Assembly (NCBI RefSeq): GCF_001647285.1
Contig: NZ_LRML01000007.1
Span: forward strand, 124,001-188,000
From: Rufibacter roseus
Lineage (GTDB): Bacteria > Bacteroidota > Bacteroidia > Cytophagales > Hymenobacteraceae
DNA length: 64,000 bases
Direction of reading: 5' to 3'
Shown: one piece after another, positions 1 through 64,000 of the stretch
Numbering within the stretch: the stretch's first letter is position 1
Layout: the number at the start of each line of letters is the position of its first letter
Translations under genes and position numbers: made by a program
The notes under the pieces: model-generated
Databases searched by the model: none
Seen by the model: the letters and a program-made list of their open reading frames with translations, nothing else
Told to the model about the DNA's origin: nothing

Positions 1-304
1 CAAATACCAATTCTCCACCAATTGGGTTGTTGAACCGCAGGTGAGTGCCAGAAGCATCGTTGTTGCGGGCGTTAGGGTTCGTTACCTCAAACCCTTGGTT
101 TACATTGCTAGTGGTTTCTACAGAACTGGTACCACCAACCGTATGGGTAATGCTCGCACCGTTGATGAGTGTGACGCTGGACTGGAGCAGCGAAGCCACA
201 TCGGCAGAGTTGTTGAAGTTCCAGTAATGCACCAGCGTCTGCGCCGATACGTCTTGGATAAAATTCGCCAGTACGGCGATTAAAACCAGTAGTTTTTTTC
301 TCAT
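1..304 (-). CDS. Secreted protein, N-terminal part only (runs off the window start)
   Basis: The minus strand is open from an ATG at 304 to the window edge, giving about 101 residues. The N-terminus is a signal peptide: two or three lysines after MR, a hydrophobic stretch (LLVLIAVLANFI) and an Ala-Gln cleavage site typical of Bacteroidota exported proteins. The mature part begins with a 'LVHYWNFN' motif and Asn-rich beta-type sequence, as often seen at the start of large LamG/adhesin-like surface proteins with C-terminal sorting domains. The function cannot be assigned without the rest of the gene. Plus-strand frames across this stretch are shadows. Confidence 0.75.
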   Translation of the reverse strand, partial: MRKKLLVLIAVLANFIQDVSAQTLVHYWNFNNSADVASLLQSSVTLINGASITHTVGGTSSVETTSNVNQGFEVTNPNARNNDASGTHLRFNNPIGGELVF

Positions 305-463
305 AATTATTAGGTTGGGAACGATAGCAATAGATGTTGCTAAAGTACCCCGCCCGTATTACGCGAGCGTTACCTTCTAATTACCAGTACATAAACAAAA
401 CGTTAACAAGAAATTACCCAACTAACAGAACAGGTTGTAAAGTGGTATTGTGATTCTTCAGAA

Positions 464-742
464 TTATTTTTTGTCTGAATGGCCCAAGCTCTTGTTGGGG
501 TTCACCACATCTCTTACCAGCTGCTTCAGTTCTTTCACCTCCGGGAAACGGCCAGCGGTTTTGCGGTCAAAAATCTCCTGCTCGTTTACCCTTATGCTGT
601 AGCAGCCGCTCACCTCGCTGGGCTGCAAGAGCACGCCATACACCTCCTCGGTGAAAGTAGTTAACAGTTCCTGGGCCATGTAGGCGGCCCGCAACATCCA
701 CCCGCACTTGGGGCAGTATTCTATGGTGATGGTCTGTTTCAA
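464..742 (-). CDS. SelT/SelW/SelH (Rdx) family redox protein, Cys form
   Basis: This 92-residue protein begins KQTITIEYCPKCGW. The CxxC sits after the first beta strand, as in the thioredoxin-like SelW/Rdx family, where selenoproteins have CxxU; here both positions are Cys (C10, C13). The rest matches the family's small alpha/beta layout, including the 'GCYSIRVNEQEIFDR' strand pair. The family is thought to act in thiol redox, but the substrate is unknown. The gene is the last of the minus-strand nitrate cluster, about 118 bases after the rubredoxin-fusion gene, so co-transcription is possible. A role in nitrate metabolism is inference from position only. Confidence 0.8.
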   Translation of the reverse strand: MKQTITIEYCPKCGWMLRAAYMAQELLTTFTEEVYGVLLQPSEVSGCYSIRVNEQEIFDRKTAGRFPEVKELKQLVRDVVNPNKSLGHSDKK

Positions 743-859
743 GGAATAAGCTAGTTAGCAGTGAGAACGCTGTTTCTGCCCTTTTTAACGAAAGTAAACC
801 AAAAACGGCATGAGTCCTGAATACGCGGCACCAGTCTACAGCTACTGTTCCCGTTTTAA

Positions 860-2350
860 TCAAGTAAGCGCAAGGGAGCTGCCGGTCACGGCAAAGTTTT
901 CTTTAGGAGCACCACAGGTGGGGCATTCATACCCTGCTATCTCCTCAAAAGGAGTTCCTTGCGGCACCTTGTTGAATTCATCACCAAAGTTCTCGTCATA
1001 CATAGTGAAGCAGTGCTGGCATTGGTATACTTTATGCACCGCCAGTTCAGTCGTGGCACTTTGTGCCTGCTCAGAAGACAGTACCGCCACCGCCAGCGGC
1101 TCAGGGTCGCTTTGCTGCTCATAGTAGAATTCACAGAGTGCTACCAGGTGCCCGTGCAACTCTTCTTTGCTCAGCCCTTTTTTATAGCTGATGAAATCTT
1201 TGGAGTTGGGGTTAAAGTCGCGGGTGTAAAGAATCTCGAACAGCTCTTCGGTTAGCGTCGCCCCATTGGCGATGTCTTGCTGGGTACGGATGATGATGGA
1301 ACCAAAAAGACCAGTCTTCGGCTGGGTTTTAATGGCGAAGCACAGGCGGTAAGTTCTCACATCATCCTCGTTGAACTTCTGTACCAAATAGTTTTTCAGA
1401 TTCAGGCCGTAAGCGCACTGGTCCTCCACCTGCCAGTTCAGCTCATTGGAGGCATGGCGCACGTTTATCCGGAAACTGCTGAGCACGTTATCCCACAGGT
1501 CGCGGTCGGGCAATTCAATGCCTTTCACCACCAACGATTTCCAGGGGGTAGTGTACAGCTGGCCAATTCGCGTCTGGAGGCATATTTTGCAGATGTTTTT
1601 CAAAAAAGAGACCGGAAACAGCTCGTCGCGCCGGTAAATACCCAGCCATAGCTTGTTGCCGTACCGGTTGAACCCCTCGTAGTACGGCAATTTAAATTCA
1701 GGCAGTTTTAGGGAGTGGGTAATAGGCTGAATCACAAAATTTCCGCTGGCCCGCACCATGTCATGCAAGCGGTTTCCGTCTATGGCCCGTTGGTCGTAAA
1801 ACAGTTCTTTATGGGCGAAAATAAGGCGCTCAATGGCGCTGCTTATACCTGGAATATCCTCTGAATACACCAGCGAGGGCCACTGGTAAATGATGTTGGT
1901 CTTAGGAAAACGGATGTACAGAAACCAATAGTTGCTAGTCTCCGAGGAAATAAAGTTAAGGTTACCGGTAAAGAAAGGCACAAATGCCTGGTTATTGTCT
2001 ACCAGGTTTATTTTTACCTGCGGACGGTAGTCAAACAAATCCAGAATGTCTTTGTACACGCCCTCCCGTACCCAGTTGGCATGGTAGAACACATCTTCCG
2101 TTACGTAGGAACTGAGAATGTTGGGGTGTTCATCGGCATCGAGCTCATAGATAATATCTGCCTCAATAAGGTCCCGCTGCAGGTCCCACAGTTTATCATG
2201 GGCCACCATGATAAATAGTTGCTGCCTGTTCCCAAACCGGATGTTCTGCACCTCTGCCTTTTCGGCAGCCTCCAAGATATGGTACAAATCCCCCGCCGAG
2301 ACAATACCGCCGGTGAGATTGATTTTAACAGTATATTCTTTTGTGGTCAT
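860..2350 (-). CDS. Rubredoxin domain fused to a nitrite/sulfite-reductase-like scaffold
   Basis: This 496-residue protein has two parts. Residues 1 to about 430 resemble the ferredoxin-like half domains of siroheme nitrite/sulfite reductases ('GGIVSAGDLYHILEAAEKAEVQNIRFGNRQQLFI' opens like those domains). The CxxxxxC...CxxxC siroheme/[4Fe-4S] ligand set is not present. Residues about 440-490 form a complete rubredoxin: YQCQHC near the start and ECPTCGAPK near the end provide four Cys ligands for one iron. It lies directly after the nitrate reductase gene on the same strand. The likely role is one-electron transfer to or from the nitrate or nitrite reductase in the cytoplasm; this is inferred from domain and position. 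It is not itself a nitrite reductase as far as the sequence shows. Confidence 0.75.
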   Translation of the reverse strand: MTTKEYTVKINLTGGIVSAGDLYHILEAAEKAEVQNIRFGNRQQLFIMVAHDKLWDLQRDLIEADIIYELDADEHPNILSSYVTEDVFYHANWVREGVYKDILDLFDYRPQVKINLVDNNQAFVPFFTGNLNFISSETSNYWFLYIRFPKTNIIYQWPSLVYSEDIPGISSAIERLIFAHKELFYDQRAIDGNRLHDMVRASGNFVIQPITHSLKLPEFKLPYYEGFNRYGNKLWLGIYRRDELFPVSFLKNICKICLQTRIGQLYTTPWKSLVVKGIELPDRDLWDNVLSSFRINVRHASNELNWQVEDQCAYGLNLKNYLVQKFNEDDVRTYRLCFAIKTQPKTGLFGSIIIRTQQDIANGATLTEELFEILYTRDFNPNSKDFISYKKGLSKEELHGHLVALCEFYYEQQSDPEPLAVAVLSSEQAQSATTELAVHKVYQCQHCFTMYDENFGDEFNKVPQGTPFEEIAGYECPTCGAPKENFAVTGSSLALT

Positions 2351-2422
2351 CTTCTTTTTTTCTTGTTCAACAGCTATTGTGCAACTTAGAAACTCAGCCC
2401 CCTTTCATTTTTTATTCTACCA

Positions 2423-2717
2423 GATACTCCCCCTTTGAAGGGGGCGAAGGGGGATGTTTACTCAGGAGTATCCACGCATTGCTGGTAACTTACCTTAATT
2501 ACGAGTTACAGACACTCTTCTTCTAAGAGGCGTGGGTTGTTAATTCATGGCGTTCACTTTTGGCAGTGCCACGTGTTATAACAGAAGTATTAGTAGCAAG
2601 CTGTAACACAGCGGCCACCGCAGTTGACAGTTCGCGTCATGTCCGTACTTTTATTCTGCAACGTTAAAACCTGCGTGTGTAAACATCCCCCTACCCCCTT
2701 CAAAGGGGGAGTATCAG
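2423..2717. repeat. Pair of ~38-bp inverted repeats in a 400-bp intergenic stretch
   Basis: 2423-2460 (GATACTCCCCCTTTGAAGGG... ending in GGGGGATGTTTA) and 2680-2717 are inverted copies of each other, differing only by a two-base length change in the middle. Each arm contains its own small C-rich/G-rich hairpin (CCCCCTTTGAAGGGGG). The enclosed ~220 bases have no convincing gene. The layout resembles a small non-autonomous inverted-repeat element or two facing terminator-like repeats. It occupies the gap between the nitrate reductase gene's end and the rubredoxin gene's start, so it may also separate or attenuate transcription. Confidence 0.7.
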
Positions 2718-2751
2718 ATATTGTAGCACAAGTAAATGAACCTGTCTCCTA

Positions 2752-5700
2752 CTACTCTTTCTCCACCAGCTCCAGCGTCAGGCTTTCCTCCAGAATCCGC
2801 TTTACTTCCGGCCGGCAGGAGCCGCAACCGGTACCGGCTCCGGTAGTGGCGCAAAGTTGTTTCAGGTCAGTACAGCCCTCGGCTATTTTATTCTGGATAT
2901 TGCCGCTGCCTACGTTGTTGCAACTGCAGACCAGCTTGCCCAGCACCGGCTCGGCTTTGCTGCCGCTGCGCAAAAGCTGCAGGCGCTTTTCACTGAGCTC
3001 CACCTTATTAGAAATCAGCTCGCGGAACTCCTGGAACTCACTTTTGTCACCTATCAAGATAGCACCTACCAACCGGTCCTGATGGATGATACACTTCTTG
3101 TAGTAGCGTTTGGCTTTGTCAATGAACACCACCTCTTCGTAGTTTTCTTCATCGGGGCATTCGGGTAGGCCAATGCTGCATAAATCGAAGCCATGAATTT
3201 TAATGATGTTCATGAAGGTGCTGCCCGTGTAGTAGCTGGCCACGTCGCCCATCAGGTACTTGGCAACTACTTCAGCCTGCTGCTCGGCGGCGGCGGTGAT
3301 GCCGTACAAGATGCCATCGAATTCAGCTATCTCCCCAATGGCGAATATGTTAGGGTCGGTGGTTTGCAGACGTTCGTTTACCAATACTCCGCGTTTACAC
3401 TCCAACCCAATTTCCCGAGCCAGTTCCAGATTGGGCACGGTGCCAATGGCGATAATCATGGCGTCGCAGTCAATGCGCCGACCGCTTTTTAGACCAATGC
3501 CGGTGAGGCGGGACCGTCCGTAGTAGAGCTGCACCTCATCGTCGAAGTATAAGTCGCAGCCCTGGTCAATCATTTCCTCCTGCAGCAGTTGGCTACCCAG
3601 TGGGTCCAGTTGACGGTCCAGGAAACGGGAAATACGCTGGATAATGGTGACCTTGGTGCCGATTTCACGTAGTGATGCCGCCATTTCTAAACCCAACAAA
3701 CCACCCCCCACTATCACCACATGCGCCTTTTCTGGTAGGTGGTTCTTGAAATTGTCGGCATCGGTACGGCTGCGCATGGTAAAGATGCCGGGCAGGTTGG
3801 GCACGTGCCTTGGTACAGCGGCCCGGCTTCCGGTAGCCATCAGCAGCACATCATATTCTGTTTTAATGCCCCGTGAGTCAACCACGAACTTCTGCTCCCG
3901 GTCAATTTTCTCCACGCTCACTCCACGTAGCAAACGGATATTGTAAGCGGGCTCTTCAGAATCTTGCATCTTCACCAATTGCTCCCACTTCTGCTGTCCA
4001 CTAATGTAGTCGGGCAGCATGACGCGGTTGTAGAACGGAAAATCTTCTTTACTGAAGATGGTGATTTCATCATCCTGGTTCAGCTCGCGGTAAGACTTCA
4101 CAAACCCGAAAGCTCCCGCGCCGGCCCCTACCACCACAATGCGTTGGAACGGCTTTTTATACTTCTCTACCCGCACTGCGCAGTACTTGAAGTCAGGCTC
4201 TTTGGAAATAGGGTCCAGTAAATCGTTGGTCACGTTGTTGGCCCGGTTCAGGTCACTGCCCAAAATCTTCCCCCAGTGCATGGGCAAAAAAACCACACCT
4301 TGTTTTATGGCAGCGGAAAGCTTGGCTTTTACCCGCACCTCTCCCCTTTGGGAGCTCACCAACACTATATCCTCCTCTTTTATTCCTAGCACATCTGCAT
4401 CAAGAGGATGTATTTCTAAAAACGCCTGCCCAATGTGCTTTTTCAGCTTGTTCACCTTGCCGGTTTTAGACATGGTGTGCCACTGGTCCCGGATTCGGCC
4501 GGTGGTCAGAATCAGCGGGAAGTCAGGACTAGGTTTCTCGCTTCGGAACTCGTCTGGCGCCGCGTGTATGATGGCTTTGGCCGATGGCGTGTAAAACTTT
4601 TTATCGGTGAACAACCGGTGCGTTCCGTTGCCAGTTACCCCCAGCTTGTAGGGCCATTGCACCGTTCCTTTCTCTTTCAGTACCTCATAATTCAGGCCCG
4701 TAATGTCAATATTAGTGCCCACCGTCAGTTGCACGTGCTCCTGATAAATGGCGGCGGCATTGGCAAAATCAAAGCCCTTGTAGCCCATGTGCTGCGCGAA
4801 GCGGCAGATAATCTCCGCATCAGGCAGAGCCTCTGCGGGCGGGTCCAGTACTTTGTTCAGGTAACTGATGCGCCGCTCAGAGTTGGTCATGGTTCCCTCT
4901 TTCTCGGCCCAGGCCGCAGCCGGCAAAATAACATCGGCGTATTGAAGCGTTTCCGGCTTATCGCTGATTTCCTGCACCACCACAAATTTGGCTTTCTTCA
5001 GGGCTTTTTCCGCCAGCCGCGCATTGGGCAAGCTGGTCAACGGATTGGTGCAGAGAATCCAGATGGCTTTAAGGCGGCCGTCGTTCAGGGCCTCAAACAT
5101 TTCAGTGGCGGTTAAACCAGGCTTCTCTGAAATGATGCCACCGCCCCAGAACTTCTGCACCTCCTCGCGGTGGACAGGGTTGTTGAGGTTGCGGTGCGCC
5201 GAGAGCAAATTAGACAAACCACCCACTTCCCTACCGCCCATGGCGTTCGGCTGACCGGTCAAAGAAAAGGGACCTGAGCCTGGTTTACCAATGTGGCCGG
5301 TAATCAGGTTCAGGTTGAGCAGGCTCAGGTTCTTGTTCACGCCCACAGAGCTTTGGTTCAGGCCCATGGTCCACATAGAGATGAAGCCTTTGGCGTTGCC
5401 GATATAGCTGGCCGCTAACCTCATATCTTCCTCCCGCACCCCACAGATTTCTGCCGCCTCGGCAACTGTTTTCCCAAAGACCAGCTCTTTGTATTTCTCA
5501 AACCCCTCGGCATGGTGCTGAATGAAATCCAAGTCAATGTCGCCGTTCTCTATCAGAATTCTGCCCAGGGCGTGGTTCAGCGTCACATCCGTGCCCGGGT
5601 TAAGCTGCAGGTGCAGGTCGGCTATAGAGCAGGTGTCGGTTACGCGTGGGTCCACCACAATAATCTTCACCTGAGGGTTTGCCGCCTTGTGCGCCTCTAC

Positions 5701-6273
5701 CCTACGCCACAGAATGGGGTGGCACCAGGCAGGGTTGGCGCCCGTCACATAAAAGGTATCAGCCAGTTCAATGTCATCATAGCAGATAGGCACACTGTCT
5801 TCACCCAAAGCCATTTTGTACCCAGCCACCGCACTGCTCATGCACAGGCGCGAGTTGGTATCCAGGTTATTGCTGCCAATAAAACCTTTGATGAGCTTGT
5901 TCAGAACATAATACTCTTCGGTGAGGCACTGCCCCGAGGCATAAAACGCCACCGATTCAGGCCCGTATTTCTGGATGAAAGTTTTGAATACGGCGGCTGT
6001 TCTTTGCAGGGCCTCGTCCCAGCTCACCCGTTGCAGAGGCATGCTTTTGTTGTAGCGCATTTGTGGGTACAGCAGGCGGTCGCTTTTGTCGTTGACGGTG
6101 TACTGCAGGTTAATACCCTTGCTGCACAGCATGCCCTTGTTCACCGGGTGGTCTTTGTTTCCCTCTACGGCTACCGTGCCGTTTTTCTCTTTGATGACCA
6201 CAACGCCACACCCAACGCCACAATAGCAGCACGTACTGGTAAAGGATTCTGAAAGTCTTTCGCTGGCAGACAT
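2752..6273 (-). CDS. nasA: Assimilatory nitrate reductase fused to FAD/NAD reductase and BFD-like [2Fe-2S] domain
   Basis: This 1173-residue cytoplasmic enzyme reduces nitrate to nitrite. Residues 1-55 carry the [4Fe-4S] ligands Cx2Cx3Cx27C (C15, C18, C22, C50). The Mo-bis-MGD oxidoreductase domain extends to about residue 700 and includes a molydopterin-dinucleotide-binding C-terminal part ('LILTTGRIRDQWHTMSKTG'). After this comes an NirB-like FAD/NAD(P)-binding reductase domain, from 'RIVVVGAGAGAFGFVKSYREL' to about 1090, with a second GGGLLGLE dinucleotide motif. The last 60 residues are a BFD-like Cys cluster (VCSCNNVG...GAGTGCGSCRPEV). Electrons from NAD(P)H can thus pass FAD, Fe-S and Mo within one chain. 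Promoter and leader lie in 6274-6425; the gene is separated from narK by a hairpin. Confidence 0.93.
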   Translation of the reverse strand: MSASERLSESFTSTCCYCGVGCGVVVIKEKNGTVAVEGNKDHPVNKGMLCSKGINLQYTVNDKSDRLLYPQMRYNKSMPLQRVSWDEALQRTAAVFKTFIQKYGPESVAFYASGQCLTEEYYVLNKLIKGFIGSNNLDTNSRLCMSSAVAGYKMALGEDSVPICYDDIELADTFYVTGANPAWCHPILWRRVEAHKAANPQVKIIVVDPRVTDTCSIADLHLQLNPGTDVTLNHALGRILIENGDIDLDFIQHHAEGFEKYKELVFGKTVAEAAEICGVREEDMRLAASYIGNAKGFISMWTMGLNQSSVGVNKNLSLLNLNLITGHIGKPGSGPFSLTGQPNAMGGREVGGLSNLLSAHRNLNNPVHREEVQKFWGGGIISEKPGLTATEMFEALNDGRLKAIWILCTNPLTSLPNARLAEKALKKAKFVVVQEISDKPETLQYADVILPAAAWAEKEGTMTNSERRISYLNKVLDPPAEALPDAEIICRFAQHMGYKGFDFANAAAIYQEHVQLTVGTNIDITGLNYEVLKEKGTVQWPYKLGVTGNGTHRLFTDKKFYTPSAKAIIHAAPDEFRSEKPSPDFPLILTTGRIRDQWHTMSKTGKVNKLKKHIGQAFLEIHPLDADVLGIKEEDIVLVSSQRGEVRVKAKLSAAIKQGVVFLPMHWGKILGSDLNRANNVTNDLLDPISKEPDFKYCAVRVEKYKKPFQRIVVVGAGAGAFGFVKSYRELNQDDEITIFSKEDFPFYNRVMLPDYISGQQKWEQLVKMQDSEEPAYNIRLLRGVSVEKIDREQKFVVDSRGIKTEYDVLLMATGSRAAVPRHVPNLPGIFTMRSRTDADNFKNHLPEKAHVVIVGGGLLGLEMAASLREIGTKVTIIQRISRFLDRQLDPLGSQLLQEEMIDQGCDLYFDDEVQLYYGRSRLTGIGLKSGRRIDCDAMIIAIGTVPNLELAREIGLECKRGVLVNERLQTTDPNIFAIGEIAEFDGILYGITAAAEQQAEVVAKYLMGDVASYYTGSTFMNIIKIHGFDLCSIGLPECPDEENYEEVVFIDKAKRYYKKCIIHQDRLVGAILIGDKSEFQEFRELISNKVELSEKRLQLLRSGSKAEPVLGKLVCSCNNVGSGNIQNKIAEGCTDLKQLCATTGAGTGCGSCRPEVKRILEESLTLELVEKE

Positions 6274-6425
6274 GATGCTATAAAATTTAAAGAGTCTGTT
6301 AAAATTTGTCTTTTGCGCTACAAAAAGGCATCAAAAGAACCTGACTTTGCGATTTTTTTTGCCTGCAAAACCAAAATTCAAACAGGCAATAAGCGGATAA
6401 TCTATTTTGGTTTATGAGGACGTAT

Positions 6426-6463
6426 TGTTTTGGGCATGTTTTCCATAAAACACACCCAAAACA
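6426..6463. terminator. Hairpin terminator after the nitrate transporter gene
   Basis: TGTTTTGGG-ca-TGTTTT-ccat-AAAACA-ca-CCCAAAACA is an almost perfect hairpin with T and A tracts inside the stem. It follows the transporter stop (6485, minus strand) by about 20 bases and precedes the nasA start by about 150. It belongs to a family of similar GTTTT...AAAAC hairpins in this window (22988, 23578, 24426). Confidence 0.7.
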
Positions 6464-6484
6464 CCTCATCAGGTTAATTGATAT

Positions 6485-7825
6485 TTAGGCCAAAGAGGGC
6501 AATTCCTCGCCGCTTCTTTCGGCCATGAGCTGGTGCATTTCATGCCGGGCTTCTTTTTCGGTTTCTTTGGAAAAGCGCACCAGCAAGGCTAAGGTGGAGG
6601 TTCCCGCCACTACTAAACCTATTATAAAGAGAGCCTCCGGATAAGAGATGGACTCTACCTTGAACAGAAAGCCCGCCGCCACGGCTCCGGCATTGCCACC
6701 GGCACCTACTACCCCGGCCACAGTACCCATGGCTTTCTTGTTGATGAACGGCACCACCGAGAAAGTGGCGCCCTCTGCCATCTGCACAAAAAGACTGAAC
6801 ACCACCAACATGATGATGGAAAGGGAAAGCACCGTCATATGAGAAAACAACATCAGAGCCACACCCTCCACCAGAATCACGGCTCCTAAAAACCATACCC
6901 TACCCGATAAGCCATATTTCATACCAGCTTTGTCACCAAAGTAGCCGCCTAGGGTGCGGGCAAAAATGTTCATCAGCCCAAATAATCCCGCAATCAATCC
7001 AGCGGTCTCCACGCTCAGGCTGAAGTTGTCGTGGTAATAGATGGCGGCAATGTTATTGATAGTAAGTTCTATGCCAAAGCAGGCTCCGTACAAAACAAAC
7101 AGCGCCCATACGCGGTAATCAGAAATGGTTTTCCAGAAAGAAACCTGCTTTTTCTTTTGCCCTGTTTCCGCTAGCTGCAAATCTGCTTTGTTACCGGCAG
7201 GGTAGTCGGTAGTGAGGAAGTAATAAGCAGTACCGCACAGAATCATGAGCACCCCGGGCACCACCATGGCATAACGCCACGCGTGCGCGTCTACAAAACC
7301 CAGGCTCACAAAACCCGCGAAAATGAGCGGCATCACCATTTGCGTGACGCCACCGCCCAGGTTACCCCAGCCTGCCGTGGTAGCGTTGGCCGTACCCACC
7401 ACGTTTGGCGCAAACATGGCAGTGGTGTGGTACTGGGTAATCACAAACGAAGCCCCAATCACCCCAATGGCCAGACGGAACAGCAGAAAGCTCTCATAGT
7501 CGTTACTGAACCCAATGAACATGACAGGCAAGGAACCTAACAGCAGAATAATGGTGTAACTGATTCTGGGGCCAATCTTATCACAAAGCCAGCCAATCAG
7601 CAGCCGTGCCACAATGGTAATGGCCACCGAGGAAATGATGATATTTCCTATTTCATTTTTGGTTAGCCCCAACTCCTCGCGCACAATAGCCATGAGCGGC
7701 GCAATACCAAACCAACCGAAGAAGCAAAGGAAAAAGGCAATCCACGAGAGGTGGAATGTGCGCATTTGCATGGTTTTAAGACTGAACAGATGAATGGCTG
7801 TCGCCTTGCCGTTAGATGCTTTCAT
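6485..7825 (-). CDS. Major facilitator nitrate/nitrite transporter (NarK/NasA type)
   Basis: This 446-residue protein has about 12 hydrophobic segments, starting after a short cytoplasmic N-terminus ('FHLSWIAFFLCFFGWFGIAPLM'). The family signature is seen in 'GWLCDKIGPR' after the second segment, and in a Gly-rich helix 'TANATTAGWGNLGGGVTQMVMPLI', which matches the nitrate signature of the NNP subfamily (another, 'GVVGAGGNAGAVAAGF', lies in the second half). It should import nitrate, and perhaps export nitrite, across the inner membrane. It lies between the porin gene and the nitrate reductase gene on the same strand. Confidence 0.92.
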   Translation of the reverse strand: MKASNGKATAIHLFSLKTMQMRTFHLSWIAFFLCFFGWFGIAPLMAIVREELGLTKNEIGNIIISSVAITIVARLLIGWLCDKIGPRISYTIILLLGSLPVMFIGFSNDYESFLLFRLAIGVIGASFVITQYHTTAMFAPNVVGTANATTAGWGNLGGGVTQMVMPLIFAGFVSLGFVDAHAWRYAMVVPGVLMILCGTAYYFLTTDYPAGNKADLQLAETGQKKKQVSFWKTISDYRVWALFVLYGACFGIELTINNIAAIYYHDNFSLSVETAGLIAGLFGLMNIFARTLGGYFGDKAGMKYGLSGRVWFLGAVILVEGVALMLFSHMTVLSLSIIMLVVFSLFVQMAEGATFSVVPFINKKAMGTVAGVVGAGGNAGAVAAGFLFKVESISYPEALFIIGLVVAGTSTLALLVRFSKETEKEARHEMHQLMAERSGEELPSLA

Positions 7826-7881
7826 GGGAAAAATGAGTAAGAGGTGAGAAAATGTTTTAGCGAAAAGATGTGCTGATTAGG

Positions 7882-9177
7882 TTATATAGACGACTGTTGT
7901 TGAAACAGCACCGGTTTAAACGTGAGCATGACCCAGGCCCATTGGTTCAGGCCGCTGCCTTGTTTACCTTTCAGGGTTTCCAGGGAGCTGGAGGCGTAGA
8001 GTTGGGAGTAGCCCACTTTCAGGTTAAAATCTGGGCTGAAGTTTCTGTTCAGGACTAAATCAATTTCCTCCCCCAGCCGCGAAGACATAGTGCCGCTCGC
8101 TTCTGGTGGGCTGTACACCGCCACCGGAGATTCAAAGTGGTGGAAATGCGCCAGCAAAGAGCTTTGTTTCCCCAGTTTGAAATTTGTTTTCAGGTAAAAA
8201 TCGGTGAGGCCGGTGGTACGTCCGCTTTGTCCGTGGCCGTTGCCTACGTAGAAGTAGTCCATGAACCCGTAAAACGCGTGGTTTGTACCGTACAGCGGCG
8301 TAAAGGATTGGTTTTGGGTATCGCCCTGGCTCGTGCCGGACAGGTAGTCTACTCCTACCGTAAGCGGGGTTACCTTTGTTTGAACGGTAGCACTGGCCGC
8401 TGCCAGCCATGCCTGTACTTTCTTTCCGGCAGCGTCTTTCCCGCCCTGGTAGTAAAGCTCTCCCCCTAGTTTTACCGTGCCCAGCTTCACGTCTCCGTTA
8501 AGGCCGTAGGTCTGGCGGTACGCTACGGTAGAATCCGGCCGTTGCCGGCCGTCGTTAAACACCAACAGAGACAGATTAGTCCGGCTCCAGGTTTTATGCG
8601 CCCACACGTACTGCATGGTTTTATAGTTGTCATACCCGCTGTAATAGGTGTCAAACAACTTGGTGGGTTCAGAAACTACCGACTGATTGAATCCCGCCCC
8701 GGCATGCAATGCAAACCCTGAACTATCAGCGTACATAAACTTTAGCGCATCGTGGCTACGGCCTTGCTGTGCCCAGTCCAGGTTCCCCAAAAAGCGGGCG
8801 TTGTCGTAGTCAAGTTCCTGTCTTCCCACCCGCATGGCAAGTTTGGGCGTAAACTGGTACTCGCCATAGGCTTCGTACACGTTGAACAGGCTAGCATCAG
8901 TTTTATAGATTTGGCTCGTGTTCCCCCAAATTCGGACGTCCTGCAGCGTGAGCCTTAGCTTCAGTTTCTCGGCCTGGTAATCGGTCTTTAGCCTGGAACG
9001 CTGCTCCACAAAAAAGGCAGACTCTTCTTTTTCCGCTATCACGGTTTTAAAGCCGCTCCGTAGTTCAGCCCTGGGCCGCACCTCAGCAGATAGCATAAAT
9101 TGAGCTTGTCCCTCATTAGTTAAAAGGAGGAAGGCCCCAGAAAGCAGCATAAGATTTTTTTTGTAGAAGTGTTTCAT
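7882..9177 (-). CDS. Alginate-export-family outer-membrane beta-barrel
   Basis: This 431-residue protein has a signal peptide (KKNLMLLSGAFLLLTNEGQAQ). The mature part is made of alternating hydrophobic beta strands with aromatic girdles ('LRLTLQDVRIWGN', 'AMRVGRQELDYDNARFLGNLDWAQQGRSHDALKF'), characteristic of the alginate_exp (AlgE-like) porin family. It ends in a strand rich in aromatic residues. Members of this family are frequent in nitrate assimilation clusters of Bacteroidota, where a passive nitrate pore is the likely role; alginate export is not implied. It is followed 56 bases later by the inner-membrane transporter, which fits a two-membrane uptake route. Confidence 0.82.
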   Translation of the reverse strand: MKHFYKKNLMLLSGAFLLLTNEGQAQFMLSAEVRPRAELRSGFKTVIAEKEESAFFVEQRSRLKTDYQAEKLKLRLTLQDVRIWGNTSQIYKTDASLFNVYEAYGEYQFTPKLAMRVGRQELDYDNARFLGNLDWAQQGRSHDALKFMYADSSGFALHAGAGFNQSVVSEPTKLFDTYYSGYDNYKTMQYVWAHKTWSRTNLSLLVFNDGRQRPDSTVAYRQTYGLNGDVKLGTVKLGGELYYQGGKDAAGKKVQAWLAAASATVQTKVTPLTVGVDYLSGTSQGDTQNQSFTPLYGTNHAFYGFMDYFYVGNGHGQSGRTTGLTDFYLKTNFKLGKQSSLLAHFHHFESPVAVYSPPEASGTMSSRLGEEIDLVLNRNFSPDFNLKVGYSQLYASSSLETLKGKQGSGLNQWAWVMLTFKPVLFQQQSSI

Positions 9178-9336
9178 ATTCCGGCTGCGGAAAGTTGATT
9201 ACAATTTGATTATGACCAGAAGCACCAAACAGGCATAGACTGGCAATACATACTTCTCACCAGGCTTCAGAGGACCTAAGACAGATTATTCTGTTTTAGG
9301 GCTCCTTTTTAGAAAAGTGCTTCAAAGCAGTTTTTT

Positions 9337-10542
9337 CTACCAGCCTAAGCGAAAAGGGATAAACTCTATTTTTTCTCCCTGCAATATTTCCGGCTGTCCG
9401 GCATGGTGAACGCCTAAACCATGGGTTGAGACCCCTGCCCTAACATCACCGGAACCATTATGGAGTATAGGGCGTAAAGTAGCGGTGGTCTCCTGAACCC
9501 GCACCGCAAAGAATTCTGTAAAGGCATGCTTCTTTTTTCTGGTTTGCTCAACAGGCAACCGGTACTGGGGTACCTCCTGAGCCTGAAAGCTTTTATGGAG
9601 CCACGCCTCTACAAACACTTTGTATGTTACCAGGCAAGAAAAGGGATTGCCTGGTAGCCCGAATACCCCTCCTCCGCCAGGAAGTACGCCAAAAAAGACT
9701 GGCTTCCCTGGCTTTATAGCTACCTTATGAAACTCTTTTTGCACCCCCAGTCCTTCCAGTACTCTGGGTACATAATCAGCATCTCCTGCAGAAACCCCAC
9801 CGTTAAGCAGCACCAGGTCATAATGCAGCACCTGCTGCAGCGCCTGTTGCAACGCTTCTTCCTGGTCAGGCAGGTGTCGGCAGTAAAAAGGCTTGATTTT
9901 CCAACTCCTGAGCAGCGCCTTTAACATATATTGATTGCTATTCCTGATTTGCGCAGCCCCCACGGGCTGACCTATGGGTACCACTTCATTTCCGGTGGTT
10001 AGGAGCGCCACTTTAGGCAGTTTGCCTACCAGTACCTTTTCTTTACCTAGAGCAGCCAGCGTCCCTATTACCGCAGCATTGGGTCTCACACCTGGAGAAA
10101 ACACCGGCTGTCCGCTTTGCAGGTCTTCGCCCTGCCTGGCTATATTGTGGTAGGGTTCTAACCCTATAGCCTTGAGCAATACTCGTCCTTCCTTTTCCTC
10201 ACTGTCTTCTAAGCGGACAATAGCCTGTGCGGTCAGTGGCACGGAGGCCCCAGTCATTATTCTGAAACAGCTTCCTTTCTTTAACAGCCCCTGGTAGTGC
10301 TGCCCCGCATATATTGTTAGCTGTACCTGGTATTCTCTCAGGCCCGCCTCCCAATCTTGCAGGCGGATGGCATATCCGTCCATAGCGGCGCGGTTGAAAG
10401 GAGGGTAATCACGATCAGAGTAAACATTCTCAGCCAATACCCGCCCCTCTGCCTCCTCCAACTCAATCAGTTCCGTACCGAAAGAATAGGCCCTGTTCTC
10501 CACCAGTTGTTTAGCCTCTGTATAGGAAATCAACTCTGCCAT
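9337..10542 (-). CDS. moeA: Molybdopterin molybdenumtransferase MoeA
   Basis: This 401-residue protein inserts molybdate into adenylylated molybdopterin. N-terminal 'YPPFNRAAMDGYAIR' is the MoeA domain I signature. 'TGASVPLTAQAIVRLED', 'LLTTGNEVVPIGQPVGAAQIRNSNQYML' and 'NGGVSAGDADYV' and 'GLPGNPFSCLVTYKVF' mark the MoeA core and the MogA-like domain. The length is normal for the family. The start lies one base after the stop of the MoaC/MogA gene, so they form an operon. It supplies cofactor to the nearby nitrate reductase. Confidence 0.93.
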   Translation of the reverse strand: MAELISYTEAKQLVENRAYSFGTELIELEEAEGRVLAENVYSDRDYPPFNRAAMDGYAIRLQDWEAGLREYQVQLTIYAGQHYQGLLKKGSCFRIMTGASVPLTAQAIVRLEDSEEKEGRVLLKAIGLEPYHNIARQGEDLQSGQPVFSPGVRPNAAVIGTLAALGKEKVLVGKLPKVALLTTGNEVVPIGQPVGAAQIRNSNQYMLKALLRSWKIKPFYCRHLPDQEEALQQALQQVLHYDLVLLNGGVSAGDADYVPRVLEGLGVQKEFHKVAIKPGKPVFFGVLPGGGGVFGLPGNPFSCLVTYKVFVEAWLHKSFQAQEVPQYRLPVEQTRKKKHAFTEFFAVRVQETTATLRPILHNGSGDVRAGVSTHGLGVHHAGQPEILQGEKIEFIPFRLGW

Positions 10543-10543
10543 A

Positions 10544-11485
10544 TTAGTGCCCTCCGCCTTTCATCATTTTGCGGGCGTGAAATACAGCCGGCAGTATGGC
10601 TTCAAGAGATTCACGGGCGCCGTTGGAACTACCCGGGAGAGTCACCACCAAGGATTGTCCGATAGAGCCTGCTACCCCCCGGCTCATCATGGCCAGCGGC
10701 GTGCGCATCTGGCCGTAAGCCCGCATAGCTTCGGCAATACCGTCTGCATCTCTTTCCAATAATTCCCGCACGGCCTCTACCGTATTGTCCCTGGGCCCTA
10801 AACCGGTGCCGCCCGTGGTAAAAATGAATTGTACATCTTCCGCCACCCAGGCTCTGATCTGCTGTTGTATCTGCTTTTTTTCGTCTGGCAGCACCTGGTA
10901 ATATTTCACCTGCGCATTCGCCTCCTGCAGCATTTCTTTAATAATCTTCCCGCTGTTGTCTTCCCGCTTTCCGGCAGCGGTTGAGTCAGAACATACCAAC
11001 ACGGCGCAAACCGGAGCGGAATTGAAAAACTTCTTTTTCCTGCCCTTTTTCTCAACCAGCTTTATATGTCCCACCTCCAGCTCCGGGTCATCGTCTTTCA
11101 TCAAAGCAAATAGCTCAAGCGCCGCCACTGAGACAGCCATCATTGCCTCCATCTCTGTACCTGATCTGCCTATTGCCTTGGCCTCGGCCATCACTACTAT
11201 GCCCGTCCGTTCCAAAGCCCACGGCTCAAGTAATACACTATGTATTTCCGGCTGTAGCACTTCAATCACCACCTGCAGGCCATCTACCACCGCGGCATGG
11301 TGCTGAGGAAGCAGTTGAGAAGTGGCTTTGGCACCCAAGAACCCTGATGCCTTGGCCATTTCCAGGGCACCTCCATACCTCCCTTGCCGCTGAGCGATTA
11401 AGGAAGCCGTTGCTGCCGAACAGAAAAGCACGCCCACAGCAGAAGCAGTTTGCAGCAAGGTTGGGGTATGGGTAAGGTCAAGCAT
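10544..11485 (-). CDS. MoaC-MogA/MoaB fusion for molybdenum cofactor synthesis
   Basis: This 313-residue protein has an N-terminal MoaC-like half (about 1-155), recognised by 'GFLGAKATSQLLPQHHA' and 'IGRSGTEMEAMMAVSVAALELFALMK'. Its C-terminal MogA/MoaB half (about 160-310) has 'VLVCSDSTAAGKREDNSGKII' and 'FTTGGTGLGPRDNTVEAV', the adenylyltransferase signatures. By eye alignment, some positions described as catalytic in E. coli MoaC differ: the Lys of the KGD motif and the Asp of the IYDMCK motif are replaced, while the His and the Glu pair (TEMEA) remain. The MoaC half may thus be altered or weakly active. moaA, moaE and moaD are not in this window. Confidence 0.85.
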   Translation of the reverse strand: MLDLTHTPTLLQTASAVGVLFCSAATASLIAQRQGRYGGALEMAKASGFLGAKATSQLLPQHHAAVVDGLQVVIEVLQPEIHSVLLEPWALERTGIVVMAEAKAIGRSGTEMEAMMAVSVAALELFALMKDDDPELEVGHIKLVEKKGRKKKFFNSAPVCAVLVCSDSTAAGKREDNSGKIIKEMLQEANAQVKYYQVLPDEKKQIQQQIRAWVAEDVQFIFTTGGTGLGPRDNTVEAVRELLERDADGIAEAMRAYGQMRTPLAMMSRGVAGSIGQSLVVTLPGSSNGARESLEAILPAVFHARKMMKGGGH

Positions 11486-11523
11486 AAATAAATCTGGTTT
11501 TTGTCGGCTCCCGTAGCTTCTGA

Positions 11524-11883
11524 TTATTTCTCAAAGCCAATAAATACCTCATCACCTACCACTTGCACCGGATAGGTTTTAATCTGGTAGTCATCACCGG
11601 ACAGGCATTCACCGGACAGCAGAGAAAAAGTTTTCTTGTGGAACGGACAGGCTACTTTGGGTTCACAGGTGTCGCCGGTGCTGCCAATCATGCCTCTGGA
11701 AAGTACCATCTGCTGTTTGTGCGGGCATAGGTTTTGGGTGGCGTACCACTCGCCCCGGCGGCTGAAGTTGTAGATGGCAATCTGCTCGTCGTGGTGCTTC
11801 ACGCAGGCACCGCCGTTCTGGGGCACATCATAGGTTTTACAAACCAACACCCACTCTACTGAGGTTAAAACTGCTACTTCCAT
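11524..11883 (-). CDS. nirD: Nitrite reductase small subunit, Rieske type
   Basis: This 119-residue protein is a Rieske [2Fe-2S] domain with ligand motifs CPH (in 'NLCPHKQQM') and CPFH (in 'VACPFHKKTFSL'), so it should bind a cluster. Some NirD proteins lose these ligands; this one retains them. It starts 77 bases after the nirB stop on the same strand and is the small subunit of the NADH-dependent nitrite reductase. Confidence 0.9.
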   Translation of the reverse strand: MEVAVLTSVEWVLVCKTYDVPQNGGACVKHHDEQIAIYNFSRRGEWYATQNLCPHKQQMVLSRGMIGSTGDTCEPKVACPFHKKTFSLLSGECLSGDDYQIKTYPVQVVGDEVFIGFEK

Positions 11884-11913
11884 TGTACTAAAACTTAAGG
11901 GGTTACTTCTATC

Positions 11914-11957
11914 AATTCCTAATTCTTAATTCCTAATTCTCAATTCATAATTCTCAA
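11914..11957. repeat. Short imperfect tandem repeat of AATTC-like units
   Basis: Between nirD and nirB the sequence reads as repeated variants of 'AATTCCTAATTCTTA' over about 44 bases. It is a low-complexity AT-rich microrepeat; no function is evident. It could be a slippage-prone spacer in the nirB-nirD transcript. Confidence 0.6.
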
Positions 11958-11960
11958 AGG

Positions 11961-14465
11961 CTACCATTCCATGGCTTTTACCTGACCACGCATAGGGGCT
12001 AACTTCACTTGCGGGTCTTTCTCTCGTGGGGCGTTCACAAAGTGGGCGAAGCCTTTTCTCAGCTCAGGGTTCTGCACCACTTCTTTCCACTCACAGTGGT
12101 AGTTCTTGATAAGCGACTGCATTTCTTGTTCCAACTGCTCACAGATGCCCAGGCTATCGTTGATTATCACGTTTTTGAGGTAGGCCATGCCGCCGTCCAG
12201 CTTGTTTAGCCAGGTAGCGGTGCGGGTAAGGGCATCGGCGGTGTTGATGTAGAACATCAGGAAACGGTCCAGGTATTTGATGCAGGTATCTTTGTCAATG
12301 TCGGTGGCCAGCAGTTGGGCGTGCTGGGGCTTGGAGCCACCGTTGCCGCACACATAAAGGTTATACCCTTTCTCGGTGGCAATAATGCCGAAGTCTTTGG
12401 ATTGGGCCTCGGCACATTCCCTGATGCAGCCGCTCACCCCGCCTTTTAGTTTGTGCGGTGCGCGAATGCCTTTGTAGCGGTCTTCCACCTCAATAGCAAA
12501 CGAGACGCTGTCTTGCAAACCGAACCGGCACCAGGTGCTGCCCACGCAGCTCTTGACGGTGCGTAGGGCTTTGCCATAGGCGTGTCCGCTTTCAAAACCG
12601 GCGTCAATCAACTCCTCCCATATATCAGGCAGGTCACTCACGTGCGCGCCAAACAAGTCAATGCGTTGGCCGCCGGTAATTTTAGTGTACAGGCCATATT
12701 TCTGGGCCACCTGCCCAATTACAATCAGCTTCTCCGGCGTGATTTCGCCGCCGGGAATGCGGGGAACCACGGAGTAAGTACCGCCTTTCTGAATATTAGC
12801 CAAGTACCGATCGTTGCTGTCTTGAATGGTAGACTGCTTGGCAATGACATCGTTCCAAAGGCTGGCTAGAATACTGGCAATAGTGGGTTTACAGCTCTCA
12901 CAGCCATCGCCTTTCCCGAACGTATCCAGCGCCTCATCATAGGTTCTGATGTTGTTTAGCTTGAGCAGGTCAAACAGTTCCTGACGGGAGAAGTCGAAGT
13001 GCTCGCAAACGTTGTTCTTCACATAGGCTCCGTTGGCTTTGAGAGTTTCGGAGATAAGGTCTTTCACCAGCGGAGCACAACCGCCACAGCAGGTAGCGGC
13101 TTTCGTGCATTTCTTCATTCCCTCCAGGGAAGATACTCCATCCTCGGTCACCGCTGAGCAGATATCTCCTTTTGTCACCGATTCACAGGAACAAATCAGG
13201 GCCTCGTCGGGCAGACTCATGACTCCGGCTCCAGTATCCCCTTCGCCTCCGCGGCTTCCCAATATCAAATCCTCAGGGTTGGGCGGCAGGGTGAGTTTGT
13301 TGTTCACTGTTTGCAGCAGGATGTTATAGGCAGCGGCATCTCCTACCAGCACACCACCTAACAAGTACTTCCCGTCGGTGCTGAGGTTGATGCGTTTGTA
13401 GATGCCTTTGTTCTTGTCTTCAAAGGCAATGGTTCTGGCATCAGGCTCAGACACAAAAGGGTCTCCGAAGCTGGCTACATCAACTCCTATCAGTTTGAGT
13501 TTGGTGCTCATGTCATAGCCAGTGAACAATTTTTCACCTTGACATAAAAGGGTTGCCACCGTATCGGCCATTTCGTAACCAGGGGCCACCAAACCATAAA
13601 TCATGCCCTCATGCAAGGCACATTCTCCAATAGCGAAAATGTGGTCATCAGACGTCTGCATTCTGTCGTTCACCACAATGCCTCCTCTGGGACCCACTTC
13701 CAAGCCCGCCTTTTTTGCCAGCTCATCGCGCGGACGAATACCAGCGGAAATCACGAGCATGTCCACTTGCAGTAAAGTATCATCGGCAAACTGTAGCCCA
13801 TCTATTTTCCCGTCGCCGAGAATGTTGGTGGTGCTTTTTTGCAGGTGCATCTGCAGGCCTAGTTCCTCCAACTTTGCTTGCAGCATGTTGCTGCCCACCG
13901 AATCTACCTGCCTAGGCATGAGCCGCGGGGCAAACTCCACCACGTGTGTTTCTTCCAGCCCTAGGTCAATTAACGCTTTGGCCGCCTCCAAGCCCAACAG
14001 CCCCCCGCCCATCACTGCGCCTTTGCGGGCAATTTTGGCGTAGGCCTGCATCAGTTCCAGGTCTTCAATGGTGCGGTACACGAACACCCCTTCCTTTTCT
14101 ACGCCGGGCACATCGGGTACAAATGCAGAGGAGCCAGTGGCAAATACCAGATAATCGTACGGCTGCGCCACGTCATGCAGTGAATACACTACTTTGTCTT
14201 TCCGGTTTATGTCAGTGACAGAATCGCCTAGGTGAAGCACGATGTTGTTCTCTGCATACCATTCTTCAGTAGACATGGACAAGTCCTCGGCAGATTTACC
14301 GTTGAAGAATTCGCTCAGGTGTACCCTGTCGTACGCCCTCCGTGGCTCCTCGCCAAACACCACCAACTGAAAGGCAGCAGTTTTGGCAATTAGTTTTTCG
14401 CAGAACTTGTAGCCTACCATCCCGTTCCCGATGACTACTACTGTTGGCTTACCTTGTTGAGACAT
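11961..14465 (-). CDS. nirB: NADH-dependent nitrite reductase large subunit
   Basis: This 834-residue siroheme enzyme reduces nitrite to ammonium in the cytoplasm. In order it has an FAD/NAD-binding reductase part (GNGMVGYKFCEKL at the N-terminus; GGGLLGLEAAKAL near 160), a BFD-like Cys region (ICSCESVTKGDI...CCGGCAPLV, then a second CESCKPT), a nitrite reductase ferredoxin-like half domain, and the siroheme/[4Fe-4S] domain with 'SCVGSTWCRFG' and 'GCIRECAEAQ' providing the CxxxxxC...CxxxC ligands. The length is normal. It is the first gene of the minus-strand cluster, read from the 636-base divergent region. Confidence 0.95.
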   Translation of the reverse strand: MSQQGKPTVVVIGNGMVGYKFCEKLIAKTAAFQLVVFGEEPRRAYDRVHLSEFFNGKSAEDLSMSTEEWYAENNIVLHLGDSVTDINRKDKVVYSLHDVAQPYDYLVFATGSSAFVPDVPGVEKEGVFVYRTIEDLELMQAYAKIARKGAVMGGGLLGLEAAKALIDLGLEETHVVEFAPRLMPRQVDSVGSNMLQAKLEELGLQMHLQKSTTNILGDGKIDGLQFADDTLLQVDMLVISAGIRPRDELAKKAGLEVGPRGGIVVNDRMQTSDDHIFAIGECALHEGMIYGLVAPGYEMADTVATLLCQGEKLFTGYDMSTKLKLIGVDVASFGDPFVSEPDARTIAFEDKNKGIYKRINLSTDGKYLLGGVLVGDAAAYNILLQTVNNKLTLPPNPEDLILGSRGGEGDTGAGVMSLPDEALICSCESVTKGDICSAVTEDGVSSLEGMKKCTKAATCCGGCAPLVKDLISETLKANGAYVKNNVCEHFDFSRQELFDLLKLNNIRTYDEALDTFGKGDGCESCKPTIASILASLWNDVIAKQSTIQDSNDRYLANIQKGGTYSVVPRIPGGEITPEKLIVIGQVAQKYGLYTKITGGQRIDLFGAHVSDLPDIWEELIDAGFESGHAYGKALRTVKSCVGSTWCRFGLQDSVSFAIEVEDRYKGIRAPHKLKGGVSGCIRECAEAQSKDFGIIATEKGYNLYVCGNGGSKPQHAQLLATDIDKDTCIKYLDRFLMFYINTADALTRTATWLNKLDGGMAYLKNVIINDSLGICEQLEQEMQSLIKNYHCEWKEVVQNPELRKGFAHFVNAPREKDPQVKLAPMRGQVKAMEW

Positions 14466-15101
14466 TGTATTTTCCTTTAGTTGAATGAGTTTCCTTCTGC
14501 TTATTCACCCTGCCTATTTTTAGCGAGCACATTTTTTTTAACCAGGCACTATTTTTTTTCTTTTGTCCCGCTGTTTTCACCTCTCTCCTCGTCCTTCTTT
14601 TCAATCTGAGCGCTCTTCGCTCCTGAATTCAGTTGTTGATTTTCTCTTTCGCTTCTTCCGCCCCTTTTCTTAAAAGTATTTTCAGGAGAGGGGGCAATTG
14701 TTTCTTAATTTTCAAAATGCTATTAAAACACCTTGACCATATTTTAACTTTATCAACAAACCAGCTTAATCTTTAATAATCATTACTAAGTATAACTACT
14801 TATTTTTAAAGGTCATTTGTTATTGTTTTTACTAAATATACTCAAATACACGTTAAATGCAATAGTCAAAATCCACATCATCATATGTTTTTAAGTATTT
14901 ACCCCCTAATTTATAGGGCGCCTATTGATTTTTTCACCACTTTACTTAAATTGTACTTTATTATATAAAAGCACTCGTTGTCACTACATCACTTTGATGC
15001 TTTAGGTAAAGTAATTTGATTGACATAATGCTAAAGCCTATTCAAGCCTTAGACTTAGGCATGGAGCTGAAACAGCTGACAAAAAAGGAGTTGCGCAGAA
15101 T
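14466..15101. promoter_or_regulatory. Divergent control region between nirB and cobA
   Basis: There is no gene in these 636 bases, which are markedly AT-rich. They must hold the promoters of nirB (minus) and cobA (plus). Several TACTTA/TAAGTA-like heptamers occur, including an inverted pair TAAGTA-TAAC-TACTTA at about 14787-14802. Such heptamers resemble NarL-type half sites (TACYYMT), and a NarL-like regulator is encoded 3.6 kb away. Which of them is used cannot be told from one sequence. Confidence 0.45.
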
Positions 15102-15911
15102 ATGCAGGTGAGCCACGAAATGGAGAAGATGAAAACTACGCGTATGGAAACAGGTAAAAAGCTACCAACGTTATATGTCATGGGTGCTGGCCCAGGGGAT
15201 CCGGAGTTAATTACCGTTAAAGCGTACAAGGTTTTGCAGCAGGCAGATGTGGTGCTCTTTGACAACCTTGCCAACCAAGAGCTTCTTTCCCTGACCTCCC
15301 AGTACTGCGAGAAGATATACGTAGGCAAACAGCCTTACCGCGACTACACTCCCCAAGAAACCATTCATGCGCTTATTAAAGAGAAGGCCTATAGTAAAGG
15401 AACCGTAGTGCGCTTGAAAGGAGGAGATCCGTATATATTTGGACGTGGATTTGAAGAAGTACTGTTTGCGCGGGATAATGGCATAGAAACACACTACATC
15501 CCTGGTATTACCAGCATGCAGACCATGGGCCTGCATGACATTCCGCTCACGCACCGCTCGGTTAGCGAAGGTATTTGGGCCATTACCGGCACTAAAAAAG
15601 ATGGCTCTCTTACTAAAGATTTACGCCTGGCCATGCAGAGCAATGCCACGGTGGTAATTTATATGGGCATGAAAAAGGCAGCCGAGATTGCCGAGACTTA
15701 TATAAGTGCCGGCAACGGCCATATACCGGTTGCCGTGGTGCAGCAAGCCTCTCTCCCGCACCAGAAATCGGCCACGGGTGTAGTCAAAGACCTACCACAG
15801 CTAATAGAGCAGAATCAACTTACGCACCCCTCCCTGATAGTGATTGGCTGGGTTGTAGCCCTTGAGCAAACTACGGCCCCTTTAAATGCACAGAAGCTTT
15901 GCCATCAATAA
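15102..15911 (+). CDS. cobA: Uroporphyrinogen-III C-methyltransferase
   Basis: This 269-residue SAM-dependent enzyme makes precorrin-2, the precursor of siroheme needed by NirB. Family motifs are clear: 'LYVMGAGPGDPELITVKA' (SAM-binding loop), 'GTVVRLKGGDPYIFGRGFEE', 'IPGITSM' and 'PLTHR'. Several in-frame ATGs lie before the conserved core (15102, 15120, 15129, 15144); the first is given, but 15144 would remove a poorly conserved leader. The gene is divergent from nirB. No siroheme synthase ferrochelatase/dehydrogenase (CysG N-terminal) domain is attached. Confidence 0.93.
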   Translation: MQVSHEMEKMKTTRMETGKKLPTLYVMGAGPGDPELITVKAYKVLQQADVVLFDNLANQELLSLTSQYCEKIYVGKQPYRDYTPQETIHALIKEKAYSKGTVVRLKGGDPYIFGRGFEEVLFARDNGIETHYIPGITSMQTMGLHDIPLTHRSVSEGIWAITGTKKDGSLTKDLRLAMQSNATVVIYMGMKKAAEIAETYISAGNGHIPVAVVQQASLPHQKSATGVVKDLPQLIEQNQLTHPSLIVIGWVVALEQTTAPLNAQKLCHQ

Positions 15912-15939
15912 AACAGCGTCTTTGACTAGTCCTTACAAA

Positions 15940-17223
15940 ATGATTGTTAAACCACATACCACCTTACACAACCCACTAGTAGAGGGCATAAAAGTGGTGG
16001 GCATAGGCAAACACGGCAGCAAACCTCTTTCTACGGCTCTTATCAACGAGATTACACAATACTTGCAAGAAGCTGAAACCATTGCTATTCAGAAAGGGGC
16101 TTTCTTTGGTTCGTTACTAGCCAAAGGCGTTACCCCAGAAGAGCAACAGCTGCTGTTGGCCTTGTGCCCTTCGGCTCAAAAAAATGTGGAGCAGCTTTAT
16201 GACGCCCTCTGCCCCGACGCCCCAGCCGAGATGCAACCAATAGGGCTCAGGCTGTTGCAGAAAGAAACGCTCTCTCAGGCAGAAGCCAAACAATTAGGTC
16301 TATTCCTGTTCTCAGATAATACAGGAGAATCATTCAGAGGCATGGCGGCCAGTATGCTCCGAATCCGTTATGAAACCGAAGAAGAATATGCAGGACTTCT
16401 GGAAGCTGCCAATGCCTGTTTTAGGTCTGTTTTTCAAAAAACACCGCCAAAACGGCAAAACCACCTGATTCAATTAGCTGAACCTTTTGATGGGGTGGAA
16501 CACTCTTACATGATCACTCCGCTTCTGGCCCAGGCGTTTCAGCAACAAGGATTCCAGACGGTGGTGAGTTTAGGGAGATCCTCTGGGCCTAAGCTCTCTT
16601 TGAACTCTTTAGATATCTATGAAGGCTTAGGCAAGCCTTTTCTGCAAGGTAATCTGGACCTGGAACAAACCTCTTCAGAATATGGGTGGGCGCTGCATCA
16701 GGCAGATGTAGCGCCCACCCTAGACCAGTGGGTGGAGCGCCGTCGGCTTATTTTCAAACGACCATTCTTGGCTACTCTGGAGAAAGTCCTGAACCCTTGC
16801 CAGGCAAATATTTTAATCACCTCTGTCTTTCACCTGACTTACATTGACAAAATGATCACCTTGTCGGGCATGGCCGGTTTTGAGGGAGTTATTGTGCTGA
16901 AACGCGGTCTGGAAGGAACGTTGGCGCCTTCTATTGCCAAAGCCAGTGGAATTGTCTGCGCCGCCCGCCAGCCCGATGGTTCATTTCTGAAGAGGTCTTT
17001 TGAGGCAAACCAGGAAGAACTACTACCCTTTCGGGCAGAAGCAGATGATATAGTAGATGACCTAAAGACCGATGAAAATCTTCGGCTGACCATACAGTAC
17101 AGCCAATACGGCTCCACCGGCAATATAGACTTTGACAAAAGAGTACAGCTTGCATTAAGACTCTACCAGCAGGGACTTGATTGGCTTACTTCCCACTTGG
17201 CACCTTCCGCCACTCTATCATAA
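15940..17223 (+). CDS. Glycosyltransferase family 3 / TrpD2-like protein
   Basis: This protein of about 427 residues resembles anthranilate phosphoribosyltransferase-like (YbiB/TrpD2) proteins. It has a helical N-terminal domain ('TEAVTxE'-type features are weak; 'GVTPEEQQLLLAL' can be seen) and an alpha/beta domain with a 'HSYMITPLLAQAFQQQGFQTVVSLGRSSGPKL' segment. The classical anthranilate-binding and PRPP loops are not obvious, so tryptophan synthesis is unlikely. An upstream ATG at 15886 would overlap the cobA end; 15940 is chosen because it starts just after the cobA stop. It sits in the cobA-sensor kinase operon. TrpD2 relatives bind nucleic acids, but the role here is unknown. Confidence 0.7.
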   Translation: MIVKPHTTLHNPLVEGIKVVGIGKHGSKPLSTALINEITQYLQEAETIAIQKGAFFGSLLAKGVTPEEQQLLLALCPSAQKNVEQLYDALCPDAPAEMQPIGLRLLQKETLSQAEAKQLGLFLFSDNTGESFRGMAASMLRIRYETEEEYAGLLEAANACFRSVFQKTPPKRQNHLIQLAEPFDGVEHSYMITPLLAQAFQQQGFQTVVSLGRSSGPKLSLNSLDIYEGLGKPFLQGNLDLEQTSSEYGWALHQADVAPTLDQWVERRRLIFKRPFLATLEKVLNPCQANILITSVFHLTYIDKMITLSGMAGFEGVIVLKRGLEGTLAPSIAKASGIVCAARQPDGSFLKRSFEANQEELLPFRAEADDIVDDLKTDENLRLTIQYSQYGSTGNIDFDKRVQLALRLYQQGLDWLTSHLAPSATLS

Positions 17224-17229
17224 TTTCCT

Positions 17230-18699
17230 ATGCCTCGTTCCGCCAACCCTAACATACACCGCAGCATTACCCGCCTGTACTTACTGGCGCTTACCGCTGT
17301 GGCCCTGCTTTCTGTTATCGGCCAACTGCTTATTCAGCAGTCTCTGCAAAACCAATTAAGTGATTCCAGAGTGATAAACGTGGCAGGGCGGCAGCGCATG
17401 CTCAGCCAGAAAATAACAAAACTAGCCTTACTGCTGCACTATTCCCCAGACCGCCAACAGCGCTCTGAACTTAAACAGGAACTGGATGATGCCTTGGTGC
17501 TGTGGCAGAGCAGCCATTACGGCCTGAAAAACGGTTTATTACCCGACTCCCAAACCTCCGTACCGAACAGTGACACCATTGCGCAGAAGTTTGCTTCCAT
17601 AGAGTCTTACTTCCATGCAATTTACCGTAGTGCGTGGGCTGTCAGTTCTTTTTACCGTGCCCCGCAGCACACAAACCCCGACTCGTCTGTACACGCGCAC
17701 CTGAATACTTTACTCCAGCAAGAGCCCCACTACCTCTCAGGCATGGACGAGATAGTATTCCAATATGACGCTGAAGCCAGCGCCAGAGTAAATCAGCTCC
17801 GCAAAGCAGAATGGATGCTGCTTTGGATAACTTTAGGCATTTTGGTACTGGAGGCAATTTTTATTTTCAGGCCCGCAGTAGGTCAAATCAAGTCTACCAT
17901 AGCCCAGCTTGTACAGGCCGAACAGAAAACCAAACTATCGAACGATGAACTGGCACAGGCAAACCAACAACTGAAAGAAACACAGGAAGCGCTGCTTTTG
18001 GCCTCTCAAGTGCAGCACCAGAGAGAAATAGAAGACCATAAACTAAGGGCGGCTTACCTGATGGAAGGCCAAGAAGAAGAAAGGAAACGCATTGCCCTTG
18101 AGATTCACGACGGACTGGGCCAGATGCTGACAGCCCTGAAGTTTGGTGTTGAAAAAGTGAGCGACTCAGTCAACGGCTCAGAAACTGCGCAGCAAAACGT
18201 GAAGGAGCTCAGGGAACTAGTCAAGCAGACCATAGCCGAGGCACGTTCCATTTCTTTTGACCTTATGCCTGCTGTACTGCACGATTTCGGGCTGGCGTCC
18301 GCCCTGAAGCTCCTCGCCTCGCACACCTCTTCCACAACTGGCTACCCAATAAAGTTTACCACTAACTGGAAAAACGAAAGGTTGCCCAAGAATATGGAGG
18401 TAGGCCTGTACCGCATCTGCCAAGAGGCTATTCAAAATGCATTGAAATATGCACAGGCACAAAGCATCACCGTTGAACTGACCGCCAAAGCCAAGAACAT
18501 CCACCTCCGGATAACTGACGATGGGCTTGGCTTCGACACAACTGAGCCAGAGGCCGAGACAGAATCTCCGAACCACGGCATCAGCAACATGAAAGAGAGA
18601 GCCCATCTATTAAGTGGCAGCGTTTCCATTCAGTCTAGCCCTGGGCAAGGCACCCAGATTTATGTAAAAGTGTCGCATTTAGTTTACCAACATGCATAA
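17230..18699 (+). CDS. Nitrate-sensor-like histidine kinase (NarX/PilJ-type input)
   Basis: This 489-residue membrane kinase has a first transmembrane segment at about 16-36 and a second around 193-215. The periplasmic part starts with 'RVINVAGRQRMLSQKITKLALLL', the PilJ/NarX-type P-box, which in NarX binds nitrate or nitrite. After the membrane come a coiled coil (about 225-275) and a HisKA_3 domain with 'ERKRIALEIHDGLGQMLTALKF' (His in EIHD). A HATPase domain follows with 'ICQEAIQNALKYAQAQ' and 'ITDDGLGFD'. It overlaps the regulator gene by 8 bases. In this context nitrate/nitrite sensing is the likely input. Confidence 0.87.
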   Translation: MPRSANPNIHRSITRLYLLALTAVALLSVIGQLLIQQSLQNQLSDSRVINVAGRQRMLSQKITKLALLLHYSPDRQQRSELKQELDDALVLWQSSHYGLKNGLLPDSQTSVPNSDTIAQKFASIESYFHAIYRSAWAVSSFYRAPQHTNPDSSVHAHLNTLLQQEPHYLSGMDEIVFQYDAEASARVNQLRKAEWMLLWITLGILVLEAIFIFRPAVGQIKSTIAQLVQAEQKTKLSNDELAQANQQLKETQEALLLASQVQHQREIEDHKLRAAYLMEGQEEERKRIALEIHDGLGQMLTALKFGVEKVSDSVNGSETAQQNVKELRELVKQTIAEARSISFDLMPAVLHDFGLASALKLLASHTSSTTGYPIKFTTNWKNERLPKNMEVGLYRICQEAIQNALKYAQAQSITVELTAKAKNIHLRITDDGLGFDTTEPEAETESPNHGISNMKERAHLLSGSVSIQSSPGQGTQIYVKVSHLVYQHA

Positions 18700-19342
18700 A
18701 ATCAAAGTACTGCTGGCCGACGACCACAACCTGGTACGCAACGGCATTAGGTCTTTACTGGACAACCAAGAAGACATAGAAATTGTAGGCGAAGCTCAAA
18801 ATGGCGCTGAAGCTCTGGCCAAGGTGCAGGAACTAGCTCCCCACGTACTCATGATAGACATTGCCATGCCTGTCATGAACGGATTGGTGGCCACGGAGAA
18901 ACTACAGCAGCAGAATTCTCCGTGCAAAAGCCTTATTCTGTCTATGCACCACAACGAAGACTACATTCTAAAATCGGTGCAGATGGGTGCTCATGGCTAT
19001 TTGCTCAAAGACACCTCCCGTGAAGAAATGCTGCAAGCCATTCGTGCCGTGGCCCGCGGAGAAAAGTACTTTAGCCCCTCCGTCTCACAGGTGATTGTGG
19101 CTTCTTACCTAGAGCAAATGCAGAAAGTGGCAAAACCGGCTCCCACCAAAGCCAAGCTTTCTAAAAAGGAGAAAGCCGTATTGGTCCATTTGATAGAAGG
19201 AAACAGCAGTCGGGAAATTGCTGAAAAGCTGAACCTGAGTACCCGCACTGTTGACAACCACCGCGCCAACATGATGAGACGCCTTGGCGTGAAAAACGCG
19301 GTGGAGTTGGTAAGAAAAGCCTTGGCTGAGAAGCTGGTGTAA
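18692..19342 (+). CDS. NarL/LuxR-family response regulator
   Basis: This 216-residue regulator has an N-terminal receiver with acidic pair 'LLADDH', phosphoacceptor Asp in 'HVLMIDIAMPVMNG', Thr/Ser position 'LILSMH' and Lys in 'GYLLKDTS'. A LuxR-type HTH at about 150-210 includes 'LSKKEKAVLVHLIEGNSSREIAEKLNLSTRTVDNHRANMMRRLGV'. It is translationally coupled to the sensor kinase. Likely targets are the nirB and cobA promoters at 14466-15101 and perhaps nasA. Confidence 0.92.
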   Translation: MHKIKVLLADDHNLVRNGIRSLLDNQEDIEIVGEAQNGAEALAKVQELAPHVLMIDIAMPVMNGLVATEKLQQQNSPCKSLILSMHHNEDYILKSVQMGAHGYLLKDTSREEMLQAIRAVARGEKYFSPSVSQVIVASYLEQMQKVAKPAPTKAKLSKKEKAVLVHLIEGNSSREIAEKLNLSTRTVDNHRANMMRRLGVKNAVELVRKALAEKLV

Positions 19343-19353
19343 GACATGGCAAA

Positions 19354-19394
19354 AACAAAAAGAGGCGCTTCATACGTGGGCGCCTCTTTTTGTT
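19354..19394. terminator. Perfect bidirectional terminator
   Basis: A 15-bp perfect stem (AACAAAAAGAGGCGC pairing with GCGCCTCTTTTTGTT) with an 11-base loop lies between the response regulator stop (19342) and the convergent secreted-protein stop (19410). A and T tracts on both sides suit termination from both strands. Confidence 0.9.
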
Positions 19395-19409
19395 TGAAAC
19401 AAGTTTTTT

Positions 19410-21473
19410 CTACTGAAGCACTACGTGTCTTCTTACGACTCCCTTGGCTGTTTGAACCACCAGAAAGTAATTTCCTCTGGCAACTTTAGACACATCAAGT
19501 GAAGCGGAAAGATCTGCACCAGCAATTTGCTCCTCCTGAACCAGAACCGGACGACCCACGGTATCGAACAGTTTGATAGTGGCTACTCCTTTGCCAGCAC
19601 CCTTCACCTGCACCTGCAGTGTGGAAGTGGCGGGGTTTGGATACACGTTCGCGTTTGAGGCCGCTAACTCTTTTGGAAGGCCCAACACCGTGCTTTTAGC
19701 CGCCTCTGCGTAAGAAGTGGCTATTCTAATGCCATCTATGGTAAGCTCAGGGAAGTTTGTTCCCTGCCGGAGCGCTACCGTTCCTATTTCAGTTGGCGAG
19801 GAAGAACCTTGCGTGTCTACGGCCTGAGCCGTAGCCGGCTCCACCCCTAATTCTGGATTCACATAAAGCTTTGTTACGTTTCCGGAAGAAGTGAAATCAT
19901 ACCGCACTACCAACAGGTGCGTCTGGTTGACCGCATACTCCTGCTGTGTGTACACGGCGTCGGGGCTGTTGGCCGCTCCACTAATCCCAAACTGCACCCC
20001 GCCTGTGCCGGAGCGAACGTGAACCTTTGCCCGGAAAGTAGAGCCAAGGTTCTGCGGACCCAGGTGAAAGAAGTATTCGCCATTGGGTTTGGCGGAGGCT
20101 ACATTTACTAAAAAGGCCACAAAAACTGGAGTAGAGCGCTGTACTGGCCCAAACTTTTTGCTTACATCCTGACCGTTTACGTTCATCACAGCCGCGTTGC
20201 CACTTGAAGAAGAATAGAAATCATAGACCAGATTTGCAGATGAAACCGTAATAGCACCGCTTGTTCCACTGTGGGCCGTCCAGCCTTTCTCAGTTAAGGC
20301 GGTACCTTCCGGATAGTCGAAATTCTCTTCAAAGAGCAAGCCCCCCACCGTGGCCGAAGTCTGTTGGCTGGCACGACCTGCCGCGGTAGTAAGGTAGTTT
20401 TCTGTTCCAAGACCATTTCCTTCAGCGTATTCAAACACCGCAAAATGGTAGGTAGTGCCCACGGTGAGGCCGCTGACCGTTACTTCGTTTGCCCCGCCGT
20501 TATATACCACATAGTTGCCTGAACCCAATTCCTGCCCTTTCTTAAAAGCGGCATCGGCGGCGTAAGCTTCTCTGTCTGTTGGGGTGGCATCAACGGCTGC
20601 CCCTTCTTTTATGAGTACTAACTTTTTGTTCCCGTCGCCCCCGTTCAGGGATAACACCAAAGAGTTAGATGTTACATTGCTGAAAGCTATAGTGGATGGG
20701 GTAGTTGGTTCTGCCGCCAGATCTGGAACGGACGTGGTAAACGTAAACTGTTCTCCGTATGAAGTACCCGCCCCGTTGGTGGCATACGCCCGCACGTAAT
20801 AGGTGGTGCTGTGCTTCAGGTCGGCCAGTTCCCGCGAGAAAGCAGCCAATCCGCCGCCCATGTCAGCTTTGCTGTCTAGCAAGGTAGGGTTCTGCTTTGT
20901 AGACCACACTAAACCTTTGCTTGTCACCTCAGAGAGCGGAGACTCACACTCCGTACCGCCACAGGTGGCCCCGTAGTTCCCTATTCCGGTTACCGCTACT
21001 GTACCAATGGTAGGCGGATAAACCGCACCCAGACTTGTGCCCGAAACAGCCACGTTTTGCGTGGTGGCACCGGTGCTGGCTACACCAACGTTGGCGCTGT
21101 ACGCCCTATCTGAACTGGTGGGGATAAAACGCACTTCCACTGTTTTGGAGGCCACTCCGCCATTTTGCGGAGCGATGGCAACGGTTCCGCAAGTAAAAGT
21201 TGTAGTGCCAGATAGCCTTACCTCAAAACCTTCGGGTGCTGTGATCACCACCTCGGCAGTTAATCCGGAAGCGGTAACTGAAAAGGTTTTAGGGCTGGAG
21301 ACGGTGCCTACTTCCTGAGAACCGAAGCTCTCTAAAGAGGCAGTGGACAGGGTAATGGTTTGCGCCCCTGCTCTGCCGGAAAAGAAAAGCAGGAAAGCCA
21401 AAAAGGAAAGCAGCAATCCAGAGCGGTTAGAGAACCCCTTTTGACTCCTGCGGTTAGAAGTAATATTTTTCAT
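19410..21473 (-). CDS. Secreted protein with fibronectin-like domains and T9SS sorting domain
   Basis: This 687-residue exported protein has a signal peptide after about 18 residues (LLLSFLAFLLFFSGRAGAQ). A beta-sandwich of the choice-of-anchor type follows, with 'LESFGSQEVGTVSSPKTFSVTASGL'. Next are two fibronectin-III-like domains ('LKHSTTYYVRAYATNGAGTSYGEQFTF', 'LTVGTTYHFAVFEYAEGNG'), a LamG-like segment, and a C-terminal type IX secretion sorting domain ('NVYPNPATSTLQVQV...GNYFLVVQT'). It should be secreted or attached to the surface by the T9SS. The substrate is unknown. It precedes nothing else on its strand. Confidence 0.85.
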   Translation of the reverse strand: MKNITSNRRSQKGFSNRSGLLLSFLAFLLFFSGRAGAQTITLSTASLESFGSQEVGTVSSPKTFSVTASGLTAEVVITAPEGFEVRLSGTTTFTCGTVAIAPQNGGVASKTVEVRFIPTSSDRAYSANVGVASTGATTQNVAVSGTSLGAVYPPTIGTVAVTGIGNYGATCGGTECESPLSEVTSKGLVWSTKQNPTLLDSKADMGGGLAAFSRELADLKHSTTYYVRAYATNGAGTSYGEQFTFTTSVPDLAAEPTTPSTIAFSNVTSNSLVLSLNGGDGNKKLVLIKEGAAVDATPTDREAYAADAAFKKGQELGSGNYVVYNGGANEVTVSGLTVGTTYHFAVFEYAEGNGLGTENYLTTAAGRASQQTSATVGGLLFEENFDYPEGTALTEKGWTAHSGTSGAITVSSANLVYDFYSSSSGNAAVMNVNGQDVSKKFGPVQRSTPVFVAFLVNVASAKPNGEYFFHLGPQNLGSTFRAKVHVRSGTGGVQFGISGAANSPDAVYTQQEYAVNQTHLLVVRYDFTSSGNVTKLYVNPELGVEPATAQAVDTQGSSSPTEIGTVALRQGTNFPELTIDGIRIATSYAEAAKSTVLGLPKELAASNANVYPNPATSTLQVQVKGAGKGVATIKLFDTVGRPVLVQEEQIAGADLSASLDVSKVARGNYFLVVQTAKGVVRRHVVLQ

Positions 21474-21499
21474 GATAAGAAAGTAAATCTGAAGGGGAA

Positions 21500-22831
21500 T
21501 TAATTGATAACCGTGTTGTCTACTTTTGACTCTACAACTGTTTGTACAGAGGTAGGCAGGTTTGAGAGTAAGTCAAGACCAGTGGCGGCCTCAATGGCAT
21601 CTATGGAAGTGCGGTAAAGAGACCAGGGGCTACGGATGTTGTTATCATTAGGTGTGTCTACGGCAATAATCCTGGTGCCGGCACCTATGCGAGACAAATC
21701 ATTATCTCCTACAGGCAAAATCACCAGCACTTTCCAGATGCGGCCAGGAACCGTGATGCGCCCGCCGTCAATGGTGTTGGTGATGCCTCCGTTGGCGCCT
21801 GTACCACCCTGACCATAGCTCCCCATAATGATGTAGACCTCGTTGTTCGGCAGAAAGGATCTGGCATAGGCTTCCAGGTCGTTCCAGATGCCCTGGTTAT
21901 GCAGAGGAGCCTGCGGAATGATGTTGGTCATTAGGAACGTGGCGTCATTGTCCTGGGTATTGGCTTGCCTGTCGGCCGACGGAACGTTGTGCCCACGGTC
22001 AAAGCCGCTGCTCCGGTAGCTGTCGCCATTAGCGCGGTACCAGCCGGCCGGCAGCGCAGGGTCTTCACGGAAATTATCGGTGCGCACGTTAATGACGTTG
22101 TCAGAGGCATCCAGGTGCCAGCTTACCCAATTTGGAGTAACTCTGTCGCGGCTATAAGACAAAGCATACTCTCCTTTGCGCATGAGGTAGTTGTTCGGGT
22201 CAGATAGATCAGCCTTGGCACCACTCGGGTTACCAAGCGCCATGTGGTCGTTGTCGGGGTATTGCTCGCCCAGCGTAGACCCAAAGTCACTGACGGAAAG
22301 GTCATCAATGTTCAATTCAGACCCTGTACCGGTCACCTTCCGGATTTCCAGCTTTACCGGCCCCGGCATGTTGGCAGCAAAAAGGGCGGTCTGCAGTTTG
22401 CCTTCTGAGGTGATCACGGTGCTGCCCAGCTTCACCCATTTGTTACAGTTGTCGTCGCGCATGGCCCAGAGCTCCCAGGCGCTGCTTCCGCCGGTGCCGT
22501 ACACGCCGTGCTGCACCTGCACCATTCCGGCGCCGTTAGGCAAGGTGAACTCCATGGTTAGCTTTCCTCTCTGCCGCAGCCTTACAGATTGTTGTCCGTT
22601 TTTGCGGTCCAGCCCGGAGTTGGCTAAAATGGCTTCGTCAAAAGACCAGGAGCCGCTGCCCAAGGTCACAGAGCCAGGCAGGTAGTCCTGCTTGACAGCA
22701 GCTTCAAATGATTCGGAGAAGACAGTGGTTTGGGCGTGGGCGGTGGAGAGGCCTCCACCTTGCATCATCCACCAAAATAAGGTGGCCAGGGGCAGAAGCC
22801 TTCTTCCCCTGAATTTGTAAACACAAAGCAT
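21500..22831 (-). CDS. Secreted DNA/RNA non-specific endonuclease (NucA/EndoG family)
   Basis: This 443-residue protein has a signal peptide (cleavage near AHAQ, about residue 34). Residues about 35-185 form a carbohydrate-binding/jelly-roll-like beta domain. Residues about 190-430 are a beta-beta-alpha-Me nuclease with the DRGH motif (278-281, catalytic His 281) and metal-ligand region 'TNIIPQAPLHNQGIWNDLE' (Asn 303, Asn 312, Glu 320). The family cuts DNA and RNA non-specifically. A NuiA-like inhibitor gene lies just upstream on the same strand (23102-23500), which supports an active nuclease. No C-terminal T9SS domain is evident. Confidence 0.9.
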   Translation of the reverse strand: MLCVYKFRGRRLLPLATLFWWMMQGGGLSTAHAQTTVFSESFEAAVKQDYLPGSVTLGSGSWSFDEAILANSGLDRKNGQQSVRLRQRGKLTMEFTLPNGAGMVQVQHGVYGTGGSSAWELWAMRDDNCNKWVKLGSTVITSEGKLQTALFAANMPGPVKLEIRKVTGTGSELNIDDLSVSDFGSTLGEQYPDNDHMALGNPSGAKADLSDPNNYLMRKGEYALSYSRDRVTPNWVSWHLDASDNVINVRTDNFREDPALPAGWYRANGDSYRSSGFDRGHNVPSADRQANTQDNDATFLMTNIIPQAPLHNQGIWNDLEAYARSFLPNNEVYIIMGSYGQGGTGANGGITNTIDGGRITVPGRIWKVLVILPVGDNDLSRIGAGTRIIAVDTPNDNNIRSPWSLYRTSIDAIEAATGLDLLSNLPTSVQTVVESKVDNTVIN

Positions 22832-22869
22832 AAAAGCGGGTTTGGGTAGTATAAGAAAAGATTGTAAAG

Positions 22870-22886
22870 ATCTATATATTATAGAT
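22870..22886. promoter_or_regulatory. AT-rich palindrome before the nuclease gene
   Basis: ATCTATA-TAT-TATAGAT is a 7-3-7 palindrome about 40 bases upstream of the nuclease start, in the expected promoter region. It could be a regulator site, or it may simply reflect AT-rich promoter sequence. Confidence 0.35.
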
Positions 22887-22987
22887 ATATATACAAACTT
22901 TCTTATGATTACCTTTTGCGGCCGCTCATTATCTTTTTGTTACCACGGCCGCCGCCACTAATTTTCACCCAAGTTCCCGCTATACCT

Positions 22988-23023
22988 GTTTTGGGGCTAT
23001 TTTTCTGAAAATAGCCCCAAAAC
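22988..23023. terminator. Hairpin terminator after the NuiA-like gene
   Basis: GTTTTGGGGCTATTTT-tctg-AAAATAGCCCCAAAAC is a perfect 16-bp stem. It lies after the inhibitor gene (stop at 23102, minus strand) and before the nuclease promoter, so the two genes probably have separate transcripts. It is a member of the recurrent GTTTT...AAAAC hairpin family. Confidence 0.8.
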
Positions 23024-23101
23024 GCGGGCTCTAATGAGCGGTGGCAACCGGCATATTTTCATTTTTGAGCAGGACATGTCTTTCCTTTTGTGCGGAGCTG
23101 C

Positions 23102-23500
23102 TTAGGTTTCAACCAAGGTAGTTTTCAGGCCAACCAGCTGACCTTCAGTATCCCAACCTAAGAGGTAAGCAGTGAGGCGAATTTTGCCCACCCGATAGAC
23201 CTGCAAGTGGTGAAGCGACTGCAGTAATAGCCTTTCCAGCTGCTGGAATTTCAGGGCTTCCTGCCTTCTCTCCTCCCGCATCTCTGGCCAAACTTTGGTC
23301 ATGTTCCGGAAGAAAAACGATAGTTCCTGGGTATCAACTGGCGTTGTGGCGGGCAACTCTAAACGTCTAAGAAGCTGTGCAGAAGAGAAAGAGGCTTTCT
23401 CTTGCGCCCCGAAGTCTACAGCCTCAAAAGGCGCATCGGTCTCGCTGCGGTAAAACAGCCCCTGGGCGGCCTGCTCCAGTTCTATCAGTATTTGCTTCAT
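23102..23500 (-). CDS. NuiA-like nuclease A inhibitor
   Basis: This 132-residue cytoplasmic protein resembles NuiA, the inhibitor of the Anabaena nuclease NucA. The N-terminal 'LEQAAQGLFYRSETDAPFEAV' and the C-terminal 'QVYRVGKIRLTAYLLGWDTEGQLVGLKTTLVET' follow the family pattern closely, including the final Glu-Thr, which in the known complex lies at the nuclease active site (from memory). It should protect the cell from the secreted nuclease encoded next door before export. The recognition is from memory of the NuiA sequence; a profile search would settle it. Confidence 0.82.
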   Translation of the reverse strand: MKQILIELEQAAQGLFYRSETDAPFEAVDFGAQEKASFSSAQLLRRLELPATTPVDTQELSFFFRNMTKVWPEMREERRQEALKFQQLERLLLQSLHHLQVYRVGKIRLTAYLLGWDTEGQLVGLKTTLVET

Positions 23501-23577
23501 GCGGGAATATTACGATGCTGGCGCTTCAAAATTAAGCTCCGGCTCTTGAAGTACGAAGGTAGCCTACCTGAGCTTCT

Positions 23578-23613
23578 GTTTTCGGCTTGTTTTCATCAAA
23601 ATAAGCCGAAAAC
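23578..23613. terminator. Hairpin terminator after elaA
   Basis: GTTTTCGGCTTGTTTT-catc-AAAATAAGCCGAAAAC is a near-perfect hairpin after the acetyltransferase stop (23642, minus strand). It has the same design as those at 6426 and 22988. Confidence 0.75.
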
Positions 23614-23641
23614 GCAGTTTATGGGCGTTACAAAACAGCTT

Positions 23642-24091
23642 TTACTTTCTGACCATGTGGATGTGGTCAATGCCGTCTTCGTCGTACACCTCCCCTACCT
23701 GCTCAAAACCCAGGCTTTCGTAGAATTTCTTGGCGTACAGCTGCGCTCCTATTTTAATGGGTCCCTGCCCATACAATTCCTGAATTTTGTCTATAGATAC
23801 CTCCATCAATTTTCTACCTACACCGGTACCTCTCACGGCACCACTAGTCACTACGCGGCCAATGGACATTATCTCCGGGTAACTCACCCCCGCCGGCACC
23901 AACCTTGACGAAGCCACTAACTCTTGCCCTCGGTAAAACAGCACATGATGACACAGCTGGTCTTTGTTGTCCAGGTCCAGGAACACACAATTCTGCTCCA
24001 CCACAAACACATCGCTCCTGAGGCGGAGGTTGTCATATAGTTCACTGTTAGTTAGTTCTGAAAAGGGTTTGCAGAGGATGGTTAGTTCCAT
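23642..24091 (-). CDS. ElaA-type GNAT N-acetyltransferase
   Basis: This 149-residue protein matches the ElaA family: 'LYDNLRLRSDVFVVEQNCVFLDLDNKDQLCHHVL' at the N-terminus, then the acetyl-CoA-binding motif 'IGRVVTSGAVRGTGVGRKLM' and 'AQLYAKKFYESLGFEQVGEVYDEDGIDHIHM'. The family's substrate is not established. It stands alone with its own terminator. Confidence 0.92.
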   Translation of the reverse strand: MELTILCKPFSELTNSELYDNLRLRSDVFVVEQNCVFLDLDNKDQLCHHVLFYRGQELVASSRLVPAGVSYPEIMSIGRVVTSGAVRGTGVGRKLMEVSIDKIQELYGQGPIKIGAQLYAKKFYESLGFEQVGEVYDEDGIDHIHMVRK

Positions 24092-24207
24092 GAAAAAGGG
24101 TAAGGGATAATTGAGAAGGCAAAGCTACGGGAAAGCATTGAAAGAAAGGGGCTGTTCAGGAGCTGGAAAAATTTCTAATTCCCACAAAGCCCCACAAAAA
24201 AATGTAC

Positions 24208-24227
24208 GGACAGGTCGCGACCTGTCC
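24208..24227. repeat. REP palindrome copy 1
   Basis: GGACAGGTCGCGACCTGTCC is a perfect 20-bp palindrome, preceded by TGTAC. Three identical copies flank the REP-associated transposase gene. This copy is in opposite orientation to copy 2 by its flanks (TGTAC before, CCCC after), so the two form a pair as in bacterial interspersed mosaic elements. Confidence 0.95.
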
Positions 24228-24324
24228 CCCACGCATGCCTGATCCATCCGCATTGCCCGTATCTGCATTCCCGAGAATTCCTCTTTAAAGTTTCATGGGG
24301 AGCGATGACGTGATGGAGCCGCAG

Positions 24325-24344
24325 GGACAGGTCGCGACCTGTCC
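24325..24344. repeat. REP palindrome copy 2
   Basis: This is identical to copy 1 over 20 bp and followed by GTACA, the inverse of the flank before copy 1. The outer flanks (CCCACAAA before copy 1, TTTTTGTGGGAG after copy 2) also mirror each other, so 24186-24369 is one inverted two-palindrome unit. Confidence 0.95.
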
Positions 24345-24443
24345 GTACACTTCTTGAATTTTTGTGGGAGGCGGGAGTTAGGAACGAGTTGGGGTTATTG
24401 CCGTAGAGAAAGGATAGTTTATCTCTGTTTTTGCCCTGTTTTC

Positions 24444-24980
24444 ATGAAACCAGCCCGAAAACACAACCGCTTGCCGCAGTTCGATTACCGTCAGGAAAGG
24501 CTGTATTATGTGACGGTCTGCGTGAAAGACATGGCCTGTGTTTTTGGGGAAGTGCGGGCCGAGCAAATGTGCCTGAATGCCTATGGCTCCGTTGTGGAGA
24601 AACAATGGCAATGGCTGGCAGAGCAGTATACGTATGTTGTATCGCATGCCTTTGTGGTCATGCCCAACCATGTGCATGGTATCTTAGAAATAAAGCAAGT
24701 AGCTGAGGAAGCGGATTTGGCCACAGCTGCTGATACTCTTTCTCAAGGCTTTCCTTCCGCAAAAGCACCTAAAATAAAATCCTTATCAGAACTAATAGGA
24801 GCTTTTAAAACCACTTCCTCTAAACTAATCAAGCAAGCGGGTCTGCCAGATTTTGCCTGGCACCGCTCCTTCTATGACCACATCATTAGAGACGAAAGAG
24901 GCTATGAGAAGATTAAGGATTACATAGACACCAACCCCGCCCGCTGGCACGAAGACCGCTACCGCCCCGGAAAAGAATAG
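24444..24980 (+). CDS. REP-associated tyrosine transposase (RAYT)
   Basis: This 178-residue protein belongs to the Y1/IS200-like HUH superfamily. 'FVVMPNHVHGILEI' contains the H-x-H metal-binding motif, and 'YTYVVSHAFV' precedes it. 'FAWHRSFYDHIIRDERGYEKIKDYIDTNPARWHEDRY' is the typical RAYT C-terminus with the catalytic Tyr region. The start at 24444 (MKPARKHNRLPQFDYR) is chosen over an in-frame ATG at 24354, because family proteins begin this way and the upstream part is non-conserved. The start codon lies at the tip of a GTTTT...AAAAC hairpin (24426-24463). REP palindromes lie on both sides, so the enzyme probably mobilises or maintains them. Confidence 0.92.
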   Translation: MKPARKHNRLPQFDYRQERLYYVTVCVKDMACVFGEVRAEQMCLNAYGSVVEKQWQWLAEQYTYVVSHAFVVMPNHVHGILEIKQVAEEADLATAADTLSQGFPSAKAPKIKSLSELIGAFKTTSSKLIKQAGLPDFAWHRSFYDHIIRDERGYEKIKDYIDTNPARWHEDRYRPGKE

Positions 24981-24999
24981 AGAAAAAAAATAAATGTAC

Positions 25000-25019
25000 G
25001 GACAGGTCGCGACCTGTCC
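25000..25019. repeat. REP palindrome copy 3
   Basis: This third copy of the 20-bp palindrome is preceded by AATGTAC like copy 1, and sits 19 bases after the RAYT stop. It completes the flanking of the transposase. Confidence 0.95.
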
Positions 25020-25232
25020 AATCGTTCCCGATCCTCCTAAGCAGCTACCCACTCATTCCAAATCTGCGCGCTTTCCTGATCATCACAAATGCTAGATATT
25101 CCAACAGGAAACGCTACCTGCCTCCCATGTAGATTTTTTACCAGAAAACCGCAGATCACTTCCATTAATTTTCCTGCTTTAGTATTCATTTCTTTTCCTA
25201 CTTTTAGACAGCTTAAACCATTAACCAAACCT

Positions 25233-26396
25233 ATGTTTAAAAGAACAAGCTACCTCCTCCTATCCTTCGGGCTGCTGCTGGCTGGTTGCAACCAGACTAC
25301 CCAAACTCAGCCTACTGCCCATTCTTCCGCAGACACCGCCTCTCAAACGGAAACGTACCAGAACCCGCTAGACGTGCAGTTCGGTGACCCTTACGTGCTG
25401 TATGATCAGGCAAGCAAAACTTACTACATGTACGGCACAGGCGGAGGCGCCCACGAAGGCTTTGCCACCTATTCTTCTAAAAACCTGGTGGACTGGAAAA
25501 ATGAGGGACAGGTATTCTTCGGAAACAAGGAGGGATCGTGGGATGTGAAAAACTACTGGGCCCCTGAAGTGTACCACGTGAACGGCAAGTACTACATGTT
25601 CTACAGCGCCGACTGGCGCCATAATCCAAATAACGAGGAAGAAAACTTCCGTATTGGTGTGGCCGTGGCCGATAAACCCACTGGGCCGTTCAAAAACATA
25701 TCAGACAAACCCATCTTTGACCCTGGCTACCCAATTATTGATGCCAACGTGTATTTTGAGCCGAATGGCAAAATGTACCTGTACTACTCGCGGTGTGCCT
25801 ATAAACATCCGGTAGAAAGCGAAGTAGCCGACTGGGCTAAAAAGGAACGCCTTTTTAAGGAGATTGAAGAAAGCTGGGTGTACGGCGTAGAGCTGAATCC
25901 CGATTTTAGTGGGGTGATTGGAGAACCTGTGCTGTTGCTGAGACCACCGGTAAAGATGAACGACACCCAGGCCGAATGGGAAAGCCGCTCGGTTACCTCT
26001 AAAGAAGTGAACCGCCGCTGGACCGAAGGCTCCTACACCATCAAGCACGGAGACACCTATTACATGATGTACTCGGCCAACTACTTCGGGGGGAAAAATT
26101 ACGCTGTAGGTTATGCCACCGCCAAAAATCCATTGGGCCCCTACACCAAAGCGGCCAACAACCCTGTGCTGCAAAAGAACAACGAGCAAGGCGGCGTAGT
26201 CACCGGCACGGGACACAACAGCATTGCCTATTCCCCAGACGGTAAACAGATGTTCTGTGTGTACCACGGTCGCACCACCGCCACCGGAGAAGAGCGGGTA
26301 GTGTTCATTGACCCTATGCGTATTGAAAAAGATGGCAGACTGGTAGTAGATGGCCCCAGCACTACTCCTAAGCCCATGCCTTTAAGCAAGTACTGA
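25233..26396 (+). CDS. Glycoside hydrolase family 43 lipoprotein
   Basis: This 387-residue protein starts MFKRTSYLLLSFGLLLAGC, a lipoprotein signal with the acylated Cys at 19, so it is anchored to a membrane, probably the outer one. The body is a five-bladed beta-propeller of GH43 type: 'DVQFGDPYVLYDQASKTYYMYGTG' holds the N-terminal catalytic base Asp, 'YPIIDANVYFEPNGKMYLYYS' the pKa-modulating Asp, and 'WTEGSYTIKHGDTYYMMYSAN' the acid Glu. Substrates of the family are arabinan or xylan side chains; the exact one is unknown. An in-frame ATG at 25089 would add an unsupported leader. No SusC/SusD pair is present. Confidence 0.88.
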   Translation: MFKRTSYLLLSFGLLLAGCNQTTQTQPTAHSSADTASQTETYQNPLDVQFGDPYVLYDQASKTYYMYGTGGGAHEGFATYSSKNLVDWKNEGQVFFGNKEGSWDVKNYWAPEVYHVNGKYYMFYSADWRHNPNNEEENFRIGVAVADKPTGPFKNISDKPIFDPGYPIIDANVYFEPNGKMYLYYSRCAYKHPVESEVADWAKKERLFKEIEESWVYGVELNPDFSGVIGEPVLLLRPPVKMNDTQAEWESRSVTSKEVNRRWTEGSYTIKHGDTYYMMYSANYFGGKNYAVGYATAKNPLGPYTKAANNPVLQKNNEQGGVVTGTGHNSIAYSPDGKQMFCVYHGRTTATGEERVVFIDPMRIEKDGRLVVDGPSTTPKPMPLSKY

Positions 26397-26405
26397 TGCT
26401 TTTTT

Positions 26406-26446
26406 CTGTTTCAGGCCTGTTTTTTTGAAAAGCAGGCCTGAAACAG
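26406..26446. terminator. Hairpin terminator after the GH43 gene
   Basis: CTGTTTCAGGCCTG (26406-26419) pairs perfectly with CAGGCCTGAAACAG (26433-26446) around a T-rich loop. It lies 10 bases after the GH43 stop. Confidence 0.85.
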
Positions 26447-26572
26447 CATTATCTCAGACCTAATTTTTTTCAGAAGTTATTTCGCTACGGTAGCTGCCCC
26501 TTTGTTAGCTTGGCAGTGTAGTCATACAAAATGCCCTTCCCTCGTTCTTTAGATAAGGGCTCTCTTTTTGAG

Positions 26573-26639
26573 GGTGAACCCGTATGGGCTCGAACCTAAT
26601 ACCTACTTATCATTAATTAGTAGATCAATTTATTTATTC
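26573..26639. other. Left island boundary: tRNA-tail-like, att-like sequence
   Basis: The stretch GGTGAACCCGTATGGGCTCG followed by AACC and a CCTACTTATCA segment reads, on the minus strand, like the T-loop region of a tRNA (GGTTCGAGCCC). It cannot be folded into a full tRNA. An imperfect copy in the same orientation lies at 56666-56725, with shared blocks GGTG..CCC, AACC, CCTA.TTATCA, TTA.TAGA and AATTTATTT. Between the two lies the AT-rich defence cargo. A terminator-like stem (GCCCTT...AAGGGC then TCTCTTTTT) precedes it at about 26533-26570. The two sites may be decayed attachment sites. Confidence 0.4.
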
Positions 26640-27129
26640 TCCTTTTTACATCAAGATTATTTGTATTTGTGACATCGTACATGAACCTATTAGCTCCTGT
26701 TTATTTTTAATCCTACCTTAAATTTAAGCAACTGCTTTCGTTTGGTTACTAATAAAGGCTACTCTGCCGAGTCCTGCTTCATAAGGCAAAACGGAATAAA
26801 TTCCTTCTTCTAAATTGTTATCGGCAGCTTATGGAGTAAAAATATCTTCTGAATCAAAGTTTCACCAAAAACTGGTAGAGGCTTCGTTGAGTTATAACTA
26901 TCCCTTCTGACTAATTGAGATGCTGGAAAAAATTATAAAAAAATTGACTTTTATTAAAGTGGTGAATCATGGCCTGAGCCTTTTTTTAGACTCGGCTTCT
27001 ACGCTTTTTTCTTGTTCTTTTTAATTGTATCACTTGCACTTCCTGCTTGTTAATAGAAAGACTAAAGAAGATTATCAACTATACTACCAAAGCCTCTGGA
27101 GATAGCTCCCGCTTACTTTATAGTGCTGC
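26640..27129. other. AT-rich stretch with no gene seen
   Basis: No reading frame with recognisable protein features and no clear repeat was seen in these 490 bases. Together with the broken frame that follows, this suggests decayed mobile-element sequence at the island edge. Confidence 0.5.
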
Positions 27130-27423
27130 TCATCCGATAACTTCCTCGTCGCAAGTCTTATTCACCATCTGTCTTCCTGTGGCAGAGAACTCATACCGCT
27201 CCGGCTGAAATGGCTTCCCGTGGACCAAAACGTTGAGAAACCCTTTCGACACAAGCTTGTTGATGGACTCATAAATACTCGGGAGGAAATAGCTCCCCTG
27301 TAGGTAATCCTCCACCTTTGCGGCGGTGAAGGTGAACTTAGCCAGCGACAGCTGATAGCAGGCGCATAGAATCTCCCAGTCCCGCTGGTGCAGCCCATGC
27401 CGCTTCTTCAGTTTTTTTATTAC
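27130..27423 (-). pseudogene. Remnant of a small helix-turn-helix-like protein
   Basis: An open frame of 98 codons ends at 27130 but has no good start codon: upstream it runs into TAA at 27424-27426. The encoded sequence (KKLKKRHGLHQRDWEIL..., ...GSYFLPSIYESINKLVSKGFLNVLV..., YEFSATGRQM) looks like a MarR-type winged helix ('SIYESINKLVSKGFL' as the recognition helix, then a wing). The shortest ATG-started version is 61 residues (27130-27315). It is probably a truncated regulator gene. The 357 bases from 27434 to the recombinase contain no other gene. Confidence 0.5.
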
Positions 27424-27720
27424 TTAGTGCTGCACGGCGAAAATTCCTAGTAGGTCGTTCCTATTGCCCATAATGGATTATAAGGAATATAAAAAGTGAT
27501 CTTTAGGGAGTAGCTGGAACAGTTTCATGTATAACTAGTAAATAAATTCCTAGCGTATCCCCACTCTATAAATTTACTTTTTTTAAGCAAGAATTCCCGC
27601 TGATGCATATTCATTGGCAGTTTCATCTTGACCGAAGTGTATCAAAATAAAGGTAAGGCCACCACACCCCTCCCCTGTTCACTTAATTGATACTTTTCTC
27701 CTATAAAAGTGTGCCACAAA

Positions 27721-27749
27721 AATCATTAGTTAAATTTGACACAATGATT
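27721..27749. promoter_or_regulatory. Inverted repeat before the serine recombinase gene
   Basis: AATCATT (27721-27727) and AATGATT (27743-27749) are inverted 7-mers with a 15-base spacer containing TTTGAC, 42 bases before the recombinase start. It could be a resolvase or regulator site, but the chance of a random match in AT-rich DNA is high. Confidence 0.25.
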
Positions 27750-27790
27750 ACCTTTTCTTAAATTAGATTTCCATTCATCTTAGTTCATCT

Positions 27791-28435
27791 ATGAAAGCAG
27801 CAGTCTATACAAGAGTATCTACCGGTAGACAAACTACAGATAGGCAAATGGCAGAATTGAATGAGTATGCCAAACGCAACGGGTATGAAATCGTTTTATC
27901 TGTCTCTGAGACAGTTTCAGGGAGCAGAAAGAAGTATGAAAGGCCTGGCTTAGAGAACATAATAAATCTGGCCAGAAAAGGAGAAATAACAGAGGTTTTG
28001 TCACTGGAACTATCCAGGCTAGGAAGAAACGCCATGGATGTAAGGCAGATAATCCTAGATTTGGCTGATCTTGGGGTGTGTACCCACATTGTGAACAAGA
28101 ACCTCCGCTCCCTCGATGTTAATAGGAAAAAAGACACCGTCACTATGCTTATTTTGGGCGTTCTGGCAGACCTTGGAGAGATGGAAAGGGAAACCCTTAC
28201 CGAAAGGATAATCAGCGGCTTAGAGGAGGCCAAAAGAAACGGAAAGCACTTAGGAAGGAAGAAGGGCTCATCAAAGCCTCAGGAGTTATTCTTAAAAGAA
28301 AATAGAAAAGCAGTTGAGTATTTAAAAAATGGCAGATCTATCCGTGAGACAGCTAAGCTTTGTGACTTGGCTCCTAATACCGTGATGAAGGTTAAGCGTC
28401 TTATATTAGATAAGAAAGAACAACATAAGGGTTAG
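27791..28435 (+). CDS. Serine recombinase, resolvase/invertase type
   Basis: This 214-residue protein begins MKAAVYTRVSTGRQTTDRQ; Ser10 is the predicted nucleophile, and 'SLELSRLGRN' provides the conserved Arg region. Residues 1 to about 140 are the catalytic domain, followed by the long E helix, 'GMLADLGEMERETLTERI'-like, and a C-terminal HTH (about 170-205, 'GRSIRETAKLCDLAPNTVMKVKR'). The length fits small resolvases/invertases rather than large integrases. It is the first intact gene of the island and may resolve or invert DNA there; no clear res site was identified. Confidence 0.9.
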   Translation: MKAAVYTRVSTGRQTTDRQMAELNEYAKRNGYEIVLSVSETVSGSRKKYERPGLENIINLARKGEITEVLSLELSRLGRNAMDVRQIILDLADLGVCTHIVNKNLRSLDVNRKKDTVTMLILGVLADLGEMERETLTERIISGLEEAKRNGKHLGRKKGSSKPQELFLKENRKAVEYLKNGRSIRETAKLCDLAPNTVMKVKRLILDKKEQHKG

Positions 28436-28664
28436 GGTTTCTATTGTCCAAGATCTTATCCTTATCAGGTGATGCAAATCATGTAGGATTAAAAAAATTG
28501 CAAGCTCTCAATTAGGGGTACCCGGTCATACCCAAGGCGTTTAAAGCTAAATTTTCACCCCACCCTTTTTACATAAGCTCCCATACGTTGTGGATCTATT
28601 ACACATGCATTATAGCCTGATGTTTAAATTGCATGTATAAGTTGGTGTCAACATACAATTAAGT

Positions 28665-29588
28665 TTAATAATGTGCACCAAGTAATTCCTTTATGTATTT
28701 AATATATCTAAATGTACTTTTATCCAATTTATCCAAATGCCATTCTGATTCAATGTTAATATGATATGGATTTAGATTTAAGGCTGAATTTATTGCATAA
28801 GTAAACCTGCCAAGAAGTGAACGATATCTTTTCCACCATCCTTTGCCTTGTGTTATTCCCTCCTCTTGGAAGAAATTATATATTCCCATACAATTTCCAA
28901 CTAAAACAAAATTGCCGTCGCCTACATCTATAACCCTTTCAATTAGATTATAAGGGTGTTTAGGGTCCAGCCAAATTTGCATCAACTGTCTAATAAAGAG
29001 GCATGATTGGCCATTACAGACGATAAAGATATGTTCCTGGCGCTCATTATTCTGATATGTTCCTATCCAAGACACCTTATCTGTTTTATAAACTGGATTA
29101 TCAGAAGAGTTCATTAACCATTGAATAACACCTTGAAGATTAATGTATAAATCATTAAACCAAACTTCCTCAGGGGTTGTGTTCTTTATGATAGTAGACT
29201 TTTTCTTCTCTTTAAGTTCAGGTGAAAAGATTCCTTTTTCTATCCCTGTTGGACACCTGTTTTCCAGAATGAAACCTTCTATCTGCTCAAGCACCAATGG
29301 CAAACAACATTTGGACCGCAGCTCTGAGGCACCTTCTACCGAAAAGTATGGTATGCCAACTTTATATTTAATTTTATAAAATTCGGGAATATGAAAACTG
29401 CGAAATTTACCAAGTAACTTCTTCTCAAACTTTCTGATGGCAGACTTATCAGGATGGATAAAAAAGTAAGAGTTCTCAAGGTTCCACTCATATTTTGAAA
29501 TAAGGCTTTTTAACCTCTTCCAGTCTCCGCAATATCCAATTTTTATTAGAGGCTCCTCATCCGAAACTAAGACATATAATTTATACAT
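28665..29588 (-). CDS. GIY-YIG-like (T5orf172/MUG113-type) protein
   Basis: This protein of about 307 residues begins, at the preferred start, MYKLYVLVSDEEPLIKIGYCGDWKRLKSL. This is the hallmark of the T5orf172/MUG113 branch of GIY-YIG nuclease-like domains, where 'YVL...' and 'KIG...R' replace GIY and YIG; the Arg is in 'DWKRL'. An upstream in-frame ATG at 29630 would add 14 residues. The rest (about 100-307) contains 'GVIQWLMNSSDNPVYKTDKVSWIGTYQNNERQEHIFIVCNGQS' and is not recognised. Such proteins are frequent in phages and defence islands. Target unknown. Confidence 0.55.
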   Translation of the reverse strand: MYKLYVLVSDEEPLIKIGYCGDWKRLKSLISKYEWNLENSYFFIHPDKSAIRKFEKKLLGKFRSFHIPEFYKIKYKVGIPYFSVEGASELRSKCCLPLVLEQIEGFILENRCPTGIEKGIFSPELKEKKKSTIIKNTTPEEVWFNDLYINLQGVIQWLMNSSDNPVYKTDKVSWIGTYQNNERQEHIFIVCNGQSCLFIRQLMQIWLDPKHPYNLIERVIDVGDGNFVLVGNCMGIYNFFQEEGITQGKGWWKRYRSLLGRFTYAINSALNLNPYHINIESEWHLDKLDKSTFRYIKYIKELLGAHY

Positions 29589-29674
29589 AAAACTGTAATT
29601 AGCTGTTGTGTATCGGAAAAGGTAAAACACTAGTTCAATAAACCACCCTCAGCTTTATATAACACCTTGCCCTT

Positions 29675-30331
29675 TCAATCTTGACTCTGGACATACTCCA
29701 AGGGGAAAATACTATAGTTTCTTTCTAGTTCGTCATACTCCTTGAAATTGAAAGAATCTAATCTAAACATCCCATTCATTTGAACGTTATCCAAAAACTT
29801 TGCTATTATCGGATCAATGTCTATCAAATTTAACAGTTTAGCCTCTACCAAAGGAATAGGTTCTTTGGGCAAGTAAACCTCTGACCAACCATAGAAGATC
29901 CTGTTGAAGCTCCAAGGCTCCATTTCATGCTCGTAAAAATAACCCACTTTATCTCCGTGGTAAATAATTCTTTCAGAAACAAGAACAGTTAAGTTCTCTA
30001 TACTCCATTGAAGGTCACCTTTTATCCGATTCACATCATGCGGTGTAAAATAAATTATGCTCCCCAACTGGTAAAGTTCGTTCGTCTCACTCACTCTGCC
30101 TATTAGCAATTCCTGCTTTATCTCCAGAATCTGAACCCAAAAGGATGTACAAAAATAGTCTAAACACTTTAGTGTGCCCCCATTGTAATCAATGTGTGAC
30201 CTCCTTGCTACACTAAGTAAAACAGATAACCCTACTTTTAAAATGGAAGGGTCCAGATCTCCATAGCAGCCTGTGTAGAAGGTGTAGAGAGGGATGCTAG
30301 GAAGATGGGTGAGAGCGGGAGAGACGGACAT
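29675..30331 (-). CDS. Immunity-like protein, paralogue A
   Basis: This 218-residue protein is paralogous to the next gene (30565-31260): both start MSVSP and share 'DPSI.K.G.SV', 'FW..V.E....LL.G.V', 'G.LQW.I.NL.V.VS.RI', 'KVGYF' and 'IDPI.A..L....NGM'. The middle part ('SFWVQILEIKQELLIGRV...LGSIIYF') recalls DUF2314. The later part ('VSERIIYHGDKVGYFYEHE...IFYGWSEVYL...IDPIIAKFL') recalls DUF2185/Imm33, a family linked to polymorphic toxin immunity. No signal peptide or membrane segment is seen. Function as an immunity protein is inference; no cognate toxin is visible here. Confidence 0.6.
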   Translation of the reverse strand: MSVSPALTHLPSIPLYTFYTGCYGDLDPSILKVGLSVLLSVARRSHIDYNGGTLKCLDYFCTSFWVQILEIKQELLIGRVSETNELYQLGSIIYFTPHDVNRIKGDLQWSIENLTVLVSERIIYHGDKVGYFYEHEMEPWSFNRIFYGWSEVYLPKEPIPLVEAKLLNLIDIDPIIAKFLDNVQMNGMFRLDSFNFKEYDELERNYSIFPLEYVQSQD

Positions 30332-30564
30332 GGGGTTCTACAAATTCATTGCTGATAAAAACTTTACTCAGGATTTGTTAAATACCTTTACCTATTAAGG
30401 CACATTTCATTTAGCTTAGCCCTTACTTATGGCAGAAAACCCAAGCCGCACTGAAACAGCTAATTATTATTGAATTACTTACCTTAATAACGCTGATAAA
30501 AACGGTTTTTATAGAAAGCATAATGCTTAGTAGTCAGGGTAAGTATAGGTAAAATTAAGATGCT

Positions 30565-31260
30565 TTAATATGGGTCATTATCATCATCTTCGTCATAATA
30601 CTTATCCTCGGGCAATACATAATCTATAGGGTATAGGTCGAGGTCTCTTTCTTCGGAGGTATATTCTATAAAGGAGTTGTCTTCTGTACGTATCATTCCG
30701 TTGAGCGGGAGCACTTCCAAATAGTTGGCAACAATGGGATCTATAGACACCAGCTTAGACAGTGGTATCTTCATAACATAAATGTCCTCCTTTAGCTCAT
30801 GCATTTGTGATACTGAAAAAAACACTCTGCTATAACACATCGTTCTACCTATATCTGCATAAAGAAAGTATCCCACCTTTTCCCGTAGCAAACCAATCCT
30901 GGCAGAAACCACCACAAATAAATTATCTATGTTCCACTGCAGGCCGCCTTTCACAGAACCTATATTTTCGGGTCTAAACTTAAATATACTGCCAATCTTA
31001 AACAGGTCAGTAGGTTCTTTTACCTCACCTATTAAAAGATTGCTTCTTACTTCAGTTACCTCTATCCAGAAACTATAGGCGCAGCCTGATAAATCATAAA
31101 TAGTACCACCATGAAAATCAAGAAGATCAACAAAAACAGCAATAGTTACTGAAATACCAGGTTTGACTATGGAGGGGTCAAAGTCATGATGGTAATGTCC
31201 AGATATGAATTCGATTAGTTTTACTTCTTTATTAGGTTTGTATTTCGGGGAAACGGACAT
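30565..31260 (-). CDS. Immunity-like protein, paralogue B
   Basis: This 231-residue paralogue of the previous gene has the same two-part layout (DUF2314-like then DUF2185/Imm33-like). It ends in a very acidic tail (EDKYYDEDDDNDPY). The 233 bases between the two genes hold no other gene. Tandem copies suggest duplication in an array, as seen for immunity genes. It is in the same orientation as the TPR/helicase operon, with a 34-base gap after it, so co-transcription with those genes is possible. Confidence 0.6.
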   Translation of the reverse strand: MSVSPKYKPNKEVKLIEFISGHYHHDFDPSIVKPGISVTIAVFVDLLDFHGGTIYDLSGCAYSFWIEVTEVRSNLLIGEVKEPTDLFKIGSIFKFRPENIGSVKGGLQWNIDNLFVVVSARIGLLREKVGYFLYADIGRTMCYSRVFFSVSQMHELKEDIYVMKIPLSKLVSIDPIVANYLEVLPLNGMIRTEDNSFIEYTSEERDLDLYPIDYVLPEDKYYDEDDDNDPY

Positions 31261-31294
31261 AGATGATTAACCAATGCCATTGGTAGAGAGAATT

Positions 31295-32797
31295 CTAAAA
31301 CACCGTAATTGCTTTCCACCCCCACTGATTCTTTTTTGAATCAAAAGTGTTCATGGCCAATCCTTTAATCTGCATTCCATTTGAAAGATTCTTTAAAGAA
31401 ATAAGAGAAGGGTTTATGAAAATATTTTCAATAAAGCCAAACCCTTTCCCCTCAGGAACTCTGGCCACACCATCAAATTCTTTCAGGTACTTTTGCTTAA
31501 GCTCTTCATCTGATGTTAAAGAAGCAGTGTAAATCTGGCAAGAGCCCTCCTTACAGCCATTCTTAAAACGCACTCTCAGAATATCCCCTATTGCCACTTT
31601 CTTCAGGAACCGGTCATACTTGAAGAAGCCTGTATTGCCTTCCTTGGTAATGAAATTGAGCATGTTTTTATCTGTATTGACAAAAGAGACAATGATACAC
31701 TCCTCCGGAACATCATGAAACAATATGCCTTCTGCCTCTTGCTCATACTTTTTATAGAAATCAATGTTAGACTTCCTGGCTTTGGCTTGTTTGTACCATT
31801 CAGAATTTTGCCAGTTAGTTACACCTGCTGGAATTCTCCAGCCATTGCCACTTCTTGCGGCTACTAATTTCTCTATTTCTGTTTTAGCTTCACTATAGAG
31901 CTCCCTTTTAATGAGCAGGGCTGCCAAGCGTTGCCTTAGGTTAACAAGCATCTCCTCTGGGCTATGACAAAGCAAGGCGCGGCAATAGCAAGTCAGAATT
32001 TTATCTTCATCACCTTTGAAAGCCTCACTGAGCACGTCCCACACCCAAAAGTCGTTTCTTTTCTTTTTTGCGAAAGGCAAAAGGGCCGCCAACATGTTTT
32101 CCTCGTCGCCGAGAGCCAACAGAAGCTTGGCTTTGTAAAAGGCAGGATAGGTGTAATTAGGGTAATTCTCTACTATAAAATCAAGCTTAGGCATAAAAGC
32201 CTCTACTTTCTCTCTGTCAAACTCCACCACACCAGGAACTACATGTTTGGGCAGAAGCTGCTTGGCATAAGCGGTATAGGCCTGCTCAGCCAAAGCCATC
32301 ATTTCCTTACCGTTTGGTAAAGTCTCTTTTTGATAGTCCTCTTCCCTGAAATTTTCCAGTCCCCACCAATCTGCGAAAGCCAAAATGTGCTGTGAATCTT
32401 TAAAGCCCTTGTGAAAAGCGCCATAAAGCGAAGAATACCAAACTGTTTGTTTATTAAGGGGGAAGTCCTTTACCTTATTAAACAATGTGAGCAAGTCCTG
32501 TGTATTTGGCTCTGGTTGGCTGGTTATCTTGCGAGCGGCCATTGCTATAACTATAGACAAATTATCATATAGCATTTCCTCGGTGGCCGGCAATTCCAGG
32601 GCCGCCAGTTCCTCAAGTTTGGAGTAGAAAAGGTCTAAATCCTGATGGTCATTTTTAAGTTGGCTATACAGTACCCAACTCATGTTACGCTTTGCCCAGA
32701 TATCATCAGGAGATGCCTCTAACTCAGCTTTCGCCATGGCGTAGGCTTCTTCTAATTTTCCTGCTTTGCGAAGTTCCTTAATCTCTTTAGCTGGCAT
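31295..32797 (-). CDS. TPR protein with two OB-fold (S1/CSD-like) domains
   Basis: This 500-residue protein starts with tetratricopeptide-type helices ('GKLEEAYAMAKAELEASPDDIWAKRNMSWVLY' is a clear TPR), continuing to about residue 340. The C-terminal part holds two OB-like modules: about 350-420 ('CIIVSFVNTDKNMLNFITKEGNTGFF...IGDILRVRF') and about 440-500 ('GVARVPEGKGFGFIENIFINPSLI', cold-shock-like). It overlaps the upstream helicase gene by 11 bases, so the two form a coupled pair. From memory, TPR plus S1/CSD proteins beside helicases have been described in 'TOTE' conflict systems; this could not be checked. Confidence 0.7.
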   Translation of the reverse strand: MPAKEIKELRKAGKLEEAYAMAKAELEASPDDIWAKRNMSWVLYSQLKNDHQDLDLFYSKLEELAALELPATEEMLYDNLSIVIAMAARKITSQPEPNTQDLLTLFNKVKDFPLNKQTVWYSSLYGAFHKGFKDSQHILAFADWWGLENFREEDYQKETLPNGKEMMALAEQAYTAYAKQLLPKHVVPGVVEFDREKVEAFMPKLDFIVENYPNYTYPAFYKAKLLLALGDEENMLAALLPFAKKKRNDFWVWDVLSEAFKGDEDKILTCYCRALLCHSPEEMLVNLRQRLAALLIKRELYSEAKTEIEKLVAARSGNGWRIPAGVTNWQNSEWYKQAKARKSNIDFYKKYEQEAEGILFHDVPEECIIVSFVNTDKNMLNFITKEGNTGFFKYDRFLKKVAIGDILRVRFKNGCKEGSCQIYTASLTSDEELKQKYLKEFDGVARVPEGKGFGFIENIFINPSLISLKNLSNGMQIKGLAMNTFDSKKNQWGWKAITVF

Positions 32798-34910
32798 ATT
32801 GGGTAATTGTGGTAATTAATTGATTTAGTTTGTCATCCTGTTCTCCAATCACAGACTTAGGAATCGCTTTTGTTAGCTGTATCTTCCCATTGAAGTAGAA
32901 CTGGATATAAGAGCTAATTCCAGAAGTTCTGAGGTAATAGGTAACATAGTACTTTGCTGGAAACTCCATAATATTTGTTATGGACACTTCAGCTGTGTCA
33001 CAACCAGCTTGGACTATTGAATATAGCTTTTCTAAGTTAGGGTGAGACGGGGTATAATCAACCCTGAACCGCCTTTCATAAGGTTGGTTAATAATAGCCA
33101 ATAAGCATTTCGCTTCTTCTGATTCTGCTCCAACTAAAACAAAGTCACTAAATATCCCTGCGCCATCATGAAATGCCTGGGCCCTAAGAGCCTTACCATC
33201 CTTTCTGAAAAAGTAAATTTCCAGATGAGGTCTTGTTTCAACCCGCTCAAGGGAAAAAGTAGTGTCAGCAACCTTTTCTACAATCTCATGATACTTTAAA
33301 CTCTTACAGGCGTGAGAGCCTGCTGGGTGGAAAGGTGACAATGGAATGTTGTTGAACTGAATCGCCTCATTTGGCACATTACCAATCGGTCCAATTGGGG
33401 CAAAAGCAAGCTTGCTGAATGCTGTAAAATAAGGTGGATTGATATTGTAGCACTTGTCCTTCGCCCTGGTAACAGCTGTATAAGACCAGCGAAGTTGAGC
33501 GTCCTTCAATCCCGTGCGGCCATAGTAGTCTACAAATACGGTAGCCCATTCACCGCCTTGCGACTTATGACACGTGATGGCATAGCCATACTTGATGCGA
33601 AGAGCATTATAGTAGGGGTCTGCCTTTAGCTGGTTTCGAAACTCCTCCGATCCTTCTCTGAATGTAGGTAATCCTTGTTCTTTCCTTCTTCTCTGCTCCT
33701 CATTGAACCGAATGATAAAATTGATATATAGTGCTTTAAGCTCTGTTATCGATAGATCAGCAGCGGTATTGTTCAAGAGGTTGTCGAAGACTTTGCACTT
33801 GATATCCTCCGGATGGTTCGGAAGCTTAATAACAATGTCCCGAAAAGTTAATGTGACAGTTTTCTTTACCTTTTCGCGACCTTCTGTTACATAAACAGGA
33901 GCTGATTGCGTCTCAAGTCTCTCAGTTACGGCAATGACTTTAGCCATATCCCCATTGTAAAGCTCGGCCCCATAGGTATGGTAGTTATTATTATTGATCA
34001 GGATAACATCGCCAGCCACTATATCCTTACAATTCGGGAATATCCTTTCACGGATAGATTTATTGTATGAAAGGCATTGGGCATTGCTAAACGAGATTAC
34101 CACGCCGTTACCCACTTCGGGCAGCGGGAAGTGATTGGTATAGCATTCGGCTATGTCTTCAGCATTCGCTTTGATAAAATGCTTGTTATCGAAATCTAAT
34201 TCAAGCTCAGTCCTGACAGGGGTTGCCAATAGGTTTCTGAACTTTGAGGCATTGTGAAGGATAGGATTCTCAGCAGCCTGGCGCATTACGGTCTTCATCT
34301 CAGCCTCGGCCACAATAATCTGGCGCTCTTCAAAAAAGCTTCGCTCAAAGGCTAAGGATGTAGGATCAGTTACGGGCGGCAGCTGCGCAGGATCACCAAC
34401 GAAAATGACTTTATTCCTAGAAATTTTGATATTAGAATAGGTAAGCAGATCTGATAAAAGTTTACCCGTGCCAAAAGTAAAAAGTTCATGCTGAACCTTA
34501 TTATCGGAAATCATTGAAGCCTCATCCACTATGATGACTCTTTCTTTTTCATTCTCTTCCTTGATGGGGAAGTAATAATGAAATGACTTTTCTGCTACAT
34601 CTTCTGATTCAACTTCTTTTAGCTGTAACTTCTCAAAGTTATAAATACCCCGGTGTATGGTAATACCACGTCCAGTTCTATCACGCAATACCTTAGCAGC
34701 TCTTCCCGTTGGAGCCAGCATAGCAAAGTCTTTCCCTAAAGCTTTTAGGTGTGCTACTAATCCTTTTAATATGGTGGTCTTACCGCTTCCAGCATAACCT
34801 TTCAACATGAAAACTTGACTGTCGCTATTCAAAAAGGATTCAATCCTTTCTAAGGCTGTTCTTTGGTCATCACTGAGTGAAAGTTGTTGGAAGTGGTTAA
34901 ATATGCTCAT
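32787..34910 (-). CDS. SF1 (RecD/Dda-like) DNA helicase
   Basis: This 707-residue protein has motif I 'GYAGSGKTT' (38-46), motif II 'VIIVDEASM' (DEAS about 129-132), motif III 'VIFVGDPAQLPP', the RecD-like 'GYAITCHKSQGGEWATVFVD' and motif VI 'WSYTAVTRAKDK'. This is an SF1B helicase with AAA_30/UvrD_C_2-type domains and a C-terminal extension of about 190 residues, probably with beta structure. It is the first gene of the helicase-TPR pair, preceded by operator copy 34946-34964 and a -7 box TACCTTTG (34929-34936, minus strand). The role is probably nucleic-acid unwinding in a defence module. Confidence 0.88.
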   Translation of the reverse strand: MSIFNHFQQLSLSDDQRTALERIESFLNSDSQVFMLKGYAGSGKTTILKGLVAHLKALGKDFAMLAPTGRAAKVLRDRTGRGITIHRGIYNFEKLQLKEVESEDVAEKSFHYYFPIKEENEKERVIIVDEASMISDNKVQHELFTFGTGKLLSDLLTYSNIKISRNKVIFVGDPAQLPPVTDPTSLAFERSFFEERQIIVAEAEMKTVMRQAAENPILHNASKFRNLLATPVRTELELDFDNKHFIKANAEDIAECYTNHFPLPEVGNGVVISFSNAQCLSYNKSIRERIFPNCKDIVAGDVILINNNNYHTYGAELYNGDMAKVIAVTERLETQSAPVYVTEGREKVKKTVTLTFRDIVIKLPNHPEDIKCKVFDNLLNNTAADLSITELKALYINFIIRFNEEQRRRKEQGLPTFREGSEEFRNQLKADPYYNALRIKYGYAITCHKSQGGEWATVFVDYYGRTGLKDAQLRWSYTAVTRAKDKCYNINPPYFTAFSKLAFAPIGPIGNVPNEAIQFNNIPLSPFHPAGSHACKSLKYHEIVEKVADTTFSLERVETRPHLEIYFFRKDGKALRAQAFHDGAGIFSDFVLVGAESEEAKCLLAIINQPYERRFRVDYTPSHPNLEKLYSIVQAGCDTAEVSITNIMEFPAKYYVTYYLRTSGISSYIQFYFNGKIQLTKAIPKSVIGEQDDKLNQLITTITQYAS

Positions 34911-34945
34911 GTTTTATCGATTACAAAACAAAGGTATAGAGCAAG

Positions 34946-34964
34946 TGTGCAGTCAATATGCACA
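34946..34964 (-). promoter_or_regulatory. WYL-regulon operator, helicase promoter
   Basis: TGTGCAGTCAATATGCACA matches 15 of 19 positions of the perfect palindrome at 40162-40180. It ends 36 bases before the helicase start. Read on the minus strand it supplies a TTG at 34965-34963, and a TACCTTTG box (consensus TAnnTTTG) follows at 34936-34929. It is thus placed to block the promoter. Confidence 0.75.
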
Positions 34965-34986
34965 AGTAAATAAGCATTGGTAAATT

Positions 34987-36957
34987 CTAAAATGTAATCT
35001 CTGCCTCTTTTCCAGTTAGAAGGAATTCAATTAGTTCGAATAACTTTTTTATGTCTCTGTCCGGAGTAATATTGGAAGCCCCACTACTTCTCTTTTCCTC
35101 TTCGGTTTGTCTAAAATATGCTTCTGATGTCTCCCCATGAGTAAGGTATAAATGATTTCTAACTTCAGTTAGCTCCTTTAGATTGACTAAGTAGCTGTTC
35201 TTTTTTGCACTAGATTTAAGGGTATTCTTATTTAAGATAAGAAATGCAATCTGGTTACTTAGTTCTTTGTGAAATGTCTGACGATTGGAAGTTGAACCAT
35301 TCTTATAAAACGGTGAAACTTTACTGTTGTATTCTAATGCACACTCTACTCCAGCGCTAGTTATTTTAAAATACTCTCTACCTCTTGCATTTCTCCTGGT
35401 TTTAGGTGTTCCGTCATGATCGCTAAAGCCTTCAAACACAAATTCATGCTTTAAAAAGTATTCTGATTGGTTTTTTATGATCCAATTAAAGCCTGGTATT
35501 GGCGTTATACTAGTTGTCCCACCAGGGTGCTTTTGGATTGGATTTAAGTCTTGATCAAAAAGTGTTAGTGACGTACTGTCATCTTTCTCGTAATAAGCTT
35601 CTTGAATTTCGTTTAAGATGCTCCATAAGGTAATGAAGGCTAATTCATAACCAGAGTAGTAAAACGTTGCTTTGTCATACTCCCATTGTTCATAACCCTT
35701 CTTTAGAAGACCATAGAACATTTTAAAACGTTCTACTATTCGTGCTTTTATTCTTTTAGGTGAATTTTCTATTGTATTGAAATGGATATCTGATAAGATA
35801 TGCTGGATAGCAGACCAGTAGGGCTTCAATATCTTATACTTCTCACTAATGAGCTGGATAGTTTCTTTGAAGTCATTGTAGTTTCTAACACTATATTCTT
35901 GGTCCCGAAAGTACATTGGTGATTCCTTTACATACATTGCATCTGCTCCAGATTCAAGAATTAGATCTAAGTTCCAAGCTTTATCAGAAGCTGTAAAAAT
36001 GATTACTGGGATATGAGGAAATTTTGATTTAATAAATTTTAAGGTTCTAATTGAAGAAGTACTATCTACTTTTCCTTTATCAAGATAGAGGTCTAGAAAT
36101 ATTAAGTCATAGTTGCAAAACTTTTCAGGTGTAATGGTTTGCCATGCAAGTACTTCAATTGTAGATATTCTCTTATCTACATTGCAGGATAAAATAAGGC
36201 TTATTAATTCCTGCCACCCATTATCTGCATTATCGTCAATCAATAAAACATTATTGAATAGGCCACAAAGTGAAGAGTCATTTGTTTTATTAGAAACTTC
36301 TAGTAGAAACTTAGATATATACTTGAAGTATAAGTGTTCTGGGTAATTAAACTGAATTGAATCCAACAATCCGAAATTTGATGCAAGCCGCATTGCGCCC
36401 CATTCGTTTGTAGACTGATGGCGGTTGTCATTAGGAGTCTTTAATTTTACTTCATTAAAAGACCCTACCTTTAGTTTGCTTAATTCGTTGTTAATAGCAG
36501 GCTGAGACACACCAGTTATTTTATCAGGGATTACTGTAAAAATCTGGTCATGCCTTCTGAAGTAAAAACCTTCAGTGTGAAAGAAGTTTATAATTGAAGC
36601 CTCCTTTATTGATGGGTCTTCTAAATATAATTCATTGGCATCTGTGAGAATAATAGGTACATTATTGAGGTTGCAATTAGTAAAAGTGCTGCATCTAATA
36701 TGTCCAGCTAAGTTAATGGCTCTTACCCAACCACTTCCACCTAAATTTTTATTTATAACAATGGACTTAACATCTTGATAGTCTATCAAGTCTAGGGATT
36801 GGGAAATCAAGTTTGAATAATATTCTTCTATATTATTCGAATACAAATAATTGCCAGGGTCCTGTCTCGAAAAATAATCTGTAACATCTATAGGCAGGAA
36901 GTGGTCAGACTGATATTGAATGGATGAGTTTGAAAGATGTATAAGTATATTCATCAA
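34987..36957 (-). CDS. Retron-associated receiver-HEPN-like protein (candidate effector)
   Basis: This 656-residue protein carries a complete phospho-receiver in its middle (about 235-355): acidic pair D241-D242, phosphoacceptor D289 in 'LIFLDLYL', T322 in 'VIIFTAS' and K344 in 'MYVKES'. The N-terminal 230 residues, with 'GGSGWVRAINLAGHIRCSTF' and 'VPIILTD', are not recognised. The helical C-terminal third ends with 'ELTEVRNHLYLTH' (R600, N601, H607), which fits the R-x(4-6)-H motif of HEPN ribonucleases. A role as a phosphorylation- or RT-controlled RNase effector is inference. It starts 11 bases after the preceding gene's stop, in one operon with the reverse transcriptase. Confidence 0.7.
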   Translation of the reverse strand: MMNILIHLSNSSIQYQSDHFLPIDVTDYFSRQDPGNYLYSNNIEEYYSNLISQSLDLIDYQDVKSIVINKNLGGSGWVRAINLAGHIRCSTFTNCNLNNVPIILTDANELYLEDPSIKEASIINFFHTEGFYFRRHDQIFTVIPDKITGVSQPAINNELSKLKVGSFNEVKLKTPNDNRHQSTNEWGAMRLASNFGLLDSIQFNYPEHLYFKYISKFLLEVSNKTNDSSLCGLFNNVLLIDDNADNGWQELISLILSCNVDKRISTIEVLAWQTITPEKFCNYDLIFLDLYLDKGKVDSTSSIRTLKFIKSKFPHIPVIIFTASDKAWNLDLILESGADAMYVKESPMYFRDQEYSVRNYNDFKETIQLISEKYKILKPYWSAIQHILSDIHFNTIENSPKRIKARIVERFKMFYGLLKKGYEQWEYDKATFYYSGYELAFITLWSILNEIQEAYYEKDDSTSLTLFDQDLNPIQKHPGGTTSITPIPGFNWIIKNQSEYFLKHEFVFEGFSDHDGTPKTRRNARGREYFKITSAGVECALEYNSKVSPFYKNGSTSNRQTFHKELSNQIAFLILNKNTLKSSAKKNSYLVNLKELTEVRNHLYLTHGETSEAYFRQTEEEKRSSGASNITPDRDIKKLFELIEFLLTGKEAEITF

Positions 36958-36968
36958 CTTAGATAAGA

Positions 36969-37652
36969 TTAATTGTTTTCTACTAGATCTTCAAGGGTCT
37001 CAATAATTTCATCTACTGACATAACTTCAAATCTTCTAGAGACTGATTCTATGTCTTCATAATTGTATAGCGTTAATAAATCTCTGAAAGACTTAGAATA
37101 TACAGCTTCTATTGTGGAGGATTCAAGTTTTTCCATTATATCATTTAACAACTCATATCCTCTGTCTTTATAGGGAGAAATATCCGAATTATATAAATAG
37201 GTAATTCTAAACTCTCCAAACATAAAAAAGCTATCAATAAATGAAGAAAAATTACTGTGGTACTGCCTTCTCAGTACTTCATAATGAAAAATATCAGTTG
37301 CTATAGACGAATCTAACTTATTGTACAAGGGAATATTTGACTCTGGTTTGCTACCAGAAAAGAGAACAACTTTTGATGTACTAGATAACTCATTTATCAA
37401 AACTGGCAAAAGGCCATCTGGTAAAAGCGGGTCATTAAAGCTGTCATGTATAAATATATAGCTAAATTTTTTAAAGTCTGTAAGCAAAACTACTTCATCT
37501 TCATTATCAGCAGCCTTCCATAGGCCTCTCGTGTCTGCATGATATTCAACTCTTTCTTTCTGTATTGGGCTAAGTGTTTCTAACACAGAATAAGTACTAT
37601 AATCTTCACTTGATGCCTTATCATCGACTATGAGGATTTTATCTGATATCAT
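36969..37652 (-). CDS. Receiver-like protein between RT and effector
   Basis: This 227-residue protein starts 'DKILIVDDKASSEDYS' (acidic pair D10-D11), has 'YIFIHDSF' with D70 in the phosphoacceptor place, and 'KVVLFSGSKP' with S99. A clear partner Lys after the last strand is not seen, so it may be an atypical or unphosphorylated receiver. Residues about 125-227 are helical and not recognised. The gene overlaps the reverse transcriptase end by 14 bases and is followed closely by the receiver-HEPN gene, so the three are translationally linked. Confidence 0.65.
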   Translation of the reverse strand: MISDKILIVDDKASSEDYSTYSVLETLSPIQKERVEYHADTRGLWKAADNEDEVVLLTDFKKFSYIFIHDSFNDPLLPDGLLPVLINELSSTSKVVLFSGSKPESNIPLYNKLDSSIATDIFHYEVLRRQYHSNFSSFIDSFFMFGEFRITYLYNSDISPYKDRGYELLNDIMEKLESSTIEAVYSKSFRDLLTLYNYEDIESVSRRFEVMSVDEIIETLEDLVENN

Positions 37653-39864
37653 AAAATCTTAATATATGTTTAAAACCTCCTACAAGATGATCAAGAGGCT
37701 CAATTTCATCTATGTTGTAATTGAAGTGACTTGCTGTAAGCAAATTTATCCGCTTAGATGGCTCGACTGTAAAGTCACACTCTATAATCCAATCACATAA
37801 GTTCCTGAAGTCTTGCTTAAAAGCTGTAGACTCCTTGTAGTAATGAAGAAGTAAGTCACTCTCGATTTTTGCTTTACTATTTTTATCAAGTATACTTATT
37901 TCTATAAATTTACAGAAATTGGCTTCCCCTTTTTCGGCTCTTACTTGTACTTCTCTACCATTAATACATTTAATATCTTCGCCGTTAATGTTCGAGTGAT
38001 CAGCTATACCTTGAAAAATATGTCTTAAACCTTTGTAAATTAATGGCTGCCATGTAAAGAAGCCAGACCTGATATTAAATGCTCTTTCATCGGGTAAAAA
38101 CTCAATGCAATCTAAGGCGATCTTCTGATCACTTGCGATACTTAAAATGTCTTGCTGCAGTTTGCTGTACTCGCTACCACTACCATACCTATACTTTTTC
38201 TTGAATTCCTTAGCAAATACAGTATATACTTCATCATTATTGAATGGGTGTTTACCTGTTTCTTTATAAAAAGGTATACCTTCAGATTCAAAAAGGTCTA
38301 TTAGTTGTATAACTTCACCTCGAATACCAATGTTTAGGTAATCTATGCTGAGAACTCTCTCTTTTTTATAGTGATAAATAAAATTAGGGTGACTTTTAAC
38401 TTTCGTAATAATATCCTTTACCACCTCATCGGAAAGGATAATATCATGTACAAGTTCTTTGAAACCGCTTCCGTCTGCAATTTTAAATTTCTTTAAAAAG
38501 CTTACTGTATGCAAGGGATTATGAGGAAAAAGCTTATTTGAAGAAGTACTTTCGGTGGTGATTTTGTTATCGATAAGTAATACGCTAGGAAGTATGGTGT
38601 CTTTGGGAATATTTATCGCCTTTATAAGTTTGTTTGGATTAGAGGGCAAACCAGAATTTTCCAATGTGACCTTGATAACTGAGGAAACTAATTCAGACAT
38701 CCCTGAAATATCATTTGACACTGTAAATTCTTCTGCTACAGGCTCTTGCTTGGTCAAAAGAATGTAACGCTCTGCCAACTTTTGATAGCCAGTACTTTCA
38801 GTACCTTTCACCATTTTAAGGTAGTCAAGTTTTCCCTTAATGACATTAGCCATATCAGGCTTGCCTTTGATTAAGTGCCCTTTATCAGCCTTATATTGCT
38901 GCATAAAGTACGAATAAGCTCTGTCATATCCATACTGTTCCCAATAATATAGCCACATGCGCAGCTGCTTGATGTACCTTTTGGGTACATTGGGTTCTTC
39001 GTTCACTACCAGGCCGGTAACTTCCTGTCTGTAGCCTTGCTTTTGCAAGCGGGTCTTGCTCTCCTTAATATGAAAGTTCTGGGCAGCAATAAGGCGGTGA
39101 AGTTCCTGCAGAAATTCTCCGTCTTTGTGATAGACGTTATGCTGGGAGCTAAAGGTAATATCATCTGCGTAGCGGCTGTACTTCAACTGGAAACGCCTGG
39201 CAACGGCTGTCAGGTAAAAATCTAACTGTTGGCAAATGATGTTGGTGATGGTAGGCGATGTAGGGGCGCCTTGCGGCAACACATTCCTTATCTCCTTTTT
39301 CCAGTTTCCGGCATCATCTAAACGCTCTACCTCCATGCTATGGCAGCATAGAGACGCAATGATACCAGCCAAGTCAAGGCGGCCTGTCTTCTCGTTCAGG
39401 TTAAAGGGAGGAAACTTTAAGCGTCCCCATACCCTTGCCTGGTCTATGCTGGGGAAGAAATCTTTTAGGTCAAGATTATACACATACAGGCTATTGGCGT
39501 GTACCCGCGCATTATCTACAATAGATTTATTGGGTACAAAGCCATTGGCCGCCTTATGTTGGTGATTTGCATAGACTACCTGCAAAATAAGGTTAAGACA
39601 TTTCTGGATAGCTTTTAGACCTTTGGCCGGGGAGTGTATGGTTCTTGTTCCGCCAGCTTTTTTCTTAACGGCAAAGGCTACATACCGCTTAGGGTTTGCC
39701 TTTGGGTTGCTGTGGTAGTTGAGGTGCTTTAGTTCAAAAGGAACAGCCTTGTCGCCTAATAAAATACCTTTTGTATAGTTTAACAGACCAAGAAAATCTT
39801 TTTTGGTCTTCATCTCACTAAAGGAGGTAGTTATGTATTGGCGCTGTTCTTCTGTCAAGTTCAT
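37639..39864 (-). CDS. Retron reverse transcriptase with long C-terminal extension
   Basis: This is a 741-residue protein. Residues 1 to about 370 are a retron-type RT: NAxxH motif (N118-H122), 'YNLDLKDFFPSI' (motif 3), 'LPQGAPTSP' (196-204), the catalytic YADD (232-235) and the retron VTG motif (282-284). Residues about 375-741 are an extension with no confident match. Near its end 'IYKGLRHIFQGIADHS' followed by 'FIEISILDKNS' and 'HLVGGFKHIL' recalls a degenerate GHKL/histidine-kinase ATPase domain, without intact ATP-binding boxes. A group II intron maturase is excluded by lack of the X/HNH parts. The matching msr-msd RNA lies directly upstream (39883-40133). Confidence 0.88.
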   Translation of the reverse strand: MNLTEEQRQYITTSFSEMKTKKDFLGLLNYTKGILLGDKAVPFELKHLNYHSNPKANPKRYVAFAVKKKAGGTRTIHSPAKGLKAIQKCLNLILQVVYANHQHKAANGFVPNKSIVDNARVHANSLYVYNLDLKDFFPSIDQARVWGRLKFPPFNLNEKTGRLDLAGIIASLCCHSMEVERLDDAGNWKKEIRNVLPQGAPTSPTITNIICQQLDFYLTAVARRFQLKYSRYADDITFSSQHNVYHKDGEFLQELHRLIAAQNFHIKESKTRLQKQGYRQEVTGLVVNEEPNVPKRYIKQLRMWLYYWEQYGYDRAYSYFMQQYKADKGHLIKGKPDMANVIKGKLDYLKMVKGTESTGYQKLAERYILLTKQEPVAEEFTVSNDISGMSELVSSVIKVTLENSGLPSNPNKLIKAINIPKDTILPSVLLIDNKITTESTSSNKLFPHNPLHTVSFLKKFKIADGSGFKELVHDIILSDEVVKDIITKVKSHPNFIYHYKKERVLSIDYLNIGIRGEVIQLIDLFESEGIPFYKETGKHPFNNDEVYTVFAKEFKKKYRYGSGSEYSKLQQDILSIASDQKIALDCIEFLPDERAFNIRSGFFTWQPLIYKGLRHIFQGIADHSNINGEDIKCINGREVQVRAEKGEANFCKFIEISILDKNSKAKIESDLLLHYYKESTAFKQDFRNLCDWIIECDFTVEPSKRINLLTASHFNYNIDEIEPLDHLVGGFKHILRFYDIR

Positions 39865-39882
39865 CTTGTTGGCAGTTATGTC

Positions 39883-40133
39883 TTGAATGCCTGCTCTTGT
39901 TTTCTTTGTTTATGACCTTAAGTCAAAGAAGTTGATTAAAGACGACTCATATCTCATAATAACATATAAATCATAAATAATCAATAATAAAATCTAAATG
40001 ACAGTCATCTAGTAACAGACAAATGACACTTAAACCTTCATCCCGCATGGCTGCGGGACACCAACCGATTTTCGTTTTGGATTTCTCCGCCACGACAGTT
40101 GGCAAAAATCAAAATCTTAGAGCAGGCATTCAA
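39883..40133 (-). ncRNA. Retron msr-msd RNA
   Basis: A 15-bp perfect inverted repeat, AGAGCAGGCATTCAA at 40119-40133 and its complement TTGAATGCCTGCTCT at 39883-39897, encloses 221 bases, as expected for the a1/a2 pair of a retron transcript read on the minus strand. It ends 18 bases before the RT start. Inside are hairpins fit for the msr part: 40061-40080 (CCAAAACGAAAATCGGTTGG) and 40041-40058 (TCCCGCA-gcca-TGCGGGA). An msd-side hairpin lies at 39902-39930 (TTCTTTG...CAAAGAA). The branching G and the exact msd ends cannot be fixed by eye. A promoter with the WYL operator lies immediately upstream. Confidence 0.85.
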
Positions 40134-40161
40134 AGAACATGTTGCAAAGTAAAGATAAAAC

Positions 40162-40180
40162 TGTGCAGTAGAACTGCACA
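40162..40180 (-). promoter_or_regulatory. WYL-regulon operator and promoter of the retron RNA
   Basis: TGTGCAGTAGAACTGCACA is a perfect 8-3-8 palindrome and the reference copy of the family. On the minus strand a TTTG (40182-40179) stands 21 bases before TATCTTTA (40157-40150), a near match to the Bacteroidota -33/-7 promoter TTTG...TAnnTTTG. The operator fills the space between the two boxes, 29 bases before the msr-msd a1 segment. Binding here would block retron transcription. Confidence 0.85.
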
Positions 40181-40249
40181 AATATAACAACATACTCTTT
40201 ATTTTGCAGAGGGTGGTAAAACATTTACATCACAAAGGAAACAGGTACT

Positions 40250-40268
40250 TGTGCAGTAGAACTGCACT
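40250..40268 (+). promoter_or_regulatory. WYL-regulon operator before the WYL gene
   Basis: TGTGCAGTAGAACTGCACT differs from the 40162 copy only in the last base. It starts with an embedded TTG (40249-40251) in the direction of the WYL gene and ends 16 bases before its start codon. Autoregulation is the natural reading. Confidence 0.85.
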
Positions 40269-40284
40269 TATAAAATAGACGCTT

Positions 40285-41310
40285 ATGGCCACGAATAAAA
40301 ATGCAATGCTTAGGTACATGGTACTGGACAATTGTTTCAGAAACACGGGAAGGCGCTATTTTATTCAAGACCTGATAGAGGCCTGTAACCGACAACTTTT
40401 GGAAATTGACCCAAACTCAAAAGGAATAAGTCGAAGGCAGATATTGGATGACATAGCTTTTATGGAAAGTGGAGAAGGTTGGTCTATTGAGCTGGCCAGG
40501 TTCCGCGATGGGAAAAAAGTATACTACCGATACGAGGACCCTTCTTTCTCCATCAACAACATGCCTTTGAATGAGGTTGAGGTAAACCAATTGAAAACTG
40601 CTGTAGAAATTCTTTCCCAATTCAAAGGCATGCCTCAATTTGAATGGGTACATGAGCTACTTCCAAAACTTAACCAAGGCCTCTCAACTACTAAGACTGA
40701 AAGTACAATTATCGATTTTGACAGTAATCAATATCTTAAAGGTATAGAACACTTAGGCACATTACACAGTGCCATCTACCATAAGAGAGTATTAAGCATT
40801 AAGTATCACCCATTTGAGGTTGATCGACCTTATGATATTGAAATTCACCCCTACTATCTGAAGCAGTATAACAACAGGTGGTTTTTGTTCGGGTATAATC
40901 CTTATTCAGATCGGTCAGACTGGAATTTAGCCCTTGACCGGATATTAGACATCAATGAAATTAATGACAAGTATAAACCTAACAAAACCATCGATTGGGT
41001 TGAATACTTTGATGATATTATAGGGGTTACCAGGCCGGTAGATGGTGCTTTAGAAACTGTACTGTTACACTTCGCCGGAAGAACTGGTAAGTATATTGAA
41101 TCTAAACCAATTCATAGTTCACAAAGGACCAAATGGATAAATCCTGAATTACTTGAGGTAAAAATAGAAGTGATGATAAACTATGAATTAGAGAGGCTAA
41201 TTTTATCGTATGGCAGTAGTGTCAAGGTAATTAGTCCAGAATCACTCAAAAACAAGATTACAGATAGCCTCCAAAAGGCTCATTCACAATATCTACTGAG
41301 CGGAGATTAG
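40285..41310 (+). CDS. WYL-domain transcriptional regulator of the defence island
   Basis: This 341-residue protein has an N-terminal winged helix (about 1-70, 'GISRRQILDDIAFMES') and a WYL domain at about 155-245 ('KRVLSIKYHPFEVDRPYDIEIHPYYLKQYNNRWFLFGYN'). The C-terminal WCX-like domain runs to the end. WYL regulators such as BrxR and CapW repress defence operons through inverted-repeat operators and respond to nucleic-acid ligands or infection cues. Here four copies of one operator lie at island promoters, including its own. The gene is divergent from the retron and convergent with the restriction operon. Confidence 0.9.
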   Translation: MATNKNAMLRYMVLDNCFRNTGRRYFIQDLIEACNRQLLEIDPNSKGISRRQILDDIAFMESGEGWSIELARFRDGKKVYYRYEDPSFSINNMPLNEVEVNQLKTAVEILSQFKGMPQFEWVHELLPKLNQGLSTTKTESTIIDFDSNQYLKGIEHLGTLHSAIYHKRVLSIKYHPFEVDRPYDIEIHPYYLKQYNNRWFLFGYNPYSDRSDWNLALDRILDINEINDKYKPNKTIDWVEYFDDIIGVTRPVDGALETVLLHFAGRTGKYIESKPIHSSQRTKWINPELLEVKIEVMINYELERLILSYGSSVKVISPESLKNKITDSLQKAHSQYLLSGD

Positions 41311-41348
41311 GCCAGGGTCTACTTAAACCATCCACGAAAAACATGAAT

Positions 41349-41390
41349 GCCATTCAGGAGTTCACTAGGGAATGCTTGAATGGCCTTTTT
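41349..41390. terminator. Terminator between WYL gene and hsdR
   Basis: GCCATTCA (41349-41356) and TGAATGGC (41377-41384) pair around a 20-base loop and are followed by CTTTTT. It sits between convergent stops at 41310 and 41441 and may serve the WYL gene. Confidence 0.6.
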
Positions 41391-41440
41391 GTATATGGCC
41401 TAAAAGTATTTGACAATCTCTATGCTAAGTGATTTAGAAC

Positions 41441-44400
41441 CTATGCCGCCAAAATCCTACGTAATGTGTCTTGCATAGCAGATTTGAAAGCATCATCTTT
41501 TGAGATAAGCCTATATAAGTCAAGCTCATTTTTACGCTGCTTTGCCATCACATCTTCAAATATCTTCTTGAAAGCGATTTCCCTGTTCTGAACATCTTTG
41601 TTATCTGAGTACTTTTCCTGAAAGTCAGGATGGGCTCTCATGCTTTGTGCTAGGGAGACAAACTTTACCTTTTGTTCTTCAGGAGTTGCTTCCCAGCCTT
41701 GGAACCAGCGTTCATTGAATGCTTTGATGATTAAGTCAAGTGGATTTTCTTCAGAGTCTCCACCATGAGCACTTCTAGGATTAGGGTTCTGTGGCTCTAA
41801 TTCTGTTTCTGAAGCATCCAGACCAATGTTAGCACTTAACTTCACCCTTTCCAATCCATAAGTAGACAGGTCAACTGAATTCAACAGCCCATCTAATGCA
41901 TCCTGGATTGGGTCAGCAATAACTAAATGGGGAATCAAGAACTTCAGTAACCAGAACAGCTTTTCCCACTTGACTACTTCAAAAGGAAGAATAGAAGCCA
42001 TTTGGCCGTAAATCTTCACAAACTGCTTTGCCTTGATTTTAAAGTCAGCTTTAGCTTTGTCGTCTAATTCTAGGCCTTGGTTGAAACGTTCTGCAGCAAC
42101 CTGAATGATTGGGCTTAGGTACTGTTCCGCTTCTAATCCTTGAAAATAGTTGGCAGTGAATTCCTCTACTTCTGACCATTCATATACCCCTGCTTCGTCC
42201 AAAGAGCTTTTTAACTCGTGTAGGACATTTACATCCGTTGCCTTGCTAAGCGTTGTGGAAGTGTAGAAAGGATCAAATGACTTCTTAATATCATCCACAG
42301 AATTAAAGAAATCCAATACAAACAGGTCTTCCGTTTTCTTTCCAAGCTTATTAGCGGACCGGTTTAACCGGGAAAGAGCCTGTACTGCCAATACTCCTTG
42401 CAGCTTCTTGTCAACATACATAGCTGTAAGCTTCGGCTGGTCAAAACCTGTGAGGTACTTGTTGGCGACAACCAAAATACGGTACTCATCCATATTGAAG
42501 TACCGGGCAATTTTATCAGAAATATAGCCTGGATCTGTAGGCTTGGCTGTATCTAGCTGAGGTGGAAAATTGTTTATATCATCCTCAGTGTACTCAATAC
42601 CGTCTACTTTCTTCTTCCCAGAAAAAGCAATAGCAATCTTGAATGGGTTGCCTTTGCTTTCCACCAATTTCTTTAAAGCAAAGAAATAGCGAATGGCTGA
42701 TTCAATGCTCTGGGTAACGACCATGGCTTTAGCTTTGCCTTTGAGCTTTTTGGTATTAACCACTTTGGTCAGGAAGTGATCAAGCATGATTTCAGCCTTG
42801 GTGGCGATGGTCTCTGGGTTCCGTTCTACAAAGGCACGTAATTTCTTTTGTGCTTTAACTGTATCAAAGATGGGGTTATCCTCAATAGACTTTTCAATCT
42901 CGTAGTAACTTCTGTAAGTGGTGTAATTAGCCAGCACATCCAGGATAAACCCTTCTTCTATGGCCTGTTTCATAGAATACAGGTGAAAAGGTTTGAACTT
43001 TCCATCTGGTTGTTTTACACCAAATTTCTCTAGCGTATTATTTTTAGGCGTTGCAGTAAATGCCAGGTAAGAAGCATTCCCCCGCATTTTACGACCTTTC
43101 ATAGCTGCCAGAATCTTATCCTGAGGATCTGGATCTTCCTCTTCTTCACTACTGGTGTTGCCCATTGCCTTATTCATATTATCAGCCGCAGACCCGCTTT
43201 GGCTACTGTGAGCCTCGTCAATGATTACCGCAAAGCGTTTTTCACTTAAGTCAGCTATACCGTCAATAATGAATGGGAACTTCTGAATGGTGGTAATAAT
43301 GATGCGTTTACCAGCTTCTAAACTCTCTTTTAGCTCCCTAGAGGAATAGGCGGGAGCAACAATGTTTTTAACTTCTGAAAACTCTTTAATGTTCTCTCTT
43401 ATCTGTTTGTCAAGCAGCCTTCTGTCTGTGACCACAATAACTGAATCAAACAAAGGGTTCTGAACTCCCTTGCTACCTGGTATGGAATCATTCTCAGGAT
43501 ATGTTTCTATAAGCTGAAAGGCTGCCCAGGTGATGGAATTAGACTTTCCAGAACCTGCAGAATGCTGTATAAGATAGGTTTGCCCCACGCCATTTTTGCT
43601 GGCATCAGAAATCAATTTACGCACCACATCTAACTGGTGATAGCGTGGAAAGAAGAGAGTCTTCTTATTCAGCGGATCAGTGTCTTTGCCGTCAAAACGA
43701 ACAAAGTGCTGGATAATATTGGCTACACTCTGCCTGGTTAATACCTGATCCCACAAATAACTGGTTTTATGCCCAAACGGATTTACAGGATTACCCTTGC
43801 CGTGGTCACAACCTAAGTTGAAAGGCAGGAAGAAAGTCCCATCATCTCCTGTGAGCTTAGTGGTCATGTACACTTCGTTCGTATCTACGGCAAAGTGCAC
43901 TATACACCGGCCGAAGTTGAGTAGCGGCTGGGTAATATCTCTCTTAAATTTGTATTGATTTTGGCCGTGAACTTTGGCATTTTGACCAGTCCAATGGTTT
44001 TTCAGTTCAGCAGTAGCAAATGGTAACCCGTTTACAAAAAGAACCAGATCAATTTCTTCTAATGGATTCTTGATAGAGTAGCGTACCTGCCGGGTAACAC
44101 TAAACTCATTGCTCTCAAACCTCTTTTTAACGGTATCGCTACTGCTAGCCAATGGAGAGGGAAATAGCAACGTGAACTCAGCATCATCTACTTCTAAACC
44201 TTTTCGTAAGATTCTCAGAATACCGTATTTCTTGATCATCTTATCCAAACGATCCAGAATCTTCAACTTCCAATCGCTTTGCTTCTGTAGCTTAGCTAGC
44301 TCCTCTTTTTGGGTAGTTTCAAGAAAGTGCCAGAAACGATGCTCGTCTATCGCATATTTAGAATTAAAATCATCTGGATAGCCAATAAAGTAGCCATTAC

Positions 44401-44536
44401 CTCCACGATACATCTCTTTTCTATCAGCAACTGAATTTAACACTGGATCCAGTTCCTGAAGCTCTTCAAGGCAAGTACCAGTTAAACGTTTTTCAATGGC
44501 TGCTTCTAAAGCTTTCTCGTTGGTAAGACTAGGCAT
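41441..44536 (-). CDS. hsdR: Type I restriction endonuclease subunit R
   Basis: This 1031-residue protein has an N-terminal PD-(D/E)xK nuclease part at about 155-185 ('LEEIDLVLFVNGLPFATAELKNH', with D and E-x-K). The translocase motor has Walker A 'HSAGSGKSNSITW', Walker B 'FAVIIDEAHSSQSG' and 'AFTATPKN', followed by a helicase C part ('YRILVVANKYLTGFDQPKL', 'ALSRLNR'). It cuts unmodified DNA after translocation, as part of HsdR2M2S1. It is the last gene of the restriction operon and starts two bases after the stop of a DUF262 gene. Confidence 0.95.
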   Translation of the reverse strand: MPSLTNEKALEAAIEKRLTGTCLEELQELDPVLNSVADRKEMYRGGNGYFIGYPDDFNSKYAIDEHRFWHFLETTQKEELAKLQKQSDWKLKILDRLDKMIKKYGILRILRKGLEVDDAEFTLLFPSPLASSSDTVKKRFESNEFSVTRQVRYSIKNPLEEIDLVLFVNGLPFATAELKNHWTGQNAKVHGQNQYKFKRDITQPLLNFGRCIVHFAVDTNEVYMTTKLTGDDGTFFLPFNLGCDHGKGNPVNPFGHKTSYLWDQVLTRQSVANIIQHFVRFDGKDTDPLNKKTLFFPRYHQLDVVRKLISDASKNGVGQTYLIQHSAGSGKSNSITWAAFQLIETYPENDSIPGSKGVQNPLFDSVIVVTDRRLLDKQIRENIKEFSEVKNIVAPAYSSRELKESLEAGKRIIITTIQKFPFIIDGIADLSEKRFAVIIDEAHSSQSGSAADNMNKAMGNTSSEEEEDPDPQDKILAAMKGRKMRGNASYLAFTATPKNNTLEKFGVKQPDGKFKPFHLYSMKQAIEEGFILDVLANYTTYRSYYEIEKSIEDNPIFDTVKAQKKLRAFVERNPETIATKAEIMLDHFLTKVVNTKKLKGKAKAMVVTQSIESAIRYFFALKKLVESKGNPFKIAIAFSGKKKVDGIEYTEDDINNFPPQLDTAKPTDPGYISDKIARYFNMDEYRILVVANKYLTGFDQPKLTAMYVDKKLQGVLAVQALSRLNRSANKLGKKTEDLFVLDFFNSVDDIKKSFDPFYTSTTLSKATDVNVLHELKSSLDEAGVYEWSEVEEFTANYFQGLEAEQYLSPIIQVAAERFNQGLELDDKAKADFKIKAKQFVKIYGQMASILPFEVVKWEKLFWLLKFLIPHLVIADPIQDALDGLLNSVDLSTYGLERVKLSANIGLDASETELEPQNPNPRSAHGGDSEENPLDLIIKAFNERWFQGWEATPEEQKVKFVSLAQSMRAHPDFQEKYSDNKDVQNREIAFKKIFEDVMAKQRKNELDLYRLISKDDAFKSAMQDTLRRILAA

Positions 44537-44538
44537 GA

Positions 44539-46470
44539 CTAGTTTAAATTGTTAAGTTCATTAAAAAGAATTTGCTTCATCTGGCTTCCATGGTTTCGGA
44601 TTTCAGTAGTGCCCCAATGCACGTATTTCATCATTAGTTGCTGCTTAAGGCTATCAGCTCCTACTTTATAATAGTAGTCTTTTTTAGCGGCAGGTAGATT
44701 GTTACTTAATTTAGAATTTTTACTGCTACTGATCAGGCAGAGGTTGCCGAATTCATTAAGCCCCTCTTTAAGGCGGTCAATGTTGCCTAATGGATTCTGT
44801 GGGTAATAATGCTCAACGGAGTTACTAAAGCTGAATTCAAATTTCTGATACCCTTCAGATTTTTTCTTCCAAAGCAGATAATCAAGATAATTAAAAATGA
44901 AGTTCTCTACAGCCGTTCCCTGATTAAGTCGATCTTCATTTAACTCTTCTTTTGCAGGTGTGACTACATTCTTGAAGATGATCTGATAGTAATCATCTGG
45001 TTCTGCCTTTAGGTAACGATTGAAAAGATAGCGTCTAGCTAAATTCTCCAGATAATTCAGGTAAGCAGCAGAGTCAACAGTTTCTTGTTCAAAAACAAAC
45101 TTTAAGGCGGCGTTCAGCCAGTGCTTATATACCTGTGTTGGGGCAGATACATGGAACATAGCTAGCATCATTATTAGGCTTTGGTTTTCTCCTTCTTGTG
45201 CTTCTTCAGCACCAAAAGAGTTTACATAGCTCGCGCTATTGTTTTGTTGCCATTTTAGCCGCTTCAGACTCCATCTTTCCTGCTCCTTCAATACCTCCCG
45301 CTTCAGAATGTACTTATCGAACAGGTATCGGACTTTTAACAAATTGAAGCCAAATTTCTGTACAAAGGCTATTGGTCCCTCTTCATCCTTCTTAAGATAT
45401 TCGTCGAAGGTGTCAAGTAATCTTTTGTCATCCAGTGGCACGTTCTGCTTCGTCTGAAGGCGAAGAACATGCAGGAGGAAGTTAGGGAAGCTGATAACTG
45501 AGGTAAAACGTTCAGGCGCTTCACCAGCTTCTTTTATATAACCTATTTGAAAAGGGCTAGCAGCTATTATTTCGTCAATACTAAGACTTTTAAACTCAGC
45601 TTCATCCTCTGTAATATATCCAGTACCAGAACCTGAGTTACCGAGAAAGCTTTTTAAATCTTCAAAGCTGTTTGCTTGAAAGGTATCCCAATCTTTTGCT
45701 ACAAACAATGTATCACGTTGTGCAGGGCTAAATCCATATTGCACATAGCGCTCCATGTCTGAGCATGCTTCCCATACTTTATTGAAAGCAATGCTGGCTT
45801 CTGTGTCATCCTGAATTTTTTCAAGAAGCCTCGCCTTCAGAATTTCATGCTTCTCCAGCTGCTCACCTCGGTTGTTCATTATTTCAAAGTAGTGGTTCAG
45901 ATTTGTGTCTTCTGGTACCCCCACTCTTAAAATGAACACACGCTTCATCAGGTATTCATAAAAATCATTAATACCTATTTCTGTTTCTCTTGTGATCTTC
46001 TCTAAGCCTGTTTTTGCAATTGTATAAGCTCTGCGAATAACAGGAGCATATGATTGGCTTTCCTGAAAAGGTACTACATCTGTATCGGCAGCAATTACCT
46101 GTAACGTTTCGGTTGCCAATGGCCGACTTTCAAAAGCTAAGTTTAGACCCTTTCTGTGAAGCAAGCACTTCAACTCGTCTCTAAACTCTCGCTTAAGTAC
46201 ATTAAGCAGTATGTTAAGAGTAGTTAATCGCTGCTGCCCATCTATAGTCTCATAAAGCGTATTACTAGTATTGCCACGCTTGTAAATAACCAGGGTACCA
46301 ATGTAATAATTGGTGTCTGGATAGTGAGTAGCATAATCGGCTATGTCCTGGATTAGCTGATTTATTTCTTTAGCCTCCCAAGCGTAGTTCCTTTGATAAA
46401 CAGGAATCAGGTACTGATCCGCATCAAAGAGTTCCTGGATGCTAAGGGTTTTAATATATTGGTTGCTCAT
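44539..46470 (-). CDS. DUF262 and DUF1524-type (GmrSD-like) protein
   Basis: This 643-residue protein begins with a DUF262 ParB-like NTPase domain: 'QYLIPVYQRNYAWEAKEINQLIQDI' and 'LYETIDGQQRLTTLNILL'. Towards the C-terminus, 'EFSFSNSVEHYYPQNPLGNI...LNEFGNLCLISSSKNSKLSNNLPAAKK' matches the His-Me-type nuclease DUF1524 (H in 'VEHYYPQ', N in 'KNSKLSN'). This is the architecture of GmrSD type IV restriction enzymes, which cut modified (glucosylated hydroxymethylcytosine) DNA. Its 5' end overlaps the second DUF262 gene by four bases. Embedding in a type I operon would cover both unmodified and modified invaders. Confidence 0.85.
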   Translation of the reverse strand: MSNQYIKTLSIQELFDADQYLIPVYQRNYAWEAKEINQLIQDIADYATHYPDTNYYIGTLVIYKRGNTSNTLYETIDGQQRLTTLNILLNVLKREFRDELKCLLHRKGLNLAFESRPLATETLQVIAADTDVVPFQESQSYAPVIRRAYTIAKTGLEKITRETEIGINDFYEYLMKRVFILRVGVPEDTNLNHYFEIMNNRGEQLEKHEILKARLLEKIQDDTEASIAFNKVWEACSDMERYVQYGFSPAQRDTLFVAKDWDTFQANSFEDLKSFLGNSGSGTGYITEDEAEFKSLSIDEIIAASPFQIGYIKEAGEAPERFTSVISFPNFLLHVLRLQTKQNVPLDDKRLLDTFDEYLKKDEEGPIAFVQKFGFNLLKVRYLFDKYILKREVLKEQERWSLKRLKWQQNNSASYVNSFGAEEAQEGENQSLIMMLAMFHVSAPTQVYKHWLNAALKFVFEQETVDSAAYLNYLENLARRYLFNRYLKAEPDDYYQIIFKNVVTPAKEELNEDRLNQGTAVENFIFNYLDYLLWKKKSEGYQKFEFSFSNSVEHYYPQNPLGNIDRLKEGLNEFGNLCLISSSKNSKLSNNLPAAKKDYYYKVGADSLKQQLMMKYVHWGTTEIRNHGSQMKQILFNELNNLN

Positions 46471-47915
46471 GGGAGATAATGCAAACTTTTAAATAGATCT
46501 ACAATTTCCTTTATCTGTGTTGCCTTTATCTCTTTTGGAAGAGTTAATGAAATTCCTAAGATATCCGCTGGGCGAAGAGCTTCACGCATTTTTTTGAATA
46601 CTCTTTCACTCTCTTTAGTGTGATTATCCATAGATGCCAACCTTACCGAATACTGCTGCAGGCGTAAGCTGTAAGCCCAGACAAAGAACTTTTCAATAGC
46701 ACGGTCAATTTCAACTGTGCCAAACTTATCCAGGTAATAGAGCAGGCAACAATCAAAGAGATTGCGTACATACTTATCACCTAAGCGGTCCCGGCTGGGA
46801 TAGCTGTCCAATGTTTTCAATATTTTATAAGCGGGCGAATCTTCATTCTCTTTCAGTTGATGTTTTAGCTCTTTCATCTGCTTGAGCAGCGATTGGTAGT
46901 GATTGACTAGTTCAAAGAAGCGTTTGCCATTCATTAACACACCATCTAACTGAAAAGGGAAAGGCATGACCACACCATCTATCTGGCGGTGGTACTCCTT
47001 GTTATAAGCATCTATGTAAAAGTGGCCAATGCGATGTAAGGCAGCGAATGGCATTACTTCTTTTACCTGTGGACTTACTCCTTTGAACACACCTACATCG
47101 TTCTTGGTAAAGTAACGCGCTGAGTAGCCTTTTGACCATTTGCGTACCCTGTATAGGTAGTTACCAAACAAACTGGCGAGATGTTCTGTATCCATTGCCT
47201 CCCAAGCTGCTACGCTATCAAGTTTCTCCTGTTCAGTGGAGGAGTGCGACATTTCACGCAGGTGAAATGCTTTTAATAAATCATGCGGCTCCAGGTCACG
47301 GCCTCGGGCATTCTGAGAATCGAAAAATTGAAAGGCTTCGGAAATGTTTCTGATGACTACCTCAACCAATTCGCAGTTGTAATAGAAGAAGCGCACAGCA
47401 TCTACGTCAAACTCACGCACTCTCCTCTTTATCTCTTGGTAATTCTGTTGGATGTTTTTCTGTGAAAGCCTGTCACTGAACTTGAGAGCGGCCAACTGCG
47501 GTCTGTAAGCAGGCAGATTCTCTTCTTTGCTTATTTGCTTTAACAGCTCCTTCTGTGTGTCATATATAGCTAGTGCAATTAGGGTAAGCGTAATGCTACG
47601 CTGCTGACCATCTACAATGTGAAGTTCCTCTTGGCCTGGTTCCTGATGCATCACAAGGGTACCTAAGCGATAGGCAGAACGCTTACGGTGCAACAGAATA
47701 TCATCTAATAGCTGATTTACATTATGCGTAGACCACTTATATGGCCGCTGGTAATAAGGAATCTGAATTTTAACATTAGCCAACAGTTCCTTTACCTTCA
47801 CCAAGCGCGGTTCATAAGCAAAGCCATGAAAAACCGATTCTACTCTTGCTAGTAATTTAGAAATCTGTTTGGCTTCAATAGTATCTTCAAGTATTGCGAG
47901 TTGAGCTTCTTCCAT
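46467..47915 (-). CDS. Second DUF262 protein of the restriction operon
   Basis: This 482-residue protein has 'IQIPYYQRPYKWSTHNVNQLLDDI' and 'LHIVDGQQRSITLTLIALAIYD', the DUF262 signature. After 'FQFFDSQNARGRDLEPHDLLKAFHLREM', also typical of the family, it lacks a clear DUF1524 His-Me nuclease, so it may be a GmrS-like partner or a regulator of the next gene. It starts two bases after hsdS and overlaps the next DUF262 gene by four, so all are one transcript. Confidence 0.82.
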   Translation of the reverse strand: MEEAQLAILEDTIEAKQISKLLARVESVFHGFAYEPRLVKVKELLANVKIQIPYYQRPYKWSTHNVNQLLDDILLHRKRSAYRLGTLVMHQEPGQEELHIVDGQQRSITLTLIALAIYDTQKELLKQISKEENLPAYRPQLAALKFSDRLSQKNIQQNYQEIKRRVREFDVDAVRFFYYNCELVEVVIRNISEAFQFFDSQNARGRDLEPHDLLKAFHLREMSHSSTEQEKLDSVAAWEAMDTEHLASLFGNYLYRVRKWSKGYSARYFTKNDVGVFKGVSPQVKEVMPFAALHRIGHFYIDAYNKEYHRQIDGVVMPFPFQLDGVLMNGKRFFELVNHYQSLLKQMKELKHQLKENEDSPAYKILKTLDSYPSRDRLGDKYVRNLFDCCLLYYLDKFGTVEIDRAIEKFFVWAYSLRLQQYSVRLASMDNHTKESERVFKKMREALRPADILGISLTLPKEIKATQIKEIVDLFKSLHYLP

Positions 47916-47916
47916 G

Positions 47917-49191
47917 TTAGTAAACTTTGATTTTACCCGTTACCGCACTATTAATTAAGCTTGCCTTATACTCCTTCAGTTTTTCAATTTCTTTTTCAAT
48001 TTTAGCAATGGCATTGTTTGTTTTAATGGTTATTAAGTCAGAATAAGCAACAATTTCATTTTGCTCATCCAATGGCGGTGTGATAGACTTTATATCATAA
48101 AAATTTTGATTCGATAGGTTTTGTAAACCAATTGTCATTCCATTTGAAGCACCAGCATAGACGGTTTTGTAAATTTCTGTATGAAATAATAACTCATAGT
48201 ACTTCGTGTTTACTCCTACTTCCGGCTCAAAAACACCATAATGAAAAGTCACTATTCCTCTGTACTTTGATTCGAAGAATACACCTAAATGTCCTTTAAA
48301 CCTATTCACAACAAGATCTCTAGGCATACAAAGTTTGAAATTATCTCGGTGAGCCGGACTTAGAGAACGTTCCTTCATAGTTTCAGAAGGAATAACTCCA
48401 TCCACTTGAGAGAGCGACAAGGGAAGCTCATAAGAGTTAGTGATCTTCCTACTATTTTCACGAAATAATCTTCTGTTGTATAGAACTTTCCAATGCGCCG
48501 GTATTTCCCCAATCCATTCCACACCACTGTCTTTCATGGGTGCATCAGGATTTAGACCACGGATAACGGCATTTTGGAGGAGTACTTGCTTGCGCTCTTT
48601 GAGTAGTTCTATCTGCTTTTCTTTTATACCAATGGCTTTGTCAATCTGAGCTGTTTTGCGGTCAAGGAATTGGGAAATAGCAGTCTGTTCTTCTTGTGGA
48701 GGGAATAACAACAAACTATTTGCAATATGATTGAAGTTGATAGTCTGTCTTACCCCTGACCCAAGAAGTTTCATATAGGCTACATCATACCGATGAAGCA
48801 GGTATTTGAAGTAATCTTTGTTGATATCGATGATATTGTTAAGCACAATATATCCTGAGCTAACAACAACATTAATTTCAGAAAGGGCTATCCTTAAACT
48901 GATTAAGTCATAATTTAGATTTAATGGATTTATTAAAAATTCCCCTTTTAGAACTTCCTGATAAGAAGCCTTAGTTGATAGAGGAATTTTTTCATCATTC
49001 TTTACTACGACTTTTCCAAAGCTTATTGAACCGCAATTCAATTCTGGATTATGTTTGATTTTTTTCTCTTTGAAAATAAGCTTAAGCTTAATGATCTCCC
49101 AATGCTCAGGAATTTCACCAATCCAATCTTCGCCCGAATCCTTGTAGGCAGGATATTTTATTACTTGCACTTCTTCTGCTATCGCTTCCAT
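47917..49191 (-). CDS. hsdS: Type I specificity subunit S
   Basis: This 424-residue protein has two target-recognition domains. Each opens with the hallmark 'SGEDWIGEIPEHWEIIKLK' / 'SGVEWIGEIPAHWKVLYNR', and each ends in a coiled helix ('QTAISQFLDRKTAQIDKAIGIKEKQIELLKERKQ' and 'EIVAYSDLITIKTNNAIAKIEKEIEKLKEYKASLINSAVTGKI'). It determines the recognition site of both methylase and nuclease. It overlaps the hsdM stop by one base. Confidence 0.94.
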   Translation of the reverse strand: MEAIAEEVQVIKYPAYKDSGEDWIGEIPEHWEIIKLKLIFKEKKIKHNPELNCGSISFGKVVVKNDEKIPLSTKASYQEVLKGEFLINPLNLNYDLISLRIALSEINVVVSSGYIVLNNIIDINKDYFKYLLHRYDVAYMKLLGSGVRQTINFNHIANSLLLFPPQEEQTAISQFLDRKTAQIDKAIGIKEKQIELLKERKQVLLQNAVIRGLNPDAPMKDSGVEWIGEIPAHWKVLYNRRLFRENSRKITNSYELPLSLSQVDGVIPSETMKERSLSPAHRDNFKLCMPRDLVVNRFKGHLGVFFESKYRGIVTFHYGVFEPEVGVNTKYYELLFHTEIYKTVYAGASNGMTIGLQNLSNQNFYDIKSITPPLDEQNEIVAYSDLITIKTNNAIAKIEKEIEKLKEYKASLINSAVTGKIKVY

Positions 49192-51539
49192 TATGCTAAG
49201 GTTAAGATTTCACGGATCAGACCATCACTCTCGGCTTCTAGTGCCAAAATATCATGGCTCACTTCTTCAAGGCTGCGCAAAGACTTGTGGCGGTAGAAGT
49301 ACTTGTTGAAGCTGATCTCATAGCCAATTTTGATGGCATCTAAGCTAATCCAGGCCTCGGCAACGTGTGGTTTCACTTCGCGTTGGAAGTAGTCATAGAT
49401 GTTGTCCTTCAGGGGCACGTTCTCGGTATCCCGCAGGTCGCTTTCGGTCTCATACTCCAGGTACTCGCCTTTCTTGCCCGTAGCGTAGTAGCCAAAGTCT
49501 GCCAATTGGCTTTCCTCACAACCCAGGTATTCAAGCAGTTTCTCCAGCTTTTCACCTGTCAGTTTGGTAATGCCTTTCTCTACTTTTTCGGCAGAGGCAT
49601 CATACCAGGTCACGGCATTTAGTATGGCCTTCTTCTCTGTGGCAGAGAGTTTAATTTTTCTGGCTTTCAGTTCTGCTTCTACCTGCTCCCGGAACACATT
49701 GAAGTCATGGTACTCTTCTGAACCAATGGCCAGCATGAGTTCGGTAGCGGTGTTCAGCAAGTCCAGTCCTTTCTGCCAGGTGTCTTTACTCACCAGGGCT
49801 TTCGCCTGCTTGGCGTTCAGGTTCAGTTCTTGTTTCTCGGCGTAGTCCAGAATGGCTTTCTCGTGCTGTTCAAGGTGAGTATACACTTCCTCGCCAAATT
49901 GGTCAAACGCCCACTCCATGGGCTCCCGCAAGGCCTTGTCAAAGCGCAGTTCCGCAATACGCTCGGCGCTAAACTGCGCCCTCAGGCGCTTAGGGCGTTC
50001 AATGGTTACTTTATAGTAACCGAAATCAGCATTATCAAATACTTTAGAGGCAATGCCTTCGTCACCTTCGAGCTCCACCGCCTGCATTTGCTCGTACACG
50101 TTCACAATCTCCCTAATGTGCTCGGGCGAGAACTCGCAGTTCTTGTTGCCCAGGTTCTTGCGCAGCTTGCGGTACAACTGCCCGGCATCTATCAACTGCA
50201 CCTTGCCTTGGCGGTGCGGAGCCTTGTTGTTGCTCAGTACCCAGATATAGGTGGTGATACCCGTGTTATAGAACATGTTGTTGGGTAACTGGATGATGGC
50301 TTCTAGCCAGTCATTCTCAATGAGATAGCGGCGGATGTTGCTTTCGCCCCCTCCGGCATCACCGGTAAACAAGCTGGAACCGTTGTGCACCGAGGCAATG
50401 CGTGAGCCGGTTGGGCTCTGGCTCAGCGGCTTCATTTTGTTCACCATCTCCATCAGGAACAGCAACTGCCCGTCAGAAGACCGGGGCGTCGCATCCTCGT
50501 CTTTATCGGTTCCCCAGTAGTCCTTCAGCTTAATCTGGAAGCGTGGGTCAATGATGTCTTTGCCGTCTTTGATGTACTTCTGCTCACTCGCCCATGATTT
50601 ACCGTACGGCGGGTTAGACAGCATGAAATTGAAGTTCATGCCCGCAAATTCATCTGTGCTAAGAGTAGAGCCTACCCGTATGTTCTCAGGGTTATTACCC
50701 TTGATCATCATGTCAGACTTGCAGATGGCGTAGGTTTCGTCATTAATCTCCTTTCCGAACAGGTGCACATCTCCAGTGGCTCTGATTTCCCCTTCCTCGT
50801 CTTTGATGAAGTTCTGAGACTCAGTAAGCATACCTCCAGAGCCGCAGGCCGGGTCATAGATAGTGATCACCGGTGGCAGGTTGTCTTTTACAGGCTCAAA
50901 GATGACGTGGGTCATCAGGTCAATCACTTCCCTTGGCGTGAAGTGCTCCCCGGCTTCCTCGTTGTTCTCCTCGTTGAACTTCCTGATCAGCTCCTCAAAC
51001 ACGTAGCCCATGCCCAGGTTGCTCAACGGCGGCAGCTTTCTGCCGTCTGGATCGGCTTTCTCAAAAGGAGTGAGGTTGATGTACGGCGAGGTGAATTTCT
51101 CCAGCACGTTCAGCAGCACATCTTTGTTAGCCATGTGCCGGACCTGGCTCTTCAGCTTAAATTTCTCAATGATCTCCTTCACATTGGTGCTAAAGCCATT
51201 AAGATAGTCTTCAAAGTTTGCCTGAAGGATTTGCTGGCTGTTGGTGGCGGTATCATGCAAGCGCTGCAGAGTCCACTCACTAGTGTTGTAAAACACGTAA
51301 CCAGATGCCTGGCGCAAGCCACTTTCATCCCACTCAGTAAATTGAGCCTCATCGCGCTGGAAGGCTAATTCTTCCATCACGGCATCTTTAGTAGGTTCTA
51401 AGAGTGCATCTAAGCGACGTAACACTACCATAGGAAGAATTACATCGCGGTATTTGCCGCGCACATATACATCACGCAGACAGTCGTCTGCAATAGACCA
51501 AATAAAGGAAACTAGTTTGTTGTGTACTGCTGTATTCAT
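49191..51539 (-). CDS. hsdM: Type I DNA methyltransferase subunit M
   Basis: This 782-residue N6-adenine methylase has an N-terminal HsdM_N helical domain, SAM motif I 'ITIYDPACGSGGMLTES' and catalytic motif IV 'FNFMLSNPPYGKSW'. It is longer than the classical 500-residue enzymes by a C-terminal helical extension of about 250 residues. It protects host sites and is the first gene of hsdM-hsdS-DUF262-DUF262-hsdR. The 114 bases upstream (51540-51653) could hold a promoter; no WYL operator is seen there, but read-through from the methyltransferase-kinase operon is possible. Confidence 0.95.
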   Translation of the reverse strand: MNTAVHNKLVSFIWSIADDCLRDVYVRGKYRDVILPMVVLRRLDALLEPTKDAVMEELAFQRDEAQFTEWDESGLRQASGYVFYNTSEWTLQRLHDTATNSQQILQANFEDYLNGFSTNVKEIIEKFKLKSQVRHMANKDVLLNVLEKFTSPYINLTPFEKADPDGRKLPPLSNLGMGYVFEELIRKFNEENNEEAGEHFTPREVIDLMTHVIFEPVKDNLPPVITIYDPACGSGGMLTESQNFIKDEEGEIRATGDVHLFGKEINDETYAICKSDMMIKGNNPENIRVGSTLSTDEFAGMNFNFMLSNPPYGKSWASEQKYIKDGKDIIDPRFQIKLKDYWGTDKDEDATPRSSDGQLLFLMEMVNKMKPLSQSPTGSRIASVHNGSSLFTGDAGGGESNIRRYLIENDWLEAIIQLPNNMFYNTGITTYIWVLSNNKAPHRQGKVQLIDAGQLYRKLRKNLGNKNCEFSPEHIREIVNVYEQMQAVELEGDEGIASKVFDNADFGYYKVTIERPKRLRAQFSAERIAELRFDKALREPMEWAFDQFGEEVYTHLEQHEKAILDYAEKQELNLNAKQAKALVSKDTWQKGLDLLNTATELMLAIGSEEYHDFNVFREQVEAELKARKIKLSATEKKAILNAVTWYDASAEKVEKGITKLTGEKLEKLLEYLGCEESQLADFGYYATGKKGEYLEYETESDLRDTENVPLKDNIYDYFQREVKPHVAEAWISLDAIKIGYEISFNKYFYRHKSLRSLEEVSHDILALEAESDGLIREILTLA

Positions 51540-51653
51540 GAAGTTATTATGTCAAATTTTGTTAAAATCAGAAAAATTTATTCGGAGGAGTACTGTATGT
51601 AAAGTTAAGCTAAACTGTGAGTGTCCTATTAATTTAATTTATCATCAAACTAA

Positions 51654-52586
51654 CTAATTGTTAACAAATCCGGTGAAATCCAAATTATTCAGAACTAATG
51701 CTTGCCTGTAGCACTCAATTAAAAACTCTTCTCGTGCTTCTGTTAATTCATACTTCTGCATAGGAGTCCAAAGGCTTTGGGGGACATTATCAATACTTAT
51801 ATACAACTCTATATTAGTACTTTGTAGAAAATTAGCAAACATTTCAACTCTTCTATTGTCAGTAAAATGAATACCTCTAGTTTTTGGGGTGGGCAACAGG
51901 AAAACTTTGTAAGTTCTATTTTCTACTATACAAGTAAAGCCCCAAGTTCTTCCACCTATTACTCTAGGTTCATGTATTTCAAGGTTGTCAAATAATGACC
52001 GAAACCATCCAAATGGGCTTTTCCCATCTATTCCATTGGCTGTAAAATACAAATTATTTATTGTAGGAAATCTTTCAAGCGTATTCCGAAGATTATAATT
52101 TAACTGAAGATTATCTTTGATATTTTGATTCACTCCATCATCTGTAATCCACAAGTTTGAATCTTCACTGCTCTTCTTCCTCCTATTGGTCCGGAGGATT
52201 ACATCTGTTATCAATAAATCATTAGATTGTAAAAAATCTATCGTTCTTTCTCTAACTAAATCAGGTAGACTAGTCAAGTTATCTCCAGCCATGGCTAAAG
52301 TAGGATCTAATACACCAAATGCTGCAGTACTATATTTCCAAAGGTTGCTTTTCTTGCTCCCATAAAAGAACCTCATTTTTACCTCATTTAAATTTAACCT
52401 TTGCTGAATAACATTAAGGTTAATATCAAGTGTGTCAGTACAAGCGTAAATGGGAAAAGAGCCTATTATTATTCCTGAATAAGCAGGTTTTGGAACCACA
52501 TTGAAATCTTCTAAATAATTCAGATATGGATGTCTCTCCAACTCATTAATAGGCATACTTAAAAATTTTAATTTGGGGTAAGACAA
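51654..52586 (-). CDS. Uracil-DNA-glycosylase-superfamily-like protein
   Basis: This 310-residue protein shows features of the UDG fold. 'YSGIIIGSFPIY' (about 37-47) resembles motif A (GxxP). 'FFYGSKKSNLWK' (73-84) resembles the Y-x-x-x-x-N-x-F/W element of the MUG/hypoxanthine-glycosylase branch. A possible motif B is 'VFLLPTPKTRGIHF'. The catalytic polar residue is not clear. It is the third gene of the methyltransferase-kinase operon. A base-excising or nucleic-acid-binding effector is possible; known glycosylases acting on modified phage bases give a precedent, but this is inference. Confidence 0.55.
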   Translation of the reverse strand: MSYPKLKFLSMPINELERHPYLNYLEDFNVVPKPAYSGIIIGSFPIYACTDTLDINLNVIQQRLNLNEVKMRFFYGSKKSNLWKYSTAAFGVLDPTLAMAGDNLTSLPDLVRERTIDFLQSNDLLITDVILRTNRRKKSSEDSNLWITDDGVNQNIKDNLQLNYNLRNTLERFPTINNLYFTANGIDGKSPFGWFRSLFDNLEIHEPRVIGGRTWGFTCIVENRTYKVFLLPTPKTRGIHFTDNRRVEMFANFLQSTNIELYISIDNVPQSLWTPMQKYELTEAREEFLIECYRQALVLNNLDFTGFVNN

Positions 52587-52602
52587 ATATTAAAATAGAA
52601 AA

Positions 52603-53832
52603 TTAATTACTTGGAGTTTCAATTTTTATATTTTCAATTAAGGTTTTGGTGCCTGTTCCATCTTGCTTTGTAGTTACCTTAATTTCTTGTTGTTCTTTTA
52701 AATTAAATTCTTTTACCTTGGGAGGTATAATACTTAAAGTTTTGCTCCCATTTGAGGGTTGAAAGGTTCCATAGCCGTTTTCTGCAATTTTGACCACTTT
52801 CCCATTTACCCACTCTCCATTATTTAGCGGCAGAGAAGTGGGAATCCAAAAAACTTGATTCTTCTCCTTATCTGGATTGTCTATAAAATAACTTTTAAAC
52901 CATATTAAAATGTCTATTAATTGAAAAGTTAGACTGTAGAGTAGATAAGGTGTATCAACGTACTTTCTGTACTCCGCAATTGAAGCTCTTCCTTCGGGCG
53001 TATTCTCTCCTTCTGTATGTGAAGCTGCTCCTGTGATGGATACTATTGCCCAAGCATTATCAGCTATTATCTTGGGTAAGTGTGCTTTACCGCATTTAAT
53101 ACCTAAATGCTTAGTGTCTTTCCCAGCCAAAAACAAGCAAGATTCTGATAAATTGACTTTACCTCCTTCTAAGCACTTATCATGTAGCAGACCTTGTTTG
53201 TTCGCTTCTCTAAATAATTGTTCTAAAATAATTCTGATTTGGGTGAAGTAAAGCTTATCATCAAAGGGAGTAGCAGGGGTTTGCGTACTTTTCAAAATTT
53301 GCAGAAGAAATTTTTGAGCTTCAGCTCCTAGAGCTTCACAGGCATCAAAAGCTCTTGGAAACATGTGTCGAATCTTAGTATCCTCTACTCCATTAGCTTC
53401 AACCTTAATAAGTTCAAGTAACGCCTCCAAATCATCGCCATTTTTTTTATCGAAGCATCTTTTATTGTATGCTTTGAGTATACCATTTTGCTCCTTAGTG
53501 AAAGAATCTTGACCAGAAAGAATAAACCAAGGCATTAACTTTTGTGACTTAAGTTCATTTAGGCGAGAAACAGCTTTTACCAAACCTTCCACATCTTCCT
53601 CTCCTCTTACTTGATCTTTTTTAGCAAAAAACAAAGCATCTAAAAGCACTCCATCGTATTTGATAAGATCATTTTCAAGTACATTAAAACCTTCTTCAAA
53701 GGATTTATAACCCTCTAAATCAATACAATTATTATCAGCTAAAATAACAAAGTCATCAAACTCTTCAATTTTATCATCAATCCAAAGAATTCTATATCTT
53801 TTATTCATATCTATTATTTCCTTGACTGCCAC
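52603..53832 (-). CDS. Receiver protein of the methyltransferase-kinase operon
   Basis: This 409-residue protein begins with a complete receiver: D19-D20 in 'RILWIDDK', D65 in 'GVLLDALFF', S106 in 'WFILSGQ' and K129/K130 in 'CFDKKNG'. The middle part (about 150-330) is helical. 'QIRIILEQLFREA' and 'IVSITGAASHTEGENTP' recall HEPN/DUF4145-like helices, in which the catalytic Arg seems lost. The C-terminal 70 residues ('VNGKVVKIAENGYGTFQP...') look like a small OB/CSD fold. It overlaps the upstream methyltransferase-kinase gene by 32 bases, indicating tight coupling. It is the natural phospho-acceptor partner of that kinase. Confidence 0.75.
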   Translation of the reverse strand: MAVKEIIDMNKRYRILWIDDKIEEFDDFVILADNNCIDLEGYKSFEEGFNVLENDLIKYDGVLLDALFFAKKDQVRGEEDVEGLVKAVSRLNELKSQKLMPWFILSGQDSFTKEQNGILKAYNKRCFDKKNGDDLEALLELIKVEANGVEDTKIRHMFPRAFDACEALGAEAQKFLLQILKSTQTPATPFDDKLYFTQIRIILEQLFREANKQGLLHDKCLEGGKVNLSESCLFLAGKDTKHLGIKCGKAHLPKIIADNAWAIVSITGAASHTEGENTPEGRASIAEYRKYVDTPYLLYSLTFQLIDILIWFKSYFIDNPDKEKNQVFWIPTSLPLNNGEWVNGKVVKIAENGYGTFQPSNGSKTLSIIPPKVKEFNLKEQQEIKVTTKQDGTGTKTLIENIKIETPSN

Positions 53833-56350
53833 TAATAGGTATATAAATTTCGTAAACTGTTGTGAATGGAAAAGTCAGATACGGATCCGTCATCAAATCT
53901 AATCTACCACCATGCCATTTCACGATCTCATTAATATGGTAACCTCCTATTCCTGAGTTGCCTGTAGAACCTCCCACAGCTCCCTTTCTAGTAAGTTTTT
54001 CTATATTGAAATTATGAGGAAATGCCTTTCCATTGTTTGCAACTTGAATGTATAAATAGGCAGAAGTTTGAGTAAGATAAAGATCTAAACGAAACTCTAG
54101 CACATATTTCTCATTATCCTTGACAAAAGCGTGTTTCTGTGCATTTTCTACAATATTGTTAAAAGCTATCTCCAACAATTCTTCATTTGCTTTTATAAAT
54201 GCACCTTCTTTAAAATCTTCCTCTACATCTGAAGAGACTTCTAATCTTACTTCAAACTTATTTTTATCATTAGCTCTTAGCTCATTGACAAATCTTTGAA
54301 AGAATTGTATCGCGTCAAATTGAGCCAAAGGGTATGTACTTTTATCTAGTTCAAGCTCATTGGTCTTTAAGAGATTCGAGATCAGCTTTAAATTCAAATA
54401 CAGAGAGTTAACAGCATCACCTAATGTTTGATTGCTCTTGCTACTCATCTTTACACTCTGCCATTCATGGTCTAATTTATTCAATACACTCTCTATATTT
54501 CTGACTGAGGCGTTGAGCTTAAGTAAAGGCGTGCCCATGGAATGCTTAATAGAGGCGAGCTCCTCATAAGCTTCCTTTTTAATACCGATACGCTCATCTT
54601 CCAGTGTTTTAAAAGTAGCTCCAATGATTTTGGCTCTTTGTTCCCTCAAAGCAGGAACCTTCACCCTCACTTTGATAAAATCATTGATAGGAATATAAGG
54701 AATAGTGGTACCTGTGCGGTACTTGTTAAGTTGAGCAGTAACATACTCTGTGGAAAGCTCCTGAACCAAAAAGCCTACATCAACTTTCTGCTCGTTTACC
54801 TCAAACGCCACTACGTCAGGTGAAACGTATATTGGTTCCCCTTTGTATTCAAAGAATGTCGGTTTAAGGGTCTTCCATCTAATAGTAATTAAAAGCGCAG
54901 ATTTATCTAACTTAGAGGCATTTTTAGGTAAATCTACTTCTACTAACTCATTAACCTTTATCTCAAAGTCAAGCTTATCGTTGCTAAGATCTCTTATGCG
55001 AATTAACTTTCCTGAAAGGCCATCTCCAATTTTGGAACCTTTTACTGGTTTAAGGAGCTTGCCAAGTTCTACATATTCTCCGTCCAGATCTTCCAGCAGC
55101 TCTACAGTAATATAACGGTTAACATTCAACATGAAATCGTTATTAACAACTTCTTCAATGTAAACCAGCTTTGCCTCCGGAAATGCAGTAGTAGAGGCTT
55201 CTGACAATGAACTGTCAGTATTGGTAATTATTGAAAGCAGTCGATCAGCATCAATCCTTTTATCGTTTTTGGAAACCTCTTTTACAGAAGTTTCTGCATC
55301 TATAAAGAGAATTTTACTTCTGTCTTGCTTTACCTTATTTAGCACAATCACACAAAAAGGCAGATTTGTATTTGACAAGAGACCACCAGGAAATGAAATA
55401 ACGGTTTCTAAAAAATCATTCTCCACTAACACCTGTCGTAATCTTGCATACTCAGGTTGTTTATTAGTTAAGAACCCAGATGGAAGAACAAATATGGCTT
55501 TGCCATTTTCTTTAAGAGCAGCTAAAGAATTATTTATTAGAAAGGTGTCAAAATATGAAGGTTGAATACTTGAATAACCATCACGATGATACTTAAGCAA
55601 ATTAGCCTCATCTTTCCTGATCTTCACATTGAACGGAGCGTTCGCTACAATTAAATCATACCTTTTGGAGCGTCTGTTCCAATTTGCGATAGAATTACCA
55701 ACCACAAAATCAGAATTAGACGCCTTACCTGCACCCAAAAGGCGAATCATTCCGATAGCCCAAGACCTCATGTTGATTTCTTCGCCGGTATAATTAACAG
55801 GTTTATCAAAGTATAAGCCAAAGGAAGCAAGGCCTCCAAATGGGTTATAAACTTCTGCCCCTGCATATGGGCTTGCTAAGGCACAAATAAACCTCGTTAA
55901 CTCCAGGGGCTGTACATACTCTCCCCCATGCTGCCCTTCAGTTTTGGATAATCTGAAAATTAAGTTTTCGACTAAATCTCCAAAATGTATGTCAAGCGAG
56001 TCTCTGTCCATTGAACAAATAAGACGGAGGAGATCATAAAAGTTATGTTCGCTTACATACTGTATAGCTGGATAAAAAGCATCATATATAAGCCTATTCA
56101 GCTCAAACTTTTCTCTATCTCCTCTTGAAATTGAAAGTCTCAAGTCTTCTTTTGCTCTTCCAGGCTCAGTGGTGATGAAAAAGTCCAGTGCACCTTCTTT
56201 TTGGAGAAACAGAAGATATGTTACTAAGTGAAAATCCTGGAAGTGCACTTGCTGCTCTCTTATTATGCTCAATGCATCCCATAACTTATGTTCAAGGGTG
56301 GTAAAAGATTCAGTAGAAGAAAGCATAGAAAAGGAATTGGTTAACATCAT
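53801..56350 (-). CDS. DNA methyltransferase fused to specificity domain and histidine kinase
   Basis: This 849-residue protein has three parts. Residues about 1-410 are an N6-adenine methyltransferase of HsdM type, with motif I 'VYNPFGGLASFGLYF' (about 167-181) and motif IV 'IVANAPF' (NAPF 237-240, in place of NPPF/Y). About 420-585 is a single HsdS-like recognition domain ('LIRIRDLSND...YRTGTTIPYIPINDFIKVRVKVPALREQRAKI'). About 595-849 is a histidine-kinase transmitter: H-box 'IKHSMGTPLLKL' with H603, N-box 'FNNIVENAQKHAF' (about 730-742), G1-like 'VANNGKAF' and G2 'GNSGIGGYHI'. A kinase directly on a DNA-modifying enzyme is very unusual. A WYL operator lies 33 bases upstream. Confidence 0.85.
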   Translation of the reverse strand: MMLTNSFSMLSSTESFTTLEHKLWDALSIIREQQVHFQDFHLVTYLLFLQKEGALDFFITTEPGRAKEDLRLSISRGDREKFELNRLIYDAFYPAIQYVSEHNFYDLLRLICSMDRDSLDIHFGDLVENLIFRLSKTEGQHGGEYVQPLELTRFICALASPYAGAEVYNPFGGLASFGLYFDKPVNYTGEEINMRSWAIGMIRLLGAGKASNSDFVVGNSIANWNRRSKRYDLIVANAPFNVKIRKDEANLLKYHRDGYSSIQPSYFDTFLINNSLAALKENGKAIFVLPSGFLTNKQPEYARLRQVLVENDFLETVISFPGGLLSNTNLPFCVIVLNKVKQDRSKILFIDAETSVKEVSKNDKRIDADRLLSIITNTDSSLSEASTTAFPEAKLVYIEEVVNNDFMLNVNRYITVELLEDLDGEYVELGKLLKPVKGSKIGDGLSGKLIRIRDLSNDKLDFEIKVNELVEVDLPKNASKLDKSALLITIRWKTLKPTFFEYKGEPIYVSPDVVAFEVNEQKVDVGFLVQELSTEYVTAQLNKYRTGTTIPYIPINDFIKVRVKVPALREQRAKIIGATFKTLEDERIGIKKEAYEELASIKHSMGTPLLKLNASVRNIESVLNKLDHEWQSVKMSSKSNQTLGDAVNSLYLNLKLISNLLKTNELELDKSTYPLAQFDAIQFFQRFVNELRANDKNKFEVRLEVSSDVEEDFKEGAFIKANEELLEIAFNNIVENAQKHAFVKDNEKYVLEFRLDLYLTQTSAYLYIQVANNGKAFPHNFNIEKLTRKGAVGGSTGNSGIGGYHINEIVKWHGGRLDLMTDPYLTFPFTTVYEIYIPISGSQGNNRYE

Positions 56351-56382
56351 TTCGTTTTGATGTTACAAACTTGAGGACTAAC

Positions 56383-56401
56383 AGTGAAGTGGAACTGCAC
56401 A
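56383..56401 (-). promoter_or_regulatory. WYL-regulon operator before the methyltransferase-kinase gene
   Basis: AGTGAAGTGGAACTGCACA matches the reference palindrome at 16 of 19 positions, with one half site (ACTGCACA) intact. On the minus strand TTG (56402-56400) leads into it. It ends 33 bases before the start codon, the same position as the helicase copy. Confidence 0.75.
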
Positions 56402-56599
56402 ATTGAAGTAAACTAAAGAAAGTATTAGCTTTTAGCAAGCATTACTTGCTTTTATAAGGCCATACTTACATTCAAACTAAATATCAGCCTCTTAAAATTC
56501 TGGTCTATTCTGTTACCTACTAAATTTGAATAGAACATATTTTCATTAATTACTTTTTGGGAGTAGGTTCAAATGTATTGTGAACTAAAAGCCTAATTT

Positions 56600-56620
56600 G
56601 TGTGCAAAATGTGTGCAAAT
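56600..56620. repeat. Direct repeat GTGTGCAAA(A)T
   Basis: GTGTGCAAAAT and GTGTGCAAAT stand in tandem, 65 bases inside the right island boundary. Short direct repeats near an element end may be integrase arm sites; with no tyrosine integrase in the window, this stays a guess. Confidence 0.4.
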
Positions 56621-56625
56621 AAAAA

Positions 56626-56657
56626 AGCCACTTACAAGTTTTACCTCGTAAGTGGCT
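56626..56657. terminator. Hairpin at the right island end
   Basis: AGCCACTTAC (56626-56635) and GTAAGTGGCT (56648-56657) form a perfect 10-bp stem preceded by an A-tract (six A), which would give a U-tract on the minus strand. It is suited to stop minus-strand transcription from the prophage side before the island, although no gene ends immediately before it. Confidence 0.6.
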
Positions 56658-56665
56658 GATTTTCA

Positions 56666-56725
56666 GGTGGGCCCACTTGGAACCAAGCAAATGCCTAATT
56701 ATCAGCTTAATAGAAATTTATTTTC
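56666..56725. other. Right island boundary: tRNA-tail-like, att-like sequence
   Basis: GGTGGGCCCACTTGGAACC and the following CCTAATTATCA segment align imperfectly with 26573-26639 in the same orientation. It resembles the 3' part of a tRNA read on the minus strand but is not a complete tRNA. Prophage genes start about 165 bases beyond. The remaining bases from 56726 to 56891 hold no gene seen. Confidence 0.4.
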
Positions 56726-56891
56726 AAAAAGGGGGCGTTTTAGGGTGTTTTATTGGCGCTTTCTAACAACAAACCCCGCCGCTTAGGGCAGGGTCAGTTG
56801 ACGTCAAAACCGGGTACCAAACCGGCTCTGTACAAATATACGAAATTCTCTACATAGTAGGGCTAAAACTCAAACAACTTATACCCCACGC

Positions 56892-57386
56892 TCACGCTGG
56901 AATAGCCATACGCCAAAGCATAGGGGCGAACTGCCTTATTGCAAAACCCACGCCTGCAGCTACCACATACCACCAAAGCGACCCGCCCCCTTGTTTGTTG
57001 GAAGCCGTGGCCTCGGCGTCACCGTCTACCTTTGAACCCTGACCGCCCGTGTTTGTTGTTTCGGCTGTACTGGTGGCACTCCTTTTTACTTTGCTGTTAT
57101 CAGCTCCGCCCTGTTCATTAGCCCCTATGGTAGACCCACCCGTGGCCGTTTGGCTGTTCACGTTTATAGTGACGTTCTTTAGTTTCGTTTTGGAGCCGGT
57201 GCCGAATACCCTCTGTATAAGGGTAGGCTTTTGCATAGGCACGTGTGCCATACACGGCCGCACGAGACTGTCTACTGATAGTTCCACCGCCATAATGTGA
57301 ATGGGGTCTAAAGGCTTTGTGGTTTTACAGCCCACAAGCAGCAACGCCACGGCTGCGATTAGGTGAATAGGTCTGATGGTGGGCAT
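56892..57386 (-). CDS. Candidate unimolecular spanin (lysis lipoprotein)
   Basis: This 164-residue protein has a lipoprotein signal at its N-terminus ('LIAAVALLLVGCKTTKP', Cys20 lipobox). Its central part is low-complexity (Ser/Thr/Gly/Asn), and a hydrophobic segment lies at the very C-terminus ('LWWYVVAAGVGFAIRQFAPMLWRM'). An outer-membrane lipid anchor plus a C-terminal inner-membrane helix in one chain is the architecture of u-spanins, which fuse the membranes at the end of phage lysis. It lies 3 bases after the endolysin stop. Alternative: an unrelated small lipoprotein. Confidence 0.55.
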   Translation of the reverse strand: MPTIRPIHLIAAVALLLVGCKTTKPLDPIHIMAVELSVDSLVRPCMAHVPMQKPTLIQRVFGTGSKTKLKNVTINVNSQTATGGSTIGANEQGGADNSKVKRSATSTAETTNTGGQGSKVDGDAEATASNKQGGGSLWWYVVAAGVGFAIRQFAPMLWRMAIPA

Positions 57387-57389
57387 GGC

Positions 57390-57968
57390 TTAGGCTAAAA
57401 CTGCTTCAGGGTATTGCCTTGCATACTTGGCGTAGGCATTACCCAAAGTGATATTATAAGGCTCTCGTTTCAGTCTCTTTGCTAAGGCCTTATAGCCAGC
57501 TCCGTTGTAGTGGTAGGCGAAGGTGTGCCAATCTTTCTCTTTGGCGGCTTTGTAGAGGGCGGGGTTGTTTTTAATAAAGTTAAGCCCCGCTCGCATTTGC
57601 TCCTCCTCACTTTCCTTGCATCTATCCCACATCTCATGAACTGACTTGAAGCCTGCCGCTTTGTAGTTAAAGCCCATTACCTGCATCAACCCGATGCTGG
57701 TACTCAGCATAGCCGCCTCTGCATTGATGGCAAACGCCTTATTGAAGGCTTTCCACTCAGGCTCCTGCGACTCAACGCCATTGGGTACCCATACGCGCGA
57801 GTATCTTTTAAACCAATGTGGCTCAAACTGTATAATGATCTTTCCAGTGGCAGGGTCAAAGCCTCTCTTACCTGCTTCCACTTCCTTAACAGCAAGCAGA
57901 ACGGCTAACTCAATGTCGAATTCCTTCGCCAGTTTCCTACACTGATCTATAGTTAAAATCTTACTCAT
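57390..57968 (-). CDS. Phage endolysin, N-acetylmuramidase family
   Basis: This 192-residue protein matches the DUF3380/N-acetylmuramidase family: 'LLAVKEVEAGKRGFD' with the catalytic Glu, 'IIQFEPHWFKRY', 'STSIGLMQVMGFNYKAAGF' and 'FAYHYNGAGYKALAKRLK'. It cuts peptidoglycan. No signal peptide is seen, so release needs a holin. The genes around it are small membrane proteins and a spanin candidate, forming a lysis cassette. Confidence 0.9.
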   Translation of the reverse strand: MSKILTIDQCRKLAKEFDIELAVLLAVKEVEAGKRGFDPATGKIIIQFEPHWFKRYSRVWVPNGVESQEPEWKAFNKAFAINAEAAMLSTSIGLMQVMGFNYKAAGFKSVHEMWDRCKESEEEQMRAGLNFIKNNPALYKAAKEKDWHTFAYHYNGAGYKALAKRLKREPYNITLGNAYAKYARQYPEAVLA

Positions 57969-57970
57969 GG

Positions 57971-58264
57971 CTATTCGTCTTTATTGGTTTCGGTTAATCC
58001 TGCCTGTATGTTCCTAATCTTACTCCATGCGGTGATGCCAACGCCACCTACCACAATTGGAACCCAAACCCACAGAACCTCCACGTTTGGCTTAGAGACC
58101 GCAAAAGACTGTTCCGGCCAAAGGTGCATCTCTACCACGTCCGCTAGGCTTAGGAACATTATAAAAAAGAAAGCCAACCATGACATTAACCTCTTCATGG
58201 AGTATCTCCCCGTTATCGCGTTCTTGGTGGTGTCGTTCCAGATTTGTTTAATAGTGCCTAACAT
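57971..58264 (-). CDS. Small two-helix membrane protein of the lysis cassette
   Basis: This 97-residue protein has two hydrophobic helices ('LMSWLAFFFIMFLSLADVV' and 'VLWVWVPIVVGGVGITAWS') and a charged C-terminus. Size and position two bases before the endolysin gene make it a holin candidate; no family is recognised with certainty. Confidence 0.6.
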   Translation of the reverse strand: MLGTIKQIWNDTTKNAITGRYSMKRLMSWLAFFFIMFLSLADVVEMHLWPEQSFAVSKPNVEVLWVWVPIVVGGVGITAWSKIRNIQAGLTETNKDE

Positions 58265-58291
58265 TATCTTTTCTTCTTTAAATTATCCACG

Positions 58292-58480
58292 TCACCCTTC
58301 ATGTGTTTCAATTTTGGCTTCTTTGCCGCTGTCAGCAGCTTTCAAAAGGGCAAGGCCTGTGGCCATAAGCCCTATGTTCTCGCCGTGCACGCCGTTCCGG
58401 TACATATCCACGGACGCGATTGTGATAACCACCACACCGCCTATGGTTGTGAATGGGTTTTTGGTGAATAGATTTTTCAT
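58292..58480 (-). CDS. Very small membrane protein of the lysis cassette
   Basis: This 62-residue protein has hydrophobic parts ('FTTIGGVVVITIASVDMY' and 'NIGLMATGLALLKAA') and a charged tail. Its 5' end overlaps the next upstream gene by four bases (58477-58480), so it is coupled. Possibly a holin or antiholin; not recognised. Confidence 0.6.
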   Translation of the reverse strand: MKNLFTKNPFTTIGGVVVITIASVDMYRNGVHGENIGLMATGLALLKAADSGKEAKIETHEG

Positions 58481-59061
58481 AATGTTTCTTCTTTTTTAGG
58501 GGTGTCTATTTCTTTGCCCTGTATGTTGTCTACAATCTGAGTGCCTACCTCTGTGCGTATCTTGTTGGAAATCCATTTCAATAGGAACCGCTTAAGCCCT
58601 CCGTCCTGCAGCTTCAGGTCTGCCATGTGTTTGACAATTGCCCCTACACGGTGCATGAACAGCCAGCCGAATAGGATATGGCTCAGAGGCGCGTAGTAAG
58701 GGTAGAACTGCACAGCATGGTGAATCATGGAAAGCAGCAGCACATCCGAGACTATTATCCCGAAGGTGCGGTGGAACTTCTTCCAACTAAACACCTCCCC
58801 TTTAATCTTCCTTGCCACCAGATAGCCGTACCGAGCATTCAACAGGTCCATAGCTATAATCAGAAGGGCGGCTCCGGGCGGCTCCCAGACCCATTTAGCC
58901 ATGAAGGCGACTCCTCCCGCGATTAAGGCTCCAACAAAATGCGCAAGCAGCGCCAGGTATGGCATCGCTTTAACCCCCAACACAGTCCCGACGTAGTCCT
59001 CGGCATCTGAAAAGCCCCAATTCTGGAACAGTGTCTGGAAAAGTTTAAAGCGTTTTGACAT
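58477..59061 (-). CDS. Phage holin-family membrane protein
   Basis: This 194-residue protein has about four hydrophobic segments ('YLALLAHFVGALIAGGVAFMAKWVW', 'ALLIIAMDLLNARYGYLV', 'TFGIIVSDVLLLSMIHHAV', 'LSHILFGWLFMHRVGAIV') and a hydrophilic C-terminus. The pattern and a 'D-L-x-x-x-R-Y-G' motif fit the phage holin family known in Bacteroidota and Firmicutes (toxin-secretion/phage-lysis holin type). It is followed by the smaller membrane genes and the endolysin. Confidence 0.65.
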   Translation of the reverse strand: MSKRFKLFQTLFQNWGFSDAEDYVGTVLGVKAMPYLALLAHFVGALIAGGVAFMAKWVWEPPGAALLIIAMDLLNARYGYLVARKIKGEVFSWKKFHRTFGIIVSDVLLLSMIHHAVQFYPYYAPLSHILFGWLFMHRVGAIVKHMADLKLQDGGLKRFLLKWISNKIRTEVGTQIVDNIQGKEIDTPKKEETL

Positions 59062-59104
59062 TACTCACTCATTTCATTTAAGCCGCGGCCTGTTATCGTT
59101 TCGT

Positions 59105-59311
59105 TTACACCTCTCTGCTCTGGTATTCCTCCGGCGTGTAGTTCACCCCGCCAAGGCTCTCCACCTCCGCCAGTTGCTCGGGCGTGTGGTGCCCCTCCAA
59201 AAGGGTCTGCCCTGTGAGTTTCCCCTCCTCGTCCGCCAGCATGGTGATAACATCGTAACGATAGGTCAGGCTGGGGTAGGCGGAGTTGGGTATTAGCGAG
59301 TAGTATTTCAT
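59105..59311 (-). CDS. Small phage protein, unknown
   Basis: This 68-residue soluble protein ends acidic ('HHTPEQLAEVESLGGVNYTPEEY'). Not recognised. It is one of a chain of closely spaced minus-strand genes (4 bases after the next upstream gene's stop), which supports that it is translated. Confidence 0.55.
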   Translation of the reverse strand: MKYYSLIPNSAYPSLTYRYDVITMLADEEGKLTGQTLLEGHHTPEQLAEVESLGGVNYTPEEYQSREV

Positions 59312-59315
59312 AGCT

Positions 59316-59522
59316 TTAATTCTGTATTTCTACATGGGAGGCATTCGCACATTCTAATACTTTCCTCCTGGAAACAAGCTTAATTAAAAGCCTGCCCTCT
59401 GGGCTAGGGTATGGCCCCAATGTGACTGCATGGCCGCTGAGGATAGCATCAATCTCTGAGTTTACCATCATTAATTCCTGTTCTGGTGTCAAAATTTCCT
59501 CCAAAAAACATCTTGATTTCAT
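59316..59522 (-). CDS. Small phage protein, unknown
   Basis: This 68-residue soluble protein has 'ILTPEQELMMVNSEIDAILSGHAV'. No family recognised. Spacing of four bases on each side within the prophage operon supports it as a gene. Confidence 0.55.
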   Translation of the reverse strand: MKSRCFLEEILTPEQELMMVNSEIDAILSGHAVTLGPYPSPEGRLLIKLVSRRKVLECANASHVEIQN

Positions 59523-59526
59523 AGCT

Positions 59527-60540
59527 TTAGTAGAATAAGTTAATAACAGCGTTCGCGGTCACCGCGTAGGTGATCTCCAGTTTCTGCCCCTGTGCCATAG
59601 CTATGGCCAAAGAGGACGCTAGGCCTGCCGAGTCAAAGCTCATCGTTCCCGAGTTCAGCGCCGCACCGTCCGCCTCCTTCAGCACCCATGAGGCGGAGGC
59701 CACGGTGGAGACCCTTCTGATGGCTTTGTAGATAGTCAGGTCATTGGGGGCGGTGAAGGTATAGGTCTGCGCGGAGGTGCTGAAACCGCACACCCCATCG
59801 TATGGGCACCATACCGTGTTGGTGGCAAGGTCAACTTCAGTCGCAGTGTAATTTATCAGCGAGCCGTGGTTCTGCCCTGAGCCGAGGTCTGTCAGCTTGA
59901 GGCCGGCATTGTCGTGGAAACCCCATAACCCTGCGTTCAGGCTGGGGTTGTAGCGGTTGTTGCTGATCTGCCCGATCTCATTAGGCAGCAGCTTGCGCGA
60001 AAAGAAGGACGAAGGCCCCAGAAAGCCGCCGAAGGGGTTGCTTCCGTTCTCCGCCGCCCCCAGCGTAAAGCGGGCGGTGTTGTCGCAGTTAGCGTCCGCC
60101 CAAGGCAGCGTGCCGCTTCCCACCGTGCCCCTCGCCCCGTTCGAGTACACCTCGTAGCTCGACATCTGAAGGTTCCCCTCGTTTCCGCCGCCAACGCGCT
60201 GCCCGATGGCCACCGTCCACTGAAGGGGCGAGAAGCTGCCGACTGCCACGTAGGCATTGTTGTCCTTCACGAAACCGAAGCGCAACTGGCTGTTCTGTAC
60301 TGCGAAGTTGTAGCGCGTGGCGTAGCCCGCGGCGCTGGTGCCCTTGCCCGAGAGTAGCCGCGTGCTGGTGTCTGTGGCGATCTTGTAAAAATGCAAAACC
60401 AGCGCCATGTCGCCCACCCCAACGTTATAGCGCGTGTTGAAGGGAATGTCCACTCGGTCATTAGCCTGGTCGAACCACAGGCAGTACCGGGTGGGGATCA
60501 GAATACCGCTTGGCATGGCCTTTATGATGTAACGCCCCAT
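59527..60540 (-). CDS. LamG/concanavalin-like phage tail protein
   Basis: This 337-residue protein has beta-rich sequence with 'CLWFDQANDRVDIPFN' near the start, 'LSGKGTSAAGYATRYNFAVQNSQLRFGFV' and 'GTVGSGTLPWADANCDNTARFTLGAAENGSNPFGGFLGPSSFFSRKLLPNEI', the features of a LamG-type concanavalin fold. It likely forms a carbohydrate-binding part of the tail tip. It follows the next tail gene by 3 bases. Confidence 0.6.
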   Translation of the reverse strand: MGRYIIKAMPSGILIPTRYCLWFDQANDRVDIPFNTRYNVGVGDMALVLHFYKIATDTSTRLLSGKGTSAAGYATRYNFAVQNSQLRFGFVKDNNAYVAVGSFSPLQWTVAIGQRVGGGNEGNLQMSSYEVYSNGARGTVGSGTLPWADANCDNTARFTLGAAENGSNPFGGFLGPSSFFSRKLLPNEIGQISNNRYNPSLNAGLWGFHDNAGLKLTDLGSGQNHGSLINYTATEVDLATNTVWCPYDGVCGFSTSAQTYTFTAPNDLTIYKAIRRVSTVASASWVLKEADGAALNSGTMSFDSAGLASSLAIAMAQGQKLEITYAVTANAVINLFY

Positions 60541-60543
60541 GGT

Positions 60544-61608
60544 CTACAGTTTAACAGCCCTTAATATGGCCTTTGCGAAATCCTTCCCCTGCGCGAGCGG
60601 CGGGATTGTGATATGCACCTCATACACCGCCCCTTCCGCCAGGGCCGCGATGTCGGCGTTGATGTCCGTGAGCGTGGTGCGCGCCGCGCCCAGCGTTTCA
60701 TTGGAGGGCGTGAAAAGCGCGTAGCTGAACCCTGTGCAGTTGCGGATGTTGGTCACGCTCTCTATCACCACTTTACCAACAAAAGCCACCTCGCAGGTGA
60801 GGTCAAACTGGTTGTAATCCAATTGTGGCGTATAGATGTTGTCCACATAGGTCTTAACCCCACCAGATTCTACAGGGTTGGTGCTGGCGGCAGTCGGCGC
60901 GCTGTCGAAGGTGAGGGTGTTCTGCTTACCCCCTAGCGCATTCGTCACAAAGCTCCAGATACCGCTGGACTTCACGCCGTTCTGCCCCGTCTGCGTTACG
61001 TTTTCCTGCAGCTCAGCCGAAGGAGGCGGGACTACCGCCCCGTCACTGCGCACCACGAACTGGCTGATGTACTTCTCTGTGGTGTCTGAGAGCGTAGGCG
61101 CAACGGCTGGTGCCGTGGTGGCGGCTGTGTCGCCTAATTTCAGGGTGGAGTAAGGCGCGGCTGGGTCTGCGAAGTTCAGTATAACGAACACCCTGTAGTG
61201 GAAACCGTCTGCCGGATACACGAATGTAGGAGTAGCCTGCGTCACATTCCGCTCTGTGCCGTTTACCGTTGGGGTAAAAGCTGATATTATGGCTGTTCCA
61301 CCACTAACGCTCACCGTAGGCGGCGTTGACCACACCACGCCCTGCTGAGCCGTTGACTCGGTGGGCGGAGGGTTGGTGCTAAGGCTTGCGTATTTCTGGT
61401 CTAGGTCGGTGCCCTTGTACTTGAGCGTGCCGGTGAAGTCGTTTACGCCGGTCCATGTATTGGCGGAGGCGAAGAAGTTGAAAACAGTGTCCACTAAGTT
61501 TGTGAACACAGTGCGCAGGTCTGCCGCCGTGGTCTTGCTGGGGGTCCCACCGCTTTTGACGTTGCCTGAAATATCGCTCTCCAGCTGTGTCTTGTTTCTA
61601 ATTGCCAT
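60544..61608 (-). CDS. Phage tail-fibre-like protein
   Basis: This 354-residue protein starts 'MAIRNKTQLESDISGNVKSGGTPSKTTAADLRTVFTNLVDTVF', a helical start followed by repeated beta sequence ('FFASANTWTGVNDFTGTLKYKG', 'LGGKQNTLTFDSAPTAASTNPVESGGVKTYVDN'). These segments are usual in tail-fibre or baseplate-decoration proteins of Bacteroidota prophages. GC is high and the frame is clean. No enzymatic domain seen. Confidence 0.6.
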   Translation of the reverse strand: MAIRNKTQLESDISGNVKSGGTPSKTTAADLRTVFTNLVDTVFNFFASANTWTGVNDFTGTLKYKGTDLDQKYASLSTNPPPTESTAQQGVVWSTPPTVSVSGGTAIISAFTPTVNGTERNVTQATPTFVYPADGFHYRVFVILNFADPAAPYSTLKLGDTAATTAPAVAPTLSDTTEKYISQFVVRSDGAVVPPPSAELQENVTQTGQNGVKSSGIWSFVTNALGGKQNTLTFDSAPTAASTNPVESGGVKTYVDNIYTPQLDYNQFDLTCEVAFVGKVVIESVTNIRNCTGFSYALFTPSNETLGAARTTLTDINADIAALAEGAVYEVHITIPPLAQGKDFAKAILRAVKL

Positions 61609-61616
61609 ATTTTATA

Positions 61617-64000
61617 TTAATAGAAGTCTGCTTCCTCAAAGTCCGCAAGTTCAAAATCAAACAACTCATCTACCGGCTCCACAGGCGTGGTGTCCTCCTG
61701 CTCATAGTATTGGCATTGGTAAGTTCCCTTCACCACGTCCCACGAGATGCTGATGGGCAGAAAGGTCTTGGGCAGCACCGTGTCCTGCATGACCGCGTCA
61801 AAGGAAATATCACCCTTGATGTCGCAGGCGAGCTTCAGGTGTGGCCGCTCGGAGTGCCTGAGCATCTTCCGCAGCAAGAGCACCTGTATGCTCTCCGTCT
61901 GCCCGTCAGGCCCCGTCCACATGCTGGTGGAGTCCTCGGAGACATAGATGGCGTTGGCGTAGACACCCGGCTTCGTGTCCCCGTGCCGGATCTGCAGCGG
62001 GTCGGCCTTCAGGCTGATGTCGGGGGAGTTCTGCCCCACGACCATCTCATCCTCGAAGTCGGTGCTGTAAGGGTCAAAGTCCCCGTACTCCACCCTTATG
62101 CTCTCGTACTCAATGACCGCCTCCTTTATCAGGTTCGCGTCCGCCGTGGCGATAGGTGCGTAAATGCGTAATACCAAGGGACCGTCCGCTGGAGGGTTCT
62201 CGAAATAGCGCACGCTCTCCTGCATGGAGGTGTCACGCGCATAGACGCCATACTGGATAAACGCCTCCTGCTGCGCCCAGCTCTGGCTGGAGGTGGCGTA
62301 GAAGTTTCCTATCCTAAGTGAGTAGCGCAGCATATAGTAGCCGTCCTCAGGGGGCGGTGTGCTCCCCACGTCAGGCAAAGGGGCTTTGAACTTAAGGCTC
62401 ACCCTGATCGGCGCAATGCTGGTAATGGCCGCGTTGGTGCTGAACAGAATGGGCGGCGACTCGATGTAGGGGTTGACAGGCATACCGTCCAGGCGGTCAG
62501 GGAACAAGAGAAGGTTCTCCTTCCCCCTGCTACCCGTCCGGCCCGTGTAGGCCTGCAGGTTCCAGCCGACCGGCACGTAGTTACCCGTCGGCATGGAGCC
62601 CTCCGGAAAGTCGCCGTACTTGATGAAATTGAAGTTCCCGCCGTAGTCGAACTCAATACTCTGCTCACGGTACACCGGCAGCACGTTTAGGTACTGGCTG
62701 TTGTTGATGAATATAGGAAAGCCCTCCGTAGGGGTATTGATCGTTACGGTGCTCTGGTGAGCCTCCACGTTTATTAAAGTGCCCGCGCTGGAGAACAGGC
62801 GGCGCTCAAAGGTCTTGCCCATCTGCTCTACATCGTACACATGCCACGCGCCCTGCATCTGGAAGATCCTCGCCCCGTAGGGCTGCAGGATTCCCGCCAG
62901 CGCCTCGTAGCAGTCGATGCTCTTCTTGCCGTCCATGGCGTAGCGGTTATTGATCTGAGACTGCAGGAAAGGCTCAATGGCTGTGTCCATCTGCTCAGAG
63001 TAGTAGTTCACCCCCAGGTACATCGGCAGGTCTATCTCCAACTGGTAGAGACAGAATCGGATGGCCTCCATGGTGGTGATGAACATCGGGAACATGGGCG
63101 CCCCGCTGGGTTTGAAGTCGAAGTTCTTCAGATCCTCGAGCCCGTCTGTGGCCGTCAGGTTGATCGGGTAGGTGCCGCTCAGGTAAGGCTGCTCATAGAA
63201 CTGGGGCAGAAGGAAACCAATAAACAGCAGGCCCTTGGTGTCGCTCACGATCTCGAGCTTGTGCTTTCGGTCCGTGGCTGTGTAGAGCCTGAAGTACTGG
63301 AAACTTTCCCTAGCCATCAGGCTCACCTGGCACTGCAGGGGCTTGATGCCCTCGTAGCGGTCATCATCCTGCCCGTTCATACTGATACGCACGGCCTCGC
63401 CGCCCAATACCTCCAAGGGGATCACCTCCCCCGTATAGTCTTTCTCGTAGATGTTCAGCGTGATCTGCCCCGCGAAGGCGCTCCCGAAGGAGTGCGTGTA
63501 CAGTAGCCCGTACTCCCGCTTGATGGCGAACAGGAAATAGCTCTCGCAGACGGGGTTGTCTTTGTCGCGCGCGTAGGCTAAGTATACCCCGGGGGCTGGC
63601 CTCGGGAAACTGCCCGTCTCCTGCACCGTGTCGAATGAGTCAAGGCTGTACTCCACCACCCCCGCGGCACCCGTCACTGTTATAGTGATCTCAGTGGCTC
63701 CCACCGCCACGTCCGTGATGCGGATGGAGCAGGCGGGCGCTGGGTCAACCGGGATGTCGCAGGCGACGGTGTAGACCTCCTCCAGGCTCTCCGCCCCTGA
63801 GTCCAGGTGCTTGGCGTAGATGTGCCAGTCCGTGTCCTTTAGCCCCGTGAAGATAACGCTCTCGCTCCCGAAGATATCCTGGAACAGCTCAATGCCCGGC
63901 TCCTCCCCGTCCTCCGTGATGGTGGGCAAGGTGTAGGCGTAGACGCGGATGGTGCCCGTGAGCGTGGTGTTGACCGACACCACGAAGCGACCGCCGCCGT
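61617..64000 (-). CDS. Large phage tail protein, 5' end outside the window
   Basis: At least 794 residues, open at its N-terminal side: the frame continues past the possible GTG at 63983 to the window edge. The visible part is a multi-domain beta protein, with fibronectin-like 'VGATEITITVTGAAGVVEYSLDSFDTV' and a long region with 'LYTATDRKHKLEIVSDTKGLLFIGFLLPQFYEQPYLSGTYPINLTATDGLEDLKNFDF', seen in large tail/receptor-binding proteins. It ends with 'FDFELADFEEADFY'. Opposite-strand open frames here are shadows of high-GC codons. Confidence 0.7.
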   Translation of the reverse strand, partial: GGGRFVVSVNTTLTGTIRVYAYTLPTITEDGEEPGIELFQDIFGSESVIFTGLKDTDWHIYAKHLDSGAESLEEVYTVACDIPVDPAPACSIRITDVAVGATEITITVTGAAGVVEYSLDSFDTVQETGSFPRPAPGVYLAYARDKDNPVCESYFLFAIKREYGLLYTHSFGSAFAGQITLNIYEKDYTGEVIPLEVLGGEAVRISMNGQDDDRYEGIKPLQCQVSLMARESFQYFRLYTATDRKHKLEIVSDTKGLLFIGFLLPQFYEQPYLSGTYPINLTATDGLEDLKNFDFKPSGAPMFPMFITTMEAIRFCLYQLEIDLPMYLGVNYYSEQMDTAIEPFLQSQINNRYAMDGKKSIDCYEALAGILQPYGARIFQMQGAWHVYDVEQMGKTFERRLFSSAGTLINVEAHQSTVTINTPTEGFPIFINNSQYLNVLPVYREQSIEFDYGGNFNFIKYGDFPEGSMPTGNYVPVGWNLQAYTGRTGSRGKENLLLFPDRLDGMPVNPYIESPPILFSTNAAITSIAPIRVSLKFKAPLPDVGSTPPPEDGYYMLRYSLRIGNFYATSSQSWAQQEAFIQYGVYARDTSMQESVRYFENPPADGPLVLRIYAPIATADANLIKEAVIEYESIRVEYGDFDPYSTDFEDEMVVGQNSPDISLKADPLQIRHGDTKPGVYANAIYVSEDSTSMWTGPDGQTESIQVLLLRKMLRHSERPHLKLACDIKGDISFDAVMQDTVLPKTFLPISISWDVVKGTYQCQYYEQEDTTPVEPVDELFDFELADFEEADFY

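Follow-up and report, generated by a model that had tools for sequence, protein, structure and literature searches.

A candidate two-component defence module with a methyltransferase-like sensor beside type I restriction operons of Bacteroidota

A stretch of 64,000 nucleotides from Rufibacter roseus, which we call the window, encodes a fusion of a DNA methyltransferase-like part with a histidine kinase, a single polypeptide in which the fields of two-component signalling and restriction meet, and the next gene encodes a receiver protein. What does such a protein do, and does it belong with the type I restriction system beside it? Our comparisons suggest that the fusion and the receiver probably pass an infection signal to an output domain acting on nucleic acid. 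We place about even confidence in a fuller proposal, namely that the two proteins make up a portable two-component defence module which attaches itself to type I operons and whose relay leads to a nucleic-acid output backing up restriction. If this is true, restriction systems have an alarm wire (a phosphorelay started by a methyltransferase-shaped sensor), and the pair offers a candidate mechanism, open to testing, by which bacteria could notice that restriction is blocked.

The fusion protein and its receiver partner

The fusion protein (849 a.a.; 53801..56350, minus strand) consists of an HsdM-like N-terminal domain and methyltransferase fold (residues ~1-420), one HsdS-like recognition region (~440-580) and a histidine-kinase region (~585-849) with a profile match to solved kinases. 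The receiver gene lies on the same strand (52603..53832; 409 a.a. as listed, with its start probably at the ATG at 53808), and its product has a receiver fold (11-148) with the acid pair, the phospho-Asp and the Lys all present, a helical middle (150-325) and a cold-shock-like C-terminus (~340-405). The methyltransferase-kinase fusion beside a receiver gene, on which the preliminary description of this DNA was built, is thus confirmed.

Receiver homologues were found in 12 out of 395 genomes of a Bacteroidota phylum sample (one, a 69-residue match, was set aside, leaving 11 with the window's own included) and in 27 out of 395 of a class sample, from which the 14 with E-values of 6.2e-24 or better were used and the 13 at 8.5e-6 or weaker were left out. 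A scan of named genomes gave 44 loci; 36 of these were examined, and eight (L111-L118, matching only 57-65 query residues) were left out, as were L034 (a weak match of 82 residues) and L036 (a relative of only the third gene discussed below). Further homologues come from mobile settings of the pair, i.e. one Myroides plasmid and one faecal phage scaffold. L079 is identical to L064 and is omitted wherever n is 54 or 49, and the receivers of L065 and L066 (98.5% identical) are both counted.

Pairing is near-obligate: fusion and receiver genes adjoin on the same strand in 55 out of 59 mapped loci, with a gap of -35 to +49 bp. No fusion was called beside the receiver on the short contigs L072 and L106, and the receiver is broken or was not recovered as an ORF in L102 and L103; damaged copies of the pair are found in L067 and L102. 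A search with a fusion profile found 12 out of 350 genomes, all of them with a receiver by the phylum- or class-sample search, where the profile had been built with 10 of the 12, among them the genome of the window, and only G178 and G289 were new to it; the fusion used as a single-sequence query gave no match in the genome contigs. The pair therefore recurs across Bacteroidota (11 out of 395 genomes by the receiver search and 12 out of 350 by the fusion search). The two proteins also co-evolve, as pairwise identities of the fusions follow those of the receivers with r = 0.90 (n = 49).

The signalling residues are intact on both sides. In an alignment of 54 fusions, H603 (codon 54542-54544) is found in 51 out of 51 readable rows, the N-box N736 in 53 out of 53, and the G-box glycines G774, G800 and G802 each in 54 out of 54. 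The label 'fusion' requires a match to a kinase or TRD profile, so the gene labels lean on those profiles, and H603 was counted on the alignment after this labelling. Among the receivers, D20, D65 (codon 53638-53640) and K129 are found in 55 out of 55 homologues, and D19 is replaced by E in three; the search patterns for the named genomes included LWIDD, so that D19 and D20 are partly selected, which does not apply to H603, D65 or K129. Loss of H603 or D65 among homologues, which the preliminary description held would count against its phosphorelay, is therefore not seen, and residues and pairing together support its view of a kinase-receiver pair with a methyltransferase-like, HsdS-like sensor. 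The kinase region does have its own peculiarities: HisKA kinases have an acidic residue directly after the phospho-His, but position 604 of the fusions is mostly T or S, and we therefore do not file the fusion as an ordinary HisKA kinase; also, kinases normally carry Asp in the G1 box, where 53 out of 54 fusions have Asn. To judge from the alignment, both deviations are compatible with kinase activity, yet autophosphorylation cannot be assumed.

The helical middle of the receiver protein has conserved R200, E204 and H272 (R200 and H272 each in 54 out of 55 homologues), and an R/E plus H pattern of this kind recalls HEPN domains. R200/E204 and H272 line up with DUF4145 relatives in hhalign, below significance, and the L104 homologue matches HEPN_Apea at 0.024, below the cut-off; a fold search with the whole receiver model was filled up by matches to the receiver part and therefore says little about the fold of the helical middle. 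The cold-shock-like C-terminus was recognized by profile comparison against the PDB (E-value 5.5e-4) and is missing from the shorter homologues. In L035, a Schlafen AlbA_2 domain (6.4e-15) is fused to the receiver in place of the usual output. The window's receiver protein has no Pfam match, and no helix-turn-helix was matched in the receiver proteins scanned against Pfam, PADLOC and NCBIfam.

Association with type I restriction operons

In the window, the pair is followed on the minus strand by the HsdM (49191..51539) and HsdS (47917..49191) of the adjoining type I system, two GmrSD-type proteins carried as cargo of the type I operon (a GmrSD_N + DUF7834 protein at 46467..47915, found also in a control locus that lacks the pair, and a second one at 44539..46470) and HsdR (41441..44536; HSDR_N, SWI2_SNF2 and T1R_D3-like matches). 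Beyond HsdR, on the side of the operon away from the pair, follows a WYL-WCX regulator (40285..41310, plus strand).

We counted neighbours over 54 loci (one identical copy omitted; many contigs end early). HsdM is present in the stretch in 40 out of 54 loci, within three genes in 39, within three genes and on the same strand in 38, and is the immediately next gene in 26. HsdS is in the stretch in 34 loci and HsdR in 30. The stretches of 39 loci contain a WYL regulator, which in 30 immediately precedes the fusion. What lies between HsdS and HsdR differs from locus to locus (GmrSD types, AAA_15, DUF3644 and proteins without a Pfam match), and DUF2130 proteins recur beside the pair. With 55 out of 59 loci keeping the pair and 38 out of 54 an HsdM nearby, the neighbourhood is conserved, as the preliminary description expected of a genuine system; the earlier claim that the system stands apart from restriction-modification, however, is not supported by the HsdM counts. 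For the 47 loci whose contig continues downstream for three ORFs or more, HsdM is among the next four genes in 34. Out of the remaining 13, four carry HsdM upstream (L068, L087, L093 and, on the opposite strand, L033) and nine have none in the stretch either, so restriction is not strictly needed by the pair; stretches with the pair but no HsdM include L080, L082 and L101.

The partner HsdMs fall into six groups at 30% identity (n = 39), which indicates that the link between the pair and type I systems arose repeatedly. Pairwise identities of the fusions follow those of HsdM with r = 0.08 only (n = 38) and those of WYL with r = 0.44 (n = 32); set against the r of 0.90 between fusion and receiver, the value for HsdM argues for a portable module. 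For example, the window HsdM is 82% identical to that of L028, whose adjoining fusion is only ~30% identical to the window's. Eight out of 395 genomes encode an HsdM that shares 67% identity or more with that of the window, and two of the eight have the receiver; the HsdMs of six genomes without a receiver match are 67-82% identical to it. Six control loci have the same HsdM-HsdS genes and no pair in the stretch (for L162 and L163, where the contig ends near HsdM, absence of the pair rests on the genome-wide search), and one of them, L160, which has no receiver match, shows an HsdM-HsdS-GmrSD-GmrSD run like that of the window. These gene orders and identities show the pair to be a portable unit that has repeatedly become associated with type I operons.

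Proposed signalling and alternative explanations

With the shape of an HsdM-HsdS assembly preserved, the fusion should be able to bind the ligands of such an assembly. These may be DNA that lacks the modification, the HsdM-HsdS complex itself, or phage proteins by which this complex is blocked. Binding of such a ligand would switch on the kinase half, and the fusion would autophosphorylate at H603 and then phosphorylate its partner receiver at Asp65. The phosphorylated receiver would then free its C-terminal half, i.e. the helical domain with its conserved R, E and H and the cold-shock-like nucleic-acid-binding fold, which would act on nucleic acid, with RNA as the likeliest target, and thereby back up restriction by stopping the phage or the growth of the cell. 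A more pointed version, which we put forward tentatively, is that the fusion is a decoy immune receptor: a disarmed HsdM-HsdS copy joined to a kinase would guard restriction and drive, by phosphorelay, an RNA-acting suicide effector. Its triggers would be DNA-mimicking phage blockers of HsdM-HsdS or DNA that the restriction complex has failed to clear, and the rapid change of the sensor, together with its moves from one type I operon to another, unrelated one, would resemble guards shaped by an arms race.

Whether the methyltransferase half is an enzyme or a sensor bears directly on this proposal. The methyltransferase fold of type I HsdM is recognized in the fusion, and motif IV ([DNS]PP[FYW], searched anywhere in both sets) is found in all 39 adjoining HsdMs longer than 400 a.a. 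(one of the 40 HsdM neighbours is shorter and was omitted) but in only 18 out of 49 full fusions (five partial ones of the 54 omitted), the fold in the fusion thus probably being its sensing part. It is missing in 31, including the window's, which reads NAPF. The HsdM-type methyltransferase of the preliminary description therefore stands as a fold, and DNA methylation by the fusion is doubtful. One might still suppose, in line with the preliminary description but leaving aside its glycosylase, that the fusion methylates adenine at sites set by its HsdS-like region and that the kinase half reports the methylation state. Motif I is well kept in the main clade (mostly NPFAG), relatives in Flavobacterium (L077), Formosa (L078) and Sphingobacterium (L093) are among the 18 that retain motif IV, and a looser pattern is satisfied by 32 out of 49 fusions, so that some members of the family may have kept a degree of activity. 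But motif I is also gone in one group (L030-L032), and the kinase residues, unlike the methyltransferase motifs, are never lost; together with the 31 fusions that lack motif IV beside HsdMs that all keep it, this makes an active enzyme unlikely as the general explanation. Less likely still is that the phosphate signal controls the third gene of the window, a glycosylase-like gene 16 bp downstream of the receiver gene on the same strand (51654..52586; 310 a.a. as listed, with its start probably at the ATG at 52556), whose product resembles glycosylases weakly, as judged from its sequence. The preliminary description treated the three genes as a unit, which we rejected: the third gene is found in one out of 59 mapped loci, the window's (some stretches are short), and its homologues in two out of 395 genomes, the window's included, with no fusion or receiver near the other one (L036). 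That relative, 36% identical, reaches TIGR04274 at an E-value of 0.073, whereas the window protein does not. No relatives were found in the plasmids or phages searched, and the only one in a search of viral contigs is a provirus copy of the window's own locus. On this distribution the glycosylase-like gene is best taken as an accessory of one locus, outside the conserved module.

A less likely alternative to the defence module is that the pair is no effector arm but regulates the type I system, with the relay tuning restriction or methylation (e.g. after DNA entry) and the cold-shock-like domain acting on hsd mRNA. It would fit HsdM being so often the next gene (26 out of 54), the WYL regulator in 39 out of 54 stretches and the cold-shock-like output; the r of 0.08 between fusion and HsdM, however, is not expected for a regulator of that HsdM, and neither the pairs without HsdM in the stretch (e.g. 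L080, L082 and L101) nor the Schlafen-type domain of the L035 receiver agrees with it. Could the pair instead be a signalling module that has nothing to do with restriction and merely ends up in defence islands frequently? Copies without HsdM and damaged copies would be understandable, but the 38 out of 54 loci in which an HsdM lies no more than three genes away on the same strand, across six HsdM groups, are far above what the few hsdM genes per genome lead one to expect (the window's genome has eight N6_Mtase matches, the fusion included), and we consider the absence of any functional link very improbable. The best fit is a putative defence module by which type I restriction is guarded or backed up, its sensor mimicking HsdM/HsdS and its output acting on nucleic acid.

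Comparison with known systems

That histidine kinases signal in conflict systems has been proposed before and is generally accepted. Histidine-kinase based prokaryotic immune systems are reportedly the subject of work by Burroughs and Aravind in 2020. Scans of the pair against Pfam, PADLOC and NCBIfam gave component domains only and no named whole-system family.

Detocs is a two-component-like phage defence system with phospho-signalling, in which a TPR-containing kinase-like sensor works with a decoy receiver and a receiver-bearing phosphorylase effector. The pair shares with it a kinase-like sensor and a receiver-bearing effector, and we consider the two close in kind. The sensor of the pair, however, is HsdM/HsdS-like and its output is helical and cold-shock-like; the library scans gave no match to TPR or phosphorylase in the fusion or the receiver. 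Type I R-M systems with their PrrC-like guards have the HsdM and HsdS folds in common with the pair, and in both an additional module accompanies a type I operon, but PrrC consists of one anticodon nuclease and has neither a kinase nor a receiver. MADS has methylase and specificity subunits, and the HsdS-like region of the fusion weakly resembles MAD5, with a match far below the NCBIfam cut-off (18.5 of 400 bits); the MAD2 match belongs to the adjoining HsdM and is also below cut-off.

Methyltransferase-associated McrBC operons with two-component genes (McrB GTPase operons; PMC11090510) likewise bring a methyltransferase and two-component genes into one defence operon, but the retrieved portion of that paper describes no methyltransferase-kinase fusion, and no McrB GTPase operon was recognized among 20 proteins of homologous loci run against Pfam. 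The abbreviations in a DefensePredictor legend include UDG, HATPase and REC, and the retrieved text, which mentions eight selected predicted systems, gives no methyltransferase-kinase fusion. Nor is such a fusion described in the retrieved portions of PMC12839542, PMC13092281, PMC7641849, PMC8195603, PMC7159879, PMC11090510 and PMC7824862. In the literature searched, as far as the retrieved texts go, we found neither a description of the fusion-receiver family nor of a methyltransferase-shaped input to a phosphorelay; the 2020 work of Burroughs and Aravind lies outside the coverage of that search.

The window's fusion does not match the HisKin-conflict family (PF22561) at E <= 1, and a kinase-domain comparison gave no match between the fusion and the RT-HisKin protein of the window. 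PF22561 is matched by this other window protein, in which it is fused to a reverse transcriptase.

Another kinase-receiver cluster in the island

A second kinase-receiver cluster lies in the same island as the fusion-receiver pair, on the reverse strand of the window (31295-39864). It encodes a retron-like reverse transcriptase fused to a HisKin-conflict domain (Pfam), along with a 227-aa ORF and a protein of 656 aa whose match to a receiver is weak (3.3e-4, below the cut-off). The cluster also includes two TOTE genes, all on this strand: PADLOC identifies the TBP-TOTE helicase as PDC-M16A and the DUF7017/S1CSD-TOTE protein as PDC-M16B. The same RT-HisKin/TOTE cluster, 64-92% identical, is found in Pontibacter flavimaris (locus L080, 1-11182), where a fusion-receiver pair follows immediately downstream, with a 104-aa ORF intervening; despite the similarity of the clusters, however, this pair is only 36-39% identical to that of the window.

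Phage and prophage settings

In one scaffold deposited as a faecal phage (MT835483.1; L073), the genes for a WYL regulator, the fusion, the receiver protein and HsdM form a single run. For the region 51654-64000 of the window, an IMG/VR entry (L011) is a 43.9 kb provirus with the trio (the pair plus the glycosylase-like gene) at its end. Judged by eye, the window ORFs from ~56.9 kb onward look phage-like, so any prophage boundary or cargo status here would be tentative. No tRNA was found by ARAGORN in the 64,000 nt of the window.

Neighboring genes and variant outputs

All four ORFs tested in the intervals between these genes matched DUF2130: such proteins are found between WYL and the fusion in two homologous loci (L070 and L109), and between the receiver gene and HsdM in two others (L075 and L099). 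In the control locus L160, the expected place of the pair, immediately upstream of an HsdM 82% identical to that of the window, is occupied by a 1599-aa ORF (7941-12740) with DEAD/Helicase_C and UvrD helicase domains. Two further domain fusions come from the homologous loci: an HsdR-type protein in L025 (336-3830) has an N-terminal DUF4145 domain (5.4e-7), and in L035 (2438-3385) a Schlafen AlbA_2 domain is fused to the receiver, replacing the usual helical output.
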